Source: Gammaproteobacteria bacterium
GTDB lineage: Bacteria > Pseudomonadota > Gammaproteobacteria > Ga0077536
DNA: 64,000 nucleotides
Direction: 5' to 3'
NCBI GenBank assembly: GCA_016209015.1
Contig: JACQWY010000003.1
Coordinates: 1-64,000, forward strand
Shown here: one piece after another, positions 1 through 64,000 of the stretch
Numbering within the stretch: the first letter of the stretch is position 1
Layout: each line of letters starts with the position of its first letter
Program-made: the position numbers and the translations under genes
The notes under the pieces: generated by a model
Databases searched by the model: none
What the model was told of the DNA's origin: nothing
The model's input: the letters and a program-made list of their open reading frames with translations, nothing else

Positions 1-574
1 TGGAGAAGTCCCATTTTCTGGGTTCTTCTCCGAACGGTGGGGCTGTTCCTCGGTACACCGCGGCGCGCATTTCCCACGTGTCCCCTCGCGCAGGCGAGGG
101 CCCGGTCGTTCAGCCTCGGCGCCGAGATCGAACCGCGGGGGCAGCGCTGAAGACGAGTGCGGTGCGGAACGAAGCGCTCGACAGTCCGGGGTTCACGGCG
201 CGTGCCGTCGGTCACGGGCTGGGCCCTCGCCGGCGCGAGGGCGACGGGGAGCAGCCACGGCGGAATGCGTCGAATGACCCCGCAGTCTGGAGAAGTCCCA
301 TTTTTTGGTTCTTCTCCGAACGGTGGGGCTGTTCCTCGGTACAGCGCGGCGCGTATTTCCCACGTGTCGCCCTCGCGCAGGCGAGGGCCCAGTCGTTCAG
401 CCTCGGCGCCGAGATCGAACCGTGGGCCCAGCGCAGAAAACGAGCGCGGTGCGGAACGGAGCGCTCGACAGTCCGCGGTTCACGGCGCGTGCCGTCGGTC
501 ACCGACTGGGCCCTCGCCTGCGCGAGGGCGACAGGGATCAGCCGAGGCGGAATGCTTCGAATGACCCCGCAGGC
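1..574. repeat. Tandem 287-bp repeat carrying REP-like hairpins
   Basis: Two adjacent copies of a unit of about 287 bp (1-287 and 288-574) start with the same TGGAGAAGTCCCATTTT, and a third copy begins at 575 but soon diverges. Each unit contains a palindromic core with stem CCCTCGC / GCGAGGG and loop GCAG, followed by CCCAGTCG, near its left end (80-108, 366-395). The same module lies in inverted orientation near its right end (213-245, 503-532). The same core recurs at 26763-27076. No credible gene lies here; the long open frames on both strands are by-products of the repeat and the high GC content. It looks like a REP/BIME-type extragenic element. Confidence 0.85.
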
Positions 575-987
575 TGGAGAAGATCCAGAAAAAAGCCCCT
601 CTCGGGGCTCAACGAGCTGGCGCAATTCGCATGTCGATACGAGACTCTGCCTCTCGCATCGTGAGTCGCCATCCTTTGGACCTTTGTCTGGCGCCCACCC
701 TCGGGCAATCCTTCCCCCGTCGCGAATCTTCGATCGCCGCCGGGCGCGGGCCAATTCCCGGATCCGGGTAGGGCCTGAATGCGCCCGGCATCGACCCGGG
801 CACGGTGGGCCCGTCCGGTTTGCCCCTCCCGAATGCCGGTGATGCCGGCGCACGCGGACGCTTTGTACACTGCGTCCGCGCCGGGCCTCGCCCCGCGCCC
901 CGTTTTTCGTGTCGACGATGAAAGGACCCGCGTGCGCGTGTATGCGATTTTTGCGATCCGCCTGATGCCGGAGGGCGGATCGAACGG
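575..987. other. Intergenic, no confident gene
   Basis: I see no convincing gene between the tandem repeat and the small frame at 988. Open frames on both strands have low-complexity Arg/Ala/Pro-rich translations typical of non-coding high-GC DNA. Confidence 0.5.
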
Positions 988-1236
988 GTGCGGTGGCGTC
1001 TCGCCGGCGACACCCGGGTGGGCTGGGACGGACCGCAAGTCGAAGCCGGTGTCGGGGATGTTCTCGCGGTGCTGCAGGCCGGCGATGCCATGATCCCCTT
1101 GTTCGATGTCGACGGCCAACGCGTGCAGGGTCAGGGCGTGCACTGCCTCGTCGACGATGCCGGCTGTCGCACGCTCGTCGACGGCGATCTCGTGCCGCGT
1201 GCCCCCTTCCGACTCGCCGATCTGCCGCACTTCTGA
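988..1236 (+). CDS. Possible small hypothetical protein
   Basis: This 82-residue frame opens with GTG. Its composition is balanced and protein-like (segments such as GDVLAVLQAGDAMIPLF and CRTLVDGDLVPRAPF), unlike the Arg-rich noise in the other frames. The same frame stays open upstream to 922 without an ATG. In a neighbouring frame GTG at 934 gives RVYAIFAIRLMPEGGS, which reads like a natural N-terminus, so the gene may carry a one-base frameshift near 975-985. I do not recognise a family and no function is assigned. Confidence 0.35.
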   Translation: MRWRLAGDTRVGWDGPQVEAGVGDVLAVLQAGDAMIPLFDVDGQRVQGQGVHCLVDDAGCRTLVDGDLVPRAPFRLADLPHF

Positions 1237-1519
1237 TCCACGCATCGCGGCGCGCGCACCGGCGGGGATGCGGCAATTCGTCATCTTGGCGCGCCGCACC
1301 GACGTTCCTACCATGACGCTCGCCTCGACCCGGAGCCATCCACCGGGTCGGCGCTGAAAGAAGCGGCGGGTCGGCCCCGATGCCCCCGGCGCCTGCTTCG
1401 AGGCCAGGGACGGCCTCCCCCCTTTTCCGCCACCGGGGTCAGGTGGATCACCTTGCGAGCGGGCAGTACAGTGGATCGCGACGCGGCATTCGCCCACCCA
1501 CCCCCGTGAGGATCCCCGC

Positions 1520-2689
1520 ATGGATTTCGGTCTCAGTCCGGAGCTCGCCGAGCTCGAACGCCGCATCCACGATTTCGTCGCGCGCGAGATCGTGCCGCTC
1601 GAGGACGACCCGCGGCAGGACGCGCACGGCCCGTCGCGCGAGCTGTGCCTCGAGCTGCAACGGCGCGGCAAGGAAGCCGGCCTGTGGTCGCTGCACGCGC
1701 CGCGCCAGTACGGCGGCCTCGGCCTCTCGCACGTCGAACGCGCGATCGTCTTCGAGGCAGCGGGTTATTCGCTGCTCGGTCCGATCGCGCTGAACTGCAT
1801 GCCGGGCGAAGGCGATCACCACATGCTCGAGATGATCGCGACCCCGGAGCAGAAGGACCGTTGGTTGAAGCCGCTGCTCGACGGCGCGCTGAAATCGACG
1901 TTCGCCGTCACCGAGCCCGACAACGGCGCGGGCGCGGATCCGACGCAGGTCATGACGACCGCGCGTCCCGATGGCGAGGACTTCCTCGTCTCGGGGCGCA
2001 AATGGCTCATCACCGGTTACCGCGAGGCCGCGTTCCACATCGTCATGGCGCAGACCGAGGACGCCGCGGGCGCGCGGCTCGGCGCGACGATGTTCGTCGT
2101 CGACGCCGGCGCGCCGGGCCTGCGCGAAATCCGCCGCATGGACATGCTCGACGACATGTTCCCGGGCGGTCACAGCGAGATCGAGCTCGAGAACGTGCGC
2201 GTGACGCGCGATCGCATCCTCGGCGAGATCGGCCGCGGCTTCCGCTACGCGCAGGTGCGGTTGTGTCCGGCGCGCCTCACGCATTGCATGCGCTGGCTCG
2301 GCGCGGCGCGGCGCTGCCACGACATCGCGGTGAAGTACGCACGCTGGCGCCGCGCTTTCGGCAAACCGATAGGCGAGCACGAGGGCGTGAGCTTCATGCT
2401 CGCGGACAACCAGATGGATCTGCATCACTGCCGACTCGCCGTGCGTCACGCCTGCTGGCTGCTCGACCAGGGCGAAGAGGCGCGTGAGGAATCGAGCATG
2501 TGCAAGGTCTATTGCTCGGAGAAGCTCGCGCAGGTCGTCGATCGCTCACTGCAGGTGCTCGGCGGCATCGGCTCGAGCAACGACACGGCGATCGCGCGCA
2601 TCTATCGCAACATCCGCGCCTTCCGTCTCTACGACGGCCCCTCGGAAGTGCACCGCTACGCATTGGGCCGCGCGATCCTCAAAGGCTGA
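1520..2689 (+). CDS. Acyl-CoA dehydrogenase family protein
   Basis: A 389-residue flavoprotein of the acyl-CoA dehydrogenase superfamily, expected to catalyse FAD-dependent alpha,beta-dehydrogenation of an acyl-CoA and pass electrons to ETF. The helical N-terminal domain is followed by the FAD/substrate motif TEPDNGAGAD (131-140) and the C-terminal helical domain, which ends in LYDGPSEVHRYALGR, the form typical of the ACAD10/11-like branch. Length is normal. The ATG start follows GAGG in GTGAGGATCCCCGC. The gene stands alone, and its last codons (GGC TGA) begin a duplicated 84-bp hairpin repeat. The exact substrate cannot be read from sequence. Confidence 0.92.
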   Translation: MDFGLSPELAELERRIHDFVAREIVPLEDDPRQDAHGPSRELCLELQRRGKEAGLWSLHAPRQYGGLGLSHVERAIVFEAAGYSLLGPIALNCMPGEGDHHMLEMIATPEQKDRWLKPLLDGALKSTFAVTEPDNGAGADPTQVMTTARPDGEDFLVSGRKWLITGYREAAFHIVMAQTEDAAGARLGATMFVVDAGAPGLREIRRMDMLDDMFPGGHSEIELENVRVTRDRILGEIGRGFRYAQVRLCPARLTHCMRWLGAARRCHDIAVKYARWRRAFGKPIGEHEGVSFMLADNQMDLHHCRLAVRHACWLLDQGEEAREESSMCKVYCSEKLAQVVDRSLQVLGGIGSSNDTAIARIYRNIRAFRLYDGPSEVHRYALGRAILKG

Positions 2690-2851
2690 AGCCCGACTTA
2701 CCCACAGGGGTCGGAGGGACTTTTCTCACCCGGCACGAAAGTCCCTCCGACCCCGGTGGATAACTAAGGCTGAAGCCCGACTTGCCCACAGGGGTCGGAG
2801 GGACTTTTCTCAACCGGCACGAAAGTCCCTCCGACCCCGGTGGGTAAGTTC
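2684..2851. repeat. Tandem hairpin repeat (GGGGTCGGAGGGACTTT family)
   Basis: Two copies of an 84-bp unit (from 2684 and from 2768) each contain an inverted repeat, GGGGTCGGAGGGACTTT paired with AAAGTCCCTCCGACCCC. The array lies exactly between the 3' ends of two convergent genes, and the unit includes the stop codon of the upstream gene. The stem and T-rich arm suit a bidirectional terminator. The same family recurs at 13255-13431. Confidence 0.85.
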
Positions 2852-3644
2852 ACTTGCGCAGGTCGCGCAGGTGAACGAGATCGTCGACCGTGAAGCAGAA
2901 CGTGAAGCGGTAACCTGCATGCACGGCGCGCGGACGCAACGCCGGCAGCTCCAGATAGGGATGATCGAAGAACTCGAGCGCAGCCGTACCTTTCCAGATC
3001 GGCGAGATCGCGACGTCGCGGGATTTGAGCTGGACGAGCTCGTGGACAGTCGGGATGTCGTGACGCCCGGCGGCGAGGTCCGGCAGATGCCGCACGTTGA
3101 CGGCGCGTGCGAAGCTCGGACTCGGCAGCGTGTCCGTCATCTCCGCGAGCGTGATCCGCGCCTCGACGAGCCGGCGCTCCTTCACCGACAGCGTCGCGCC
3201 GAACTTCCCGCCCGGGCCGAGCACCGGTGCGGCACGCGACGGCAGGTCGTAGGCGCGCGTGACCCAGGTGCTGCCGATCTGCTTCGGCCAGCCCTGCACG
3301 AGACCGCGCATGAGCGAGACGTCCTGATCGACGAAGATGAACGGACAGTAGGCGACCGGCTCGCCCGCGTGACGTGCGGCGACGAGCAGGATCGTCTCGC
3401 GATACTGGCTGCGCACCGGATCGAGATATTCCTCGCCGTCGTCGCTCGCGTACTGCCATTCCGCGAAGTAGGCGCAGCAGCGGCCCGACTCGGGCTCGAG
3501 GCCGTCCGGCAGGAAGGACGCGACGGTCGAAGGCTCGGCGTCGAACTCGACGGCGAGTGCGTTGCCCACGTAATGCCACGGCGGCGCGAGCGAGAGGCTC
3601 GAGGTGCCGGCCGGCGTGCGCGGCAGGGTATAGCCCTTCAGCAT
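2850..3644 (-). CDS. Acetoacetate decarboxylase family protein
   Basis: The protein has 264 residues from the ATG at 3644, which has GAGGAG eight bases upstream; an ATG at 3686 would add 14 unlikely residues. It belongs to the acetoacetate decarboxylase (ADC) fold: the segment GLVQGWPKQIGST has the conserved Pro-Lys where ADC carries its Schiff-base lysine, and PIWKGTAALEFF is a conserved C-terminal motif. Known members decarboxylate acetoacetate or act as aldolase/dehydratase-like enzymes on keto acids; which applies here is unknown. It is convergent with the acyl-CoA dehydrogenase, separated by the hairpin array. Confidence 0.85.
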   Translation of the reverse strand: MLKGYTLPRTPAGTSSLSLAPPWHYVGNALAVEFDAEPSTVASFLPDGLEPESGRCCAYFAEWQYASDDGEEYLDPVRSQYRETILLVAARHAGEPVAYCPFIFVDQDVSLMRGLVQGWPKQIGSTWVTRAYDLPSRAAPVLGPGGKFGATLSVKERRLVEARITLAEMTDTLPSPSFARAVNVRHLPDLAAGRHDIPTVHELVQLKSRDVAISPIWKGTAALEFFDHPYLELPALRPRAVHAGYRFTFCFTVDDLVHLRDLRK

Positions 3645-4318
3645 GCTGTGATCTCCTCGGCGGGGTGAGGGCCGCAGTATACGCAAGGCAGCCCCGCGCG
3701 AGTTCGATCACACTCGCGCACGACGAAGGTCACGCACTGTCAATTGCGTGATTCGTCCCCGCCGCCGGTGCACGCGGCCGCCGATACTTCCGGCCATCGA
3801 TTTGCAGCACGGCCGGTGTGAGACGCACGGTGCGTCCGGGGCCCGCGGCAGATCGGCTGAAAGATGCGCGTTCTCAAGAAAAAAATCGAACAAGGGTTTG
3901 CGCCCCACGGCGCAAACCGCGAAGCCGCGTCGGACCGCGCAATCCGCCCGCTTTTCGTGTCGTCCGCGGTCTTGCACGCGGCCCGAGCAGCGCCCAGAAT
4001 GCAGCGCGTCCCCGGAAGCCGTCGCGTCGCATCGAGCACGATGCGCGCTCGCTCCGGCGGCGCGACCGTCGCCCTCCGCACTGCAGAAGGAATCGTCGAC
4101 GGCAACAGCATCCCCCCGAGGCGCGTCCGCACCCCGGACTGCATACGGGATGCGAGATGCGGTGCTGTCGCCCAGCGGTGCCCTGAATCCCCGGCCCACT
4201 TCGCGTCTGTCGCGCCGGCGGCCACCCCGCGTGGACCGGCGGTCGACCTGGCGATCCGTGATCGCGAGGCGCGAAACGAACAAGGACTTTCGATGCCGCT
4301 TTCCTGGAAGCCCGTGCC
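3645..4318. other. Long intergenic region with a perfect hairpin
   Basis: About 670 bp lie between two divergent genes with no credible coding frame. A perfect 10-bp stem GGTTTGCGCC (3895-3904), loop CCAC, GGCGCAAACC (3909-3918) is preceded by an A-rich run at 3880-3886. On the minus strand this reads as a hairpin followed at some distance by a U-run, so a minus-strand terminator is possible but weak. The region probably holds the promoters of both flanking genes. Confidence 0.5.
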
Positions 4319-7300
4319 ATGAGCTCCGCACGGCCACCGCTACTTTCCGAAATCATGTCGAGCGCAGTGCTGACCGTCGGTCCGCACTCCCGGCTCGCCG
4401 ACGCCGTGGCGATGATGGCCGAGCGCCGCATCTCCTGTCTCGTCGTCGTCGACGCGCGTCAACCGCTCGGCATCGTCACGGAAAGCGACGTGGCGCGCCT
4501 GCTGAAGCGCGGCACGTCGCGCGACACGACCGTGCACCATGTGATGAGCAGCCCGCCCGTGACCGCACCGGCCGGCATCGATTTCTATGCTGCCATGGCG
4601 CTCATGCAGCGTTTCGGCATCCGCCATCTCGTCGCCGTCGACGAGAAAGGCCGGCTCGCCGGCATCGCGACCGAAACGGATTTCCGCTCGCACATCGGGC
4701 TCGAAGTGCTGAAGCGCATCCGCGATCTGACGGCGATCATGGAGCGCGAGCCGCCGACGTTCCACTCGGACACGACCGTGAGCGCGGCACTCTCGCGCAT
4801 GCTCGCCGAAGGCCGCGACTACGCGCTCGTCGCCGACGACAACGTCCCGCTCGGCATCATCACCGAGCGTGATCTGCCCGCGCTCCTCGCGCGCGCGGTC
4901 GACATCCGCGGCATCACGCTCGCCGACATCATGAGCCCCGCGCGCACGGTGCGCGCGGATATCGCCGTGCCCGCGCTCGCCGAGGAGATGACAGTGCGCG
5001 GCATCCGGCACGCAATCGTCGTGGACTTCGAGGGCCGGCTCGTCGGCGTCGTCACGCAGCACCAGCTCATCGAGCGCCTGAGCCGCAATCTCTTCGAGGC
5101 GGGCTGGGCTCAGGAACGCGAGGACCGCGAGGATCTCGAGAGCCATCTCGAGCTCGTGCTCGAAACCGCCGGCGTCGGGGTCTGGAAGTTCGATCACGCG
5201 CTCGGCCGCTTCCTGTGGAGCCCCATCCTGTGCTCGATGCTCGGCTATTACGAATCCCAGATGCCCACGTCGATCGAGGGCTGGCTCGGGCTCGTGCACG
5301 AGGAGGACCGCGACATGGTCACCGCGCGCTGGGCGGCCGGTCAGCAGGCACACGATCCGCTCTACGAGGCGGAATACCGTCTGCGCGCCGCGGACGGCCG
5401 CTGGCGCTGGCTGCTCACGCGCGGCCGCGTGATGGCGCGCGACTTCGAGGGCGCGCCGCTCATGACCATGGGCGTGACCATGGACACCTCGGAGCGCAAG
5501 CGTGCGCAGAACGCGATCGAGATCGAGAAGACGCGCCTGCGGACGCTCATGGAGACGATCCCGGATCTCGTGTGGTTGAAGAATCCCGAGGGCGCCTATC
5601 TCTACGCGAATCCGCGCTTCGAGGCGACCTTCGGCGCGAATCCCGGCGGCGCCGTCGGCCGCACCGACTTCGACTTCAGCGACCGCCAGCGCGCCGCGCA
5701 ATATCGTGACGCGGATCGCCAGGTCGTCGAGAGCGGTCGCACGCTCACGTTCGAGGAATGGGTCCCCGACCCCCGCGGCGGCATGCGCATGCTCGAATCG
5801 ATCAAGGCACCGCTCTACGATCCCGCCGGCCAACTGCTCGGCGTGCTCGGCATCGGCCGCGACATCACGGATCGCAAGCGCATCGAGGACGAGCTGCAGC
5901 GCGCGCTCGAGGCGTTCAACAATCTCGTGAGCGCAATCCCGGCCGGCGTCTACAGGTTCCGCATGCCGCCGGACGGCAATTTCAGCTTCGACTACGTGAG
6001 CCCGCGCTGGTGCGAGATCCTCGGCGTCACGGCCGAGGACGTCTATCGTGACGCCCGGACCGCGATCGACTGCGTCCATCCCGACGATCTGCCGGATTTC
6101 CTCGCCGCGAACCGCACGGCGCGCGAGAGCGGCGAGCCGTTCCAGTGGGAGGGCCGCATCCGCCGCAAGGGGCTGACGCGCTGGATTCACATCGATTCAC
6201 AGCCGACGCGCCAGGCGAACGGTGAGCTCCTGTGGAACGGCGTGCAGTACGACGTGACGGAGCGGCGCGACGCGGAGCTGCGCCTGCGGCTCGCGGCGAC
6301 GGTCTTCGACAACGCGCACGAAGGCATCTGCATCACGGACGCGGACGAACGCATCCTCGAAGTCAACGCGACGTTCACCGAAGTCACGGGCTACACGCGC
6401 GAGGAGGCGCTCGGCCGGACGCCACGCATGCTGCACTCCGGACACCAGAGCCCGGAGTTCTACGCCGGCATGTGGGCCGCGATCGAGCGCGACGGCCACT
6501 GGCGCGGCGAGCTCTGGAACCGCCGCCGCAACGGCGAGCTCTATGCCGAGCGGCTGACGATCTCGACGGTGCGCGACGCCGCGGGCCGGCCGACGTACTT
6601 CGTGGGCGTCCTGTCCGACGTGACGACCACGCGCCGCCGCCATGAGCAGCTCGAGCGCATCGCGCACTACGACGTGCTGACCGGGATCCCGAACCGCGTG
6701 CTGCTCGCCGACCGCATGCGCCAGGCGACCGCGCACACCCTCCGCCATCGCTCGCTGCTCGCGGTGTGCTATCTCGATCTCGACGGCTTCAAGCCCGTCA
6801 ACGACCGCTGGGGCCACGCCGTCGGCGACCGCGTGCTCGTCGAAATGGCGGAGCGCCTGCAGGGCTGTCTGCGCGGCGGCGACACCGTGGCGCGGATCGG
6901 CGGCGACGAATTCGTGCTCCTGCTCGGCCTCGAGCGCGAGGACGACGTCGCGACGGCGCAGCGCCGCATCCTCGACGCCGTGAGCCGGCCGTTCACGATG
7001 AACGAGCAGCCGGTCGTGCTCTCCGCGAGCATCGGCGTGACGATCTATCCCAATGACGACACGGACTCCGAGCTGCTGCTGCGCCATGCCGACCAGGCGA
7101 TGTACGTCGCGAAGCAGGAAGGCCGCAACCGCTTCCACGTCTACGATCCGATGACGGATCGCCAGGCGGGTACCCAGCGCGGTCTGATGGTCGCGCTGGA
7201 ACGCGCGCTCGAGCGCGGCGAGCTCGAGCTGCATTATCAGCCGATCGTCAACCTGCGCACGGGCGCGGTGCTCGGTGCCGAGGCACTGCTGCGCTGGCGT

Positions 7301-8332
7301 CATCCCGAGCGCGGCGTCCTGCTGCCGGAGGAATTCCTGCCGCCGATTGCGCACACCGACATGATGGTGCGGATTTCCGATTTCGTGCTCGACGCGGCAC
7401 TCGACCGCCTCGCGGACTGGCAGCAGGCCGGTCGCGCGCTCGTGCTCGGCGTCAACATCGGCAGCCGCGAATGCGAGGAGCCCGATTTCATCGCGAAGCT
7501 GAAGCGGCGCCTCGAGGGACTGTCCGGGCCAGTCGCGCAAGGACTCGAGCTCGAGCTCGCCGAGACCGCGGCGCTGCAGGACCTCGGCTGCGTCGCGCGT
7601 CTCATCGAAGCCTGCCGCGATCTCGACATCGGTTTCGCGATCGACGACTTCGGCACCGGCTACACCTCGCTCGGCTTCCTGCGCCGGCTCGCCGCGGACA
7701 CGCTGAAGATCGATCGCTCGTTCATCCACGACTTGCTCTCCGATCCGGACGCGCTCGCGCTCACCGAGGCCACGATCGGACTCGGCCACATCTTCCGCCG
7801 GCGCGTGTGCGCCGAAGGCGTGGAGAACGTCGAGCAGGCGAAGGTCCTGCTCGCGCTCGGCTGCGAAATCGCGCAGGGCTTCGGCATCGCCGAGCCCATG
7901 CCGGCCGCGGCGTTCGAGGCCTGGCTCGGGAGCTGGCCGGTCGCGGCCTGGCGTGAGCTGGACGCCGCGGCACCGGCGCGCGCGGATCTCGATCTGCTCG
8001 TCGCGCGCAAGCACCACGAGCGCTGGATCTCGATGCTCTGCGATTACGTCGGCGGCATGTCGGACGAGATGCCGACGCTCGATCCCCACGACTGCCGCTT
8101 CGGCGCGTGGCTGGATGCGGTCGGACGCCGGCGTTACGGGGCATGGCCGACGTTCGCGGAGATCGCCGTCGTGCACGACGAGCTGCACGCGCTCGGGCGG
8201 CACATCGTCGTGCTCGCGAACGAAGGAAGGCGCGCCGAGGCACAGGTGTGCATTCCGGCGCTGTTCGCGCTGCGCGACCAGCTCCTCGACGCCCTGCACC
8301 GCCTGGACGGCTCCGCGAAACTCGACGCCTGA
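4319..8332 (+). CDS. CBS-PAS-GGDEF-EAL-CZB c-di-GMP signalling protein
   Basis: A 1337-residue soluble protein with an unusually rich domain order. Four CBS motifs (two Bateman pairs) fill about 1-255. Four PAS domains follow (about 273-394, 409-525, 534-650, 660-777). The GGDEF domain has an intact GGDEF motif at 861-865 with RGGD (an RxxD inhibitory site) five residues before it. The EAL domain has EAL at 988-990, then AETAA, IDDFGTGYTSLG, LKIDRSF and CAEGVE, so its metal and catalytic residues look intact. A CZB-type zinc-binding domain closes the protein (about 1224-1337, with HHERW, HDCRFGAW and HDELHALG). It could both make and degrade c-di-GMP under nucleotide, PAS-ligand and zinc control. 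It stands alone. Confidence 0.93.
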   Translation: MSSARPPLLSEIMSSAVLTVGPHSRLADAVAMMAERRISCLVVVDARQPLGIVTESDVARLLKRGTSRDTTVHHVMSSPPVTAPAGIDFYAAMALMQRFGIRHLVAVDEKGRLAGIATETDFRSHIGLEVLKRIRDLTAIMEREPPTFHSDTTVSAALSRMLAEGRDYALVADDNVPLGIITERDLPALLARAVDIRGITLADIMSPARTVRADIAVPALAEEMTVRGIRHAIVVDFEGRLVGVVTQHQLIERLSRNLFEAGWAQEREDREDLESHLELVLETAGVGVWKFDHALGRFLWSPILCSMLGYYESQMPTSIEGWLGLVHEEDRDMVTARWAAGQQAHDPLYEAEYRLRAADGRWRWLLTRGRVMARDFEGAPLMTMGVTMDTSERKRAQNAIEIEKTRLRTLMETIPDLVWLKNPEGAYLYANPRFEATFGANPGGAVGRTDFDFSDRQRAAQYRDADRQVVESGRTLTFEEWVPDPRGGMRMLESIKAPLYDPAGQLLGVLGIGRDITDRKRIEDELQRALEAFNNLVSAIPAGVYRFRMPPDGNFSFDYVSPRWCEILGVTAEDVYRDARTAIDCVHPDDLPDFLAANRTARESGEPFQWEGRIRRKGLTRWIHIDSQPTRQANGELLWNGVQYDVTERRDAELRLRLAATVFDNAHEGICITDADERILEVNATFTEVTGYTREEALGRTPRMLHSGHQSPEFYAGMWAAIERDGHWRGELWNRRRNGELYAERLTISTVRDAAGRPTYFVGVLSDVTTTRRRHEQLERIAHYDVLTGIPNRVLLADRMRQATAHTLRHRSLLAVCYLDLDGFKPVNDRWGHAVGDRVLVEMAERLQGCLRGGDTVARIGGDEFVLLLGLEREDDVATAQRRILDAVSRPFTMNEQPVVLSASIGVTIYPNDDTDSELLLRHADQAMYVAKQEGRNRFHVYDPMTDRQAGTQRGLMVALERALERGELELHYQPIVNLRTGAVLGAEALLRWRHPERGVLLPEEFLPPIAHTDMMVRISDFVLDAALDRLADWQQAGRALVLGVNIGSRECEEPDFIAKLKRRLEGLSGPVAQGLELELAETAALQDLGCVARLIEACRDLDIGFAIDDFGTGYTSLGFLRRLAADTLKIDRSFIHDLLSDPDALALTEATIGLGHIFRRRVCAEGVENVEQAKVLLALGCEIAQGFGIAEPMPAAAFEAWLGSWPVAAWRELDAAAPARADLDLLVARKHHERWISMLCDYVGGMSDEMPTLDPHDCRFGAWLDAVGRRRYGAWPTFAEIAVVHDELHALGRHIVVLANEGRRAEAQVCIPALFALRDQLLDALHRLDGSAKLDA

Positions 8333-8341
8333 AGCCCGCGC

Positions 8342-9022
8342 TCAGGGCGCGAGCGGCCTGCCCGTGAACGTCGTGCGCTCCGAGAGCTCGATCCAATTGC
8401 CTTCCGGGTCGCGGACGAAGCCGAAGCGCACGAGATCCCCGAAATCGACGAGCTCCGCGCCGATCGCCGCGCCGACCGCGCGCGCGGCGGCGAACGCGGC
8501 CCGCGCGTCGACGACCTGGAAAGTGAGATAGCGATAACCCGGGCCACGCCAGTCCGCGCTGTCGGCGACGCGCGGCCCGGCTTCGACGAACAGACGCGCG
8601 GCGCCCGCAGCGTAGACACCCGGCGCGAGACAGGCGAGGCCGATCACTTCGCGATAGAAGCGATCGTGCGCCGCCGGCTCCGCCGCGCTCACGACGAGGC
8701 CGTAGGACGTCACGCCGCGCGCGCCGCGCGGCACGAGTGTCACGCGATTGCCGTCGGGATCGACGAGCGGCTGCGCGACTGCGACGTCGCCGGCGACGAT
8801 CAATTCCCGATAACCCGTCGCCGGCAACCCAGGCAGGGCCTCGCGCGCGTGGTTGAGCTTCAGGATCGCCTCGCCGAGATGATGGCGATGCTGACGGATA
8901 CCGCCGCCGAGCCTGCCCATGTGATCGAAGGCGAGGCCGAGCCGCTGTTGCCAGAATGCGAGTTGGGGTTCGAGCGCATTCGTGAAGAGGCCGACGTCGA
9001 AACCGCCGCGGGCGAGCTGCAT
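8342..9022 (-). CDS. VOC family protein (two glyoxalase-like modules)
   Basis: A 226-residue protein of the vicinal oxygen chelate superfamily. Two halves each end in a glyoxalase-type motif: VDPDGNRVTLVP in the first and VRDPEGNWIELSE in the second. The second is the usual Glu metal-ligand position. The ATG at 9022 has CGGAG upstream; the open frame runs much further but overlaps the next gene in another frame. Members include glyoxalases, dioxygenases and resistance proteins, and the substrate is not predictable. It lies 23 bp downstream of the BaiN-like gene and is probably co-transcribed with it. Confidence 0.85.
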   Translation of the reverse strand: MQLARGGFDVGLFTNALEPQLAFWQQRLGLAFDHMGRLGGGIRQHRHHLGEAILKLNHAREALPGLPATGYRELIVAGDVAVAQPLVDPDGNRVTLVPRGARGVTSYGLVVSAAEPAAHDRFYREVIGLACLAPGVYAAGAARLFVEAGPRVADSADWRGPGYRYLTFQVVDARAAFAAARAVGAAIGAELVDFGDLVRFGFVRDPEGNWIELSERTTFTGRPLAP

Positions 9023-9045
9023 GGGAAATCTCCGGCCGAAGGATT

Positions 9046-10287
9046 TCAGGGCGCCGGGCGTTCGCGCAGACACCATTCCGCCGCGGCGCGGCCCGCGCTG
9101 CGACCGGTCGCGAAGCACGCCGTGAGCAGGTAGCCGCCGGTCGGCGCTTCCCAGTCGAGCATTTCGCCCGCGCAGAACACGCCCGGCAGCGCACGCAGCA
9201 TGCCGTCGGCGCCGAGATCGCCGAACACCACGCCGCCCGCCGAGCTGATCGCCTCCTCGAGCGGCCGCGGCGCGCGCACCGGCAGCGTCAGGTTCTTGAT
9301 CGCCGCCGCGAGGCACGCCGCATCCGCGAAGTGCTCGGGCGGCGCGAATTCGCGCAGCAGTCCGGCCTTCACGCCTTCGATGCGCGCATAGCGCTTGAGA
9401 TGGCTCGCGACCGTGCGACTGCCGCGCGGCCGGCCGAGCTCGCGCTCGAGCCGATCGAGCGGACGATCGGGCGCGAGATCGAGATGCATGATCGCCGCGC
9501 CGCGCGCCGCGAGCAGCTCGCGCAGCGGCGCCGAGAGCGCGTAGATCACGCCGCCTTCCACGCCGTCGCGCGTGATCACGAATTCGCCGCGATGCAGATG
9601 CGCGACGCCGTCCATGTCCTCGACGCGCACGCCGACCTGCTTGACCGGCTGACCGGCGTGCCGCGACTGGAAGTGCGGCGACCACTCGACGTCGAAGCCG
9701 CAGTTCGCGGGCTTGAGCGGCGCGACCGCGACGCCTTCCTCGCGCAACGTCGACACCCAGGCGCCGTCTGCACCGAGCTGCGGCCAACTGCCGCCGCCGA
9801 GCGCGAGCACGACGGCGTCCGCCGGCACGCTCACCACCCCGCCGGGCGTGACGAAGACGAGCGCGCGCTCGTGATCCCAGCCGCGCCAGCGGTGGCGCAT
9901 GTGGAACGCGACGCCCGCCTGCCGCAGACGATGTCGCCAGGCGCGCAGCAGGGGAGCGGCCTTGAAGTCGGAGGGGAACACGCGCCGCGAGCTGCCGATC
10001 ACCGTGTCGATGCCGAGGCCGCGCGCCCACTCGCGCACGGCAGCCGGTCCGAAGCGATCGAGATGCGGTTCGAGCACGTCGCGGCGCGAACCGTAGCGGC
10101 TCAGGAACGCGCTATACGGTTCGGCATGCGTGAGATTCAGCCCGCCCTTGCCGGCGATCAGCAGCTTGCGGCCGACGGAGGCCTGCGCGTCGAAGAGCGC
10201 GACGGACACGCCCGCCGCGCTCGCGGCTTCCGCCGCCATGAGCCCGGCCGGTCCGCCGCCGATCACCGCGACCTGTACCGCCTCCAT
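9046..10287 (-). CDS. BaiN/HI0933-like flavoprotein (NAD(P)/FAD-dependent oxidoreductase)
   Basis: A 413-residue protein beginning with a classic dinucleotide-binding motif, VAVIGGGPAGLMAAEAAS, followed by GRKLLIAGKGGLNLTH, the signature of the HI0933/BaiN family (TIGR03862 branch). The C-terminus carries FCAGEMLDWEAPTGGYLL, the second FAD-contact motif of this family. Such proteins bind FAD and are thought to be NAD(P)H-dependent reductases; the physiological substrate is generally unknown. The ATG at 10287 lies 11 bp after the stop of the upstream Fe-S protein gene, so the two are probably co-transcribed and may exchange electrons. Confidence 0.9.
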   Translation of the reverse strand: MEAVQVAVIGGGPAGLMAAEAASAAGVSVALFDAQASVGRKLLIAGKGGLNLTHAEPYSAFLSRYGSRRDVLEPHLDRFGPAAVREWARGLGIDTVIGSSRRVFPSDFKAAPLLRAWRHRLRQAGVAFHMRHRWRGWDHERALVFVTPGGVVSVPADAVVLALGGGSWPQLGADGAWVSTLREEGVAVAPLKPANCGFDVEWSPHFQSRHAGQPVKQVGVRVEDMDGVAHLHRGEFVITRDGVEGGVIYALSAPLRELLAARGAAIMHLDLAPDRPLDRLERELGRPRGSRTVASHLKRYARIEGVKAGLLREFAPPEHFADAACLAAAIKNLTLPVRAPRPLEEAISSAGGVVFGDLGADGMLRALPGVFCAGEMLDWEAPTGGYLLTACFATGRSAGRAAAEWCLRERPAP

Positions 10288-10298
10288 GCGCGCCGTCC

Positions 10299-11741
10299 TC
10301 AGCCCTCCGCGAGCGCCGGCGTCCAGCCGGGCGGCGCGCCGCCTTCGGTCTCCGCAGGCGGCGGCGGCAACTTGCGCTTCTCGCCTTCCGCGGGTTCGCC
10401 GGGATCGCCCGGAATGGGCTCGCCCGCGATGTAGCCGACGACCTCGCGCTCGCGCGGCAGCGCGCCGTAGGCCGTGGCCGCGGCGGCTTCGTACTCCGTG
10501 TCGGGACGGCCGGCGGCGAGGAACGTCTCGCGCGTGAGCTCCGCTTCGCGGGCCGCGGAGTACTGCGGCAGATCGGGCGCCGTGCCGCTGCGCGGCGCGC
10601 CGAGCGGCACGCGATCGCGCTGCCGGCGGGCGAGGCGCATGAGGATGTTCCAGGCTTTCTTGTTCTCGCGGATCGGCCATTGCTCGACCTGGCCCGAGGC
10701 GGCGTAGGCGCGCCAGATGTCCTCGCCGCGTTGCGTCCTGATGACGACGATCGTCGAGTGATCCGTGCCGACGCCGCCGCAGGCGATATCCGCCATCTCG
10801 GCCGAGAAGTCGCCGCAGTGATGACACTCGGGACGCTGGTATTCCGCCATCGCCTCCTCGAGCGGAATCGTCGCGACCTCGCCGTCGTACTTGTAGACGA
10901 GCACTTCGCCTTTCACGTTGAACTTGCGGACCTCGGTCAAGGGGATGCCCATCTGCTTCTCGATTTTCTCGGTCATGAGCTCCGGCCGGAAGACCTCGGT
11001 GCAGAACAGACCCACGTTGAACGCGACGCGCTCGACGAAGCCGCGCAGGAAGCCGCGCTGGCGGGCGACGATCTGCGGCTTCTTCTTCGCGGCGATCAAG
11101 ACGCTCGGATCGATGTACTCCATCTTGCGCAGCGGCGTGATCTGGCAGGGCACGCCGACGAACGCGACTTTCTTCAGGTCCTGTTTCGCGACCTGCTCGA
11201 GCGCGAGATCGTTCGGGCAGTAGGTGTACCAACTGCTCGAGCTGTTCTTGATCTCGTCCAGCGTCGTCATCACTTTCGGCGTCGGGAAGCAGGGGTCGTC
11301 GCCCTCGCCCACCGAGGAGACCACGGTGCCGTCGATGTAACCGTGCTCGAGCGCGAACGCGAGCAGGCCCGTGACCACGCCGCCGTCCTGGGCGCGCGCA
11401 TGGATGTCGTCATGCTTCGTGCGCGCGACGAAGATGTGGCGGTACACGCCGAAGACGCCCTCGAAGCCGCGCTCGTTTTCGAACACCGCGTCGCGCAGAT
11501 GTTGTTCGCGCGGCCACAGACGCGGACAGACCGAAGCGCACACGTCGCAGCCGACGCCTTCGCTGATCCCGCAGTAGTCGAAAGCGGCGGACTCCTTCGC
11601 CGTCTGTTTCGGTTTGTTGTCGATGTACTCGATGACGTTGTGCGGGCAGACCAGCACGCACGAGCCGCACTCGCAGCAGGTACCCGCCGCGACGACGTCG
11701 TTCATCATGTCTTTGAAGCTGTTGTGATAGAGGGAGTCCAC
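10299..11741 (-). CDS. Coenzyme F420 hydrogenase/dehydrogenase beta-subunit (FrhB/FdhB)-like Fe-S protein
   Basis: A 480-residue protein with GTG start at 11741, preceded by AAGGA. The N-terminus has a ferredoxin-like cluster, CCECGSCVLVCP, then a second cysteine group in VGCDVCASVCP, enough for two [4Fe-4S] clusters. The central part (DGGVVTGLLAFALEHGYIDG, VGVPCQITPLRK, CHHCGDFSAEMADIACGG) is the FrhB/FdhB beta-subunit core that binds flavin. The C-terminal 100 residues are Pro/Glu-rich and probably unstructured. Most proteobacterial relatives work with electron carriers other than F420, so the name gives only the family. It may feed the flavoprotein encoded just downstream. Confidence 0.88.
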   Translation of the reverse strand: MDSLYHNSFKDMMNDVVAAGTCCECGSCVLVCPHNVIEYIDNKPKQTAKESAAFDYCGISEGVGCDVCASVCPRLWPREQHLRDAVFENERGFEGVFGVYRHIFVARTKHDDIHARAQDGGVVTGLLAFALEHGYIDGTVVSSVGEGDDPCFPTPKVMTTLDEIKNSSSSWYTYCPNDLALEQVAKQDLKKVAFVGVPCQITPLRKMEYIDPSVLIAAKKKPQIVARQRGFLRGFVERVAFNVGLFCTEVFRPELMTEKIEKQMGIPLTEVRKFNVKGEVLVYKYDGEVATIPLEEAMAEYQRPECHHCGDFSAEMADIACGGVGTDHSTIVVIRTQRGEDIWRAYAASGQVEQWPIRENKKAWNILMRLARRQRDRVPLGAPRSGTAPDLPQYSAAREAELTRETFLAAGRPDTEYEAAAATAYGALPREREVVGYIAGEPIPGDPGEPAEGEKRKLPPPPAETEGGAPPGWTPALAEG

Positions 11742-12092
11742 TTCAATTCCTTTCCAGACGTGGTTCTTCGCGGCTCGGGACGCGATGCCGGGCATCGTCG
11801 ATCGCCGTCCGCCGGAACCACCTCGTAAAGCGCGTTGCACCGGATGCGCCGGCGAGCGGAAACGATCACCCGGAGCGCCGGGCGCGCCGGCCCGCACAGG
11901 AGGAGTCGTGGAGCGAGGAGCGCCTTTCCGCATCGCCTCTTCGCAGGTTCGATTGTGCAATGTGGGCGCGGCGGGCCGCAAGCCGGCGGACGGGACAACC
12001 TCGTCGTGGGCGGGGAAATTATGGATGTGCCGACGCAGGAGGCGCATCGAGCGCGGCATTCGTCGCGTGCGTCGGATCCCGGCCCGGCAGCT
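11742..12092. other. Intergenic region
   Basis: About 350 bp between two minus-strand genes. It should hold the promoter of the FrhB-like gene. I see no gene, strong terminator hairpin or recognisable operator. Confidence 0.4.
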
Positions 12093-13235
12093 CTAGCGCA
12101 GGTCCCGGAAGAACGCGCGGATGTCATCGACGAGGAGTGCGGGTTCCTCATGCGCCGCGAAATGGCCGCCGCGGTCGAACTCCGTCCAGCGCGTGATGTT
12201 GTAGCAGCGCTCGGCCCAGGCGCGCTTCGGGCGCGAGAGATCCTTGAACATCGCGACCGCGGTCGGTGCGGCGACATAGCTGTCGGGTGGACCGAAGCGA
12301 CCGCTCTTCATCGACTCGCGATAGAGACGGATTGCCGAAGGCATGGAGGCGCTGAACCAGAAGACGAGCGTGGTCGTGATCAGATAGTCGTAGTCGAAGC
12401 GGCTCTCGATGCGCCCGCCGGTGTCGGCCCAGGCGTTGAAGCAGTAGATCATCCAGGCCGCGAGACCGAGCGGGCTGTCGTTCAGGGCATAGGCGAGTTG
12501 ATCGGGCTTCAGGCTCTGGATGACCGCGTAACCCTTCTGCTCGCGGACGTATTCGCGCACGAGCGCGGAGCGGCCGGGCATCACGCCCTGCGCTTTCGCT
12601 TCCGCGGGATCGTCGGTCGACGGCGCGGGGCACATGTTCAAGTGCACGCCGATGACGCGCTCCGGATCGAGTGCCGCCATGTAGGCGCTCGCGAGGCTGC
12701 CCCAGTCGCCGCCTTGCAGGCCGTAACGCGGATAGCCGAGCGCGTGCATGAGCTTCACCTGGCGCTCGGCCGCGAAACGGATGTCGCAGCCGGGCAGGGG
12801 CCAGGGCTCGGACCAAGCGTAGCCGGTGAGCGAGGGGCAGATCACGTGGAACGCATCGCGCGGATCGCCGCCGTGCTGCTCCGGCGCGACGAGCGCGTCG
12901 ATCACGCGATGGAACTCGTACCACGTGCCGGGCCAACCGTGCGTGAGCACGAGCGGCAGCGCGTGCTCGTGCGCCGAGCGCGCATGGATGTAATGCAGCT
13001 TGCAGCCGTCGACGTCGAGCAGGAATTGCGGCCAGCGGTTCAACTTCCGCTCCTCGCTGCGCCAGTCGTAGGCCGTGCGCCAGTGCTGGAGCAGACGCGC
13101 CATGTAGCCGCGATCCGTCCCATAGTCCCAGCCCGCGCCGGCGACGACCTGCGGCAGACGGGCACGCGCGATGCGTTCCGCGAGATCGGCGAGCTCTGCA
13201 TCGGGAATCGCGACTTCGAAGACGGCAGGCTGCAT
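12093..13235 (-). CDS. Epoxide hydrolase (EHN plus alpha/beta hydrolase)
   Basis: A 380-residue protein with the epoxide hydrolase N-terminal (EHN) domain over about the first 110 residues, then an alpha/beta hydrolase fold. The oxyanion-hole motif is LTHGWPGTWYEF, the nucleophile elbow LQGGDWGSL carries the catalytic aspartate, and the catalytic histidine is in RGGHFAAHE. It is expected to hydrolyse epoxides to vicinal diols, like juvenile-hormone or microsomal-type hydrolases. The ATG at 13235 follows a strong AGGAGG. The upstream gap to the nucleotidyltransferase is filled with hairpin repeats, so co-transcription is doubtful. Confidence 0.92.
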   Translation of the reverse strand: MQPAVFEVAIPDAELADLAERIARARLPQVVAGAGWDYGTDRGYMARLLQHWRTAYDWRSEERKLNRWPQFLLDVDGCKLHYIHARSAHEHALPLVLTHGWPGTWYEFHRVIDALVAPEQHGGDPRDAFHVICPSLTGYAWSEPWPLPGCDIRFAAERQVKLMHALGYPRYGLQGGDWGSLASAYMAALDPERVIGVHLNMCPAPSTDDPAEAKAQGVMPGRSALVREYVREQKGYAVIQSLKPDQLAYALNDSPLGLAAWMIYCFNAWADTGGRIESRFDYDYLITTTLVFWFSASMPSAIRLYRESMKSGRFGPPDSYVAAPTAVAMFKDLSRPKRAWAERCYNITRWTEFDRGGHFAAHEEPALLVDDIRAFFRDLR

Positions 13236-13254
13236 GTCCCCTCCTACGAGTTGT

Positions 13255-13431
13255 CCACAGGGGTCGGAGGGACTTTTTCCTCGACTGTCCACAGGGGTCG
13301 GAGGGACTTTTTTCCTCGACCGGTTCTCGAGCGCGGAACGGCGCGCGAAGTCGGCCGCTGATCAAGAAAAAATCCCTCCGACCCCTGTGGGTAAGTTAAG
13401 AAAAAGTCCCTCCGACCCCTGTGGGTAAGTT
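13255..13431. repeat. Nested hairpin repeats (GGGGTCGGAGGGACTTT family)
   Basis: Two forward arms (CACAGGGGTCGGAGGGACTT, from about 13257 and 13289) are followed after a spacer by two reverse arms ending in CCCTGTGGGTAAGTT (about 13376-13431). Together they form one large or several alternative hairpins. This is the family of 2684-2851. The nearest upstream gene reads through the outermost arm, so its last dozen residues come from the repeat. Confidence 0.85.
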
Positions 13432-14028
13432 GCGGCGGGCGAGGACGCGTTCGGCGAACGCGGCGTCCGCCAGCGTGTCGACGTCCAGCAGCACGCCCGG
13501 GTCGTCGGTTTCGACCGTGCGCAGAGTGTCGCGCGCGGTGTCGACGACCGGGCGCGCGCCGCGGTCGCCGTCGAGCGCCATGAGCGCGGCGAAATGCGCC
13601 GCGCCGAACAGCACCGGATGACCCCAGCGCGCCTCGTGCACCGGCACGACGATCTCCTGCTCGTCCGCGAACGCCGCGGCGAGCGCGCGATACGTCGCCG
13701 GCGCGATGCAGGGCATGTCGCCGAGCGCGACGAACGCGCCGCGGACCCCGGCCGGCAGCGCCTCGACCCCGCAGGCAATCGTGCGGCCGAGACCGCGCGC
13801 GGGCTCGGGATTCACCGCGACGTGCGCGCCGTGATCGCGGGCAAGCGCCTGGCTCATGAAGTCGTCGGGCCCGGTGACGACGACGAGGACCGCGGGCGCG
13901 GCGGCCTCGACCGCCCTCAGCGCGTGCTCGAGCAGCGGATGGCCGCCGACCGGATAACCGAGCTTGAAGCCCCGCTCGAAGCGCCGCGACAGGCCCGCGG
14001 CGAGCACGATCGCGGCGAGACGCTCCAC
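13396..14028 (-). CDS. CoxI/MobA-like nucleotidyltransferase
   Basis: A 210-residue NTP transferase with the MobA/MocA start signature AAIVLAAGLSRRFERG and the metal-binding segment FVALGDMPCIAP. Family members transfer CMP or GMP onto molybdopterin to mature molybdenum hydroxylases. GTG at 14028 overlaps the TAG of the upstream xdhC-like gene by one base, implying translational coupling. The C-terminus NLPTGVGGTFS is the translation of an intergenic repeat arm, so the ancestral stop was probably lost when the repeat arrived. No xanthine or CO dehydrogenase structural gene is in the window. Confidence 0.85.
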   Translation of the reverse strand: MERLAAIVLAAGLSRRFERGFKLGYPVGGHPLLEHALRAVEAAAPAVLVVVTGPDDFMSQALARDHGAHVAVNPEPARGLGRTIACGVEALPAGVRGAFVALGDMPCIAPATYRALAAAFADEQEIVVPVHEARWGHPVLFGAAHFAALMALDGDRGARPVVDTARDTLRTVETDDPGVLLDVDTLADAAFAERVLARRNLPTGVGGTFS

Positions 14029-14960
14029 TAGACCGTGCCGAGCCGGCGGACCTGGATGATCTGGGCGAGTATCGCCACCGCGATCTCGGGCGGCGTCTTG
14101 GCGCCGATCGCGAGCCCGACGGGCGCCTGGATGCGGGCGAGCAGCTCGTCCGACATGCCGCGCGCGCGCATCACCTCGAGCCGCGTCGCGTGCGTGCGAC
14201 GGCTGCCGAGCGCGCCGACGTAGAAGCAGGGCGCGGCGAGCGCACGGGCGAGCATCGGCGGTTCCCATTCGTGCTCGTGGAACAGCGAGACGAACGCCGT
14301 CCAGCGATCGAAGCCGTCGAACGTGAACGCCTCGGGCGCGGCGAGATGCGAGGCCTCGTTCGCGCTGTCCGCGACGTCGTCGAGCGTTTCGCGCTCGGAG
14401 GACCACACCAGCACCTCGAATTCGACGGCGCGCGCCATGCGCGCGAGCAGCGCGACGATCGGTCCCTTGCCGACGACGACGAGGCGCGGCAGGGGCGTGA
14501 TCGCGCGAACGTAGAGACCGGGCGCAGGCTGCGGCGCGGCGTCGGCGATCCAGCGCCGGTCGGCGTGCGCGTCGATGCAGAGTGCGACCTGCCGGCGCCG
14601 CGCCTTCGCGGTCAGCAGCGTCTCGAGATCGGGCTCGGCCAGCGTCACGTCGAAATAGACGTCGATGCCCGAGCCGCAGGGCAGGCGGATGTCGATGTAC
14701 GGCGAGCCCGCGCCGTAGCGCACGCAGCGGTTCGCGCCCGCGGTCATCGCGGCCTCGGCCTCGGCGATGATCGCGGCCTCGGCGCAGCCGCCGGTGAGAT
14801 TGCCGACGGCACGGCCGTCTTCGCAAACCCCCATCTGGCTGCCGATCGGCCGCGGCGCGGAGCCGTCCGCGCCGACCATCGTGACGAGCGCGGTCTTCAG
14901 GCCCTCGGCGCGCCACAGCGCGAGGCTCGGCAGGACGTCGTCGATGTACTTCGCGGGCAA
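14028..14960 (-). CDS. XdhC family molybdoenzyme maturation protein
   Basis: A 310-residue XdhC/CoxI protein: an N-terminal XdhC domain (VTMVGADGSAPRPIGSQM, GNLTGGCAEAAII) and a C-terminal Rossmann-like domain with YVGALGSRRTHATR and GLAIGAKTPPEIAVAILA. XdhC-type proteins bind the molybdenum cofactor, help sulfurate it and insert it into xanthine dehydrogenase-type enzymes. The start is TTG at 14960 with GGAG upstream. It overlaps the nucleotidyltransferase downstream, and the two form a cofactor maturation pair acting on an enzyme encoded elsewhere. Confidence 0.9.
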   Translation of the reverse strand: MPAKYIDDVLPSLALWRAEGLKTALVTMVGADGSAPRPIGSQMGVCEDGRAVGNLTGGCAEAAIIAEAEAAMTAGANRCVRYGAGSPYIDIRLPCGSGIDVYFDVTLAEPDLETLLTAKARRRQVALCIDAHADRRWIADAAPQPAPGLYVRAITPLPRLVVVGKGPIVALLARMARAVEFEVLVWSSERETLDDVADSANEASHLAAPEAFTFDGFDRWTAFVSLFHEHEWEPPMLARALAAPCFYVGALGSRRTHATRLEVMRARGMSDELLARIQAPVGLAIGAKTPPEIAVAILAQIIQVRRLGTV

Positions 14961-15088
14961 GTCGATCTCCTTACTCGGTCGGGATACGCGGTGCGCAGCG
15001 GGCCGCGCCGGGGAGCCCCGACGATACCGATGTGGACGTGAAGATCAAGATCGGCCCCGGACCGCGCGGCCCGGGGCCTTGCTGCGGT

Positions 15089-15721
15089 TCAGCCGAAGAC
15101 GCTCAGATCCTGCGGGCCGCCGCGCTCGAGCGCGCGCCGGTAGGCGGGTCGCGCGCGCAGCCGCGCGAGATACGCCGCGAGCTGCGGGTAGTCCGCCATG
15201 CGACGACGGCACTCGGCGAATTCGAGCGTCCAGCCGAGGTTCACGTCGGCGGCGGAGAAGCCGGACTGAAGCAGGAAATCACGGTTCGCGACGGCCGCCT
15301 CGAGATAGGCCTGATGGCGCACGATCTCCGCGTCGAAGAAGCCGTGCAGCAGCTCGTTGCCGCCGCCGGTCCACTGGTAGACGAGATCGAAGACGAGCGG
15401 CCCCATCATCGAGCCCTCGGGAAACGCGAGCCACGACAGATAGGCCCCGTATTCGGGAGCGTCCGGACCGACCGCGAGGCGCCCGCCCGCGAGCTTGTTC
15501 GTGACGTAGTGGATGATGGCATCGGTCTCGACGATGACCTGGCCGTCGTGCTCGATCGCCGGCGACTTGCCGAGCGGGTGGACCGAACTCAACGAGGCGG
15601 GAGATCGTTGCGTCTCCGGATCGCGTTGATGCACGACGAGCTCGTAGGGAAGCCCGAGCTCCTCGAGCAGCCACACGATACGCTGTGAGCGCGAGTTGTT
15701 CAGATGATGGACTTTCAGCAT
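15089..15721 (-). CDS. Glutathione S-transferase family protein
   Basis: A 210-residue GST. The thioredoxin-like N-terminal domain has NNSRSQRIVWLLEELGLPYE, LGKSPAIEHDGQVIVETDAI (the cis-Pro and Glu-Thr/Ser glutathione-binding motif) and a helical C-terminal domain with GFSAADVNLGWTL. It probably conjugates or reduces electrophiles with glutathione in the cytoplasm. ATG at 15721 follows AGGAG. It is transcribed divergently from a second GST gene, 106 bp apart. Confidence 0.92.
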   Translation of the reverse strand: MLKVHHLNNSRSQRIVWLLEELGLPYELVVHQRDPETQRSPASLSSVHPLGKSPAIEHDGQVIVETDAIIHYVTNKLAGGRLAVGPDAPEYGAYLSWLAFPEGSMMGPLVFDLVYQWTGGGNELLHGFFDAEIVRHQAYLEAAVANRDFLLQSGFSAADVNLGWTLEFAECRRRMADYPQLAAYLARLRARPAYRRALERGGPQDLSVFG

Positions 15722-15827
15722 TGCCTGTCTCCTGGTTGCCGGGCTTATATTGTCGGAACTGGAATGCGTGCCGGACGAGTGTACGCCGCGCGCCGGCGCA
15801 GCGACTACCCACGACCAAGGAGACCCC

Positions 15828-16463
15828 ATGAAGCTCTACGACTGCGCGATGGCCCCGAACCCGCGGCGCGCCCGCATCTTCCTCGCCGAGAAAGGCATCG
15901 AGATCCCGAAAGTCGAAGTCGACATTCTCGAAGGCGAGAACCTCGGCCCGGCATTCCTCGCCGTCAATCCGCGCGGGCTGCTGCCCGTGCTCGAGCTCGA
16001 CGACGGCACGCGCTTCGACGAGGTGATGGCGATCTGCCGCTACTTCGAGGACATCCAACCGGAGCCGCCGCTGCTCGGCCGCACGCCGGTCGAACGTGCA
16101 CTCGTCGAATGCATGCAGCGCAAGATGGAATTCGACGGCATGGTCGCGGGCTCCGAAGTCTTCAGGAACACGCACCCGCAGTTCGCCGCGCGCAGCATCC
16201 CGGGCGGCGGCGGCGAGGCGATCCCGGCCATTCCGGCACTGGTGGATCGCGGCAGGCAGACGCTCGCGCGCTTCTTCGGCTGGCTCGAGCGCTATCTCGA
16301 GCGCTCGCCCTATCTCGTCGGCGATCACTACACGATGGCGGACATCACGGCGCAGTGCGCGATCGATTTCGTGGCCTGGGTCGACATCAAGATCCCGGCG
16401 GCGAACTCGCGCACGCAACGCTGGTACGAGTCCGTCGCCGCGCGCCCGAGCGCGCAGGCCTGA
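15828..16463 (+). CDS. Glutathione S-transferase family protein
   Basis: A 211-residue GST with N-terminal thioredoxin-like domain (MAPNPRRARIFLAEKGIEI, NPRGLLPVLELDDGTRFDEV) and helical C-terminal domain containing YLVGDHYTMADITAQCAID, the usual N-capping-box motif. It is only distantly similar to its divergent neighbour, so this is not a recent duplication. ATG at 15828 follows AAGGAG. The short shared upstream region (15722-15827) must hold both promoters. Confidence 0.92.
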   Translation: MKLYDCAMAPNPRRARIFLAEKGIEIPKVEVDILEGENLGPAFLAVNPRGLLPVLELDDGTRFDEVMAICRYFEDIQPEPPLLGRTPVERALVECMQRKMEFDGMVAGSEVFRNTHPQFAARSIPGGGGEAIPAIPALVDRGRQTLARFFGWLERYLERSPYLVGDHYTMADITAQCAIDFVAWVDIKIPAANSRTQRWYESVAARPSAQA

Positions 16464-16469
16464 TCCGCT

Positions 16470-16880
16470 TCAGGGCAGCACGCCGTCCTCGCCGTGCGCG
16501 GCGAGCGTGACGATGAGCCAGCGCCCGCCGGTGTGGGTGAGGGTGTAGGTCGCGCCGAAGCGTTCGATCTCGCTGCCGTCCGCGCGGCAGCGCGCCCAGT
16601 GCATGCTCGCGAGTGCGAGCCCCGGCGCGAGGAAGTGGACGTGGGTGCGGCCGAGCACGGAGCGCGCGAAGCCGGCCGCCTTCAATCGCGTGATGATGGG
16701 CGAGAAGAAGGCCTCGAACTCCGCTTCGCTCGTGACCGCGACACCCGGTTTGTCGGGCACGGCCATGAAGCACGGCAGTGAATAGCAGCGGCGGAATCGC
16801 GGCAGGTCGAGCGCACTGAAGGATGCGGCGAGCTCCTCGAACACCGCGAGCACTTCAGCGCCTTGCGTCTGATCGATCAT
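16470..16880 (-). CDS. SnoaL-like/NTF2-fold protein
   Basis: A 136-residue protein that looks like the NTF2/SnoaL-like fold (DUF4440-type): an N-terminal helix (AEVLAVFEELAASFSALDL), then a beta-rich half ending in FGATYTLTHTGGRWLIVTLA. Such proteins are small cone-shaped enzymes or ligand binders of varied function, and nothing in the sequence fixes a substrate. ATG at 16880 follows GGGGAGG. It is convergent with the GST upstream, with only 6 bp between stops. Confidence 0.7.
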   Translation of the reverse strand: MIDQTQGAEVLAVFEELAASFSALDLPRFRRCYSLPCFMAVPDKPGVAVTSEAEFEAFFSPIITRLKAAGFARSVLGRTHVHFLAPGLALASMHWARCRADGSEIERFGATYTLTHTGGRWLIVTLAAHGEDGVLP

Positions 16881-16932
16881 CGGTCACCTCCCCTGCTTGA
16901 CGTGCCGCCGGCTGCGGCCGCTAGTGGTTTAC

Positions 16933-17014
16933 GGAAGCTCTGAATGAGTCCATCCTCGATTTTTCAGAGCACCTCCCTGTGCCGCAGGAAGCTCTGAACT
17001 CGATCAGAGCTTCC
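16933..17014. mobile_element. Short MITE with GGAAGCTCTGAA ends and TTAC target duplication
   Basis: An 82-bp element starts with GGAAGCTCTGAA and ends with the inverse TCAGAGCTTCC. It is flanked on both sides by TTAC (16929-16932 and 17015-17018), a 4-bp target duplication. It is a shortened relative of the 152-bp element at 60446-60597: the outer hairpins remain and the middle hairpins are missing. No transposase lies inside, so it is non-autonomous; its partner may be an IS5-like element elsewhere. Confidence 0.8.
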
Positions 17015-17080
17015 TTACCATGTCGAACGCCGGCGCGAGACTCGGGCCGGTACCTGCCGCGATCCAGGAGCCAGCGAGCC

Positions 17081-17629
17081 ATGAACATCGAACGCGTCGG
17101 TCCGGGGACGAATCCTCCGGAGGAGATCAACGTCATCGTCGAGATCCCCATCCAGGGCGATCCCGTGAAATACGAAATCGACAAGGAGACGGGCGCGATG
17201 TTCGTGGACCGTTTCCTCAACACGTCCATGCGCTATCCGTGCAACTACGGCTACGTGCCGCGCACGCTCGCGCTCGACGGCGATCCGGTCGACGTCATCG
17301 TCGCGACCCCGATGCCGCTCATCCACGGCTCGGTCATCGCCTGCCGGCCGATCGGCGTGCTGCAGATGGTCGACGAGAAAGGCGACGACAGCAAGATCCT
17401 CGCCGTGCCGATCGATCGCGTCTCGCGCTTCCACCGCAACGTCCGGTCGCCCGCCGACATCCAGCCCGCCCTGCTCGATCTCATCGAGCACTTCTTCGCC
17501 CACTACAAGGACCTCGAGCCGGACAAGTGGGTGAAGATCATCGGCTGGGCGGACGCCGGGGCGGCGAAAGCCGAAATCGTCGAGTCGATGGCGCGCTACG
17601 ACGCGCTGCCGGACAAGCCGCACTTCTGA
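17081..17629 (+). CDS. ppa: Inorganic pyrophosphatase
   Basis: A 182-residue family I soluble inorganic diphosphatase, which hydrolyses PPi to two phosphates and drives biosynthetic reactions. The signature LDGDPVDVIVATP contains the catalytic aspartates. VIVEIPIQGDPVKYEIDKETG and YPCNYGYVPRT hold the conserved Glu, Lys and Tyr residues, and HYKDLEPDKWVKI is the late conserved motif. Length is typical. ATG at 17081 has AGGAG 12 bases upstream. A MITE lies just before it, between -148 and -67 relative to the start, where it could affect the promoter. Confidence 0.96.
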   Translation: MNIERVGPGTNPPEEINVIVEIPIQGDPVKYEIDKETGAMFVDRFLNTSMRYPCNYGYVPRTLALDGDPVDVIVATPMPLIHGSVIACRPIGVLQMVDEKGDDSKILAVPIDRVSRFHRNVRSPADIQPALLDLIEHFFAHYKDLEPDKWVKIIGWADAGAAKAEIVESMARYDALPDKPHF

Positions 17630-18018
17630 GGGGTGTCCGCCGGCGCGCAGTCCGGCCCGGCGGCGGCCTGCTGCACCGGTTTCCGCGCACGTTCGCCGAC
17701 TTCGCCGGCGATGCGGTCCGCGTGCTCGCGATCGAAATCCGCGGGATACCGCTTCTTCACGCCGCGCGCCTGGAGCCCGAGATGCACGTCCGGCGCGAGA
17801 CTGCGCTGGGCGAAGCAGTGCCGTGCGCCGTTCAGCGCGCAGCCATCGAGCGCGATGATCGCGTGCCCCGAGCGCGCGAGCTCGACGAGCGGCGCGACGC
17901 CGGCGATGCCGGCGCGGTCCAGGACGAGCGCAATCTGATTCGCGGCCTGCGCGGCGCTCGAGCAGCCGGAGCAGGCATAGACGGGGAGCAGGTCCCGGCA
18001 GGAAGCATGTCGGGTCAT
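17596..18018 (-). CDS. DGC-type putative zinc-binding protein
   Basis: A 140-residue cysteine-containing protein that resembles the DGC-domain 'putative zinc-binding protein' family. It has an early VYACSGCSSAAQAANQIA motif, IIALDGCALNGARHCF in the middle (the family's conserved DGC followed by a second Cys), and a charged C-terminal tail. The function of the family is not established; conserved cysteines suggest metal or redox binding. The start at 18018 is chosen because the conserved part begins there. The 3' end overlaps the convergent ppa gene by 34 bp. Confidence 0.75.
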   Translation of the reverse strand: MTRHASCRDLLPVYACSGCSSAAQAANQIALVLDRAGIAGVAPLVELARSGHAIIALDGCALNGARHCFAQRSLAPDVHLGLQARGVKKRYPADFDREHADRIAGEVGERARKPVQQAAAGPDCAPADTPQKCGLSGSAS

Positions 18019-18150
18019 GACGGGTTCGCGCCTCCGCGCACTGCCCGCAGCGCCGACGGTGCGCGTGCGTGCGGCGAGTCTCGCGCGGCGCGCGTCACTG
18101 CGCCTCGAACTTCCTCGAGTCACCCCGGCGCGCCGCAGCGGGAGACCCGC

Positions 18151-18570
18151 TCACAGGCCGCAGCGTATCGACTCCGCCTGGACATCGAGCGTCGCGCGCG
18201 GCGGATGCTGCGGATAGCCCGGCGGGAAGCGGAAGCCGAAGCCGTCGCCCTTCACGCGCGGGATGACGTGCAGATGTGCGTGGAAGACGGTCTGGCCGGC
18301 CTCGGCGCCGTCGGCGAGGAATAGATCGATCCCGTTGCAGGGCAGACCGCTCGCCTTCAGCGCCGCGGCGAGGCGCTGGCCGACCTGGAAGATGTGGCCA
18401 CCGGTCGCCGGATCGAGATCCGCGAGTCCGACGGCGTGCGCGATCGGAATGACGAGCAGGTGACCGGGCGTGACGGGCTGCACGTCCATGAACGCCGCAC
18501 ACCGATCGTCACGATACAGCAGGCTCGCTTCGGCTTCACCGGCGAGGATACGGCAGAAGATGCAGTGCAT
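18151..18570 (-). CDS. HIT family hydrolase
   Basis: A 139-residue histidine-triad protein. It starts with CIFCRILAGEAEASLLY (zinc-type CxxC) and contains the nucleotide-binding HIT motif FHAHLHVIPR. Family members hydrolyse nucleoside phosphoramidates or dinucleotides such as Ap4A. ATG at 18570 follows GGAGAG. It precedes the DGC gene by 132 bp on the same strand; an operon is possible but not certain. Confidence 0.92.
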   Translation of the reverse strand: MHCIFCRILAGEAEASLLYRDDRCAAFMDVQPVTPGHLLVIPIAHAVGLADLDPATGGHIFQVGQRLAAALKASGLPCNGIDLFLADGAEAGQTVFHAHLHVIPRVKGDGFGFRFPPGYPQHPPRATLDVQAESIRCGL

Positions 18571-18641
18571 GGCGCTCTCCGTGGCTGGGGTCCCCGATTA
18601 TCGAAAGCGCCGGCGCGGAGCGTCAATCGATCCGGCCTGCG

Positions 18642-19526
18642 TCAGAAACGGAACAGCACGCCCGCATCGAGCTGCACGCCTTCGTACCAGAGTCCGCGCG
18701 CCGCCGCGCTGTGGAAATACCGGAGTGCGAGATCGAGCGCCCAGCGCGCGCCGAGGGCGTAGTTCACGCCGAGCTCGCCGTTCAGGGTGTCGGCATCGAG
18801 GCGATACGCGCGACGCGCGACGGCGGCGGTGCTGAGCGCGGGATCCGGTGCGTCCGCTTCGCCGACCGCGTCGATGAGGGCCGTCCTGCGCGACGAGACG
18901 ACGAGCCCGCCGGTCTGCCAGGCGAAACCGCCGTAAGCCGTGAAGCGCGGCGCGAAACGCCACTCGCCGTGCGTCCCGAGGCGATGCGATGCAGTGTCGA
19001 ACACGGCCGCGTCGAATGCGCGGCGGACGGTGTAGCGGTAACCGGCGCGCAGCTCGATGCGATCCGTGAGGCGCCGGCCGGCGTCGACGCCGGTCGTCAG
19101 CGTGCCGCCGTCGCGGAGCGCACTGCCGGTGTGCCCGAGCAGCGCCGCGCCCACGTTCGCCTCGTACCACAGCGCGTCGTACCCGGTGCCCGGCTGGACG
19201 CGCCACACGGCGCGTGCATCGAGGCGGCCCTCGCTCAAGTCGTCCCAATCGGTGTAGCCGCGCAGCGCGGCACCGCCGCTCAGCAAGAGACCGCTGCGTG
19301 CACCCGTCTGCAGCGGCAGGTTCGCGGCGATGCGTGCGCCGAGGACATCGTCCTCGAGCACGTCCTGACGCCAGCCGTGGCCGACGTTCGTGTCGTGGAC
19401 GTAATCGATCGCGGCATCGAAATACGGTGACGCGGCAGCGGCGGGAAACGCGATCACGACGAGCGCCGCGGCGCCGAGCGGGCGCACACGCGAAGGCCGT
19501 GGACGGTTGAGGGGATCGGGCGTCAA
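18642..19526 (-). CDS. Outer-membrane beta-barrel protein
   Basis: A 294-residue protein with an N-terminal signal peptide (PLGAAALVVIAFPAAAASP) and a body of alternating amphipathic strands, ending in GVQLDAGVLFRF with the C-terminal aromatic residue needed for BAM-dependent insertion. The repeated pattern (RIELRAGYRYTVRR, RFTAYGGFAWQTGG, RWALDLALRYFHSA) suggests a barrel of about 12-14 strands, perhaps the DUF2860/surface-lipoprotein-assembly type. The substrate or role is unknown. It is divergent from the FecR-like gene. Confidence 0.75.
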   Translation of the reverse strand: MTPDPLNRPRPSRVRPLGAAALVVIAFPAAAASPYFDAAIDYVHDTNVGHGWRQDVLEDDVLGARIAANLPLQTGARSGLLLSGGAALRGYTDWDDLSEGRLDARAVWRVQPGTGYDALWYEANVGAALLGHTGSALRDGGTLTTGVDAGRRLTDRIELRAGYRYTVRRAFDAAVFDTASHRLGTHGEWRFAPRFTAYGGFAWQTGGLVVSSRRTALIDAVGEADAPDPALSTAAVARRAYRLDADTLNGELGVNYALGARWALDLALRYFHSAAARGLWYEGVQLDAGVLFRF

Positions 19527-19656
19527 ACGCGCTCTCGTGATGGCGTCGGCGCGATGTTAGCAGTCAGCGGCCGCACGACGCGAGCCCGTGCCCCGCTGCT
19601 GTGCGATGATGCGCGACGGGCACGTCATCCGTTCTCTTGCCATCGGGGGGTCTTCC

Positions 19657-20379
19657 ATGCGCGATTCAGAATCCATCGACGATCCGCGTCGCGCGTTCCT
19701 CGTCGCCCTGCTCGCCGCGGGCGCCTACCTGCTGCCGCGGCCCCTGCGTGCCGGGCCGCTCGGCGACGTGCCGCAGCCGCTGCCCGCCGGCAGGTCGATT
19801 TACACGCTGGACGGCAGCGTGACCGTCAACGGTGCCGCGGCCTCGCCCGCGACGCTCGTCCGCGCCGGCGACATCGTCGAGACCGGCGCGCGCAGCCGCG
19901 TCGTATTCGCCGTCGGCAAGGATGCCTTCCTGCTGCGCGAGCAGAGCCGTCTCGAGCTCGCGCGCGAAGACGGATCAGCGGCGGGCGAGATCCTCGTCGG
20001 CGCGCTCCGCCTCGTCACCGGCAAGCTGCTCTCCGTGTTCGGCAGGCGCGCGCATGCGTTCCACACGCCGACGGCGACGATCGGAATCCGCGGCACGGGC
20101 GTCTATGCCGAAGTCGAACCGGACCGGACGTACTTCTGTACCTGCTACGGCGTGACGGACGTCGGCGCGGCGGACGATTCGAACGCGCGCGAGACGGTCT
20201 CGGCGACGCATCACGACGCACGCTACATTCTCGCGCAAGGCAGTGAGCGCATCCGGCGCGCGCCGTTCGTGAACCACACGGACGAGGAGCTCGCGCTGAT
20301 CGAAGCACTCGTGGGTCGCACGCCGCCGTTCGTGATGCCGGGCGACGGCTATGGCGGGCCGCGGCGGTCGGAGTATTGA
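19657..20379 (+). CDS. FecR-domain exported protein with Tat-like signal
   Basis: A 240-residue protein. Its N-terminus DDPRRAFLVALLAAGAYLLP has twin arginines before the hydrophobic core, a likely Tat signal. The FecR-type beta-rich domain follows: GDIVETGARSRVVFAVGKDA and TPTATIGIRGTGVYAEVEPD, the latter typical of FecR proteins. There is no FecI sigma factor or receptor nearby, so it is unlikely to be a classic iron sensor; such stand-alone FecR proteins are often periplasmic and of unknown role. ATG at 19657 follows GGGGGG. It shares a 130-bp promoter region with the divergent outer-membrane protein gene. Confidence 0.85.
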   Translation: MRDSESIDDPRRAFLVALLAAGAYLLPRPLRAGPLGDVPQPLPAGRSIYTLDGSVTVNGAAASPATLVRAGDIVETGARSRVVFAVGKDAFLLREQSRLELAREDGSAAGEILVGALRLVTGKLLSVFGRRAHAFHTPTATIGIRGTGVYAEVEPDRTYFCTCYGVTDVGAADDSNARETVSATHHDARYILAQGSERIRRAPFVNHTDEELALIEALVGRTPPFVMPGDGYGGPRRSEY

Positions 20380-20550
20380 GAGACCCGGGCGGGTCGAAGG
20401 AGCCTTCGCTGGTCGGATCCGCCGCAGGCGTAAGCGGACGAATTCATCGCGGAACGTCGACGCGACGCTCGTGCTCGTCGATGTTCCGGAAGCGAAGAAT
20501 TCGCACGATTACGCTGCGCCGACCGTCCTTGCAAAAATGCGGGAGTGCGT

Positions 20551-20949
20551 TCAACCCATCGTCTGACAACGATCGATCGCAACCTTGTAGACCACGCGGA
20601 CTTCGCCCGGCTGGCGCCAGGGATAACGGTCCTGACCGATGTACTTCTTGGCGAGCGCGTCGATGTGATCGTCGCCGCCCTTCTCCGTGACCTCGACGAT
20701 GTGACCCTGGATCTGGATGTAGCGGTAGGCGTTGTCCGGATCGAGGATCGAAATCGCGACCTTCGGGCGGGCTCGCATGTTGCGATCCTTCACGCGGCCT
20801 TTCGCGGAGTTCAGGAGGATGTGCGTCCCGTCGAAGCTGAACCACACCGGCGACACCTGCGGGCTTCCGTCCTTGTACGAGGTGCCGAGGTGCGCGAACG
20901 TGATTTTCGTGGTGAGCAGATCGCGGAAGTTATCGGGTATCGCGGCCAT
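20551..20949 (-). CDS. Pyridoxamine 5'-phosphate oxidase (PPOX) family protein
   Basis: A 132-residue split-barrel flavin-binding protein of the PPOX class (TIGR03618-like 'F420-dependent' branch). Motifs are FAHLGTSYKDGSPQVSPVWF, LNSAKGRVKDRNMRARPKVA and YIQIQGHIVEVTEKGGDDHI. Members bind FMN or F420 and reduce small substrates. No F420 synthesis gene is in the window, so the cofactor is undetermined. The start at 20949 is supported by GGAG upstream; an upstream in-frame ATG at 21168 adds only a low-complexity leader. Confidence 0.88.
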   Translation of the reverse strand: MAAIPDNFRDLLTTKITFAHLGTSYKDGSPQVSPVWFSFDGTHILLNSAKGRVKDRNMRARPKVAISILDPDNAYRYIQIQGHIVEVTEKGGDDHIDALAKKYIGQDRYPWRQPGEVRVVYKVAIDRCQTMG

Positions 20950-21103
20950 GATGTCACTCCTTCGTGCTGGCGGCGCGCGGTAGCGCGCGGGGTTTGTCGT
21001 TATGGTGGGTACGCTCCGGCACGCGGCGGCGCGCCGCGGTCCGTGCCGGATCTGACCCGGGAGGCTATGCCGCCCGCCGGTGAGCGTCAAGGGAAGCGCC
21101 GCG

Positions 21104-22888
21104 TCAGTCCGCGGCTTCGACGCGATTGCGGCCGAGGTCCTTCGCGCGGTAGAGCGCCTTGTCGGCACGTTCGAACAGTGATTCCATGCTGTCGAGGACG
21201 GGGTCGAGGTTCGCCACGCCGATGGACACCGTCACCGGCACGTGCTCGTCCTTGTAACGGAACGTCGCGGTCTCGACCTGGCGGCGGACCTGCTCGCAGG
21301 CCTCGAACGCGGGCTTCAGCGAGGTCTCGGGCAGCAGCAGCACGAACTCCTCGCCGCCGTAACGGGCAAAGAAATCGGTCTTGCGCACGCGGTGCTGGCA
21401 GATGAGCGCGATGGTCTTCAGCAGCTTGTCGCCGGCCTTGTGACCGAAGCCGTCGTTGATGCGCTTGAAACGATCCAGATCGAGTATCGCGAGGCTGAGC
21501 GGCGTGCCGTAGCGCTTCGCGCGCTCGAACTCGATTTCCGCGCGTTCCTCGTAGGCGAGCCTGTTCGGCACGCCGGTCAGCGCGTCCTTGTGCGCCTTGG
21601 CGTGCTGCTCCTGCAGCGAATCGCGGAGCACCGAGGATTCGACCTCGATCGCGCGCACGCGCTGCGTGAGATCCTCGATGCGGTGCTCGTACTCGGACTG
21701 ACGCGTGTGCTGGAAATCGAGGAAATGCGATATCGAGCCGCGGACGGTGGAGACGCGGGCGTCGATCGCGGCCTTGATCTCGGCGACGCTGTGCTCGCCT
21801 GCGAACGCGCTGCCGATCTGATCCATTTCGGAGTTGATTCCGCGCGAGAGGTTGTCCGCCTCGACCACGGCCTCTCGCCCCTGCAGCACCGCGGTGTTCA
21901 ACTCCGCCTCGACGATGCTCAAATCGCCCGCCGCCTTCTTCAGGTACTCGCCGAGGTCCTTCAGATCGCGGCGGAGATAGGCGTGCAGGTCGTTCAGGAA
22001 CACGGCCGCGTCGGCGATCGGATCCTCGACGCGCGGCCCGAGCAGAGTCTCCTTCAACTCCGCGATGCGGACCTCGAACTCGCCCGGCAGGTACAGCGCA
22101 TCGACGAGCTCGAGCAGCGTTCGGCACTGGATCGTGCGCTCGTCGGTCGTCAGGCCCGGTTGGTTGAGGATCTCGCCGACGACCTCGGCGACGCGCTCGA
22201 GCAACTGCTTGCGCGGCGGGACTTCGCCGGACTGCCATTCGCGCTGGAGCGCGACGAGCCGCGAGTGCACGCTCGGCACCGGTACGAAATTATCGACGAG
22301 ATCGCCGAGCAGCTCGGCACCGGGATCGTGGATCTGGATCGTGTCGCCGGTCGGGATGCGCGGCGCGGACGGCTCGCCGTTCGCTTCGGGGAGCCGCAGG
22401 CTCGCCGTCGTCGAATAGCTCGGCGCGGCGAGCTCGTTGACGAGATCGGCGATCAGCAGCGTGAGCTTCGCGATGTCGCCACCGGCCGCGATTTTGCTCG
22501 TGAGCTGCTTGAGCTCGAACTGGTACTGCGCGGGCAGCTTGAGCTTGCCGAGGAGTCGGCTCAGCTCCTCGCGCGCCGAGTCGTTCGTCGGCAGCCGACG
22601 CTTGGCGACGGCGGCGCAGCGTTCGGAGATTTCGAGGAGGAGGTTCTGGCGCCCTTTCGCGTCCACGGTGCGGAGCAGGCGGCGCAGATCGTTCAATTCG
22701 CGGTCGAGGGCACTGTCGGCGCTCTCGAAGCTGAGCGCGAGCTTCAGCAAGCTCTGATGAAGCGCGCGTTCGTCGCGCGCCCATTGGGTCCGCGCCTCCT
22801 CGAGCTCGCGGAAGACTTCACGGTACTTCGTCCGCCATTCCGTGGTCTCGCCGTTCTCGGCAGGGCTCGTAGTCTTTTTTATATTCAT
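21104..22888 (-). CDS. Diguanylate cyclase with long helical N-terminal region
   Basis: A 594-residue protein that should make c-di-GMP from GTP. The C-terminal GGDEF domain (from about HKDALTGVPNRLAYEE) has the active RYGGEEFVLLLP motif, with RKTD at the I-site position (RxxD, five residues before GGEEF), so product inhibition is likely. The N-terminal 420 residues are mostly helical and acidic with coiled-coil-like stretches and no recognised sensor domain or membrane segment. The start at 22888 (MNIKKTTSP) is preferred to 22933. It stands alone, in a window with two other GGDEF proteins. Confidence 0.9.
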   Translation of the reverse strand: MNIKKTTSPAENGETTEWRTKYREVFRELEEARTQWARDERALHQSLLKLALSFESADSALDRELNDLRRLLRTVDAKGRQNLLLEISERCAAVAKRRLPTNDSAREELSRLLGKLKLPAQYQFELKQLTSKIAAGGDIAKLTLLIADLVNELAAPSYSTTASLRLPEANGEPSAPRIPTGDTIQIHDPGAELLGDLVDNFVPVPSVHSRLVALQREWQSGEVPPRKQLLERVAEVVGEILNQPGLTTDERTIQCRTLLELVDALYLPGEFEVRIAELKETLLGPRVEDPIADAAVFLNDLHAYLRRDLKDLGEYLKKAAGDLSIVEAELNTAVLQGREAVVEADNLSRGINSEMDQIGSAFAGEHSVAEIKAAIDARVSTVRGSISHFLDFQHTRQSEYEHRIEDLTQRVRAIEVESSVLRDSLQEQHAKAHKDALTGVPNRLAYEERAEIEFERAKRYGTPLSLAILDLDRFKRINDGFGHKAGDKLLKTIALICQHRVRKTDFFARYGGEEFVLLLPETSLKPAFEACEQVRRQVETATFRYKDEHVPVTVSIGVANLDPVLDSMESLFERADKALYRAKDLGRNRVEAAD

Positions 22889-23165
22889 TCCGCACCCTCG
22901 GATCCTTGCGCGGCCGGTGAACACCTGCTGCATTCGAGCACTGCCGAAGGGAGCTCACGGGCTCCTCGCACGCGCCGGGTCGTCCCGGGCTTTTCGGCTG
23001 ATGCGGGCCGCTGAATGGCGGGACCCGCGACGCTCTATCACCGACCTGTCTGCGACTTATCGTCCCGCCGCTGCACCGACTTGAGAGCGACCCGGATCAA
23101 TCGGATCGAGGGAGAGCTCCGTCCGGGCGTTGCCTCCGGACGGGTACGATTGGAGTCACTGCGGC

Positions 23166-23708
23166 TCATTTCTCGATGCGCGTCATTTTCGAGCCCGCGA
23201 AGCTCAGATCGGCCATCAGCCCCTTGTTGCCGAAGATGAAGCCGATGATCGGTTCCTTGGCGGTCTCGGAGCTCACTTCGCCGCCTGCGCCGAGCGAGGC
23301 GACCGCGATGTTGCCGTCGACCCCGGCTTTCCAGCCTTCGCTGCGCCGGAACTGGTCCAGCGCCTGCTTCGTCATGAACAGTACGACCATGGTCTTCGAC
23401 TGGGCGCCCGCCTGCAGCCCCACCGATGCCGAGGCCGTGTTGTAGTAAGCGGTGGTCTTGCCGCCGACGAGCAGCGCGCCTTCGCCGTATTCGGCCCCGA
23501 CGATGAACCCGCCCTTCAACACGGACGGGAAGATCAGCATGCCGGCGGCCTTGCGCGCGAGCGCCTTGCCCGCGCCGACGGTCTTGTAGAACTCCTGTAT
23601 CGCGGCCTCGACCTCGGCGTCGAGCTCCACTTTCGAAGCGGCGTGGACGTTCGCGCAGACGAGCGCGATCAGGATCAGCAGAACACGGCCATAGCCGGAC
23701 TTGAGCAT
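23166..23708 (-). CDS. SYLF (YSC84-type) lipid-binding domain protein
   Basis: A 180-residue exported protein: signal peptide SGYGRVLLILIALVCANVHA, then a SYLF domain with AAGMLIFPSVLKGGFIVGAE, GEGALLVGGKTTAYYNTASA and MTKQALDQFRRSEGWKAGVD. SYLF domains bind phosphoinositides in eukaryotes; the bacterial role is unknown, probably in the periplasm or envelope. ATG at 23708 follows GGAGGT. It is the gene after imuB, where dnaE2 is often found in other genomes. Confidence 0.9.
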   Translation of the reverse strand: MLKSGYGRVLLILIALVCANVHAASKVELDAEVEAAIQEFYKTVGAGKALARKAAGMLIFPSVLKGGFIVGAEYGEGALLVGGKTTAYYNTASASVGLQAGAQSKTMVVLFMTKQALDQFRRSEGWKAGVDGNIAVASLGAGGEVSSETAKEPIIGFIFGNKGLMADLSFAGSKMTRIEK

Positions 23709-23829
23709 GACGAAGTGACCTCCGGTTTGGGCTGAGCGGGACTGCGCGACGACCACGCCGGGGTGGTCCGCCGCAGGGCCCCCATAGGATAGACGAGGCC
23801 GACGCGGCGCCCCAGCCCGGGACGCCGGA

Positions 23830-25422
23830 TCATTCGAAGATGCCGTGCAGATACCAGCCGCGATGTCCGGACAGCTCACGGAACACCCACAGCCGCGCGC
23901 CGCGTGCGCTCGTCGCGACGAAGTAGTCGCGCGCCACGGCGCTGCCGTCCCACCAGCCGCTCTCGATGCGCTCGCAGTCGCGGCTCAGTTGCAGCGGACC
24001 GCCGAGCTCGGGCCGGCCGTCGCGCTCCGCGAGCGGCAGCGGCGCGCGCGTCAGCCACAAGGGGCGCGCCGCCCCGGCCTCACGGGGGGAGGGCGCGGAC
24101 CGGGGCGACGAGCTCTTGTCGGCAGACGCCGGCTCACGCCAGCGCCAGGCACGTTCGGGACGATGATCGGGGACGAGGCTCAGACTGTGCAGCACGTGGC
24201 TGCCGAGCCGCGCCCGCAGGCGATCGATGAATTCGGGCCAGTTCTCGGTGCTCACCCGCGGCCGCGGATCGAAGAGATCGGCCGCGGGCGGCGGCGCATC
24301 GCGCAGAATCTCCCGGACTTCGAGGACGAGCTCGCGCACCGGCGCATGGAGCTTCGTGCGGCTCAGCTTTTCGCGCGACAGCAGCGCGAAATGCGCGGCG
24401 GCGCGGCCGGGCGCGGTGAGCTCGACCTCGCAGCGGGTGAGCGTGCGATCGGCGTGCACGAGCGTCCAGTCGAGCCGCCGCGCCGCGCCGCACTGCGCGG
24501 CGAGGAAACCCGCGAGCTCGTGCAGCAGACGCTCCATCGCGATCCCGAGTGCCGGGGCATGGTGGATCTCCCAGGGCAGATCGAGCCGGGTCTCGAACGT
24601 CGCGGGCAGCGGCTGGCTCGTGCGCGGGTCGGGCGCGAGACCGAGCAGGCGATCGAGCAGACTCACGAAGCCGGGCGCGAAACGCCGACCGAGACCGTCG
24701 CGCGGCAGGCGCAGGCACTCGGCGAGCGTCCGCACGCCGAGACGTTCGAGATCCGCGCGCTGCTCGGGCGCGAGCCGCAGCACGTCGAGCGGCAAGGCGC
24801 CGAGCTGGGCCGGCAACTCGGCGATCGTCGTCACCACCGCCTGACGCTGCGCGCGGGCGAGCGCGGTCGCGGCCCAGGGCGTCGGCGCGATCGCGGCATA
24901 GCCGCGGTAGCCGAGTGCGCGCAGGCCGCGGCGCAGCGTCTGCAGCAGCCCTGCCGTACCGCCGAAGAGACCGAGGCTGCCCTTGATCTCGAGCAGCAGA
25001 CCATCCGGCTCGACGAGGCTCACGCGCGGCGTGAACTGACAGGCCCAGGCGGCGAGGCCCGCGAGCGCCCGGGCTTCCGCCTGCGGATCGCGGGCGAGCC
25101 CCGTGAACTCACCGAGCACGCGGGCCGCGCCGAGCGGCATGCCGACGCGCACGCCGAGGCTCGCGGCCTGACTGTTCACGAGCACGACGCGCTGCTTGCG
25201 GCCCGTGCCTTCGACGAGCGCGCAGGCACGCCGCTCCGCCATGCCGCGCGTCGCGAGCTCGAGCGGCAGCTGCGGCAGGGCGATGTGCAGCCACAGCTCC
25301 GGTGCCGAAACCGCAGCCACCACCGGAGCCGAGGACGGCGCCGTCGCGCGGCGGAGCGGCGGCGGCAGATTCGCCGCCGGGGAATACGAACGGGCTTCAT
25401 CACGCATGACGGCAAACCTCAT
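23830..25422 (-). CDS. imuB: ImuB-like Y-family DNA polymerase protein
   Basis: A 530-residue member of the inactive Y-family polymerases (ImuB). It has LWLHIALPQLPLELATRGM, VNSQAASLGVRVGMPLGAAR and GYRGYAAIAPTPWAATALAR in the polymerase-like region, then helix-hairpin motifs. Active Y-polymerases have acidic Asp-Asp/Glu residues that ImuB proteins lack. Here too LHIALPQ stands where DMDAFF would be. ImuB scaffolds SOS mutagenesis with DnaE2. The ATG overlaps the TGA of imuA (ATGA), so translation is coupled. No dnaE2 follows. Confidence 0.92.
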   Translation of the reverse strand: MRFAVMRDEARSYSPAANLPPPLRRATAPSSAPVVAAVSAPELWLHIALPQLPLELATRGMAERRACALVEGTGRKQRVVLVNSQAASLGVRVGMPLGAARVLGEFTGLARDPQAEARALAGLAAWACQFTPRVSLVEPDGLLLEIKGSLGLFGGTAGLLQTLRRGLRALGYRGYAAIAPTPWAATALARAQRQAVVTTIAELPAQLGALPLDVLRLAPEQRADLERLGVRTLAECLRLPRDGLGRRFAPGFVSLLDRLLGLAPDPRTSQPLPATFETRLDLPWEIHHAPALGIAMERLLHELAGFLAAQCGAARRLDWTLVHADRTLTRCEVELTAPGRAAAHFALLSREKLSRTKLHAPVRELVLEVREILRDAPPPAADLFDPRPRVSTENWPEFIDRLRARLGSHVLHSLSLVPDHRPERAWRWREPASADKSSSPRSAPSPREAGAARPLWLTRAPLPLAERDGRPELGGPLQLSRDCERIESGWWDGSAVARDYFVATSARGARLWVFRELSGHRGWYLHGIFE

Positions 25423-26042
25423 AACGCGAGCGTGCAGGACCGGGCGCGCAGCCGGCCGCGGCATTTCAGGATATCGACCTCGAGCGTGCCCGGCGCGGCG
25501 GGCGTGAGCTTCAGACGCAGTGACGCGGGCGAGGCTTCGGCCGCATGACGGCTCGGCCGGAACATGACGCCGAGGCTCTGCCCCGCCTCGCAGGCGAGCT
25601 GCAGACGGCGCAGACGCAGGGAATCCACGGTCGCGAGCCAGGCGAGTGCCGCGCCGCAATCCAGGAAACGCAGCGCCTGCTCGAAGGCCCACAGGCGCTC
25701 TTCGCCGTCGCGCCGCCCCTCCGCGGCATCGGCCTCGACGATCAACAGCCGCGCGAGATCGACGCCTGCCGCGACGAGCGCCGGGGCATAGGGAATGTGG
25801 GGCGGGGAAATCCAGATCAGCCACTGGCCGCGCCGGCTCAGCGCGGCGAGCGCGGGCAGGAGCAGCCTCAGTGCGCCGATGCCCTCGTCATCGCACAGCA
25901 CCTCCGTCAGCGCGGGCAGCGGCCAGCCGCCGCCCGGCAGCAGGGCATCGAGCGCGGCGAAGCCGCTCGCGAGCTCGCCGGCGGGGGGCATCTCCCCTGC
26001 ACGCCGGACCTGGGCGCCGCGCAGCAGCTCTTCGAGATTCAT
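25419..26042 (-). CDS. imuA: ImuA translesion synthesis-associated protein
   Basis: A 207-residue SulA/RecA-like protein. [20 protein letters not shown] and [20 protein letters not shown] match the ImuA family, which resembles the RecA core but lacks a full Walker A motif. It interacts with ImuB during damage-induced mutagenesis. The ATG overlaps the stop of lexA by ATGA and its own stop overlaps imuB the same way, so lexA-imuA-imuB is one tightly coupled operon under LexA control. Confidence 0.9.
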
Positions 26043-26653
26043 CGCGCATGCGTCCTCAGCACGCCGACACCGAGGCCTTCGATCACGAGCGATTGATCGC
26101 GCAGATCGATCTCGATGGGCGTGAAACGCGGATTCTCGGGCAGGAGCCACACACGGTTGCCGCGCTGGCGGAAGCGTTTGACGGTGACCTCGTCGTCGAG
26201 CCGCGCCACCACGATCTGCCCGTTCTGCGCCTCGGGCGTGGCGTGCACGGCGAGCAGGTCGCCGTCGAGGATCCCGCAGCCCTGCATGCTCGCGCCCTTC
26301 ACGCGCAGGAGGTAATCGGCGCGCGGATGGAAGATGCCGGGATCGAGCGGCTGGTATTCCTCGATGTGCTCCGCGGCGAGGATCGGCTGACCGGCGGCGA
26401 CGCGGCCGACGACCGGCAGGCCCGACGCCTCACGGGCCGCCGCGGTCAGACGGATGCCGCGCGAGGCGCCGGGGAGGAGCTCGAGCACGCCCTTGCGGGC
26501 CAGCGCGCGCAGATGCTCCTCGGCCGCGTTCGCCGAACGGAAGCCGAGCCGCGCGGCGATCTCCGCCCGCGTCGGCGGCATGCCGGTCTCGGCGAGCGTC
26601 TGGCGGATGAGCGCCAGGATTTCGGCCTGGCGGCTCGTGAGTCCCTCGGTCAT
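26039..26653 (-). CDS. lexA: LexA repressor
   Basis: A 204-residue SOS repressor very close to E. coli LexA. The winged-helix domain has [20 protein letters not shown] and [18 protein letters not shown], the self-cleavage site is the Ala-Gly of RVAAGQPI, and the catalytic dyad is Ser in KGASMQGCG and Lys in VTVKRF. It represses DNA-damage genes until activated RecA stimulates autocleavage. Two SOS boxes lie just upstream, so it autoregulates, and it heads the imuA-imuB operon. Confidence 0.97.
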
Positions 26654-26662
26654 GGGGCGAAC

Positions 26663-26678
26663 CTGGATTGATGTACAG
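26663..26678 (-). promoter_or_regulatory. LexA (SOS) box 1
   Basis: The palindromic CTGGATTGATGTACAG fits the CTG-N10-CAG SOS-box consensus. It ends 10 bp upstream of the lexA start codon. Together with the neighbouring box it should mediate LexA autorepression. Confidence 0.88.
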
Positions 26679-26680
26679 GA

Positions 26681-26696
26681 CTGTGATTATATCCAG
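26681..26696 (-). promoter_or_regulatory. LexA (SOS) box 2
   Basis: CTGTGATTATATCCAG is a second CTG-N10-CAG site, two bases from box 1, with the AT-rich centre seen in strong E. coli boxes. Tandem boxes suggest tight, cooperative control of the lexA-imuA-imuB operon. Confidence 0.9.
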
Positions 26697-26704
26697 GTCA
26701 CGAC

Positions 26705-27076
26705 GCGAGGCAAGCGGCGGGATCAGGCCTCATCGTCGTACGGCCCGGGTAATCCGCGAGACGTCGCCCTCGCGCAGGCGAGGGCCCAGTCGGTGACCCG
26801 CGGCACGCGCAGTGAACCTCGGGCTGGTGATGCCGAGTGCGTTGCCCGCGCGAGGCAAGCGGCGGGATCAGGCCTCATCGTCGTACGGCCCGGGTAATCC
26901 GCAACGTCGCCCTCGCGCAGGCGAGGGCCCAGTCGGTGACCCGCGGCACGCGCAGTGAACCTCGGGCTGGTGATGCTGCCGAGTGCGTTGCCCGGAACCA
27001 CGCCGCGAGGCTGGACCCGGGGTTCGTTCAGAGCGCCGAGGCGGAACGACTGGGCCCTCGCCTGCGCGAGGGCGAC
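26705..27076. repeat. REP-like hairpin cluster with tandem 145-bp unit
   Basis: Two tandem units of 145 bp (from 26705 and from 26850) each contain the CCCTCGC-GCAG-GCGAGGG hairpin plus CCCAGTCG (first at 26763-26792). An inverted copy of the same module lies at 27047-27076. The core matches that of 1-574, so the two loci are one dispersed family. It sits between lexA and the isocitrate dehydrogenase gene, which are divergent, and no gene is visible in it. Confidence 0.85.
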
Positions 27077-27382
27077 GGCTTCGCAGGTACGCCCGAACCT
27101 GCCCGAACCCGAAGAATGGTCAGCGGTCCCTCGAGAACGACCTTCGAATACGCGATCGATGCGCATCCTTCGTCGACACATATAAACGCGTCACCCGCGA
27201 TCGCCCCACGTCCCGCCATGGAGCGCTCCCGCCCGCCACCGCCCCGTCATGGGTCGATAACCGTTCGTAAGCTATACTCGCGCCCCAAGTTTATGGCACC
27301 GCACTTGCTTGACGGCCTCATGATTCGCCACGGGCCGCGGCTTCGACGGATCGCGCCATAACGCCAGCCAGACGAGGTATCC

Positions 27383-28414
27383 ATGTCCGACCCGACTACT
27401 CCGATCCCCTGCACGCTCATTCGCGGCGACGGGATCGGGCCCGAGATCGTCGATGCAACACTGCAGGTGCTCGATGCCCTGAATGCGCCCTTCGCCTGGC
27501 AGGAACATCCCGCCGGCCTCGAAGCAATCAAGACATGCGGCGACCCGTTGCCGCAGGAAACGCTCGAGGCGATGCGGACCACCGGGCTCGCGCTCAAGGC
27601 GCCGCTCACGACGCCCGTCGGCGGCGGCTTCCGCTCGGTGAACGTGCGACTGCGCGAGGAGCTGAAGCTGTTCGCGAACGTGCGGCCGGGCCTCTCGATG
27701 CTGCCGGACTGGAAGTTCCAGGACGTCGACATCGTGCTCATCCGCGAGAACACCGGCGGCTTCTACGTCGGCGTCGAGCACTTCATCCCGGTCGGCGACG
27801 ATCCGCGCGCGGTCGCGGAAGCCTCGGGCTTCATGACGCGCGAGGGCTGCCGCCGCCTCGCGCGCTTCGCGTTCGAATACACCCTCGCCGCGAACCGCAG
27901 GAAGATCACCGTCGTCCACAAGGCGAACATCCTGAAGATGCTCACGGGCCTCTTCCTCGAGGCGGTGCAGGAAGTCGGCCGCGAATACGAAGGCCGCGTG
28001 GTGCTCGAGGATCGCATCGTCGACGCCTGCGCGATGCAGCTTGTGCTGAACCCGAGCCAGTTCGACGTGATGCTCACGCCGAACATGTTCGGCGACATCC
28101 TCTCCGACGAAATCGCCGGCATCATCGGTGGCCTCGGGCTCGCGCCGGGCGGCAACATCGGCGAGCGCGCCGCGATGTTCGAAGCCGTGCACGGCTCGGC
28201 GCCCGACATCGCGGGCCAGGGCAAGGCGAATCCGACCGCGATCATGCTCGCGGCGGCGATGATGATGGAGCACTGCAGTCTGCACGCGATGGCGAAGCGG
28301 CTGCGCGCGGCGATCCATCTCACGCTCCAGGACAAGCGCACGCGCACGGGGGATCTCGGCGGTCCGCTGAACACCGCCGGCTTCGCGAAAGCAGTCGTCG
28401 CGAATCTCGCCTGA
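27383..28414 (+). CDS. Isocitrate dehydrogenase (NAD-type)
   Basis: A 343-residue isocitrate/isopropylmalate dehydrogenase family enzyme. RSVNVRLREELKLFANVRP has the Ser-x-Asn substrate-binding motif of isocitrate dehydrogenases, IRENTGGFYVGVEH and VVHKANILKM are the substrate and Lys motifs, and NMFGDILSDEIAGIIGGLG and EAVHGSAPDIAGQGKANP close the cofactor site. The short length and motifs fit the NAD-dependent (IDH3-like) branch of the TCA cycle; homoisocitrate or tartrate dehydrogenase is less likely. ATG at 27383 follows GAGGT. dgkA starts 9 bp after the stop. Confidence 0.9.
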   Translation: MSDPTTPIPCTLIRGDGIGPEIVDATLQVLDALNAPFAWQEHPAGLEAIKTCGDPLPQETLEAMRTTGLALKAPLTTPVGGGFRSVNVRLREELKLFANVRPGLSMLPDWKFQDVDIVLIRENTGGFYVGVEHFIPVGDDPRAVAEASGFMTREGCRRLARFAFEYTLAANRRKITVVHKANILKMLTGLFLEAVQEVGREYEGRVVLEDRIVDACAMQLVLNPSQFDVMLTPNMFGDILSDEIAGIIGGLGLAPGGNIGERAAMFEAVHGSAPDIAGQGKANPTAIMLAAAMMMEHCSLHAMAKRLRAAIHLTLQDKRTRTGDLGGPLNTAGFAKAVVANLA

Positions 28415-28423
28415 GGCGCGCGG

Positions 28424-28792
28424 GTGGCGGGCAAGGTCACGGGGCTCCGGCGGCTCGTCAACGCGACCGGCTATTCGCTGGCCGGTCTGCGCGCGGCCTG
28501 GCGTCACGAAGCCGCGTTCCGCCAGGAAACGATGCTGCTCGTCGTGCTGCTGCCGGCCGCGTTCTGGCTCGGCCGCGGACCGCTCGACTACGCGCTGCTC
28601 GTCGGCTCCTGTCTCGTCGTGCTCGTCACCGAGCTCCTGAATTCCGCCGTCGAAGCGCTGACGGATCGCGTCGGCGAAGAACACCACGAGCTCTCGGGGC
28701 GCGCGAAGGACCTCGGCTCGGCCGCGGTGTTCGTGAGCCTCGTGCTCGTCGGGGTGGTGTGGGCGGGCGTCGCCGCCGCGCGCTTCCTCTGA
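28424..28792 (+). CDS. dgkA: Diacylglycerol kinase
   Basis: A 122-residue integral membrane kinase that phosphorylates diacylglycerol to phosphatidic acid and recycles lipid in the inner membrane. The signature ELLNSAVEALTDRV followed by HHELSGRAKDLGSAAV contains the catalytic and ATP-binding residues. Three hydrophobic segments lie at about 38-53, 57-75 and 98-117. The start is GTG at 28424. It is probably co-transcribed with the dehydrogenase and converges on the kinase gene 22 bp away. Confidence 0.95.
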   Translation: MAGKVTGLRRLVNATGYSLAGLRAAWRHEAAFRQETMLLVVLLPAAFWLGRGPLDYALLVGSCLVVLVTELLNSAVEALTDRVGEEHHELSGRAKDLGSAAVFVSLVLVGVVWAGVAAARFL

Positions 28793-28813
28793 ATCGCGCG
28801 GCGCGCGCCGCGC

Positions 28814-30094
28814 TCAGTGCAGCGCGCGGGCCAGCGCCTTCGTGGTCTCGCGGAGCCGATCCACGAGCACGGTCTGGAAAGCCTTGTTCATGCGGAGCTG
28901 ACAGGGCAACGACGCCCATTCCTTGAAGTCGCGCTCGACGCGCAGCACCATCGTGTCGCGGTTCGAGGTGACGGTCGCGCTGCGGCCGCCGTTCGCGAGG
29001 TATTCCATCTCCCCGATGCACTCCCCGGCCTCGAGGTCCTTGAGGCGCACGTTGTTGATCGTGATCGAGACCGAGCCGTCGGCCAGCACGTAGAACGCGC
29101 GCTCCTTGTCGCCTTCCGAGAAGATCGTCGTGCCCGCCGGCATGCGCCGCCAGGTCGCGACCTTCATGACCTCTTTCAGCTCGCCCTTGGAGAAGCCCGC
29201 GAAGAACGCGAGCTCGCTCATGCGCATCACTTTCTCCTCGTCGGTGAGCGCGATGGGCTGGTTCTTCATGCCCTCGACGAGCGCATCGATGTCGGCGACG
29301 AGCTCGGCGCCCGTCTTGTAGCGCCGGTGCAGCTCCTTCTCGAGCATCTTCTTGACGATGCGCGAGAGCTGCTCGGGCAGATCCGGTCGCAGCTCGTGCA
29401 CCGGTGGGGGATCCTCGTTGCAGACCTTGTGGATGAGCCCGGTCAGGCCCTTCGCCGCGAACGGCGGCGCGCCGACCAGCATCTCGTAGAGCACCGAGCC
29501 GAGCGAGAAGAGATCCGACTGCGGCGTGATCTCCTGATCGCGGGCCTGCTCCGGCGACATGTAGAGCGGCGATCCGAACCAGCCGACGATCTGCGTCTGG
29601 TCGACGCCGATGCGCCGCGCGATGCCGAAATCGCCGATCTTCGCCACGCCGTCTTTCGTCAGCATGATGTTCGCGGGCTTGATGTCCCGATGCAGCACGC
29701 CGTTCCTGTGGGCGTAATCGAGCGCGTCGGCGGCCTGGCGGATGATCCGCAGCACCGTCGGCAGCGGCAGCAGCGTATCGGTCTTGCAGTAGTTGCGGAG
29801 CGTGTCGCCGCCGGCGATGTACTCCATCACCATGTACGGCTGACCGTCCTCCTCGCCCGCCTCGTAGACCTTGAGGATGTTCGGGTGATCGAGCCGGCCC
29901 GCGGAGCGCGCCTCGTTGATGAACATGCGCCGGGCCATCCCCTCGCCGTTGTCGCTGTCCGCGTTCGTGGCCAGCTTGATGGCGACCGGACGATCCACAT
30001 AGGCGTCGTGGCCGCGATAGACGACGCCCATGGCGCCCTTGCCGAGTACGTCTACGACGTCGTACTTGCCGATTTTTTCGGGGTCCCTGCTCAT
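28814..30094 (-). CDS. Serine/threonine protein kinase with cyclic-nucleotide-binding domain
   Basis: A 426-residue soluble protein. The Hanks-type kinase domain (about 8-270) has the glycine loop LGKGAMGVVYRG, Lys in PVAIKLATN, catalytic loop LHRDIKPANIM and IGDFGIA, all intact. A cyclic-nucleotide-binding domain follows (about 310-420), with ATIFSEG-like entry TTIFSEGDKERAFYVLADGS and AGECIGEMEYLANGGRSATV at the phosphate-binding cassette. It should phosphorylate proteins in response to a nucleotide. No membrane segment or PASTA repeat is present. It lies 64 bp downstream of the PilZ-DUF1631 gene and is probably in its operon. Confidence 0.93.
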   Translation of the reverse strand: MSRDPEKIGKYDVVDVLGKGAMGVVYRGHDAYVDRPVAIKLATNADSDNGEGMARRMFINEARSAGRLDHPNILKVYEAGEEDGQPYMVMEYIAGGDTLRNYCKTDTLLPLPTVLRIIRQAADALDYAHRNGVLHRDIKPANIMLTKDGVAKIGDFGIARRIGVDQTQIVGWFGSPLYMSPEQARDQEITPQSDLFSLGSVLYEMLVGAPPFAAKGLTGLIHKVCNEDPPPVHELRPDLPEQLSRIVKKMLEKELHRRYKTGAELVADIDALVEGMKNQPIALTDEEKVMRMSELAFFAGFSKGELKEVMKVATWRRMPAGTTIFSEGDKERAFYVLADGSVSITINNVRLKDLEAGECIGEMEYLANGGRSATVTSNRDTMVLRVERDFKEWASLPCQLRMNKAFQTVLVDRLRETTKALARALH

Positions 30095-30158
30095 GGGGAA
30101 ACAGTGTCTCTCGCGATCGCGCCCGAAGCAAGCCGGCCCGTGCGGGGCCGCGCGGTGC

Positions 30159-33100
30159 TCACGCCGCGACGCGCGTGGTGCGGCTGATGTCGTGGAGGAA
30201 ATCGACACCGATTTCGCGCAGCGTCTCCGCGAGATCGGCGTCCGGACTCTGCTTCGCGATCGTGCGCTTGCCCATGAAGTGCACGAGCTCGTTGATCGAT
30301 TTCGCCATCGCGAAGTCCTTCGCGTTCTGGCGCGCGTCGAGCACGTAGGCAGTCTGGATCGTCACGAAGTCGACCGCGAGCTCCTTCACGTACTCGTAGT
30401 TGTGGTGACCGCTGCCGAACTCGTCGAGGACGAAGCGGCAGCCGAATTCGCGCAGCGTGTTGATGAGCTCGGAAGTCTCCGCGAGCTTCGCGACCGCGTC
30501 GCGGTCGGCGATCGAGAAGCAGATCTTCGCGGGCGGCACCGGGGTCTCCATGAGCTGATCCATGATCAGCGTGACGAGCCCCTCGTTGTCGATCGAGGCG
30601 CGCGAGAGCGGGATGATCACCGCGGCGAGGGTTTCGAGATCGTCGTCGTGGGCGGCCATCCAGGCGAGCGTGCGCCTGACGATCCAGACGTCGACCTCGA
30701 ACGCGAACTCGGAGCTGCTCGAGGCCTGGCTGAACAGCGACGGCGGCACGAGCCTGCCGTTGCGATCCTCGGCGCTGACCACGATGTGCGCGGCCGGCGG
30801 ACCGTCGCCGCCGATCGGGCGCACTTCCTGGCACAGCAGCACGAGACGATCGCGCTGCAGCGCCTTGCCGACGTAGCTCACCATCTGCTCGAGGTGCTTG
30901 CGGTGCTCGTTCTCGCTGCCGGCGACGTAGATCGGTTTGTCGGGCGTCGCCCGCGCGGCGTTGCACGCTTCCGCGACCGTGGCGAGGAGCTGATCGGACT
31001 TCGCGAGATCGTCCTTCACTTCCGTCAGGCCGACCGCGAGCTTCGGCACCGCGACCTCGCCATGGCAATCGATTTCGAGCTTGCCGAGCGCCTCGAGCGA
31101 GGTATGCACGGCCTTGTAGGCGTTCTGCAATCCGCCCTTGTCCCAGTAGATGCCGATGTCGCCGCCGCCGAGGCGGCCGAGCAGCACCGGGCGGCCCTTG
31201 AACTTGCCCGTCAGCACCTCGGCGACGCGGCGGATCATCTCGTCGCCGCTCTCCACGCCGTGCTTGTCGTTCAGGGCCTTGAGATTCTCGATCGAGAGCT
31301 GCGCGAGCACCGCGACGACATCCTTCTGCGACGCATCGGGCAGGCGCTGCTCCAGCATCTGCAGGAAGGTCTTGCGATTCAGGAGGCCCGTCAGCGGATC
31401 GTGCGTCGCCTGCTCCTCGACCTGCTCGTGGATCTTGTTGACGATGCCGAACAGCGCGCGGTCGACCGCACCGTCCTCCGTCGTCTCGTTGACCTGCTTC
31501 AGCACGCCGCGGCGCAGGTACATCGCGACCTGCTGCAGCGTCAGCGTCGAGGCCTTCTTGCCCTTCTCGTCGCTGAAGACGTAGGGATTGAAGTCCTCGC
31601 CGATCCAGACCAGCGTGACCGGATAGGCATGCGGTCCGTTCGCGTTCATGAGGAAGCGATCGCCGACCTGCAGCGCCTTCGAACGGTTCAGCCAGCGCGA
31701 CCACTCGGCGGGGAGCGCGGCTCCCGGCCCGGTGATTTCGCCGGGCGCATGACCGGACTTCTCGCGCCGGTCGCGGAGCACGCGCTGCTGCTCTTCGCAG
31801 CCGTTCACGATCTGGGCAATGTTCTGATCGTAGGCCGAGCGCTGCTCCTTCAGGATCCCGTCGAGCTCGGCGAGCACGGGCTCAAAGACCGACAGATCGC
31901 GCTGGTAGCTCTGGTTCACCTGGTTGATCAGGGTCTGCACGCGTTCCGCGTCCTGCCTGGGATCCGCGCCGAGGTTCTCGCGCAGCAGCGAGACCCGGTT
32001 CAGCAATTGACGGACCGGATGATGCGTGGATTCGAAGAAGTTCGGATCGATGAGCGCGGTCTTGTGGACCGCACCCTGCAGGCGCTTCAACTGCGCCTTC
32101 GCGAAATTCGTGACCTGCGAGTCGTGCAGGAGGGCTTCGAGCAGGTTCACGATGATCTCGAGCGCATCGCTCTCGGCCTGACCGATCTGTCGCGGCTCGT
32201 CGCCGGCGCGCGTCAGCGCATCGACGAGACGTTGCTTCACGCTCCCGACGTCGTAGAAGACCGGATCCTGCGCCTCCGCGAGCGACCGCTGCAGATCGTA
32301 GAGCCCGTCGACGAGCTGGGCAGGCGAGTAATGAGCGACGGGGCCGGACACCGGCACGCCCGACGCGCCTCCGGCAACTCCCGCACCGCCGGCCGCGACC
32401 GTGCCCCCGGCTCCCGCGTACTCGGGCGCGAGCTGGCGGCGGAGCGCGAGCTGGGCCTGAGCCGTCGAGTAGGCCTGCATGAGACTCGGCACGGCACGGA
32501 CCGCCGGCCCGAATCCGAAGCCGCCGAAGCTCGCATCGAAACCGACCGCGCCCGGCAGCAGGCTCGCGGCCCCGACCACGCCTGGGGGCATGCCCGCATT
32601 CACCATACCCGGCGGCATTCCGGCACCGACGACGGCCGGTCCCGGCATCGCGGGCGCGACGGCACCCGGCGGCAGTCCGCCTTCCGGATACATGGGCGCG
32701 GCGGCGCCGACGTTGAGCGAGGGGAACGACGGAAACGCCGGCACGACGGCCCCGGCAGGCGGATAACCGAAGACCGGCGCGGGGCCGCCCGGCGGCGGCG
32801 GAAAGCCCGACATCGTCCCCGGCGGCAGCGCCTCCGGCATGCCGCCGGGATAGGCCGGCGGCGGCGGCGGTACATAGCCGCCCGCATAGCCCGGCGGCGG
32901 CCCGCCGTATCCCGTCGGCGCGGGCGGCGGTGCGCCGTAACCGGACAGCGGATCGGACGGTCCGGCGGCGGCGTCCGTCGGGCTGACCGGCGGCGCCGTC
33001 CGGCTGTGATCCGAGCGCGGTGGGCGCACGAAGCCCGGCTTGTCGCGTTCGATCGTCGGCAGGATGCCGTTCGCGACGAGGAAGTGATTCGTTTCGTCGT

Positions 33101-34085
33101 AGAGGCGCGCGAGCGCCGGCTCGACCATGCGGCGCAGCGCGCCATAGATCAGATCGGCGGCTTCGCGCTCGACCTGCATGCCCTTGAGCGACTCGGCGAA
33201 GACGTTGCAGACGACGGTCGGCCCGAGCGGGTTCGAGCTCTCGTCGACCTCGCGGTTCGCGAGCTTCGAGAAGCGTTTGTTGAGCTCGAAGAGCGGATCC
33301 TTGAGCCGCGGCTCGATTTCCCGGATCACTTCCGAGACCGTCAGGAATTCCTCGAACTCGTCCTTGTCGACGAGGCTCAGGCTCGTCAACGCGACGAGCG
33401 CCTGACCCTGCTCTTTCGGTGTCGAGGGATCGTTCAGGATCGATACGCCGGTGACGAGCTGGGGCGGGATGTTGCCCTTGATGAGCTCGGCGCGCTTGCG
33501 CAGTTCGCCCTGAGCGTCGTTGAACCTCGCCTGTTCGCGGTTCGTCTTCGCATCGCGCGCGGCGAGGAACAGCGCATCCATCGCCATGCGCACGAATTCG
33601 CTCGCCATGTGCAGCGCGTGCCGCGAGACGAGCTCGGTCAGCGAGGGCAGGACGAGCGCGAACTCCGGAGCGAACGTGTGCTTCTCGGCGGGTTTCGACG
33701 GCGTGCTGCCGTCGGCCGCGGGCTCCGGCTCGGCGGGCGCGGGTCCGGCGAGACTCTGCAGGAGGCCGATGATCTGCGGATCGGGATTGTCGAACTGTAC
33801 GCCGACACCCGGGCCGACGACGCGGCAGACGAGCAGCGAGAGCTGGTGCTCCTGGCGCTCGCCGTCGACCATCAGCGCGAAATACAGCGTGGCCGTCATC
33901 TGCGGGCTGACGAGCTTCAATTGCAGGGGTTTGAGCGCGATGAACATGCCGGCGACGCAGAAGTCCCGGACGCTGCACATGATGGGCGGCCGACCCGCGA
34001 ACGACACGAGCGCATCCAGCTTGATCGGGATGCGCGCATAGCGTCTGCGTTCCGCCCCGGAAGGTGTGGAATCTGGTCCGCTCAC
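30159..34085 (-). CDS. PilZ-DUF1631 protein with degenerate GGDEF and EAL domains
   Basis: A very large protein (about 1308 residues from GTG at 34085; the frame stays open to 34310, so the start is uncertain). A PilZ-like N-terminus begins ERRRYARIPIKLDALV. The DUF1631-type helical region follows, interrupted by a Pro/Gly/Ala-rich linker (about residues 362-578). The GGDEF-like domain has GRLGGGDIGIYW where GGDEF should be. The EAL-like domain has CQEVRPI for EAL and LDEFGSGHHNYEYV for DDFGTG. Both catalytic motifs are degenerate, so it probably binds c-di-GMP or a partner rather than turning it over. The kinase gene follows directly. Confidence 0.88.
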   Translation of the reverse strand: MSGPDSTPSGAERRRYARIPIKLDALVSFAGRPPIMCSVRDFCVAGMFIALKPLQLKLVSPQMTATLYFALMVDGERQEHQLSLLVCRVVGPGVGVQFDNPDPQIIGLLQSLAGPAPAEPEPAADGSTPSKPAEKHTFAPEFALVLPSLTELVSRHALHMASEFVRMAMDALFLAARDAKTNREQARFNDAQGELRKRAELIKGNIPPQLVTGVSILNDPSTPKEQGQALVALTSLSLVDKDEFEEFLTVSEVIREIEPRLKDPLFELNKRFSKLANREVDESSNPLGPTVVCNVFAESLKGMQVEREAADLIYGALRRMVEPALARLYDETNHFLVANGILPTIERDKPGFVRPPRSDHSRTAPPVSPTDAAAGPSDPLSGYGAPPPAPTGYGGPPPGYAGGYVPPPPPAYPGGMPEALPPGTMSGFPPPPGGPAPVFGYPPAGAVVPAFPSFPSLNVGAAAPMYPEGGLPPGAVAPAMPGPAVVGAGMPPGMVNAGMPPGVVGAASLLPGAVGFDASFGGFGFGPAVRAVPSLMQAYSTAQAQLALRRQLAPEYAGAGGTVAAGGAGVAGGASGVPVSGPVAHYSPAQLVDGLYDLQRSLAEAQDPVFYDVGSVKQRLVDALTRAGDEPRQIGQAESDALEIIVNLLEALLHDSQVTNFAKAQLKRLQGAVHKTALIDPNFFESTHHPVRQLLNRVSLLRENLGADPRQDAERVQTLINQVNQSYQRDLSVFEPVLAELDGILKEQRSAYDQNIAQIVNGCEEQQRVLRDRREKSGHAPGEITGPGAALPAEWSRWLNRSKALQVGDRFLMNANGPHAYPVTLVWIGEDFNPYVFSDEKGKKASTLTLQQVAMYLRRGVLKQVNETTEDGAVDRALFGIVNKIHEQVEEQATHDPLTGLLNRKTFLQMLEQRLPDASQKDVVAVLAQLSIENLKALNDKHGVESGDEMIRRVAEVLTGKFKGRPVLLGRLGGGDIGIYWDKGGLQNAYKAVHTSLEALGKLEIDCHGEVAVPKLAVGLTEVKDDLAKSDQLLATVAEACNAARATPDKPIYVAGSENEHRKHLEQMVSYVGKALQRDRLVLLCQEVRPIGGDGPPAAHIVVSAEDRNGRLVPPSLFSQASSSSEFAFEVDVWIVRRTLAWMAAHDDDLETLAAVIIPLSRASIDNEGLVTLIMDQLMETPVPPAKICFSIADRDAVAKLAETSELINTLREFGCRFVLDEFGSGHHNYEYVKELAVDFVTIQTAYVLDARQNAKDFAMAKSINELVHFMGKRTIAKQSPDADLAETLREIGVDFLHDISRTTRVAA

Positions 34086-34441
34086 GTCGCTGTCTGTTCG
34101 CTCACCGTCATTGTTCTGTTCGGGGCAGGCTGGCGCCGGGCTCAGCCGGATCCCGCTACGCCAGGGCAGGTGGGGCCTGGACGTGCGCATCGAAATCGGG
34201 ATACTCGCGAACGCGACCCGCGCGCTGGGGTGGCGCCCGCCTTCCTTGCTTTGCCGCATTGTAGCATCGGCTCGCGGCTTTGGCGGCGCGCGAAATGCAA
34301 GAAATTCCACGCCCGTTCAGCGCCCTGCGCGAGCGCGGCGCGGCGCCCCGGCGCATCCCAATCCGCCGCGCCTGTGCGACAATGCCGCGGGCTTCCCGCG
34401 AGCCCGATCCACTGACCACGAGCCCCGACGCCGCAATCGAT

Positions 34442-36127
34442 ATGGACAAAGACACGACAGCGCCACGCCCGACGAATTTCATCCGGAACATCATCGACGA
34501 GGACCTCGCCAGCGGTAAGAACGGGACCCGGGTCGCGACCCGCTTCCCGCCCGAGCCGAACGGCTACCTCCACGTCGGCCATGCGAAATCCATCTGCCTG
34601 AACTTCGGCATCGCCCGCGATTACGGCGGGACCTGCAATCTGCGCATGGACGACACGAATCCGGAGAAGGAGAGCGAGGAGTACATGCAGTCCATCGAGG
34701 AGGACGTGCGCTGGCTCGGCTTCAGCTGGGACGATCGCTACTACCACGCCTCCGATTACTTCGATGCGCTCCACGGCTACGCCGTCGACCTCATCAAACA
34801 AGGCAAGGCCTACGTCGACGGCCTGAGCCCGGAGGAGATCCGCGCCCACCGTGGCACACTGACCGAGCCCGGCCGCGACAGCCCCTATCGCGACCGTTCG
34901 ATCGAGGAGAACCTCGCGATGTTCGAGCGCATGCGGGCCGGCGAATTCGCGGACGGCGAATACGTGCTGCGCGCGAAGATCGACATGTCCTCGCCGAACA
35001 TCAACCTGCGCGACCCGACGATCTACCGCATCCGCAAGACCGCCCACCACCGCACCGGCGCGAAGTGGAACATCTACCCGATGTACGACTACACGCACTG
35101 CATCTCCGACGCGCTGGAAGGCATCACGCACTCGATCTGCACGCTCGAGTTCGAGGATCACCGCCCGCTCTACGACTGGGTGCTCGACCAGCTCGACGTG
35201 CCCTGCCATCCGCAGCAGATCGAGTTCGCGCGCCTGGAGCTGAATTACACGATCACGAGCAAGCGCAAGCTGCACGCGCTCGTCCACGAAGGCCTGGTCG
35301 CCGGCTGGGACGATCCGCGCCTGCCGACGCTCAAGGGCATGCGCCGCCGCGGCTATCCGCCGGCGGCGCTGCGCGATTTCGCCGATCGCGTCGGCGTGAC
35401 GAAGAAGCAGACCGTCATCGACATGGGCGTGCTCGAGAACTGCGTGCGCGAAGAGCTCGACCGCAGCGCGCCCCGCGCGATGGCCGTGCTCGATCCCGTG
35501 AAGCTCGTGATCGAGAACTACCCGGCAGGACAGCGCGAAGATCTCGCCGCCGCGAATCATCCGAAGGACGAGAGCATGGGCACGCGCGCCGTGCCGTTCG
35601 GCCGCGAGATCTGGATCGAGCGCGAAGACTTCATGGAAGACCCGCCGAAGAAATTCTTCCGCCTCGCGCCCGGCCGCGAAGTGCGCCTGCGCTACGCCTA
35701 CTTCGTGACCTGCACGAGCGTCGTGAAGGATGCGGACGGAAACGTCACCGAAATCCGCTGCACCTACGACCCCGCGACCCGCGGCGGCAACGCCCCGGAC
35801 GGCCGCCCGGTGAAGGGTACGATCCACTGGGTGTCGATCGCCGATGGCGTCGACGCCGAAGTCAGGCTCTACGATCGCCTGTTCAACGTGCCGGATCCCG
35901 GCGCGCGCGAAGACTTCCGCGAACTGCTGAATCCGGACTCGAAACGCGTGATCCCGAATGCGAAGCTCGAGCCCGCGCTCGGCCGCGCCGCGCCGGGCCA
36001 GGTGTTCCAGTTCGAACGCACGGGCTATTTCTGCGCCGACAGTGTGGAGACGAAACCGGGCACGCCCGTGTTCAACAGGACCGCCACGCTGCGCGATACC
36101 TGGAGCAAGGTCGCGCAGGGCGATTGA
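34442..36127 (+). CDS. glnS: Glutaminyl-tRNA synthetase
   Basis: A 561-residue class I aminoacyl-tRNA synthetase that charges tRNA-Gln with glutamine. It has the HIGH-type motif [15 protein letters not shown] and the KMSKS-type TITSKRKL, and conserved GlnRS segments such as MDDTNPEKE and [18 protein letters not shown] distinguish it from GluRS. The C-terminal anticodon-binding beta-barrels are complete. ATG at 34442 is the natural start; the open frame continues upstream only as noise. It is divergent from the DUF1631 gene and followed by a hairpin and a tRNA gene. Confidence 0.97.
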
Positions 36128-36131
36128 GCAG

Positions 36132-36169
36132 TAACCGCGGCTGATATACCGAAGAGCCGGCCGCGGTTA
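36132..36169 (+). terminator. Hairpin after glnS
   Basis: TAACCGCGGC (36132-36141) pairs perfectly with GCCGCGGTTA (36160-36169) around an 18-base loop, five bases after the glnS stop. There is no U-run, so it may be a weak or Rho-assisted terminator or an mRNA-stabilising stem. Confidence 0.5.
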
Positions 36170-36182
36170 GAATCCCGACCAC

Positions 36183-36257
36183 CTCGCCATAGTTCAACGG
36201 ATAGAATGGGGCCCTCCTAAGGCTCAGATGCAGGTTCGATTCCTGCTGGCGAGGCCA
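36183..36257 (+). tRNA. tRNA-Arg (anticodon CCU)
   Basis: A full cloverleaf can be drawn by hand. The acceptor CTCGCCA pairs with TGGCGAG, the D-stem is GTTC/GAAT, the anticodon loop is CTCCTAA (anticodon CCT) on stem GGGCC/GGCTC, and the T-arm is GCAGG TTCGATT CCTGC. Discriminator G is followed by an encoded CCA. A TTAGAAT box about 10 bases upstream may be its -10. The 3' end is the attachment site of the integrated island immediately downstream. Confidence 0.95.
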
Positions 36258-36258
36258 T
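36245..36258 (+). other. Attachment site attL (tRNA-Arg 3' end)
   Basis: GCTGGCGAGGCCAT, the 3' end of the tRNA including CCA plus one base, recurs identically at 52404-52417. A P4-type integrase gene starts 160 bp to the right. This is the usual layout of an island integrated into a tRNA 3' end. Confidence 0.8.
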
Positions 36259-36420
36259 CACCTCCTCCGCCGGCCTCCGCAGACATCCGTTTTTACCAGA
36301 ATTTCCGCCATAAATCGTGCTCTTATGCTCCGTGGCCCTCCGCGAGCATCCATTGCCAGCCGGGGGCAAGTGGGAGCGGCCTTGGGGGCAACTGGAATTG
36401 CCCCAAGAGGAGTTGTCCCC

Positions 36421-37584
36421 ATGGCTCTCACCGACAAAGCGATCAAGAACGCGAAAATTCGCGATCGCACCTACCGGCTCTACGACGACCACGGTTTGCA
36501 CCTCGAGGTATCACCGCAGGGCGGAAAGTGGTGGCGACTGAAATACCGGCTCGACGGCTGGGAAAAGCGCCTGAGCCTCGAGACCTATCCCGACGTCGGG
36601 CTCGCAGATGCCCGCGAAAAGCGCGAGGCACTCAGGAAGCAGGTTGCTGCGAAGGTGGACCCGAGCGGAGTTCGGAAGGATGCGAAGGCGGCGCGCGACC
36701 ACACCTTCGAGAAAATCGGACGCGAGTACATCGAAGCACGGAAGCGCAAATGGGCCCCGCGTACCCCTAACCTCGTTACTGGCCGGCTTGAGGAGCTATT
36801 CAAGCGTCTAGGTACGCGCCCAGTGTCGCTTATCTCGGTAACTGAGCTCCGCCATGCACTGGAGCAGGTGCAAGCACGTGGCGCCATCGAAACTGCACAT
36901 CGGATTCGGCAGGACGCAAGCCTCGTGTTTCGCTTCGCAATGGGCAAGGGTCTCGCCGATCACGACCCTGCCGCGGGTCTCAGGGGTGTGCTGGAAGAGC
37001 GCCAGACCAAGCATCACGCCGCGATCACCGACCCGAAAGAAATCGGCGCCCTCCTCCGCGCCATTGACGGCTTCTCCGGCGAACCGGCGACGAAGGCGAC
37101 GCTCCGACTCGCCCCGCTCGTGTTCGTTCGTCCTGGCGAGCTTCGGGCGGGCGAATGGCAGGAATTCGACTTTGACGCCGCAGAATGGCGCATCCCGGCG
37201 GCACGCGTGAAAATGCGAGCGCCTCACGTCGTCCCCCTCTCCCGCCAAGCGATCGAAATACTGCGAGCCCTCCAGCCCATCACCGGACAGCGTGCTCACT
37301 TGGCCCAGGGGACGCCGAACTATGTTTTCCCGGGCGTCAGGACGCGTGCCCGGTGCCTGAGCGAGAACACGATCAATGCCTCGCTGCGCCGACTCGGCTA
37401 TACGCCCGACCAGATGACCGGGCATGGATTCCGCTCTATGGCATCCACGCGCCTCAACGAATCACAGAAGTGGCACCGCGATGCGATTGAGCGCCAGCTT
37501 GCCCACGGCGAGCGCGATCGGGTTCGGGCCTCATATAACCACGCAGAGCACCTGCCGGAGCGGCGCCGGATGATGCAATGGTAG
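36421..37584 (+). CDS. P4-type tyrosine recombinase/integrase
   Basis: A 387-residue integrase. The N-terminal DUF4102-type arm-binding domain (MALTDKAIKNAKIRDRTYRL) is followed by the core-binding domain with RKWAPRTPNLVTGRLEELFK. The catalytic domain has Arg in FVRPGELRAGEW, His-x-x-Arg in TGHGFRSMAST, His in LAHGERD and the nucleophile Tyr in RASYNHAEHL. It should cut and join the tRNA-Arg att sites. An in-frame TAG at 37582 replaces what is probably a Trp or Ala codon: the reading frame continues for 31 more integrase-like codons (ADYLDGLREGG...) to TGA at 37678. All catalytic residues precede the stop, so activity may remain. ATG follows GAGGAG. Confidence 0.93.
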   Translation: MALTDKAIKNAKIRDRTYRLYDDHGLHLEVSPQGGKWWRLKYRLDGWEKRLSLETYPDVGLADAREKREALRKQVAAKVDPSGVRKDAKAARDHTFEKIGREYIEARKRKWAPRTPNLVTGRLEELFKRLGTRPVSLISVTELRHALEQVQARGAIETAHRIRQDASLVFRFAMGKGLADHDPAAGLRGVLEERQTKHHAAITDPKEIGALLRAIDGFSGEPATKATLRLAPLVFVRPGELRAGEWQEFDFDAAEWRIPAARVKMRAPHVVPLSRQAIEILRALQPITGQRAHLAQGTPNYVFPGVRTRARCLSENTINASLRRLGYTPDQMTGHGFRSMASTRLNESQKWHRDAIERQLAHGERDRVRASYNHAEHLPERRRMMQW

Positions 37585-37762
37585 GCCGATTACCTCGACG
37601 GTCTACGAGAAGGCGGTGAGGTAGTCCAATTGCACCGCAAAGGCATGAATTTGTCTGGAAGCGAGAAGCCCCGCTGCTGAGGGCTATAAGGCAGCCCGGG
37701 TCCTGAAGATTTTCGGGGGCCGATCCCCATGCGATTTCGCCTTTTCCACGAGCTGGCCAATA

Positions 37763-37780
37763 TGTACTAATTTTGGTACA
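37763..37780 (+). promoter_or_regulatory. Palindromic operator of the toxin-antitoxin locus
   Basis: TGTACTAA-TT-TTGGTACA is an inverted repeat with one mismatch, ending immediately before the toxin ATG at 37781. Its place and form suit the autoregulatory site bound by an XRE-type antitoxin. This is inferred from position only. Confidence 0.55.
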
Positions 37781-38159
37781 ATGTATGCCTCGACACCGAT
37801 TCGTGAAGTTCGCTTCTACGCTTCCACTACGGGCACCGAGCCCGTGCGCGATTGGACTCAGAAGCTTGTCGAAAGACGATCGTCGTGCAATCGGCGAGGA
37901 CGTAAAGACGGTGCAGTTCGTCTGGCCGCTCGGCATGCCCCTGGTGCGGAAGATGAGCGCCGACCTGTGGGAGTGGGAGATCCGCAGCCGCGTCGAACAC
38001 GGAATTGCCCGCATCTTCTTCACGGTCGTAGAGCAGGACATCGTATTGCTCCACGGATTCAAAAAGTCGCAGCGGACGCTAAAAAATGAACTCACCACTG
38101 CTACGCAACGGATGAAGGACGTGCAGAATGCCACCTCGAAAGAAGCAAGTCGGAAGTAG
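37781..38159 (+). pseudogene. Phage-derived Gp49-like (HigB/RelE) toxin, frameshifted
   Basis: The N-terminus STPIREVRFYASTTGTEPVR reads in one frame from ATG 37781. The rest, LSKDDRRAIGEDVKTVQFVW through LLHGFKKSQR, continues in the next frame. One extra base at about 37865 (AAG-C-TTG) explains the shift; removing it restores DWTQKLSKDDRR, the normal Gp49/HigB sequence. As it stands the toxin is broken unless ribosomes slip. Such toxins are ribosome-associated mRNA interferases. The antitoxin gene overlaps its 3' end. Confidence 0.85.
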
Positions 38160-38418
38160 CTTCGACGAATTTCTCGCCGAAGAGGGTCTCCTCGAGGACG
38201 CAAGCGCCGTCGCCCTCAAGCGCGTCATTGCTTGGCAGTTGCAGCAGGCAATGGAAGCTGAAGGCCTCACGAAGTCGGCCTTGGCCAAGCGTATGGATAC
38301 GAGCAGGTCGTCGCTGGACCGTTTGCTCGACGAGCACGACACAGGTCTGACCTTGGAAACGCTGGCGCGTGCCGCACGCGCGCTCGGGCGGCGGGTGCGA
38401 GTCGAGCTGACGGCTTAG
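38128..38418 (+). CDS. XRE-family antitoxin (HigA-like)
   Basis: A 96-residue antitoxin with an XRE/Cro helix-turn-helix: SALAKRMDTSRSSLDRLLDE then GLTLETLARAARALGRRV. It should neutralise the upstream Gp49-like toxin and, with it, repress the operon through the palindrome at 37763. The start overlaps the toxin reading frame by 32 bp, the usual coupling in toxin-antitoxin operons. Because the toxin is frameshifted this gene may now be an orphan or a remnant. Confidence 0.87.
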   Translation: MPPRKKQVGSSFDEFLAEEGLLEDASAVALKRVIAWQLQQAMEAEGLTKSALAKRMDTSRSSLDRLLDEHDTGLTLETLARAARALGRRVRVELTA

Positions 38419-39430
38419 GAGCGCCTCGAAGAATTGCAGATGCGGCACCCCGACACGACCGGACGCAAGTGCCTCTTCGCAGAACAGGACCGTGTCTTAG
38501 GAGTAGTCGCTTTCGACGGCATGTTCAGTCTCTCGCGTTGAACCTAATTGCCAAGATAGGCGACCACGGTACCGAAAACAAATGATATCCGTACATTGAG
38601 GTGCGGCTCGCAACCGCTTGATCCTCTTACTCGCGCGCGACCGGTCTTCGGCGGGGATTTCCGTACACCGATGTTGCGCTCAAGACGCTCGCTCACGCCG
38701 AGTCGGCGCTCTGCGCTCGACCTTACCCCTGGAGCGATCCAGGCTTCGTCGGCTCAGCCCGGTGCGCTGCGGACGGAATGGAACATCGCGAAGTAGCGCG
38801 GGGATGAGAGCCCGGCTGAATCGACGTGACAGGTAATCGTGAAACTTTCGTATTGTGCCGCCGGAACTGTCATCGACGCGTAGCGCAAGCGCACCACCCC
38901 GATGAGACGTGCGTGCACGGCGAGCCGAAGCTTCTTATTGTTCTCTCCCCCTCGCTCCGCTACGGGCGACTTCGGGTCCCATTTCTCAAACAATGACGTC
39001 TCGGCGAACTAGCAATAAACTGCTACACGCGGGAACCTATTAGACGCGGGCTTGTGGTCGCGCGCGAGGCGTGACTCGGCGCGCAGATCAGTTCCGGGAA
39101 TCTTGCCTAGCCAAATCAGGGTACATTGGCAGCCATTACTGCCGACGGCTGCGCGGGCGCGGTCTCGGCGAGTATCCGGTTATTCGGTTCAACAAGCAGC
39201 ACGAAGATCCCGACATGAATATTTTCTCGGTCCATCACCTGCAAATCCGAGCTTTTGTTTTTTCGAGTCCAGAACAGGGGGAGCGGACGTGTAATGGCAA
39301 GAAGCTATCACGCGAAATCTAGAAACAGCGAAAGCGGCATAGGTGGCCTCCGTGTGGCACTAGCCATTACGTTTCCAATTGGGACACATTCGACCCTCAG
39401 AGCCGACCACCTGCTATTGGCTGCGGCCGC
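38419..39430. other. Degenerate intergenic region in the island
   Basis: About 1 kb with no gene I can support. Short open frames exist on both strands (for example 38754-38993 minus and 39071-39322 plus), but none matches a family I recognise. The base composition is lower in GC than the backbone. It may contain decayed upstream genes of the truncated helicase that follows. Confidence 0.5.
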
Positions 39431-39862
39431 ATGAAGCTCGAAGACCTCCAACCCGACGCCGCGGTTCGCGGCATCCTCCCGGATGCTCTCGTAACCGTCG
39501 TCAATGTGACTTGGCATGGGTCGGACGCGCTGACACTCGTCTACCGCGCCTCGGACGGTCGCATCGCGGACGAGATCCTCTACCGGGATGACGAGGCGCG
39601 AATTGACCTTGTAGAAGCAGGACGCCCCTGGAGCTTCGACGGCGACGGTGCAGTCTTCCGTCTGGTCTCTGAAGCCCATCGCATTCGGCTCGCGCACCTG
39701 TTCGACCCCGTGCTCGCCGTCCACACATCACTCGTCGATTCTCTTCCGCACCAGATCACGGCCGTGTACGAGGCGATGCTGCCTCGTCAGCCCTTACGCT
39801 TCCTGCTCGCGGACGATCCGGGCGCTGGAAAGACAATCATGGCCGGACTCTTCACTAAATAG
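39431..39862 (+). pseudogene. DrmD-like SNF2 helicase, N-terminal fragment
   Basis: The first 143 residues of a large helicase: [79 protein letters not shown] and the Walker A motif [14 protein letters not shown]. This resembles the N-terminus of the SNF2-like helicase DrmD of DISARM anti-phage systems (recognised from memory). A TAG at 39860 stops the frame. A few codons beyond it still look related (LIDETLQRK), then homology ends. All later helicase motifs, and any DISARM methylase or DrmABC genes, are absent, so this is a remnant. Confidence 0.7.
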
Positions 39863-40196
39863 CTGATCGATGAAACGCTACAACGCAAGCCGATGAATAT
39901 TGCGCTTGGATTTCCACGGACTTACGTACCGACCAGCGAACTGGGCCTTTATTCGTCATGCGCAGTGCTCCGAAAGTTCGAGAGGCGATGCTTTGTCACC
40001 TGTTTCACGTTGAACTCGCTTCCTGGAGATTGCTTTCCGCTTTTGATCGATTATTTCGCACAGCTATTTAGGTGACGGCTAAGGCGAGGCGGTTGGCGAG
40101 CGCCGGTACGGCGCCAAATCTACCGGGGCGCGGAGAGGATGGCGCACGGCGTCCTCGATAGCTCGGCGACGAGACGCTTTTCAAGGTGAAGGCACA
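39863..40196. other. Region between helicase remnant and zinc-finger gene
   Basis: It contains one copy of a 54-bp direct repeat (40018-40071) and then about 125 bp leading into the zinc-finger gene, which probably hold that operon's promoter. No gene is visible. Confidence 0.5.
40018..40071 (+). repeat. 54-bp direct repeat, copy A
   Basis: It runs from GCTTCCTGGAGATTGC to CACAGCTATTTAG and is repeated with one mismatch at 44392-44445 in the same orientation. The end GCTATTTAG resembles the right end of the IS630 element in this window (GGCTATTTAG), so the copies may be abandoned ends of a related insertion sequence. Confidence 0.8.
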
Positions 40197-41309
40197 ATGG
40201 GATTTTGGCATACAGGTTACATCGAGTTTCACCAGCCCGTAGGCTTGACCGGCGAATGGAAACCCGGCCCGTTGCGGCTGACGTGTCCGCACTGCGGGCA
40301 GGAGTTCGGTTCTGAGGATGACCTCAGGAGGCATCGTTTCGAGGCTCATCCGCTGTATCGGCCTGCGCTATTCCTGAACGGTAGAGAGCTTGGCACGCAG
40401 CGCGTGAGAATTACTCGCCCATTGGGGTCGAAGCAGATAAGAGTTGAAGGTGCGACACGTGCAGTACTGAACGGTCACGAGGTAGTCGTTGCTAGATTGG
40501 GGTTAAAGCTCTCTGAGATCTCGAACGACGTTTGTCGTATCGTTCTCGGAAAGGAGGGCGTCGAGGCTCAGTTCGAGCTTGAGATCCGGGTCGCGTCTGA
40601 AGCGGACCTCTGCGGCGTCGAGAATCAATTCAAAAGTATGGCTGCATGCCGCCGGCTCGACATGCGAGCGATCGAAGATTTTATTGCCGCGACTTCACGC
40701 TATAGTTCCGCCATTGGATATTGCGATGGCATCTGCGCGTACCTTTACGGGCTCATGGCAAAAGAACGCGCAACGGATTGCTCGCTGCCTCACGAGGCGT
40801 ATTTGGCGAGGTACGCCAAGGCTGCCGAGGAGCTTGCGCCCTATGACCGTAATCTCGCGCATACCATCGGCGGCTTGATTGAGTTCCACTTCAACCATTT
40901 CCGGGATGCTGAGCGTCTTTGCGCGGGTTCGCGCCTGGGTGCTGTCGCCAGTCGTTTCGCGGGCTGGATTGAATCTCGTGTCGGAGTTCCCACGATATAC
41001 ACGGACGACGCTGACGAGGAAATTACCGCACTTGAAGGCCTCGTAACTGAGTGGGACACAGAGCAGATTCTGGGTTGGGCAGGCCGGCCTCTCCTGGCTC
41101 TTTCGGAACACCTAGATGACATCGAACTGTTCTTTAAACGGGACCTTGCGGAGTTCGATCGGGTGAAGCTCCATATGCTGCTCGGCGAAGCGTTCGCTGC
41201 GCTTGGCAAAACGAAGTCGGCGCTTGAGCATGCAAGAGCCCTCCGCAATCTGCCTGCATTGGAAGGCTGGGCGGAGGCTCTGATTCGCGAAGTCGGAGAA
41301 CATAAGTGA
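40197..41309 (+). CDS. Zinc-finger protein of Hsp70 operon, unknown function
   Basis: A 370-residue protein, first gene of a four-gene coupled operon. A C2H2-type finger sits near residues 29-51: CPHCGQEFGSEDD followed by the two histidines of RRHRFEAH. A predicted beta-rich region (about 55-130) and a long helical region (about 145-370) with TPR-like character near the end (LGEAFAALGKTKSALEHARA) follow. No catalytic motif is recognised. The finger could bind nucleic acid or a partner, and the C-terminal helices could contact the Hsp70. ATG at 40197 follows AAGGTGAAGG. Its stop overlaps the next gene's GTG by GTGA. Confidence 0.85.
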   Translation: MGFWHTGYIEFHQPVGLTGEWKPGPLRLTCPHCGQEFGSEDDLRRHRFEAHPLYRPALFLNGRELGTQRVRITRPLGSKQIRVEGATRAVLNGHEVVVARLGLKLSEISNDVCRIVLGKEGVEAQFELEIRVASEADLCGVENQFKSMAACRRLDMRAIEDFIAATSRYSSAIGYCDGICAYLYGLMAKERATDCSLPHEAYLARYAKAAEELAPYDRNLAHTIGGLIEFHFNHFRDAERLCAGSRLGAVASRFAGWIESRVGVPTIYTDDADEEITALEGLVTEWDTEQILGWAGRPLLALSEHLDDIELFFKRDLAEFDRVKLHMLLGEAFAALGKTKSALEHARALRNLPALEGWAEALIREVGEHK

Positions 41310-42373
41310 CCCAATCGCACGAACGTAGCGCGGTGAAAATTCGATTAGACGGCAGTAAGCCGCCTCGCTTCAATACACTCGCGGACTTGCTCCGGTTGAC
41401 GTACGGTTCCAAGAGAAAACGCCTCGCATTAGCCAAGTCTGATCTCCGAGCGATGCAAGCCGCACCCAAGCTGGAAGCCGACGAGCGACATGATCTGCTG
41501 CGGCTTGCGTCATCGGATCGCACGCTGGAGCGTACCCGCGATCTGCTATTGCTCAGCGCGGAGAAGTTCGTGCACCACCCACTCGCCGTGCAAGTAAAGG
41601 ACTTCGTCAGGGAGGTTCTGCGGAATCATCCGGCGTACCAGTCGCTATCGCTGCAAGGGGTGCTCGACAACCTACCCGAAGCATCCTCCATTGACATTGC
41701 GCTCGCGGCGCTCACGGGGCAGCCGTTTGCGCATCTGCAATGGCCTACCGGTGCTTCGCCGCTTAAGAAAAGAGAGGCTGAATCGCTGCGGCTCGCGGCA
41801 GTTCATTGTCTCCTCATCTGGTTGCGAGAGACCCGCGGTATTTCGCTCGAACGTATCCAGCGACTTCTCCATTCCAGTTTCTGGAAGCAGGCTGCGGCTC
41901 GCCAAAAAAGCGATGGGAAAATTCTTCGCACGCTCATACTTGCGCGCGACGGGGATGCGCTGGGGCTCGCCTGCTTAGCGTTCGAGGAAAACATAAGGGA
42001 GAAGTCGCGCGACGCCGACGCCGCGCGGGGTGCCGAGGAACGTGCTCGGATCCGCGCTGAGCACCTGCACTGTGAACTCCAGGAGGCGAGCGCGCTACTT
42101 GAGGCCGAACGGTCACGAAACATCGCTCTCCACAAGGAAATGGAACATGAACGGAGACAGCACGAGGACGAGAAAGCGCATCTGCGCAACGACTACGAAG
42201 TGCTGCGAGGTCGAATCCTGCGCCGGCTTAGGCAGGAAGTTTCGCTGCTCGACGAAGGCTTACACGCGCTGCGAAAGCAGCCGCCAAAAGTTCATGTCAT
42301 GGACGATCACGCCGAGCGGGCGATTGACGGCTTGAAAAACGAGATTGAACGAATCAAGGGAGAGGTTGAATGA
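41306..42373 (+). CDS. Coiled-coil protein of Hsp70 operon, unknown function
   Basis: A 355-residue protein with GTG start overlapping the upstream stop. The N-terminal two thirds are a compact, mostly helical domain with no recognised family. Residues about 225-355 form a strongly charged heptad-like coiled coil (EEKSRDADAARGAEERARIR-type composition, then HEDEKAHLRNDYEVLRGRIL). The tail NEIERIKGEVE recalls nucleotide-exchange coiled coils such as GrpE only in general shape. Its place directly before the Hsp70 gene suggests an adaptor or exchange partner; that is inference. Confidence 0.8.
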   Translation: MTQSHERSAVKIRLDGSKPPRFNTLADLLRLTYGSKRKRLALAKSDLRAMQAAPKLEADERHDLLRLASSDRTLERTRDLLLLSAEKFVHHPLAVQVKDFVREVLRNHPAYQSLSLQGVLDNLPEASSIDIALAALTGQPFAHLQWPTGASPLKKREAESLRLAAVHCLLIWLRETRGISLERIQRLLHSSFWKQAAARQKSDGKILRTLILARDGDALGLACLAFEENIREKSRDADAARGAEERARIRAEHLHCELQEASALLEAERSRNIALHKEMEHERRQHEDEKAHLRNDYEVLRGRILRRLRQEVSLLDEGLHALRKQPPKVHVMDDHAERAIDGLKNEIERIKGEVE

Positions 42374-44181
42374 GCGTGGTCGGATTCGATTTCGGTACAA
42401 CGAACAGCTTGATCTCGGTCATACGGGGCAACCGGCCGATTAATTTCCTTGATGAGCAGCGGCCCATTCCATCCGTCGTGTGCTACGAGGGGATGCAGAC
42501 GATTGTCGGTCGCGAGGCAAAAGAGCGGTTGGCCCGAGCCGGCCTAGGGGTGCAAGGGAATACGGTGCGATCGCCAAAGACACTGCTTGGCCGCGAAAGC
42601 GTTTTCATAGAAGGCGTCGAACGCCACCCAGTCGACATCGTCGCCGATGTGGTGAGACACGTGGTGCACCAAACGAAATCGGGCCCCCAGGGCCGCGACC
42701 TGGACAAGATCTCGGGTGCCGTTGTGACGATTCCTGTAGATATGCATGGGCACCGGCGTCGCGCGCTACGTGACGCGTTTCGACTTGCCGGCGTGAGTAT
42801 AGTGCAGTTCGTGCATGAACCGCTCGCGGCCCTGTACGGCTACTTCCGGAAGGATTTAGAGACACTGCTTCGCCGCTACGACCGCAAGCTCATTCTTGTC
42901 TTTGACTGGGGAGGCGGAACACTGGACCTGACGATTTGCCGGCCCATGGGGGATATGGTTGTACAGATCATGAACGACGGCACTGACGAGGTCGGGGGAG
43001 ACGTCTTCGACGAAAACCTCATGAACCGCCTCGTGCAGAACGTCTGCGCGGCACGTGGAATCCATGCATCGGTCGATACGCAGCCCGGCGCTCGATCGCG
43101 ACTTCTCGATCGCTGCGAGCGCGCTAAAATCGATCTTTCGATGCGCGAGCGCAGCCAGATTTATGTCGGAAGCTACTTCCGCGGGATCGCGGAGGAGGAC
43201 TTCGACTACTCGCTTAGCCGGGACGAGTTCGAAGAGGTTGTGAGGCCGCTGCTCGACAAGGGCCTCCGGCGTATCAGTCAGATTCTGGAGAACGCCGGAT
43301 ATGCGCCGGAGCAGGTGGCGCTGTGCGTCGCCACGGGGGGCATGTCTAACATGCCCGCCGTCAAGCGGCGGCTTCACGAACTCTTTGGCCCTGAGCGGGT
43401 GCAGATCTCGGACAGTGCAGCGACGCTAATCGCCGAAGGAGCCGCATGGATTGCGGCCGACCAGGCCCTGCTCCGCCTTGCAAAGAACGTGGAACTGGCT
43501 CTTGCGCGGAATTCATACTTGCCGCTCGTCAAGGCAGGTACCGTCATGCCCAAAGAAGGAGAAGTGCAGAGAGCAACCTTCCATCTTTACTGCACCGACC
43601 CACGAGATGGCGTCGCGAAGTTCCAGATCTGTTCACCAAAACGCGCGGGACGCAGTGTTCTGCCCGGCGAGCCGCGCGCCCATCTCGAGACCGTGACCGT
43701 CGAAGTAGACGCCAATACAAGGCCTTTTCGCGAGCGGCTAGAACTCGACGTGAGCATCAACGACGACCTCATCCTTGAGGCGCACGCGCGTTCACTGAAC
43801 TTGAAGGACCAAGATCGGCGCGAGATCCACAACCTGGAGTTCGGCTTGGCATTCCCGAACTCGTCGGCGGCTGGCGGCAATGAGATCGATGACGGGCATT
43901 CACCCATCGGGGAGCCGCGTGAAAGGGGTGGTCTGAGCCTTAGAGCCAACGTTGCGGACCTCAACGATCAGAGCCTTGTTCCCGGGGAGCTTCTCTATCA
44001 GTACGACCCTCACTACTTCGATGTGCGGCGGGAACCACCGGAACATCAGGTTCAAGAAATGCTGTACTACGAACCTTGTTCTATTTGTCGCCGCGCCTCG
44101 AACGATCCTCTCTGCAGGTGCACGAGCTTGCTGACTGAAGTAGCACCCACACCCGCCGAGCAGCCGAGGGCGCACGGATGA
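42370..44181 (+). CDS. Hsp70-like ATPase
   Basis: A 603-residue Hsp70-family protein clearly distinct from housekeeping DnaK. The ATPase domain has phosphate-1 motif VVGFDFGTTNSLIS, connect-1-like FVHEPLAALYGYF, phosphate-2 FDWGGGTLDLT, GDVFDENLMNRLV and adenosine motif CVATGGMSNMPAVKRRL. A beta-rich substrate-binding region spans about 390-520. The helical lid is replaced by a tail with a cysteine cluster, CSICRRASNDPLCRC (CxxC...CxC), likely to bind zinc. It starts within the stop of the coiled-coil gene (ATGA) and overlaps the DUF262 gene likewise. It may remodel a partner encoded in the operon. Confidence 0.92.
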   Translation: MSVVGFDFGTTNSLISVIRGNRPINFLDEQRPIPSVVCYEGMQTIVGREAKERLARAGLGVQGNTVRSPKTLLGRESVFIEGVERHPVDIVADVVRHVVHQTKSGPQGRDLDKISGAVVTIPVDMHGHRRRALRDAFRLAGVSIVQFVHEPLAALYGYFRKDLETLLRRYDRKLILVFDWGGGTLDLTICRPMGDMVVQIMNDGTDEVGGDVFDENLMNRLVQNVCAARGIHASVDTQPGARSRLLDRCERAKIDLSMRERSQIYVGSYFRGIAEEDFDYSLSRDEFEEVVRPLLDKGLRRISQILENAGYAPEQVALCVATGGMSNMPAVKRRLHELFGPERVQISDSAATLIAEGAAWIAADQALLRLAKNVELALARNSYLPLVKAGTVMPKEGEVQRATFHLYCTDPRDGVAKFQICSPKRAGRSVLPGEPRAHLETVTVEVDANTRPFRERLELDVSINDDLILEAHARSLNLKDQDRREIHNLEFGLAFPNSSAAGGNEIDDGHSPIGEPRERGGLSLRANVADLNDQSLVPGELLYQYDPHYFDVRREPPEHQVQEMLYYEPCSICRRASNDPLCRCTSLLTEVAPTPAEQPRAHG

Positions 44182-44420
44182 GTCTTTTCGAGGACACTAA
44201 CCCCAGGGCGCCGAAAGAGTTGCTTGGCGAAATTCATAGCCGCACCACAGTCCTCCCGGACTTCCAGCGCGACTTCGTCTGGGAGCCCGGCGCAACGCAG
44301 GAGCTGATCGTCTCGATCGCCAACAGCTACCCAGCAGGAAGTATCCTGCGCGTGCGGGATGCTAAGGAAGCTCTGAACAAGCCGCCAGTTTGCTTCCTGG
44401 AGATCGCTTTCCGCTTTTGA
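44178..44420 (+). pseudogene. DUF262 protein, truncated at a repeat end
   Basis: Only 80 residues remain. The N-terminus is a DUF262 domain (GmrS/ParB-like): LLGEIHSRTTVLPDFQRDFV then ANSYPAGSILRV. The sequence after DAK changes abruptly at 44366, where GGAAGCTCTGAACAAG, the terminus of the MITE family, begins; the tail KEALNKPPVCFLEIAFRF is not DUF262. The DGQQR catalytic motif and everything after are lost. It overlaps the Hsp70 stop by ATGA and so was the fourth gene of that operon. Full-length relatives are nucleases or NTPases in defence systems. Confidence 0.82.
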
Positions 44421-44445
44421 TCGATTATTTCGCACAGCTATTTAG
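44392..44445 (+). repeat. 54-bp direct repeat, copy B
   Basis: The same sequence as 40018-40071 with a single T/C difference, in the same orientation. The two copies bracket the whole zinc-finger/coiled-coil/Hsp70/DUF262 operon. Here it follows a MITE-type end (44366-44381) that interrupts the DUF262 gene. Confidence 0.8.
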
Positions 44446-44669
44446 ACTCAGCCAATATCATCGGAGCTACCGGGATACCCCCTCACCACCCCAAAACGAA
44501 AAATTTTCGAGTCTCCAAGAATTCGGCAACACCCTGCGCCTGATCATCCCCCCTGGGAATCAGGTTTTGTCCGAAGTCTTTATCTTGCCACGAGAACCAA
44601 AACCAAAATGCATGAGTGCGTCTTTGCGACCTATCACTGCCGCCCCATCCCAGCATCCGGCTCTTGCGC
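44421..44669. other. Intergenic region between the operon remnant and the helicase gene
   Basis: Apart from the repeat copy the region has no gene I can support. The 3' end of the convergent 2033-residue gene lies at 44670. Confidence 0.4.
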
Positions 44670-47600
44670 CTACCGATCGATAAGCCCCGTATGTCCGAGG
44701 TGTTCCGCAATCTGACGAATCTCCTCGCGAAAAGAAGCGGTCACACGCCCATATCCGATAACTATCCCGACGGCTCTTGCGACGTCCTCAGTCCCGAGCG
44801 CGATCTGCTCGCGCACGAGATCTGCCTTTTCAGGAAACGGCACGTCTCGCCACTCACGATGCTCTCGGTTGATCTTCAGCCCCCTGAACTTGTACAGCGG
44901 AGATGCCGGCACGCCTTTGGGCCAAAACACCTTATGCCCGTCCGGAGTAGCCTCATAATGTCGGACCTTGCTACATGCGGCCCACACAGATTGGGAAATT
45001 CGGCTTTTGGTCCTTCGATAACCGTGCGCCCTCGCGATTCTATCGCTCAGGCACTTGAACGATATCGGTCCCTCGGCGTCTATCAGCGTTATCGCCATTT
45101 GCCGGAGCTTGGGCCGGTAGGCTTCATCATGGAACCGTGGCGCCTCTTCGGCGTAAGGCGCACCCGGATCCGCGACGGAGTCTGCTTCGGATCCGTCCTC
45201 CTGCATTCGATCCACTTTATCCGGCGCGTCTTCTGCTCCGTTCGATGGATGAAAGCTCGCAAAAGCCTCCTTTCGAGCGGGGACGTCGGTGCTCTCCCTA
45301 ACCACGGGCTCCCTATCGTCATCTGAATATCTCGAGTGTCGAATCGAGTATTCCGCGTGAACGCGCTCGGTGTCGGCGTTCGAAGGCACCTCGCCCGGAC
45401 CCATAGCCTCAGGCTCGTCCGCAGTAGTTGTTTCGGGCTCCTCAGCCCCGGCATCTTGGACCACTGCTCGGTCGCGTTCCGAAATCCCCTTCAGCGCCTG
45501 ATCAATGCGGGCGATAGCCGTGTCCGAGTCGATGAAATAATCCGTCGACCATACCCGTATCAGCCGCCATCCGAGTTGCTCGAGGATGATGTGCCGGACG
45601 CGATCGCGGTCCCGAGCGCACGCGGAGCTATGGTATGTCGCCCCATCGCATTCAATTCCGGCAAGGAACTTTCCAGGGCTGTCTGGATGGACCACGCCGA
45701 GGTCGATTCTGAATTTGGAGACTCCGATCTGGGTGTGCACTGTCCAGCCAAGCGACCGCAGGCGGTCCGCGACGGCCTTTTCGAAATCGCTGTCGTACTC
45801 CCCTTCGCTTCCGATATGACGGATCGCTTCACCGAGGGCGATCGGGCCCCTCGCTGCGTAATCCAAATAGAGCTTCAGATCCTTCACGGCTTCGGCAGAC
45901 GTTCGTGTCAGATCGATCATCGAGGCATCGAAGCTCGCGAACACGATGACCTCGGTCGTTGCGCGGGTGATAGCTACGTTGAGTCGCCGTTCTCCACCTT
46001 GCCGATTCAACGGACCGAAGTTCATCGACATGGTCTTCGCGCCGGGCTCGGTCGGTCCGTAGCCGATCGAAAGCAGGATCACATCGCGTTCATCACCTTG
46101 GACGGTTTCTAGGTTCTTTACGAACACTGGAGTTTTCCCGTCCGCGGCGAAGAACTTTTCCAAATCCCGGGAAGCACGCCTTTCCTGGTCCAGCAGATCC
46201 TCCACCAGGCGCTGCTGCTCGGAATTGAGTGTGACGACACCAATCGAGAGCTTGCTGAGCAACGGGTCCTTTAGGCGTCTGACTACTTCGGCGACGAGTG
46301 CCTTCGCCTCGATTTCATTCGTCCGAGCTTTGCCCTTGGCGTACACGCCGTGCACGCGGCGCAGGGAGACGGCGCTCTCGGTCGTGACTGCCGAAGGATA
46401 GGTAACGAGCGAACCTTGGTAGTACGCATGATTGGAGAAGCAGATGAGGCTCTCGTGCCGGCTTCGATAATGCCCGGTCAGTCGGTAATGAGGCACTCTG
46501 GCCGCCAGGGCCTCGTCCAGAATGCTTTCGAGGTCTTTGGCGTCTTCATTTTCGTCGTCGTCTGCTCCGCGCTCGAAGAATCTGGTCGGGGGCATCTGCC
46601 GCGGGTCTCCTACGACGATACACCGGCGTCCTCGTGCGATGGCTCCTATTGCGTCCGGAACGGTGATCTGGCTCGCCTCGTCGAACACTATCAGGTCGAA
46701 CGCGTGAAGATCCGCCGGCAGAAATTGGGCGACGGAAAGAGGGCTCATCAGCAGGCACGGCGTCAGGGTCGTGAGAGCGGCACCCATTTCTGAGACGAGC
46801 TGCCGAATGGGCTTCTTCGATGCCTTCTTTTGCACTTCATGCGAGAGGACGGCGTAGCCTGGATGGTCGCCGCCAGTATTTGCGCCCGGAATACTGGCCG
46901 ACAAGCGCGCGCGTATATATGCAGCGGCGAGCGACGCGAGCTGGCTGTCCAGATTCCGAAACGTCTGGATGAGGTCTTCATGCACGATCGCCTGAAATTT
47001 GGTCAACTCCGGCCGCGCATCGACGAGTATGGGCGCCACCCAGCAGGCATACGCGGTTCGAAACGCCGCGACGGTTTCGTCATGCCGGATGGTTTCGGAT
47101 TCGAGCGCCTCGACGAGGGCTCCAAGTCCGAGGTCCCGGGCATCTCTGCTCGCGGCCACCCATGCACACCAAAGGTTCAGCCGCTTGGTTCTCGCTCGGA
47201 TCGCTTTAACCGAATCGCCGATTTCCAATATCGAACGGGCAGGATTGGCGCCCGTATCTGCCATGGAGGACACGGCGCAGAATCGCGTCAACGCGCTCCG
47301 GTAGACATCAAGCGCGGCGCATAACTTCCGAGCGGTCGACTCAGCCTGCGCCCAGTGCGCGTCACTTTCGGTCGTCTCGCCAAACCAGCGGATCAAAGCC
47401 TCATGAATCGTAGTTACTGGCCCACCGAAAGTTGCCAGGGTATTGGCCGCATGGCGCAGCCGGCGCGCTGCTGACACCCATTGCTGTGCCTGCTCCGGGT
47501 CGCCTTCGACCCCGTGCCAGGGAATTCCGGGGGGCATGCTCTCGGAGAGCTGCACGAGACTTTCATGCTTCTCGCATAGCGAAACCAAAGCCTCGAGGTC

Positions 47601-50600
47601 CTTCTCCGGCGCCGGCACCTGCTTCGGAGGTATCTGGGTGCTCATCCAGATCCGTTTACGAAGCTTGCGGCGGGCAAGAATCCGGAGCGGCCAGGGCTTC
47701 GCTTCCGATATCAATCTTTCGCCTAACCATTCCCGAGTCGCGGCCAGGCTCATCCGTGTTATCGGATACTGATCCGCTACGGAAACTGCTTCAGCACGAA
47801 ACGCAGCTAATTTCCGGGCTGCGCTTTCCAATGCCTCTATCGCGGCGCGACCGTCGGGCCCGAACCCGAAATCGAGCCGAACCCCACCACATTGATGCGC
47901 GACTTCACCGATTTCACCAAGCGCCGAGAATTCTGGTTCACTGAATCCTATCGTAGGTAGACCCACGATCCGGCAGAGCGCCTCACGTGCAGCGGTCAGT
48001 TCTGTGATTGCAACTCCGAGATCCCCAGCCGCCTTTTCGAGCTCGGATGTCCATGAGAACGACCAATCAGCATTCGATATGGCGCCGAATGCAGCGACGT
48101 CTTCAGGCTCCAGTTGGCTGTAGTGCATCCCAAGGAGTTTGGCTGCGTCTTCGAGCCGTGCGAGCGATGCGGCATCCGGCGCGCGGCCCAATCCCGCTGA
48201 ATCGGGCTGCCAATCCAATCGCACGCGATGAACATCGCCATAGCGAGCACTCCGTCCTATCGCCTCATGGGGACTGATGCCTGCCGGACCCGGCGCGTGA
48301 AGCGCCGAGACCAAGCCGTTGAGCTTGTTTCGGACCTCCTTCAAATCTCTGGCCTTCTGTGCCCATGCCTGCGCGGAATCGCCTCCCCGCTTCTTCCAGG
48401 CCGCGTCGAGCTGCGCAACCACCGCTGTCTTGTTCGCTTTCGCGGAATGCAATTCGAGACAGAAATCGCCTAGCCCGCAGGCCTTCAGCCGTCGATACAC
48501 GACGTCGAGCGCCGCCATCTTCTCGGACACGAACAGGACACGCCGCCCGAGACCCAAGTTGTGCGCGATGATGTTGGCGATGGTCTCAGACTTGCCGGTA
48601 CCCGGCGGACCTTCGAGTACGAAGTCGCCACCTCTTCCGGAAGCATGAATGGCGACGATCTGCGAGCTGTCGGCATTGAGCGGAGCCATCAGCTCGGCCG
48701 GGTCTATGGCGTAGTCGACATCCCGAGGTGTGAGAAATTGGGCGCCTTCCTTGTAGGCCTCCCGCGGGGTATCCAGGATGTGACGTACGAAAGGGCTCGT
48801 CTTGAGCGTTTCCGTTCTTTCACTCAGGTCCTTCCACATGAGGTACTTCGCGAACGAGAACGTGCTGAGCACTACGTCTTCGACAACTTCGAATGCCGGG
48901 ACGTCGCGGACCTTGGCGCGGACCATGTCCCATATCAGTCGAACGTGGATGCCGTGCTCATCCTTGGGCAGCGCATCGCCAAGACCTCCCAACTCGATGT
49001 TGAAGTCCTGCCGCAGGAGTTGGAGAAGCGTATGGTTGAACACCGGCTCGTCGTCGTGCGAGGTGAGATACGGCTTCGAAGCCGCACTGGAACGCACCAG
49101 CTTCACGGGCAGCAGGATCAAGGGCGCGCGATAGCTGTTTTTCTTGTCCCCCACCGGCGACCAGCGCAGCATCCCGAGCGCGAGGAAAAGCGTATTGCTG
49201 CCGCCCTCTTCGAAATCCGCCTTAGCTTTCCGATAGATTTCGATGGCGCGCTTTTCCAGGCTCTTCGGGTCGATGTCGGCGACTATCTCGTCCCGTGCGA
49301 GCGCTTCTATTGCGAAGTTCTTCGAATAGTCGTCGCCGGTTCTGAGATGATAAAGCGTCGTGTCCGGCTCGCCCTGGGCGTTTATCTTCGGCGGCGGCGG
49401 AATCAGGTGAATTCGGACGCCGTCCGCAATTTTGTCCTCGAGTAGCGCCGGGTCGGGGCAGAAGATCGGGATCGAGCTCTCTGAATTTTTGAGGTTCAGA
49501 AGGCGGTTGCGCTTTGAAAGATCGAGCAAACCTCGCTTCCAACGTTCCAGTCGTTCGGCAGGGGTCTGCGGCTCGTCGTCGGCCGGCGCCACGACGTCGA
49601 ACAGCGGCAAGTCAGGCGGTTCCTCAGGAAGAACCTCGACGGCTTCACTGCCGACACCTACCAGGCCTTTGTCCTTGTCTGCGATCGCTGGGAGCGGGCG
49701 GATGCCCCGTCCCCGCGCTTGGCGGATATCAATCGCATAGATGAACCGGCTTTCATGGGCCTCGTCCAGTTGGCGAGCGCCTTCGGCTATCGCTTTCTTG
49801 AAGGCAACGGGCTGGTCATTGGTTGCCAGCGTAGCCTCGAAGATGATCAAATCGTCCTGCGCGATCGCTTTCCTCACCTCCATCGCGTCGTCAACGGTCA
49901 GCGATGGAAGACTCTTCGGTTGCAGCCAGACACCGGTCAATGCATGGCTTTCGGTGAATGCGACGATCGGGTAAAGCCCGATCTCCTCGAAGGCGGATGC
50001 GAACAGCAGCGCGGTATCCAGACAAGTCGCAAGTCCCTGCTCTTCGATCATCGACGGAAGCCGGATCTTCTGCCCCTGCTTTTCGAAGCTCGCGGGGGGC
50101 TCCGTATACGTGATGCGCTGGCCGACTATTGCCGCCCAGATTGCACCCGCGATTTCCCAGACGCGCTTCCGGTCCTTGGATTGATACCCTTCCAGCGCGC
50201 TCTGCTTACCGGCTTTCTGAAGCAAGCCCGAGGCGCGCTTGAGCACGCGGGCGACGGCGGGATCGTTTGGCGTAACAAATGCAGCCAGAAGCTCAGGCAT
50301 GAATTGCGCACCGCCCCATTCGTTCCGGGCAAGCGCTTCTATCGTTTGGTGCGATTCGGCAAGGACTGCCGTGCCCTGCCGCAGCTCGATTCGGACATCG
50401 GCGCGCATGCGTTCCGTCAGAGCATCGAGCAATCCGCCCTCGAGCGGCACTCTCCGATCGCGCGGCCGGAACTCCGCACCGGCCACCAGCTTATCTATAT
50501 GCCACGTTCGGGCGCCCAACACCGGGGGCTCGGTCGTTATATGGAGCAACAGAGCTTCCAGATCCCGTCCGCTCTGGTTCGTGACTTCGAGGTTTGCAAG

Positions 50601-50771
50601 GACCGCGACGTCGCACTGATGGGTTGCGAAAGTGATTCGTGGAGCCAGCTCCGCTCGGATGAGGAACTCGGGTTGCGGATCGGATATCGACTCGGATACG
50701 GTGCCGTCGGCGCTAGTCGCACGACTTACGAGCATCGATGGCTCGGCTTGACCAGATCCAGGGTTTTCCAT
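44670..50771 (-). CDS. DUF4011-SF1 helicase-Vsr-type nuclease-DUF3320 protein (Hhe-like)
   Basis: A 2033-residue protein. The N-terminal region (1-400) is of unknown fold. The DUF4011 motif RLERWKRGLLDLSKRNRLLN lies near 409. SF1 helicase motifs include Walker A EGPPGTGKSETIAN near 720 and Walker B LIVFDEASQ near 1357, with SIGVVTLNSEQQ and VAITRATTEVIVF later. A Vsr/MTES_1575-type endonuclease domain (about 1654-1737) has FRIDLGVV and GIECDGATYHSS with the expected acidic residues. DUF3320 closes the protein. The order matches DUF4011-helicase-Vsr proteins reported as the single-gene Hhe anti-phage system (from memory). It appears intact and stands alone in the island. Confidence 0.87.
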   Translation of the reverse strand: MENPGSGQAEPSMLVSRATSADGTVSESISDPQPEFLIRAELAPRITFATHQCDVAVLANLEVTNQSGRDLEALLLHITTEPPVLGARTWHIDKLVAGAEFRPRDRRVPLEGGLLDALTERMRADVRIELRQGTAVLAESHQTIEALARNEWGGAQFMPELLAAFVTPNDPAVARVLKRASGLLQKAGKQSALEGYQSKDRKRVWEIAGAIWAAIVGQRITYTEPPASFEKQGQKIRLPSMIEEQGLATCLDTALLFASAFEEIGLYPIVAFTESHALTGVWLQPKSLPSLTVDDAMEVRKAIAQDDLIIFEATLATNDQPVAFKKAIAEGARQLDEAHESRFIYAIDIRQARGRGIRPLPAIADKDKGLVGVGSEAVEVLPEEPPDLPLFDVVAPADDEPQTPAERLERWKRGLLDLSKRNRLLNLKNSESSIPIFCPDPALLEDKIADGVRIHLIPPPPKINAQGEPDTTLYHLRTGDDYSKNFAIEALARDEIVADIDPKSLEKRAIEIYRKAKADFEEGGSNTLFLALGMLRWSPVGDKKNSYRAPLILLPVKLVRSSAASKPYLTSHDDEPVFNHTLLQLLRQDFNIELGGLGDALPKDEHGIHVRLIWDMVRAKVRDVPAFEVVEDVVLSTFSFAKYLMWKDLSERTETLKTSPFVRHILDTPREAYKEGAQFLTPRDVDYAIDPAELMAPLNADSSQIVAIHASGRGGDFVLEGPPGTGKSETIANIIAHNLGLGRRVLFVSEKMAALDVVYRRLKACGLGDFCLELHSAKANKTAVVAQLDAAWKKRGGDSAQAWAQKARDLKEVRNKLNGLVSALHAPGPAGISPHEAIGRSARYGDVHRVRLDWQPDSAGLGRAPDAASLARLEDAAKLLGMHYSQLEPEDVAAFGAISNADWSFSWTSELEKAAGDLGVAITELTAAREALCRIVGLPTIGFSEPEFSALGEIGEVAHQCGGVRLDFGFGPDGRAAIEALESAARKLAAFRAEAVSVADQYPITRMSLAATREWLGERLISEAKPWPLRILARRKLRKRIWMSTQIPPKQVPAPEKDLEALVSLCEKHESLVQLSESMPPGIPWHGVEGDPEQAQQWVSAARRLRHAANTLATFGGPVTTIHEALIRWFGETTESDAHWAQAESTARKLCAALDVYRSALTRFCAVSSMADTGANPARSILEIGDSVKAIRARTKRLNLWCAWVAASRDARDLGLGALVEALESETIRHDETVAAFRTAYACWVAPILVDARPELTKFQAIVHEDLIQTFRNLDSQLASLAAAYIRARLSASIPGANTGGDHPGYAVLSHEVQKKASKKPIRQLVSEMGAALTTLTPCLLMSPLSVAQFLPADLHAFDLIVFDEASQITVPDAIGAIARGRRCIVVGDPRQMPPTRFFERGADDDENEDAKDLESILDEALAARVPHYRLTGHYRSRHESLICFSNHAYYQGSLVTYPSAVTTESAVSLRRVHGVYAKGKARTNEIEAKALVAEVVRRLKDPLLSKLSIGVVTLNSEQQRLVEDLLDQERRASRDLEKFFAADGKTPVFVKNLETVQGDERDVILLSIGYGPTEPGAKTMSMNFGPLNRQGGERRLNVAITRATTEVIVFASFDASMIDLTRTSAEAVKDLKLYLDYAARGPIALGEAIRHIGSEGEYDSDFEKAVADRLRSLGWTVHTQIGVSKFRIDLGVVHPDSPGKFLAGIECDGATYHSSACARDRDRVRHIILEQLGWRLIRVWSTDYFIDSDTAIARIDQALKGISERDRAVVQDAGAEEPETTTADEPEAMGPGEVPSNADTERVHAEYSIRHSRYSDDDREPVVRESTDVPARKEAFASFHPSNGAEDAPDKVDRMQEDGSEADSVADPGAPYAEEAPRFHDEAYRPKLRQMAITLIDAEGPISFKCLSDRIARAHGYRRTKSRISQSVWAACSKVRHYEATPDGHKVFWPKGVPASPLYKFRGLKINREHREWRDVPFPEKADLVREQIALGTEDVARAVGIVIGYGRVTASFREEIRQIAEHLGHTGLIDR

Positions 50772-51131
50772 CCGAGAGGCTCTGCTAAAACGGCCGTCTT
50801 ATTGGTATCCAATCTTGGAATTGGCACTGGCCAGCATCTTGCCCCGACGTAGCATTCGATGATGCATCCGATGCAGGCGACCATAGTGTTGTGCAACGGC
50901 GACCGTACATCAACATAGGATTGGATCTTTTGTGGGTCCAGGGCCGAGCCTGGACCGGCCTGTACTAGGAATATTCCGATGCGCCCTGCAGACGGCCAAT
51001 CTTCGAGATAGCGCGGCCAGGAGAATGCAAACTATCGTGTCCGACTCGATCGGCGGCGCCGAACTTACGTATTGGCCGTAGCACGTCGACTTCATATGCT
51101 CTAAGAGCTTTGACGCGCACCGTGCTAGCTA
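50772..51131. other. Intergenic region upstream of the helicase gene
   Basis: About 360 bp containing the probable promoter of the large minus-strand gene and the left flank of the IS630 element. No gene or strong palindrome was seen. Confidence 0.4.
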
Positions 51132-52267
51132 AATAGCCTTGCATGTAATGGAGACAACTGGCTTAAGCGCGCCGGGTCGAAACCTTAGTGCCTGGGAAAG
51201 GCTGTGTCTCGCGTAAGAATCGACGGACGTCTTCAACGAGGGGTTCGATGTGTTGGTGCCGGTGGTTACGGGTGACATGGTCATGCATCTGCTTCCATAA
51301 ACGCTCAATGCGGTTATCGTTCGGTGAATACGGCGGCAAGAAATGGAGCTCGATCCGGCCGGCGCGCGACGCCAGGTAATTCTTCACGATCTGCGCCTTG
51401 TGGATCACATAGTTGTCCAAGACCAGGTGCAAACGTTTGGCGCCCCGGTAGACGCTGCTCAGATACTGCAAGAACTCGACGAACATCGCCGCAGTCTTGT
51501 ATTCGACGATCCCCGAGACAATCCGGCCGGTGCGCGCGTTGAGTGCGCCGAAGATATAGCGCTTGACGTTCTTGCCCGGTGTCAGCACCACGGCCTGCTG
51601 ACCACGCCGCAAATAGGTCGACCCTATTTTCGGGTTCAGATGCAGATCCGCTTCGTCTTGATAGAACACCTCCTCGGACGGAGAGGCCGCTGCCACTCGG
51701 GCGGCGATCCGGCGCAAAATCTGCCGGCGTCCGCGCACCGGGATCTGCAACCCGGGTCGTGGGCGGCCGCGCCGGCAGCCCTGAGTGCGCAGGGTGCGAT
51801 AGACCGTGCTGGTCGAGAGCGTCACCTTGAAATCCTCGGCGAGTTGCAAGACGAGCAATTCCAGCGTCCAGGTGCAGCGCTGCCAACCATAGTCTCTCGG
51901 TACGCCATCGAGATAGCCCAGCAGCGTCGTGGTCATCTCCGCCGTCACTTTGTCGGCCGCTCGCGCCGTTCGTTGGTCGCGCACCGCGTCCTCGCCCAGT
52001 TCCGCGAAGCGGTACACCGTGCGGTAGACCGTTGCTCGAACGCAGCCGGCCATGCCGGCCACCTCGGTTGCAGAGCGGCCCTGACTGAGCAGCAACAGGA
52101 TGCGACAGCGCAACGCCTCGATGCGCGAGGGTGTCTTGCGCCAGACCTTTTCCAACCGTCGACGTTGCGCACGGGGCATGGATACTCTTAAGCTCATCGG
52201 CAGAGGAACCTCTCTGATTTCGGATCAATTGGTTTCTCTTTTTGATCCCGGTACGTGACAGGCTATT
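51132..52267 (-). mobile_element. IS630-family insertion sequence, complete
   Basis: An 1136-bp element. The left end reads AATAGCCTTGCATGTA. The right end, reverse-complemented, reads AATAGCCTGTCACGTA: eight identical bases, then partly matching. It is flanked by TA on both sides (51130-51131 and 52268-52269), the IS630 target duplication. It carries one intact transposase gene, so it could be mobile. Confidence 0.82.
51163..52197 (-). CDS. IS630-family DDE transposase
   Basis: A 344-residue transposase. The N-terminal part has two helix-turn-helix-like regions (SQGRSATEVAGMAGCVRATV). The DDE catalytic core has Asp in VFYQDEADLHLNPK, Asp in LHLVLDNYVIHK, and the final acidic residue in PPYSPNDNRIERLWKQMH. 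Length and motifs are complete. It lies between the inverted ends of its own element; no second frame or frameshift is required. Confidence 0.93.
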   Translation of the reverse strand: MSLRVSMPRAQRRRLEKVWRKTPSRIEALRCRILLLLSQGRSATEVAGMAGCVRATVYRTVYRFAELGEDAVRDQRTARAADKVTAEMTTTLLGYLDGVPRDYGWQRCTWTLELLVLQLAEDFKVTLSTSTVYRTLRTQGCRRGRPRPGLQIPVRGRRQILRRIAARVAAASPSEEVFYQDEADLHLNPKIGSTYLRRGQQAVVLTPGKNVKRYIFGALNARTGRIVSGIVEYKTAAMFVEFLQYLSSVYRGAKRLHLVLDNYVIHKAQIVKNYLASRAGRIELHFLPPYSPNDNRIERLWKQMHDHVTRNHRHQHIEPLVEDVRRFLRETQPFPGTKVSTRRA

Positions 52268-52564
52268 TAGAGTCCGCAGGACTCATACCCGCACCGAAAA
52301 CGCAGCGTAGACAACGATCGGGTACCTCTCGGGGTCGTGCGTCACATCACGTTTCAGATGATTTCTTCGCGCTCAAAAAAATAGCTTCTTTCCTGCGTCC
52401 GATGCTGGCGAGGCCATATCCTTCACCAGCCTTCGCCGACATTCAGAAACCCCAGTCTTTTCCCTGCTTTCTCTGCATTTTCCTTTCGCCGCAGTTCGCC
52501 GGCCTTCGTTGACAACCGGGGACAACCGGGGGCAACTGGAATTGCACCCGGAGGACCTGCCCCC
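52268..52564. other. Right island border and leader of second integrase
   Basis: It contains the second 14-bp att copy (52404-52417). It also contains a leader similar to that of the first integrase (GGGGGCAACTGGAATTG is shared), ending just before the integrase start at 52565. Confidence 0.65.
52404..52417 (+). other. Attachment site attR
   Basis: GCTGGCGAGGCCAT is identical to the tRNA-Arg 3' end at 36245-36258, and no second tRNA lies upstream of it. It is the right border of the 16.2-kb island and the left border of an older island. Confidence 0.75.
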
Positions 52565-52668
52565 ATGGCGCTCACCGACACGGCGATCAAGAACGCGAAG
52601 GCTCGTGATCGGATCTACCGGCTCCATGACGAGCGCGGCCTGTACCTGGAGGTGGCACCGCAGGGCGA
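52565..52668 (+). pseudogene. Second P4-type integrase, N-terminal remnant
   Basis: MALTDTAIKNAKARDRIYRL and LYLEVAPQGE are homologous to the first 35 residues of the integrase at 36421. The homology breaks off after GGCGAG at 52668 and the frame soon ends. The upstream leader is also homologous. Other integrase pieces lie at 56513 and 58515. It marks a previous integration at the same tRNA. Confidence 0.85.
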
Positions 52669-52917
52669 GCCTTCAAGATCAGTTTCGGTATGAGAACATC
52701 GAGCGGGGTTACCTTATGGCATGGCATTCGCGGCCGCCCGATGAGGCGGCGTAGGCGTGCACCGCGCGCCTCACTGCATGACGTGTGAGTGACGAGCACT
52801 TCCAAGAGATCCCGCCGCGGCGATCGGCGAAGCGGTTGCCGCGGCGCTTGGCCCTATTCTGCTCGAACCGTTGCGGTAGCTCTCATGTAACGCGGCCCTT
52901 TACCACTGTAAAGCAGA
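52669..52917. other. Region between integrase remnant and higBA
   Basis: About 250 bp with no recognisable gene. It should contain the promoter of the following toxin-antitoxin operon. Confidence 0.4.
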
Positions 52918-52932
52918 CAGTTACAGTAACTG
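52918..52932 (+). promoter_or_regulatory. Perfect palindrome upstream of higB
   Basis: CAGTTAC-A-GTAACTG is a perfect 7-bp inverted repeat that ends one base before the toxin ATG. It is a likely HigA-binding operator of the following operon. Confidence 0.6.
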
Positions 52933-52933
52933 C

Positions 52934-53209
52934 ATGATACGGACGTTCCGCCACAAAGGCCTCGCCAAGTTCTTCAACGAAGCAGACCCGAGCGGAATAG
53001 CGCCCGACCTTGTGAGTCGCGTTCAGCGGCGCCTGGCAGCCTTGCACGCGGCCACGAAGCCCGAGGACCTCAATGTCCCCGGCTTCAGTTTTCACGGCCT
53101 CAGGGGCAAGCCGAAGCGCTACAGCGTCCACGTGAACGGCCCCTGGTGCATTACCTTCGAATGGGAGGCCGGCAGCGCTGTGCGCGTCGACCTCGAGAAC
53201 TACCACTGA
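52934..53209 (+). CDS. higB: HigB-family (RelE-type) toxin
   Basis: A 91-residue mRNA-interferase-type toxin: IRTFRHKGLAKFFNEADPSG, VSRVQRRLAALHAATKPEDL and SFHGLRGKPKRYSVHVNGPW followed by ITFEWE, all typical of HigB/GraT toxins that cleave ribosome-bound mRNA. The ATG directly follows the operator palindrome and no clear Shine-Dalgarno sequence is seen, so translation may be weak. The antitoxin follows 11 bp after the stop. Confidence 0.92.
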   Translation: MIRTFRHKGLAKFFNEADPSGIAPDLVSRVQRRLAALHAATKPEDLNVPGFSFHGLRGKPKRYSVHVNGPWCITFEWEAGSAVRVDLENYH

Positions 53210-53220
53210 GGAGAACGAAC

Positions 53221-53544
53221 ATGGCGAAGCGCGAAACGAAGGCGGCTCTGATCCCGGCAATGCCGCCAGTCCATCCGGGAGCCGTGCTACGTGAAGACGT
53301 GCTGCCCGCGACGGGGCTGTCCGTCACCGCCGCGGCTGAAGGTCTTGGCGTCTCCCGTCAGGCGCTCCACGCCATCCTGCGCGAGGCCGCGGCGGTGACG
53401 CCGGCGATGGCCCTGCGGCTCGGCAAGCTGCTCGGGAACGGGCCCGAGCTCTGGCTCGGCATGCAGCAGCAATATGACCTCCATCGCGCCGCTGAGGCGC
53501 TCCACGACGAGATCGAAAGCATCGAGACCGTGCGGGCGGCCTGA
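53221..53544 (+). CDS. higA: HigA-family antitoxin
   Basis: A 107-residue antitoxin with an XRE-type helix-turn-helix: PVHPGAVLREDVLPATGLSV, TAAAEGLGVSRQALHAILRE and MALRLGKLLGNGPELWLGMQ are the standard HigA/VapI motifs. It neutralises HigB and represses the operon. The start at 53221 follows GAGGAG; an in-frame ATG at 53146 lies inside the toxin gene and is not used. Confidence 0.93.
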   Translation: MAKRETKAALIPAMPPVHPGAVLREDVLPATGLSVTAAAEGLGVSRQALHAILREAAAVTPAMALRLGKLLGNGPELWLGMQQQYDLHRAAEALHDEIESIETVRAA

Positions 53545-53827
53545 ACGTCGAGCGCGGCGTGGCGGGCTCCCCCGTAGCCAGGAAGAAGCGAAACGAAACT
53601 CAGGCTACCCACGACCCGTTAGCGGAGTCCCCCGCGCGCAAGAAGAAGCGAACCGACACCGAGGAACTCCATAATCCGCGCTGCCGGATCGATCATCGCG
53701 TGATGGATACGGCAGCGATTGCCCGGGCCTCTATTTCCTTCGCTCAGCTGCATTCCGACGCCGATGAACAAGACCCATGCAAGCAGGCTGTCACACCGTC
53801 GGCACCCGCAACCCGAGAGGTATGACG

Positions 53828-54400
53828 ATGAGACTCGCAGAACAGATCGAAGCCCTGTCCAAAGAGTTCGACCGCATCCGGGCGGAGTCCGACTCCGAAC
53901 AGGCCCGCGTGGATGGCATTCTGGCCCGCCTGGTCGAGCAGGAGGACGCGGCAGGCCGGGCCTACGAGGACGCGCTTCGGCGGCTCTCTGAAGGCAATGG
54001 CGAGGTCGCGGAATGCGCCCGCTGGAACGCCTGCGCGGCCGAGCTCGCGAAGGCTGTTGAGCTCGCAGAGCGCCGAGCCGAGGACACTCGCGCGCGGCTC
54101 TCGTACGCGACCCACGACCCGCAGAGTCGGCGCGGCGCCTTGCAGACACAGCTCAGCGCAATCCAGGAGGCCAGGGGCTGGGTGGGTATCGGAAACGACG
54201 ACCGGGTGCGCCGCGCGCGTGCCAGCGAGTACCTCGAGAAGGCGCTCGCCGCGAGCCCCGAAGACTTCGCGGATGCCGTCGCCGACATGGTTGGCCGGTC
54301 CATGGTTCGCGAGATCGACCGGTGGCGGCAGATGCGGATGACCGAGCTGCCGGGGCATGCGATCGCGACGCTGGACGCCGTGGGGGCGAAGGCGGCGTGA
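53828..54400 (+). CDS. Hypothetical coiled-coil protein
   Basis: A 190-residue acidic, helical protein. The first 100 residues have coiled-coil periodicity (EQIEALSKEFDRIRAESD and EDTRARLSYATHD), followed by a short globular part. The family is not recognised, and no signal peptide or membrane segment is visible. GAGAGG lies eight bases before ATG 53828. It is in accessory DNA between toxin-antitoxin and phage-like genes, so a phage or island origin is plausible. Confidence 0.6.
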   Translation: MRLAEQIEALSKEFDRIRAESDSEQARVDGILARLVEQEDAAGRAYEDALRRLSEGNGEVAECARWNACAAELAKAVELAERRAEDTRARLSYATHDPQSRRGALQTQLSAIQEARGWVGIGNDDRVRRARASEYLEKALAASPEDFADAVADMVGRSMVREIDRWRQMRMTELPGHAIATLDAVGAKAA

Positions 54401-54442
54401 CGGGCGTGGGCAGGTGAATATCGCACGCCTTTGTGTTGACGA

Positions 54443-54817
54443 TTACGAGGCCGGGCAATCGTCGTCCGTCGACAGCGAACCCGAATTGCGGCCCCATCGT
54501 ATGCGATGTCCTGGCGGCAATACCCACAGGTGGCGTGCCGCGGGCCCTCCAACAATGTCCGCGTCCGCGGGATAGATTTCGACGGCGCACCGATCGCCGT
54601 AACCGACCTCGCGTTTGATCTGCTGGAGTTCATCGAAGCTATAGGCATCCGTCGATGCGAGGGCGGCGCCATCCAACTCGGTAGAGAGCATTGCCAAACG
54701 AACCGCGTCGCCCTCCTGATGGGCCATGACGAGCACGGAATCGCCGGCCCATACGCCAACGAGGCTCGGGTCACGAGGCTCGGATTCCGCTTGTGTTGGG
54801 GTATTCACTAGTGGCAT
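54443..54817 (-). CDS. DUF7694-like phage-type protein
   Basis: A 124-residue protein. VRLAMLSTELDGAALASTDA, DELQQIKREVGYGDRCAVEI, then YPADADIVGG and RHLWVLP match a small family usually found in phages and prophages (DUF7694-type; recognised from memory). The function is unknown. AGGAGG stands before the ATG at 54817. It is convergent with the coiled-coil gene. Confidence 0.65.
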   Translation of the reverse strand: MPLVNTPTQAESEPRDPSLVGVWAGDSVLVMAHQEGDAVRLAMLSTELDGAALASTDAYSFDELQQIKREVGYGDRCAVEIYPADADIVGGPAARHLWVLPPGHRIRWGRNSGSLSTDDDCPAS

Positions 54818-54994
54818 GAGAGCCCTCCTGCCGATTGATGCGATAATGCAGCCGCCTCCGACGGACGCAGATTACAGCGCGCGTCGAAATTGACCATCAG
54901 ATTCCGATACCCGCGCCTCGGCTCGTCGGCTACGAGGGGCGCTCACTTGCTCCTCGATGAATGTGCCGATCAAGCCCACAGCGGAGGGAGCGTC

Positions 54995-55555
54995 ATGCGC
55001 GCCGGTTCCTGGTGGACGCTCAAGGGGCTCTTGTCAGCGATTTTCGCATTCAGCATGTTCCGGGAGTTCTCCAAGACCCTGGAGACTTCCGCGGCTGTCG
55101 CGGCGACACTCGGTCTGGTTTTCATTCTTGGATCAGCATGGTTCCTGATAGCCCTCATTATCCGCGAGCTGCGTAATTGGCGAAGGCGCAAGGCGGGCGC
55201 CGGCAAGGACCCGGTGACGAATGGGAATCTCGCGGAATGCCCGGCCTGTGGTGCGGTGAATCGGATAGAAAACTATTCGATAGAGAAGCGCCCGCGCTGC
55301 GCTGGCTGTCATGCGCTGCTGCCCGAGTCGTTCCATGTTCGAGTGGCTCGAGCCCTTGGGGATGCATGGAGTCGCTTCGCGCTGCTCGCGGCGTTCATTG
55401 CAGGCTTCGTCGCTGGCGCGCTGGCGCTTCACCTATATTCGAACCTCGTCACTTACGACGACTGCATCCTCTCGCACATCAAGCCTGGCATGTCGGTCGC
55501 CGCTACCCGACTGGTTCACGAGTCCTGCGTCCGTAAATACCGAGCCAGGAAATGA
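54995..55555 (+). CDS. Membrane protein with zinc ribbon
   Basis: A 186-residue protein. Two hydrophobic segments near the N-terminus (SAAVAATLGLVFILGSAWF is the clearest) are followed by a cytosolic zinc-ribbon-like region, CPACGAVNRIENYS then CAGCHALLP, a third membrane segment (FALLAAFIAGFVAGALALHL) and a short tail with two cysteines. Family and function are not recognised. ATG at 54995 follows GGAGGGAG. It lies just before a MITE copy. Confidence 0.65.
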   Translation: MRAGSWWTLKGLLSAIFAFSMFREFSKTLETSAAVAATLGLVFILGSAWFLIALIIRELRNWRRRKAGAGKDPVTNGNLAECPACGAVNRIENYSIEKRPRCAGCHALLPESFHVRVARALGDAWSRFALLAAFIAGFVAGALALHLYSNLVTYDDCILSHIKPGMSVAATRLVHESCVRKYRARK

Positions 55556-55582
55556 GGACGTATGAGACCGGTGAAGAGTTAG

Positions 55583-55720
55583 GGAAGCTCTGAATAAGTC
55601 CATCCTGGACTTTTCAGAGCACGGTCGGCAAGAAGCGTGGTTCTTGCCGACCTTACGTGAACAATGGCTTACGCCACTGTTCACGGCGGCACATCCCTGT
55701 GCCGCCGGAAGCTCTGAACT
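55583..55720. mobile_element. Multi-hairpin MITE, one end truncated
   Basis: This is a reverse-oriented copy of the element at 60446-60597, about 138 bp. It starts with GGAAGCTCTGAATAAGTC next to a TTAG flank and contains the same three internal hairpins. It ends with GGAAGCTCTGAAC at 55708-55720 but lacks the closing half of the last palindrome, so no right-hand target duplication is visible. Confidence 0.85.
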
Positions 55721-55978
55721 GGCAAACTGGTACCCGAGTCGCGATTCGAGCAGATTGCTCGACGTGCCCGATCCTCCCCCCTGGTCAGCAAGGACACCGC
55801 GGCTGAACTTTCAGACACGACTCCGGTTGGTCGCTCGAGCCCTAAAAGAGCGGTGTTCCTCAGATCCCTGGCATCAGAGCCGAGCGAAAGAACGTGGGAA
55901 CGAGTACTGGCTGTCGCTGGCGTCGGGGATGGTGAACGCGGGGGACGTGGACTACCCCCGGGTCTATTTAGCGCCGTG

Positions 55979-56203
55979 ATGACCGGCATCCCTGAGCCGA
56001 TGCTCGAGTCGATCGTCACGTGCCCTGAGTGCGGCCACTCGAAGACCGAGACGATGCCGATCGACGCCTGCGTGCGGTTCTACGAGTGCGAGCGATGCCA
56101 CACAGTCCTCAAGCCCAGGACCGGCGACTGCTGCGTATTCTGCTCGCACGGGTCGGTGCCCTGCCCGCCGGTACAGGGCCGGGGCGGCTGCTGCAGCGGC
56201 TGA
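55979..56203 (+). CDS. GDCCVxC-domain small cysteine-rich protein
   Basis: A 74-residue protein with two pairs of CxxC-type cysteines (ESIVTCPECGHSKTETMP and YECERCHTVLKP) and the family signature GDCCVFCSHGSVPCPP. GDCCVxC proteins are usually found beside heavy-metal resistance genes and probably bind metal ions. No clear Shine-Dalgarno sequence precedes the ATG, and CTATTTAG, like IS630 ends, lies just upstream, so its original promoter may have been replaced. Confidence 0.85.
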   Translation: MTGIPEPMLESIVTCPECGHSKTETMPIDACVRFYECERCHTVLKPRTGDCCVFCSHGSVPCPPVQGRGGCCSG

Positions 56204-56211
56204 GCCAAGAC

Positions 56212-56400
56212 CCCATCCGCAATGCCACCGAGATCACGCTGGACGCCGAGCGGAAACTTGGGGAGATCTTGAAGGCGACGCCGAGGAACCAAGGCGCGGC
56301 GGCCGGCGGAAAGAAGGACGGGCCACGCGGTGACTATGTGGAACCGCGTGATGAAACGCCCACCCTCGCCGAGCTCCAGAATCCGGGTGACACGACCGTC
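56212..56400 (+). pseudogene. Phage-type protein fragment
   Basis: The frame reads NATEITLDAERKLGEILKAT, then a Gly/Ala/Lys segment and DETPTLAEL. This is the style of a phage/plasmid protein family with AERKLGELLKE...PTLADLGI. It has no start of its own and no downstream partner domain, so it is a remnant. Confidence 0.5.
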
Positions 56401-56512
56401 GGCGGGGCAACTTTCGGGGCAAGTCTGAACTGGTGCCAGCGTGAAATTTCGCGATAACAGCAAGATAGGTACATTCCTTCGGTCTCTGCTGGCCACCAAC
56501 CCCAATCACGCG

Positions 56513-56779
56513 GTCCCCGTAAAGCATCACGCCGCGGTCACAGACCCGAAGGAGCTCGGCGCGATGCTTCGCGCGATCGACGGCTACACGGGACAGCCTG
56601 AGACGGCCGCCGCCCTGAAGCTCGCACCGCTCGTGATCGTCCGCCCCGGCGAGCTCCGCGCGGCTCAATGGCACGAGTTCGATCTGGACGGCGCGACCTG
56701 GAGGCTCCCCGCCGGTCGAATGAAGATGCGACAGGATCACATGGTGCCGCTCGCGCGGCTGCCGGGATTGCACCTCTGA
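56513..56779 (+). pseudogene. P4-type integrase, catalytic-domain fragment
   Basis: VKHHAAVTDPKELGAMLRAI, IVRPGELRAAQWHEFDLDG and RMKMRQDHMVPL are homologous to about residues 199-282 of the integrase at 36421 and include the first catalytic Arg. Both sides are lost. With the pieces at 52565 and 58515 it shows a decayed integrase. Confidence 0.85.
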
Positions 56780-56895
56780 TTCCCGTTGCAGCTGCCGGGA
56801 ATAGTCCGAAACAGGCATTTGATCGCTGTCAATGCACCAGTGCATGTGAGAGCCTAATATGGTTTTAACGGTGCGTGTTCTGCAATCTCGAAAAC

Positions 56896-57321
56896 ATGAA
56901 AACTTACCCATCAATTCACTTCAGCCCTCGTTCAAACCTGAAACGAGCAAGCGGGCTGACACTCATGGTCTGGGTAAGTTTCCTCTTTCTGAACTTCTTC
57001 CAGCCGTGCTGCGAGGCAATGGCGGCCGAACTTCCGTGCCACCACCAGCAGCATTCCGGCATCATGAAGCTGCATCATTACGCTGGGCTCGGGCAATCGG
57101 AGCACGCCATTTGCGTGAAGTTCGAGATCGCTAACGCAGCCGTCTCTCAGTTCGACGGCAAAGCCTTGCAGCGAAGCGTCGCTCCCGACCTACCGGGCAT
57201 AATTGTCGATAGCCGAGGATTTGAGTTTCTGGCCATCACATACGACTCGCCCAAACCTCTAGCCTTCACTTCATCTTCTGATCAGGCTCTGTACCTGACT
57301 ACGCTGAGACTTCGGATTTAA
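56896..57321 (+). CDS. Hypothetical small exported protein
   Basis: About 141 residues from the ATG at 56896. GLTLMVWVSFLFLNFFQP is a signal peptide or single membrane anchor, followed by a histidine/cysteine-rich stretch (PCCEAMAAELPCHHQQHSG) that could bind metal. The rest has no recognised family. A GTG/ATG a few codons upstream is an alternative start. The next gene begins 90 bp downstream and may share its transcript. Confidence 0.55.
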   Translation: MKTYPSIHFSPRSNLKRASGLTLMVWVSFLFLNFFQPCCEAMAAELPCHHQQHSGIMKLHHYAGLGQSEHAICVKFEIANAAVSQFDGKALQRSVAPDLPGIIVDSRGFEFLAITYDSPKPLAFTSSSDQALYLTTLRLRI

Positions 57322-57412
57322 CGTCCTTCGTTCGACTCATTTCATTTCTGTGTCCGACGGATACAGGCGAACAGTCTCTAAATTTTCGTCTATGAAGTTA
57401 CGAGGTTATGCC

Positions 57413-57769
57413 ATGAATACTCTTCTCAAAATTGCGTTGGTTTCCAGCTCGCTCATCCTGGCGTCTGCAGCTTCCTTTCCGGTTTACAGTGCGGACATGC
57501 CGCTAGAGCAGTCCATATCGGCGGCCAAGACACCTGCCGATCACGAGGCACTGGCCCAGCGTTATGAAGCTGAAGCGAAAGCAAATCAGGCGAAAGCGGC
57601 CGAGCACAAGCAGATGGCGTCGGGCTATAAGAACCTCGGCGGCAAGGGCGGTGCGGAGGGCTTTGTCAGCCACTGCGATAAGCTCGCGAACGCTTATGCG
57701 GAAGCCGCGAAGCAGGACGAAGAACTGGCGAAACTGCATAGGCAGTTTTCGACCCAACTTGAGAAGTAA
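57413..57769 (+). CDS. Small helical periplasmic protein
   Basis: A 118-residue protein with signal peptide TLLKIALVSSSLILASAASF and a mature helical part rich in Ala, Glu and Lys (SAAKTPADHEALAQRYEAEA, then CDKLANAYAEAAKQDEELAK). Similar short periplasmic proteins often accompany heavy-metal resistance loci in proteobacteria (from memory). The start at 57413 has GAGG upstream. The exact function is not assigned. Confidence 0.6.
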   Translation: MNTLLKIALVSSSLILASAASFPVYSADMPLEQSISAAKTPADHEALAQRYEAEAKANQAKAAEHKQMASGYKNLGGKGGAEGFVSHCDKLANAYAEAAKQDEELAKLHRQFSTQLEK

Positions 57770-58494
57770 TCTGCCTATTGATCGCGCGATGTTAGTCATT
57801 GCGTGATCGATCGCCATCCCGCCTGCCGGAATATCATTTCCAAGGCGGGGTGGCGATCTCTCCCGGCTGGCTGCGGGTGTTACTACTTCAAGTGGCCTGA
57901 TTAGGCCAACCAAGAATCTATCCGGCGACGCAATACTTTCGCACTGCAATCAAGTACTTCGGACAATGTACTTTGATATACGGCTACGGTTCGACCGCTG
58001 TGGGTCGCGTTCATCCCGGCCGGAGGCTCGGAAGTCCGTTATCCGGCGAATTGCGGACCGACGATGAAACCATTCTGGACGACGGCGCCCAGGTCCGGAA
58101 TGCGCAACTATGCCCGCGGCTGAATCCTCAGACGACGCGATAACGCGGCACCCCAGCAAACTCTGCCGCGGCGACGTCCCGGACGGCGTAGGCGGCGTCT
58201 CCCGCGGCCCGCGCGGCACATCAGGACGAATGCGCGGCGAGCCTTCAGCGTCCGACCCGCCGGAGATCAGCGCGACGTCCCCGCGTCCGCGTCCCGTCCC
58301 GTGGGGCAGTCCGGCCTGTCCCGTGGGACACGTCACCCCGCGTGACACGGGACGACGCGAGCGACGCCGCCCGCTTCAGTCGCCCCGGCATTCCGCGACA
58401 ATTCGATGACGGCCGCAGTGTTCGAACCGTATACGGATCGATGCGCCGGGGGTATTCCTGAGAGGACATCGGTATCCGCCTCGATAGCGATCGG
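57770..58494. other. Intergenic region without recognised genes
   Basis: About 720 bp. The open frames have low-complexity Gly/Pro/Arg-rich translations. A hairpin formed by GTCCCGTG and CACGGGAC is present around 58318-58353. I see nothing else of note. Confidence 0.45.
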
Positions 58495-58514
58495 AAGGAA
58501 GCTGCCCGCCGCTA

Positions 58515-58667
58515 TACCGTCGAGCTCGTCGCCCGCGACTACATCGAAGTGAAGCGCGGAAAATGGGCGCCGCGGACGCTGCAGCTCGTCACCGACCGGC
58601 TCGAGAAGAGTCTCTTCCCCGCGCTCGGCTCGCGCCCCATCCACACCGGGAACGCATCACTGCGGTG
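58515..58667 (+). pseudogene. P4-type integrase, core-binding fragment
   Basis: YTVELVARDYIEVKRGKWAP, then RTLQLVTDRLEKS and LGSRPI, correspond to the core-binding region of the integrase at 36421 (HTFEKIGREYIEARKRKWAP). No catalytic residues remain. It is a second or third remnant of the same integrase type. Confidence 0.8.
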
Positions 58668-58752
58668 AAGACCGCACGCCCAGACCGGAAATCCTCCTGG
58701 CACGTCAGCTTCGGCTGGCACTCGAGGCGCTACCGGCGGTAGGATTCGCCGC

Positions 58753-58974
58753 ATGCAAGTGGCGACCGGAACTGTCATCAACGGAAAGATCGTCGTCGAG
58801 GGCGCCGAACTGGCCGAGGGCACGGTGGTGACCGTGCTCTCGCGTGGCGCGAGCGCGCGCTTCTCGCTGACTGTCGAACAGGAGAACGAACTGCTCGAAG
58901 CGATCGCCGGGATCGCGCGCGGCGAGTTCGTCACACCGGAAGAACTGATCGCCTCGCCGCCAAAGCAAGCGTAA
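58753..58974 (+). CDS. Putative antitoxin of ParE-type system
   Basis: A 73-residue acidic protein: MQVATGTVINGKIVVEGAEL, AEGTVVTVLSR and LLEAIAGIARGEFVTPEEL. The pattern (a short beta-rich N-terminus, then a helical acidic tail) fits known small antitoxins encoded before ParE/RelE toxins. The stop is 3 bp before the toxin start, so the pair is coupled. Confidence 0.8.
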   Translation: MQVATGTVINGKIVVEGAELAEGTVVTVLSRGASARFSLTVEQENELLEAIAGIARGEFVTPEELIASPPKQA

Positions 58975-58977
58975 ACG

Positions 58978-59277
58978 ATGCCGCGCCGGGTGAAGATTGC
59001 CGCCCGGGCAGCCAGGCAGATTTCCGAGCCGGCGTGCTGGTGGGCCGAAAGTCGACCCGATGCGCCGGGCGCTATCGCCGCCGATTTCGCACAGACTGTG
59101 GCACTGCTCGCCCGGCATCCCGGCGTCGGCGCCGAGTATGCGGGCGCTCGAATCCGCGGAGTCCGACGTCTCTATCTGAATCGCGTCGGATATTTCGTTT
59201 ACTTCACGGCAGGAAATGAAGAACTGCACGTGCTCGCCTTCTGGCATGCGGCCCGGGAGCGTCAGCCAGACCTCTAG
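58978..59277 (+). CDS. ParE/RelE-family toxin
   Basis: A 99-residue toxin: RRVKIAARAARQISEPACWW, ADFAQTVALLARHPGVGAEY then RIRGVRRLYLNRVGYFVYF and LHVLAFWHAARER are standard ParE/RelE motifs. ParE poisons DNA gyrase and RelE cleaves mRNA; the branch cannot be set by eye. It follows its antitoxin by 3 bp and appears intact. Confidence 0.88.
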   Translation: MPRRVKIAARAARQISEPACWWAESRPDAPGAIAADFAQTVALLARHPGVGAEYAGARIRGVRRLYLNRVGYFVYFTAGNEELHVLAFWHAARERQPDL

Positions 59278-59409
59278 CGTGGATCGGCGAATGGCGATCG
59301 GGAACACTGGAACCGGCGCCGGCCTGAGCGGTCGAGCTGCCCTCGTCGCCGCGGCGCGAACATTCCTGCGCGCGTCGCGGACTGTGTCGCCGAGTTTTCT
59401 TACAGCCTG

Positions 59410-60153
59410 CTAGGCGCGGCGGCGGCGCGGTCGGGCGAGGGCGCCGAAGGCAGCCGACCCGAACAGCCAGAGCGCGGAGGGGAGCGGCACCGCCGTCAAT
59501 CCCCAGCCATTGATGTGCGTGGTTGCGAGTCGCGAGGCGGCACCGGTGGCGAGATCGATCTGCAAGAGGTCTCCGGCCAGATCGAGGCCGTACATCACAC
59601 CGCCCGCAAAAGCGAGACCGAAAACACTCTGGAAGCCCATGTTGCCTGCCAGGGTGGCAGCTCCGGTTGCGGTATCGAGCGTATACAGGCTGTTATTGGT
59701 CCCCGCGAAATAGAGCTTGCCGTTCGCGCTGGCGACATCGCCGGCGGTGTACACACCGGAAGACCCGACGAGGCTCGTGGCGCCGGTCGCCGGATTCACA
59801 GTATAGAGACCGGTCGTCGAGTTGCTCGCGCCATACAGTTTGCCGTCCGGTCCGGTCGCGAGCGCATTGAGGCTGACGCCGACTGTCGCGCCGACCAGGC
59901 TCGCTGTGCCCGTGGCCATATCGATCGTGTAAAGCTTCGCGGCATTCACGCCGTAGAGCTGGCCGTTGTGAAAGGCGAGATCCGTCATGCCGCCCGCGCC
60001 GGTCATTCCGACGCTCGTCACTGCGAATGTCCCCGTGTCGATCGTCCAGATCGTACCGTTGGAATCCGAAGCGTATAGCGTAGCTGCCCGCGCCGACGTT
60101 GCGCTCAACAGCGCCGCGGCCACGATTCCAATGCTCCTCAGAATGCTGTTCAT
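59410..60153 (-). CDS. VPLPA-CTERM exported beta-propeller-like protein
   Basis: A 247-residue secreted protein. Signal peptide: RSIGIVAAALLSATSARA. The body has repeating blocks of about 40 residues (LYASDSNGTIWTIDTGTF, LYGVNAAKLYTIDMATGTA, LYFAGTNNSLYTLDTATGAA) typical of a beta-propeller. The C-terminus VPLPSALWLFGSAAFGALAR followed by PRRRRA is a VPLPA-CTERM sorting signal (motif, membrane helix, basic tail) cut by an exosortase. No exosortase gene is in the window. The protein probably ends at the cell surface or in the matrix. Confidence 0.87.
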   Translation of the reverse strand: MNSILRSIGIVAAALLSATSARAATLYASDSNGTIWTIDTGTFAVTSVGMTGAGGMTDLAFHNGQLYGVNAAKLYTIDMATGTASLVGATVGVSLNALATGPDGKLYGASNSTTGLYTVNPATGATSLVGSSGVYTAGDVASANGKLYFAGTNNSLYTLDTATGAATLAGNMGFQSVFGLAFAGGVMYGLDLAGDLLQIDLATGAASRLATTHINGWGLTAVPLPSALWLFGSAAFGALARPRRRRA

Positions 60154-60445
60154 GATGAAGTCGCTCCTTGAATCTGTCCTTGCCCCAGTACCGGGCAGCC
60201 GTTGCGGCTGCTTCCTTATCGAGCGGTCCTACCGTCGATGCTGATGTCCTTGTACGGATGCTAACAATCCGCTGCAGGGCGCCTCAATTCATAAACCACT
60301 TTGATTCTGTGTAAATCATCACATCCCCGCCTCGGTCCGACCGAGTGGCGCCGCACGCGACGAACCCTGCGGCCGGTTTGCCTGAGCCGGTGCACGCACC
60401 GCTGTCGCGAACGAGATCGGACGCGACGCACGTCTTCCGAATTAA
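60154..60445. other. Intergenic region
   Basis: About 290 bp upstream of the VPLPA-CTERM gene, containing its promoter region. No gene recognised. Confidence 0.4.
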
Positions 60446-60597
60446 GGAAGCTCTGAACAAGTTCAGAGCTTCCGGCGGCACAGGGATGTGCCGCCGTGAA
60501 CAGTGGCGTAAGCCATTGTTCACGTAAGGTTGGCAAGAACCACGCTTCTTGCCGACCGTGCTCTGAAAAGTCCAGGATGGACTTATTCAGAGCTTCC
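60446..60597. mobile_element. Complete multi-hairpin MITE with TTAA target duplication
   Basis: This 152-bp element is flanked by TTAA on both sides (60442-60445 and 60598-60601). It consists of five consecutive hairpins. In order they are GGAAGCTCTGAAC/GTTCAGAGCTTCC, GGCGGCACA/TGTGCCGCC, GTGAACAGTGGC/GCCATTGTTCAC, GGTTGGCAAGAA/TTCTTGCCGACC and TCTGAAAAGTCC/GGACTTATTCAGA. Its outer ends GGAAGCTCTGAA and TTCAGAGCTTCC are inverted repeats. It has no coding capacity. Confidence 0.9.
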
Positions 60598-60601
60598 TTA
60601 A

Positions 60602-61068
60602 CGGGCAACACTGCCGCGTTGCACCATCACGCGATGGCTCCATCTCCCCGCAGTTCCGCAATCTCCGCAGAAATTCGCCGCGGTGCACGCATGCGTCCTG
60701 GCCAAAGGCAGGGTCGTGCCCAACGATCCCGCCAGACCCGGTTTTCGCGTGACGCCAGAGGAACCGGCCACGTTTGCCAATCGCGCGTTCAATGGGAAGA
60801 AAAGGCTCGATGCCGCCGTCCAACTGCGACTCCTGCCATCCCTGTCCGACGCTTCCAAGCAGCAACATGACTGATGCAGCTCATCGCCCGGGGCGCCGGA
60901 GGCATCAACGCACCCGGATCGATCGAGCGCAGGCACTCCTCGGCGAAAGGCTGCTCGCATGAGCCCGGCTTGGTCGTCAACATGACTGCCAGCGAGACTG
61001 CGCGGAATTCGAACCCGCGCCCGATACGCAGACTGGAAGCCACGCTCGCAGCGACGCTGCCAGACCCT
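60602..61068. other. Intergenic region without recognised genes
   Basis: No family could be recognised in any frame of this roughly 470-bp stretch. It lies between the MITE and the dehydrogenase remnant and may be decayed DNA. Confidence 0.4.
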
Positions 61069-61269
61069 TCACCACGGAATGAGCACTCCCTGCCCGGTCG
61101 TCTGCGCATCGAACAACTCGTACGTCTCGACCGCCTCTTCCAGCGGCCGCGCGTGCGTGAAGAGACTGCCGCCGTCGATCCTGCGCTCCGCGATGAAGCG
61201 CGCGCACTCGGCCCGACCGTTCCTGCTGAACGTCCAGCTTCCGGAAGTCGAGAGCTGACGGCTGCTCAT
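61069..61269 (-). pseudogene. Zinc-type alcohol dehydrogenase, C-terminal remnant
   Basis: The last 65 residues or so of a medium-chain dehydrogenase: RQLSTSGSWTFSRNGRAECA, RFIAERRIDGGSLFTHARPL and YELFDAQTTGQGVLIPW. This is the usual C-terminus of zinc-binding dehydrogenases. The catalytic domain and the cofactor-binding part are missing, and no start fits. It is a remnant, probably of a gene once present at the island edge. Confidence 0.75.
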
Positions 61270-61363
61270 GTCGTTGCTGACGTCGCCTGTGCGATCCGGT
61301 TGTCGTCCATGTCGCACGCTTTCCCCCGCGCGCCGAGCGCGGGCGCGGACCGACCGCCGCGGC

Positions 61364-62068
61364 TCACACCATCGCGTCGGCCAGATCCTGCATCGTACGC
61401 ACCGTCACGTCCGGCCGATGCGGCGTACGCTCGAACGGGCGCCCCCGCCGGTTGATGAACGCGGTGCGCATGCCGGCCGCTTTCGCACCGATGACGTCGA
61501 AGGCGTGGTTCGCGACGAACAGCACCTCGTCCAGGCGCACGCCGAGCAGCTCGGCGGCCTTCGTGTAAGTCGCGACGTGCGGTTTGAAGGAATTCGCCTC
61601 GGCCACTGAGATCACCCGGTCGAAGGGAATCCGGTGATACCGCTTCGCGGTCTCGAGCATGTCCGGATCACCGTTCGAGAGCACCACGAGCGGGTACTTC
61701 GTCTGCAGCCGCGCGAGCGCGGCAGGGACTTCGGGGAAGCACTCGAGCTTCTCGATCTCCGCCACGAGACCGCGCACCTCGTCCTCGGTATAGGGAATCC
61801 CGGAGCGTTCGAGGACGTGCGCCACCGCCCGGCAGCCGATCTCGCGATACGGCGTGTGCCGCTTGTGGAGCAGCGCATCGATCATCGAGTTCTCGAAGTG
61901 CGTCCTGCGCCACCAGGTGACGAACGAATTCGGATTGCCTTTCCAGCCCTTGGATGCGAGATAGGGCGCTGCGATCCGGGTCAGCCCGCCCTGCATGTCG
62001 ACGACCGTTCCGTACTGGTCGAACATGCACACCGCGATCGTTGTTTTGAGCTCTTGGAATACCGTCAC
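61364..62068 (-). CDS. Haloacid dehalogenase type II-like (HAD) hydrolase
   Basis: A 234-residue HAD-superfamily enzyme. The nucleophile motif VCMFDQYGTVVDM starts the fold, LVVLSNGDPDML is motif II (Ser), and Lys in SVAEANSFKPHVATYTKAAE with VLFVANHAFDVIGAKAAGM are motifs III/IV. The set matches type II 2-haloacid dehalogenases, although ANHAFD is less acidic than usual. It hydrolyses a C-halogen or phosphate ester; which is unknown. The start is GTG at 62068 with GAGG upstream. Confidence 0.85.
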   Translation of the reverse strand: MTVFQELKTTIAVCMFDQYGTVVDMQGGLTRIAAPYLASKGWKGNPNSFVTWWRRTHFENSMIDALLHKRHTPYREIGCRAVAHVLERSGIPYTEDEVRGLVAEIEKLECFPEVPAALARLQTKYPLVVLSNGDPDMLETAKRYHRIPFDRVISVAEANSFKPHVATYTKAAELLGVRLDEVLFVANHAFDVIGAKAAGMRTAFINRRGRPFERTPHRPDVTVRTMQDLADAMV

Positions 62069-62541
62069 GCGAGACCTCACTTTGCATTGCCTGATGGCGC
62101 CGAGGTCCGCATTTTCCGGGACTCCGGTCCTGAAGTGAAACGGCTGGTCGTTCCGGAGCCATCGAGGGGACGAATGTCGGGCCGGCGTTGGATCGTCATC
62201 CGATCCCGCATCGACAACCCAGTGGCATGACGGCTCTCGAGGCCCGGCCGGCGGCACGGACCGATCACAGGTGATGCAGATACCGGCGCCGCTCGACCGC
62301 CGAGGCGTGACGACGCATCGCTGCTGCGCTGTCGCGCATGCGCTCCGCCGCCTCGAGAGAGTCAAGGGGACGGCGGTGGCGACAGCGGTTCGACATCAAG
62401 GTCATTCTGTATACGAGCATGGCGGATATTCGCCCACGGCGGCGACGCGTCGACGGGCGTATTTCGCCTCGGCAGCGCTGCGGCTGATTTCACGAGACGG
62501 AACCGGGCACCACGACTCACGGCCGTATCGCACCCTCCCCT
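62069..62541. other. Intergenic region
   Basis: About 470 bp upstream of the HAD gene. No supported gene; it probably holds the HAD promoter and the 3' flank of the hydrolase gene. Confidence 0.4.
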
Positions 62542-63408
62542 TCAATGCGCCCGCGCCAGAAACGCGAGCGTCGCCTGCCCGAAGCGATCGTTCGTGTCGC
62601 CCGTGATCATGTGCCCGGCATCGAGGACGTTGAGGTACTCGGCGTGCGGGCAGAGCGCGAGGAATTCCTGCACGGCTTCTTCGCTCACGACGTCCGAGCT
62701 CGCGCCGCGCACGATGAGCGCCGGGATGGTGAGCGCGCGCGCCGCCGGAACGAGGCGCGCGTAGCGTGTCGCGATGTCGCGATCGCGGCCTTCGAGGAAG
62801 CGCGGATCCCAGTGCCAGTAGTAGCGCCCGTCCGCGCCGAGGCGGACGTTCTTCGCGAGGCCGGCAGTGCTGCCGCGCTTCGTGCCGGGCCGGTAGGCCG
62901 CGACGGCGTCCGCGACTTCGTCGAGCGAGGCGAAGCCGCGGGTGTTCGTCTCGAGAAAGGCCTTCACGCGCGCGGACCCCGCCTGCTCCGTGCGCGGTGC
63001 GATGTCGACGAGGACGAGCGCGCTCGCCTCGACGTTTCCTTCACCGACCGCGATCAAGGCGTTGATGCCGCCGAGCGATGCGCCCATCAGCGCCGGCCGC
63101 CGCTCGCCGAGCGCGGCGACGACGGCAGCGAGATCCGCGACGAACGCATCCTGCTCGTAGTCGCCGTCCGGCGACCAGTCGGAATCGCCGTGACCGCGCG
63201 CGTCGAGCGCGACGGCGTAATAACCCGCCTTGCCGAGCAGCGCGCCGGTGCCGCGCCAGGAGTGGCGATTCTGACCGCCCCCGTGGAGCAGGAGCACCTG
63301 TGACCCGTCGACCGGTCCCCACGCGTCGGCGGCGAGCGCCATGCCCTGCGCGTTCCGGAACGTGCGCGTCGGTGCCGGCGTGCCGGGTAGTCTCGAACGT
63401 TCGTTCAT
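62542..63408 (-). CDS. Alpha/beta hydrolase
   Basis: A 288-residue alpha/beta hydrolase. The oxyanion segment LLLHGGGQNRHSWRG, nucleophile elbow ALMGASLGGINALIA (Ser in GxSxG) and catalytic histidine in LDAGHMITGDTND are clear, with an Asp in the strand before it. It probably hydrolyses an ester or lactone. ATG at 63408 lies 4 bp after the TGA of the upstream MmgE/PrpD gene, so the two are co-transcribed. Confidence 0.9.
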   Translation of the reverse strand: MNERSRLPGTPAPTRTFRNAQGMALAADAWGPVDGSQVLLLHGGGQNRHSWRGTGALLGKAGYYAVALDARGHGDSDWSPDGDYEQDAFVADLAAVVAALGERRPALMGASLGGINALIAVGEGNVEASALVLVDIAPRTEQAGSARVKAFLETNTRGFASLDEVADAVAAYRPGTKRGSTAGLAKNVRLGADGRYYWHWDPRFLEGRDRDIATRYARLVPAARALTIPALIVRGASSDVVSEEAVQEFLALCPHAEYLNVLDAGHMITGDTNDRFGQATLAFLARAH

Positions 63409-63412
63409 CGCC

Positions 63413-64000
63413 TCAGGCGGCGCGATGCGCCTTGCCCGCTTCCGCCGCGGGCGGCACGCCGCCGGCCACGAGCTGCATGACGGCGCCGACGTCGCTCACC
63501 GTCTCGAGCGCGAACACGCGCGCGACGACTTCGTCGATCTGCGCGGGCGCGACCGCGCCCTCGGCGTTGTGGCGGAATTTCGCGATGAGCTCCTCGTCCG
63601 TCATCGCCGTGCCCGCCTCCGGCGACGGGCTGCCCTTCGGATAGCGCCGCTCACCGACGAAGGTCCGGCCGCGCGCCGTGATTTCGATCCGCGCCGGCCG
63701 GCTCGCGCCGTGCGTGAGAAGCATCTCGACGTAGTCCGGATGCACCTCGTAGCTCGTCCTGTCCATGAGTTTCATGACGACCGGATCGTTGAGGCGCGCG
63801 GGTTCCTGCCAGGCCTTGCCCGGCGGCACGCGCATCGCGCCGAACGCGAGCCCGTGCGCGATGCTGAACTGCGCGTCGTGCGGCTGTTCGATGCGGCGGT
63901 TCTGCCAGACGGGCTGTTCGACGAAGCCCTCGACCCAGGCCTTGATGCCGTCGATCTCTTCGGGCGCGATGCCGTGCTCGTCGAGGATCGCGCGCTCGGC
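63413..64000 (-). CDS. MmgE/PrpD family protein (C-terminal part, runs off the window)
   Basis: The visible 195 residues belong to the MmgE/PrpD family (2-methylcitrate dehydratase and related). HDAQFSIAHGLAFGAMR, EMLLTHGASRPARIEIT, YPKGSPSPEAGTAMTDEELI and FRHNAEGAVAPAQIDEVVAR are typical C-terminal motifs. The reading frame is open to the window edge, and the gene continues beyond it. It is upstream of and coupled to the alpha/beta hydrolase gene. The exact substrate cannot be told from the C-terminus. Confidence 0.88.
   Translation of the reverse strand, partial: AERAILDEHGIAPEEIDGIKAWVEGFVEQPVWQNRRIEQPHDAQFSIAHGLAFGAMRVPPGKAWQEPARLNDPVVMKLMDRTSYEVHPDYVEMLLTHGASRPARIEITARGRTFVGERRYPKGSPSPEAGTAMTDEELIAKFRHNAEGAVAPAQIDEVVARVFALETVSDVGAVMQLVAGGVPPAAEAGKAHRAA

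Follow-up and report, generated by a model that had tools for sequence, protein, structure and literature searches.

A zinc-finger, coiled-coil and Hsp70-like gene triad associated with BREX and Hma operons

Introduction

Three adjacent genes, encoding a zinc-finger protein (zf), a coiled-coil protein (cc) and an Hsp70-like ATPase (hsp70), recur as an ordered triad, mainly within BREX and Hma operons. The association of this triad with defence is well supported; its anti-phage function, client and order of events are inferred. In our judgement it is about as likely as not that these three genes make up a mobile defence cassette, housed mainly in BREX and Hma operons, which provides a second line of defence by the mechanism proposed below.

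The triad in the window

The window, the whole 64,000-nucleotide stretch of DNA that was analysed, carries the triad followed by a short DUF262 reading frame:

40197..41309, + strand: triad gene 1 (zf), ORF of 370 aa; C2H2 finger, beta domain and C-terminal helical (TPR-like) region
41306..42373, + strand: triad gene 2 (cc), ORF of 355 aa; all-helical, with a coiled coil and a C-terminal hairpin helix
42370..44181, + strand: triad gene 3 (Hsp70-like ATPase), ORF of 603 aa; Pfam HSP70 6e-50
44178..44420, + strand: DUF262/GmrSD_N stub, ORF of 80 codons; GmrSD_N 5e-9, closest PADLOC model HEC-05

The junctions are GTGA (zf/cc), ATGA (cc/hsp70) and ATGA (hsp70/DUF262 stub), so that the reading frames and overlaps given in a preliminary description of this DNA are confirmed exactly. 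Its four-gene unit, however, is reduced here to three genes, as DUF262 adjoins the triad in just 5 of 13 loci. All three triad genes are intact in the window, while both flanking genes are truncated. Across closely related loci of one family, dN/dS amounts to 0.11–0.17 for zf, 0.23–0.28 for cc and 0.09–0.14 for Hsp70; within this family the triad genes are under purifying selection. This selection, together with the ordered triad in 12 other loci, makes the triad more than a chance association.

Homologues and their distribution

Ordered zf-cc-hsp70 genes on one strand are found in 13 non-redundant loci, the window included. A plasmid search yielded the Paenarthrobacter loci L006 and L007 and a genome scan the Binatia MAG locus L008, while a zf profile search led to genome G086, six more genomes of its family and G884 (locus L030, same phylum as the Binatia MAG). 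Loci L031 and L032 come from a scan of viral contigs with the Hsp70 alignment. The gene order is kept in 13 of 13 loci, and no model of PADLOC (2023) or NCBIfam (2026) exceeds its cut-off for any triad protein. The preliminary description, which had recognised no family for the zf and cc proteins and had made its proposal depend on a constant order and on the lack of a match to an already named defence system, thus stands on these points as far as PADLOC and NCBIfam reach.

The triad occurs in 2 of 398 genomes of the phylum, 1 of 321 of the class, 1 of 342 of G086's order, 7 of 275 of G086's family and 2 of 198 of the Binatia MAG's phylum, counts which include the genomes from which the searches started. 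Since the family is this rare, its association with BREX and Hma rests on few independent events. A phage-borne origin was considered and rejected: 50,697 phage records gave no match, and two IMG/VR contigs carry the triad, one with a BREX operon and the other with recombinase and ParB-like genes.

An IS3 element interrupts the zf gene of L006, and the split of the Paenarthrobacter zf gene lies at different positions in L006 and L007. On these plasmids a 446-aa coiled-coil-rich protein without a Pfam or PADLOC match directly follows hsp70 (L006, 10769-12109).

Features of the encoded proteins

The third protein has the ATPase domain of the Hsp70 superfamily with its phosphate and adenosine motifs intact. 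Residues D7, T10, K70, E150, D179 and T184, which we take to be equivalent to D8, T11, K70, E171, D194 and T199 of DnaK, are the same in all 13 homologues, in line with the intact nucleotide-binding motifs reported previously. The family profile can be aligned to DnaK chains up to about residue 501, a span comprising the nucleotide-binding and beta substrate-binding domains, and on this alignment a beta-sandwich substrate-binding domain is predicted to be present. Beyond it lies an extension that ends in C570-x2-C573...C582-x-C584 (CxxC...CxC), invariant in 13 of 13 proteins; the replacement of the lid by a cysteine cluster, as first described, is upheld. Scores remain below the NCBIfam equivalog cut-offs for DnaK (160.7 vs 648 bits) and HscA (149.8 vs 708.55), and the triad Hsp70s form one clade, apart from host DnaK and a second host Hsp70 (100/100 support).

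The zf protein contains a single C2H2 finger at residues 30–51, of which C30, C33, H46 and H51 are invariant in 12 of 12 complete homologues and which scores under the Pfam family cut-off (20.5 vs 27). A beta domain (residues ~55–131) and then the helical, TPR-like region follow. AF2 models were predicted from shallow alignments with only the window, L008, L031 and L032 proteins as input; the zf model has a low-confidence mean pLDDT of 61 and gives weak Foldseek matches only, to Fis1/TPR. The cc protein has an all-helical N-terminal domain and a coiled coil of some 105 residues (218–324). Its model (mean pLDDT 79) has no fold match in Foldseek and the window protein falls into no Pfam family. 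GrpE-, DnaJ- and nuclease-like folds were considered for both proteins and rejected, since Foldseek and PDB sequence comparisons gave no significant match beyond the zinc finger. The triad proteins revealed neither a nuclease nor a toxin domain.

The Hma connection and the island

Features flanking the triad in the window are as follows:

39431..39862, + strand: hmaA remnant, N-terminal 142–145 of ~1193 residues; PADLOC HmaA 5e-67
39855..40071, no strand assigned: TIR element of 217 bp with inverted repeats CTAAATAG..CTATTTAG, IS630-type ends; terminates hmaA
44392..44445, no strand assigned: right-end copy of 54 bp, 98% identical to the right end of the 217-bp element; terminates the DUF262 stub at 44392
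44670..50771, - strand: ProA-family anti-phage protein, 2033 aa; NCBIfam NF058533, 2000.7 bits, cut-off 1500

The gene upstream of the triad, formerly taken for a DISARM-like remnant, is the N-terminus of HmaA (224.5 bits vs 42.1 for DrmD) and is 78% identical to the intact HmaA of L030. In that locus the order is hmaA (complete, 1193 aa)-zf-cc-hsp70-hmaB; the contig ends within hmaB, and the stop codon of hsp70 and the start codon of hmaB overlap in TAATG. The window triad groups with those of L030 and L008 (Hsp70 69–72% identical). No hmaB match was found in the window, and of hmaA only 142–145 residues are left. Given the hmaA remnant and this grouping, the window is best read, from sequence, as a ruined Hma-plus-triad locus in which the triad survives.

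Both truncations coincide with IS630-type ends, hmaA ending in the 217-bp element and DUF262 in the 54-bp copy. A full IS630-family element at 51129-52270 has the same 8-bp termini (CTAAATAG/CTATTTAG) as the 217-bp element, of which, as of the 54-bp copy, there is no other copy in the genome. A reading of the 54-bp direct repeat as the attL and attR sites of an excisable 4.37-kb element was discarded, given that its first copy forms the right end of the 217-bp TIR element and its second is a remnant of that end. The island itself has a tyrosine integrase following tRNA-Arg, and G+C drops across it from ~0.68 to 0.57–0.63. At its start, beside the integrase, lies a pair of a Gp49/HigB-like toxin and an HTH antitoxin (37773-38159 and 38128-38418).

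On the other side, the supposed Hhe-like helicase is corrected to ProA (NF058533), the Hhe model reaching 784 bits against a cut-off of 2000. This gene, also PADLOC PDC-S37, is apparently intact and convergent to the triad; it appears to be a neighbour and is at most a candidate part of the triad system.

Triads within BREX operons

Seven loci (L012, L023, L024, L025, L027, L028 and L032) carry the triad in the interval from pglX to pglZ and represent two divergent BREX lineages. BrxC, PglX, PglZ and BrxL were named by PADLOC at very high scores in the two loci scanned, L012 and L032. The order in L032 is BrxC-PglX-zf-cc-Hsp70-PglZ-BrxL, with only the triad and pglZ between pglX and brxL; zf starts 2 nt after pglX, and hsp70 and pglZ overlap by ATGA. 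Identity between L032 and L012 is 49% for PglX, 41% for PglZ and 38% for BrxC, and the L032 triad falls outside the clade of L012-type triads. Since both the BREX proteins and the triads are thus divergent, the association spans divergent lineages. The triad tree requires at least 2 changes of the BREX label, and the BREX placement may have had one origin with later losses. In L024 (3032-7819, genome G582) two insertion sequences break PglX, and the adjoining triad is intact.

Within G086's family, the PglZ of these BREX loci is present in 15 of 275 genomes and the triad in 7, with both in 6, a co-occurrence with a hypergeometric P of 6e-8 when phylogeny is ignored. As only 6 of the 15 pglZ-positive genomes have it, the triad is not in all members and is not a BREX core component. 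Nine triad-free BREX loci of the family were examined for what lies between pglX and pglZ:

L035: AbiU-like
L036: HEC-02
L037: 1179-aa protein of unknown type
L038: Orf5-type DUF262
L040: Ppl
L042: Ppl-like and Septu
L043: DUF262-like and Septu
L039 and L041: incomplete, at contig ends

The presence of other defence cassettes in this interval places the triad at an exchange site. Lying between core genes, optional and replaced by other modules, it is a BREX accessory cassette. The L037 protein (1045-4584, genome G493), which has no Pfam or PADLOC match, is a further candidate cassette at this site.

The main alternative is that the triad is a dedicated chaperone of BREX and BREX-related systems, which would assemble, stabilise or switch their complex (PglX-PglZ, HmaA-HmaB) and have no activity of its own. 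Such a role would suit a position between core genes with coupling to pglZ (L032) and hmaB (L030), as well as the evolutionary relationship of the two hosts, Hma being placed among BREX-related systems in PMC12839542. Several facts speak against it, however: of the 15 BREX loci in this family, 9 lack the triad; genome G502 carries a conserved triad without such a PglZ; three loci have no BREX or Hma core nearby (L008, L031 and L006); and the site also hosts modules with a known or predicted activity of their own. The dedicated chaperone is therefore considered unlikely.

Triads outside BREX and Hma

Four triads have no BREX or Hma core nearby. In L026 (genome G502, which lacks the PglZ of the family's BREX) an Orf5-type DUF262 accompanies the triad, and UvrD-like and type I methylase genes are in the vicinity. 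L031 is on a contig with large serine recombinase and ParB-like genes, and L006 has two DUF262 genes in its neighbourhood as well as genes for a type IIG-like methylase, a helicase and a GIY-YIG protein. The L008 triad is alone among metabolic genes, with no clear defence neighbours. These contexts argue for an ability of the triad to function, or at any rate to be maintained, in the absence of BREX or Hma.

They also bear on whether the triad serves defence at all, or is carried along on mobile islands as a chaperone cassette for stress or maturation. Membership of the Hsp70 family, the setting of L008 and the lack of a defence annotation in any library would agree with the latter. Yet 8 of the 13 loci are inside intact BREX or Hma operons and the window retains its hmaA remnant, L026 adjoins a type I methylase gene, the statistical association with BREX is strong in one family, and the pglX-pglZ site has no other occupants than defence-type cassettes and unknown genes, all of which makes a hitch-hiking chaperone improbable.

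DUF262 as a companion

The DUF262 of the window is a truncated stub that covers GmrSD_N positions 3–49 of 199, the first quarter of the domain, and so lacks the GmrSD_N plus GmrSD_C composition of a GmrSD type IV restriction partner. Full-length GmrSD proteins lie downstream of the triad in L025, L026 and L027 and upstream in L028. These four belong to one Orf5/HEC-06-like subfamily (74–96% identical), which the window stub, nearest to HEC-05 models, barely matches (E = 0.017).

The preliminary description had treated DUF262 as a fixed fourth part, with the nuclease as the chaperone-gated effector of the triad. Its suggested co-occurrence with an intact DUF262 is borne out in L025–L028 and fails at the 8 of 13 loci that have no adjacent DUF262. 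In keeping with such a four-gene system, one of the adjacent cases is G502, which has no BREX; the triad and DUF262 of G532 share 84–96% identity with those of G502, as would fit joint movement; and the stub is coupled by ATGA in the window. Against it stand the eight triads just mentioned, the two DUF262 subfamilies and genome G354, in which an Orf5-type DUF262 occupies the same BREX site without a triad. A gated four-gene system is, on balance, quite improbable, and DUF262 is a frequent but exchangeable, optional companion.

Proposed mechanism

For the triad as a mobile defence cassette, the following course may be envisaged. The cassette would insert mainly into BREX and Hma operons and add a second defence line. 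Its zf/TPR-like protein would recognise an invader-derived complex and deliver it to the Hsp70 ATPase, with the cc protein as a scaffold or co-chaperone in delivery. Driven by ATP, the Hsp70 would bind this client through its beta substrate-binding domain, a putative metal-binding tail taking the place of the lid, and might hold or remodel it, thereby blocking phage replication or assembly or licensing a neighbouring nuclease. Alternatively, the client of the Hsp70 cycle could be the BREX or Hma complex itself. Counting against a defence cassette is the lack of a nuclease or toxin domain in the triad, unlike most cassettes at pglX-pglZ. A stand-alone, Hsp70-powered anti-phage system that dispenses with both, in which an adaptor-guided Hsp70 with a metal-binding tail instead of a lid would capture or dismantle invader complexes and would spread as an exchangeable module that plugs into BREX and Hma operons, is a tentative possibility.

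The notion of a chaperone-gated anti-phage system, advanced at the outset, gains from the way the triad is systematically embedded in operons of BREX and Hma; the idea itself is still conjecture. From the repeated presence inside these operons, some such defences probably include a dedicated motor of the chaperone type. The triad thereby ties a chaperone-type ATPase to BREX and related systems, whose restriction mechanism remains unsettled. Compact natural constructs such as the L032 operon offer a means of studying Hsp70 as a defence effector or its switch, and the pglX-pglZ interval is a reservoir for finding undescribed defence cassettes.

Comparison with known systems

With DnaK and HscA the triad Hsp70 shares an alignable ATPase core and beta substrate-binding domain; unlike them, it has no helical lid, carries a Cys cluster, forms a separate clade and scores far below their cut-offs.

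Among defence systems, the closest setting is a Type-1-like BREX with an accessory cassette, for example of the GmrSD-family BrxU type, which has the same insertion point and an optional, exchangeable module. The triad differs in being a three-gene Hsp70 machine without a recognisable nuclease. Auxiliary or backup effectors across BREX are described in PMC12839542, where 'Hsp70', 'chaperone' and 'DnaK' do not occur. No paper that brings together BREX, Hsp70 and PglZ was found in a search outside which most subscription papers and bioRxiv preprints lie.

Hma (helicase, methylase, ATPase) was defined as a three-gene operon (PMC8565338) and is presented as a DUF499-centred, Type-1 BREX-related system in PMC12839542. 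The likeness lies in hmaA and hmaB, which flank the triad in L030, and in the hmaA remnant of the window. The definition in PMC8565338 is without an Hsp70, zinc-finger or coiled-coil component, and an Hsp70 component is likewise absent from the passages on Hma found in the two papers.

CoCoNuT type IV restriction systems (PMC11090510) also place Hsp70-like NBD/SBD and coiled coils in defence, and their superoperons can include BREX. In CoCoNuTs, however, Hsp70 forms a fusion with McrB or CnuC, whereas that of the triad is encoded separately and has a Cys tail; among the triad proteins and those neighbours that were scanned with Pfam and PADLOC there was no McrB, McrC, CnuH or HEPN partner. GTPase-centred conflict systems (PMC7159879) similarly include HSP70 in a predicted prokaryotic conflict system, but the TRAFAC GTPases, tubulins, GrpE or DnaJ domains of those systems were not encountered in the triads. 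Hsp70 is thus already known from other predicted defence systems, with different partners; in the triad it is the unusual engine of an accessory cassette of BREX and BREX-related systems.
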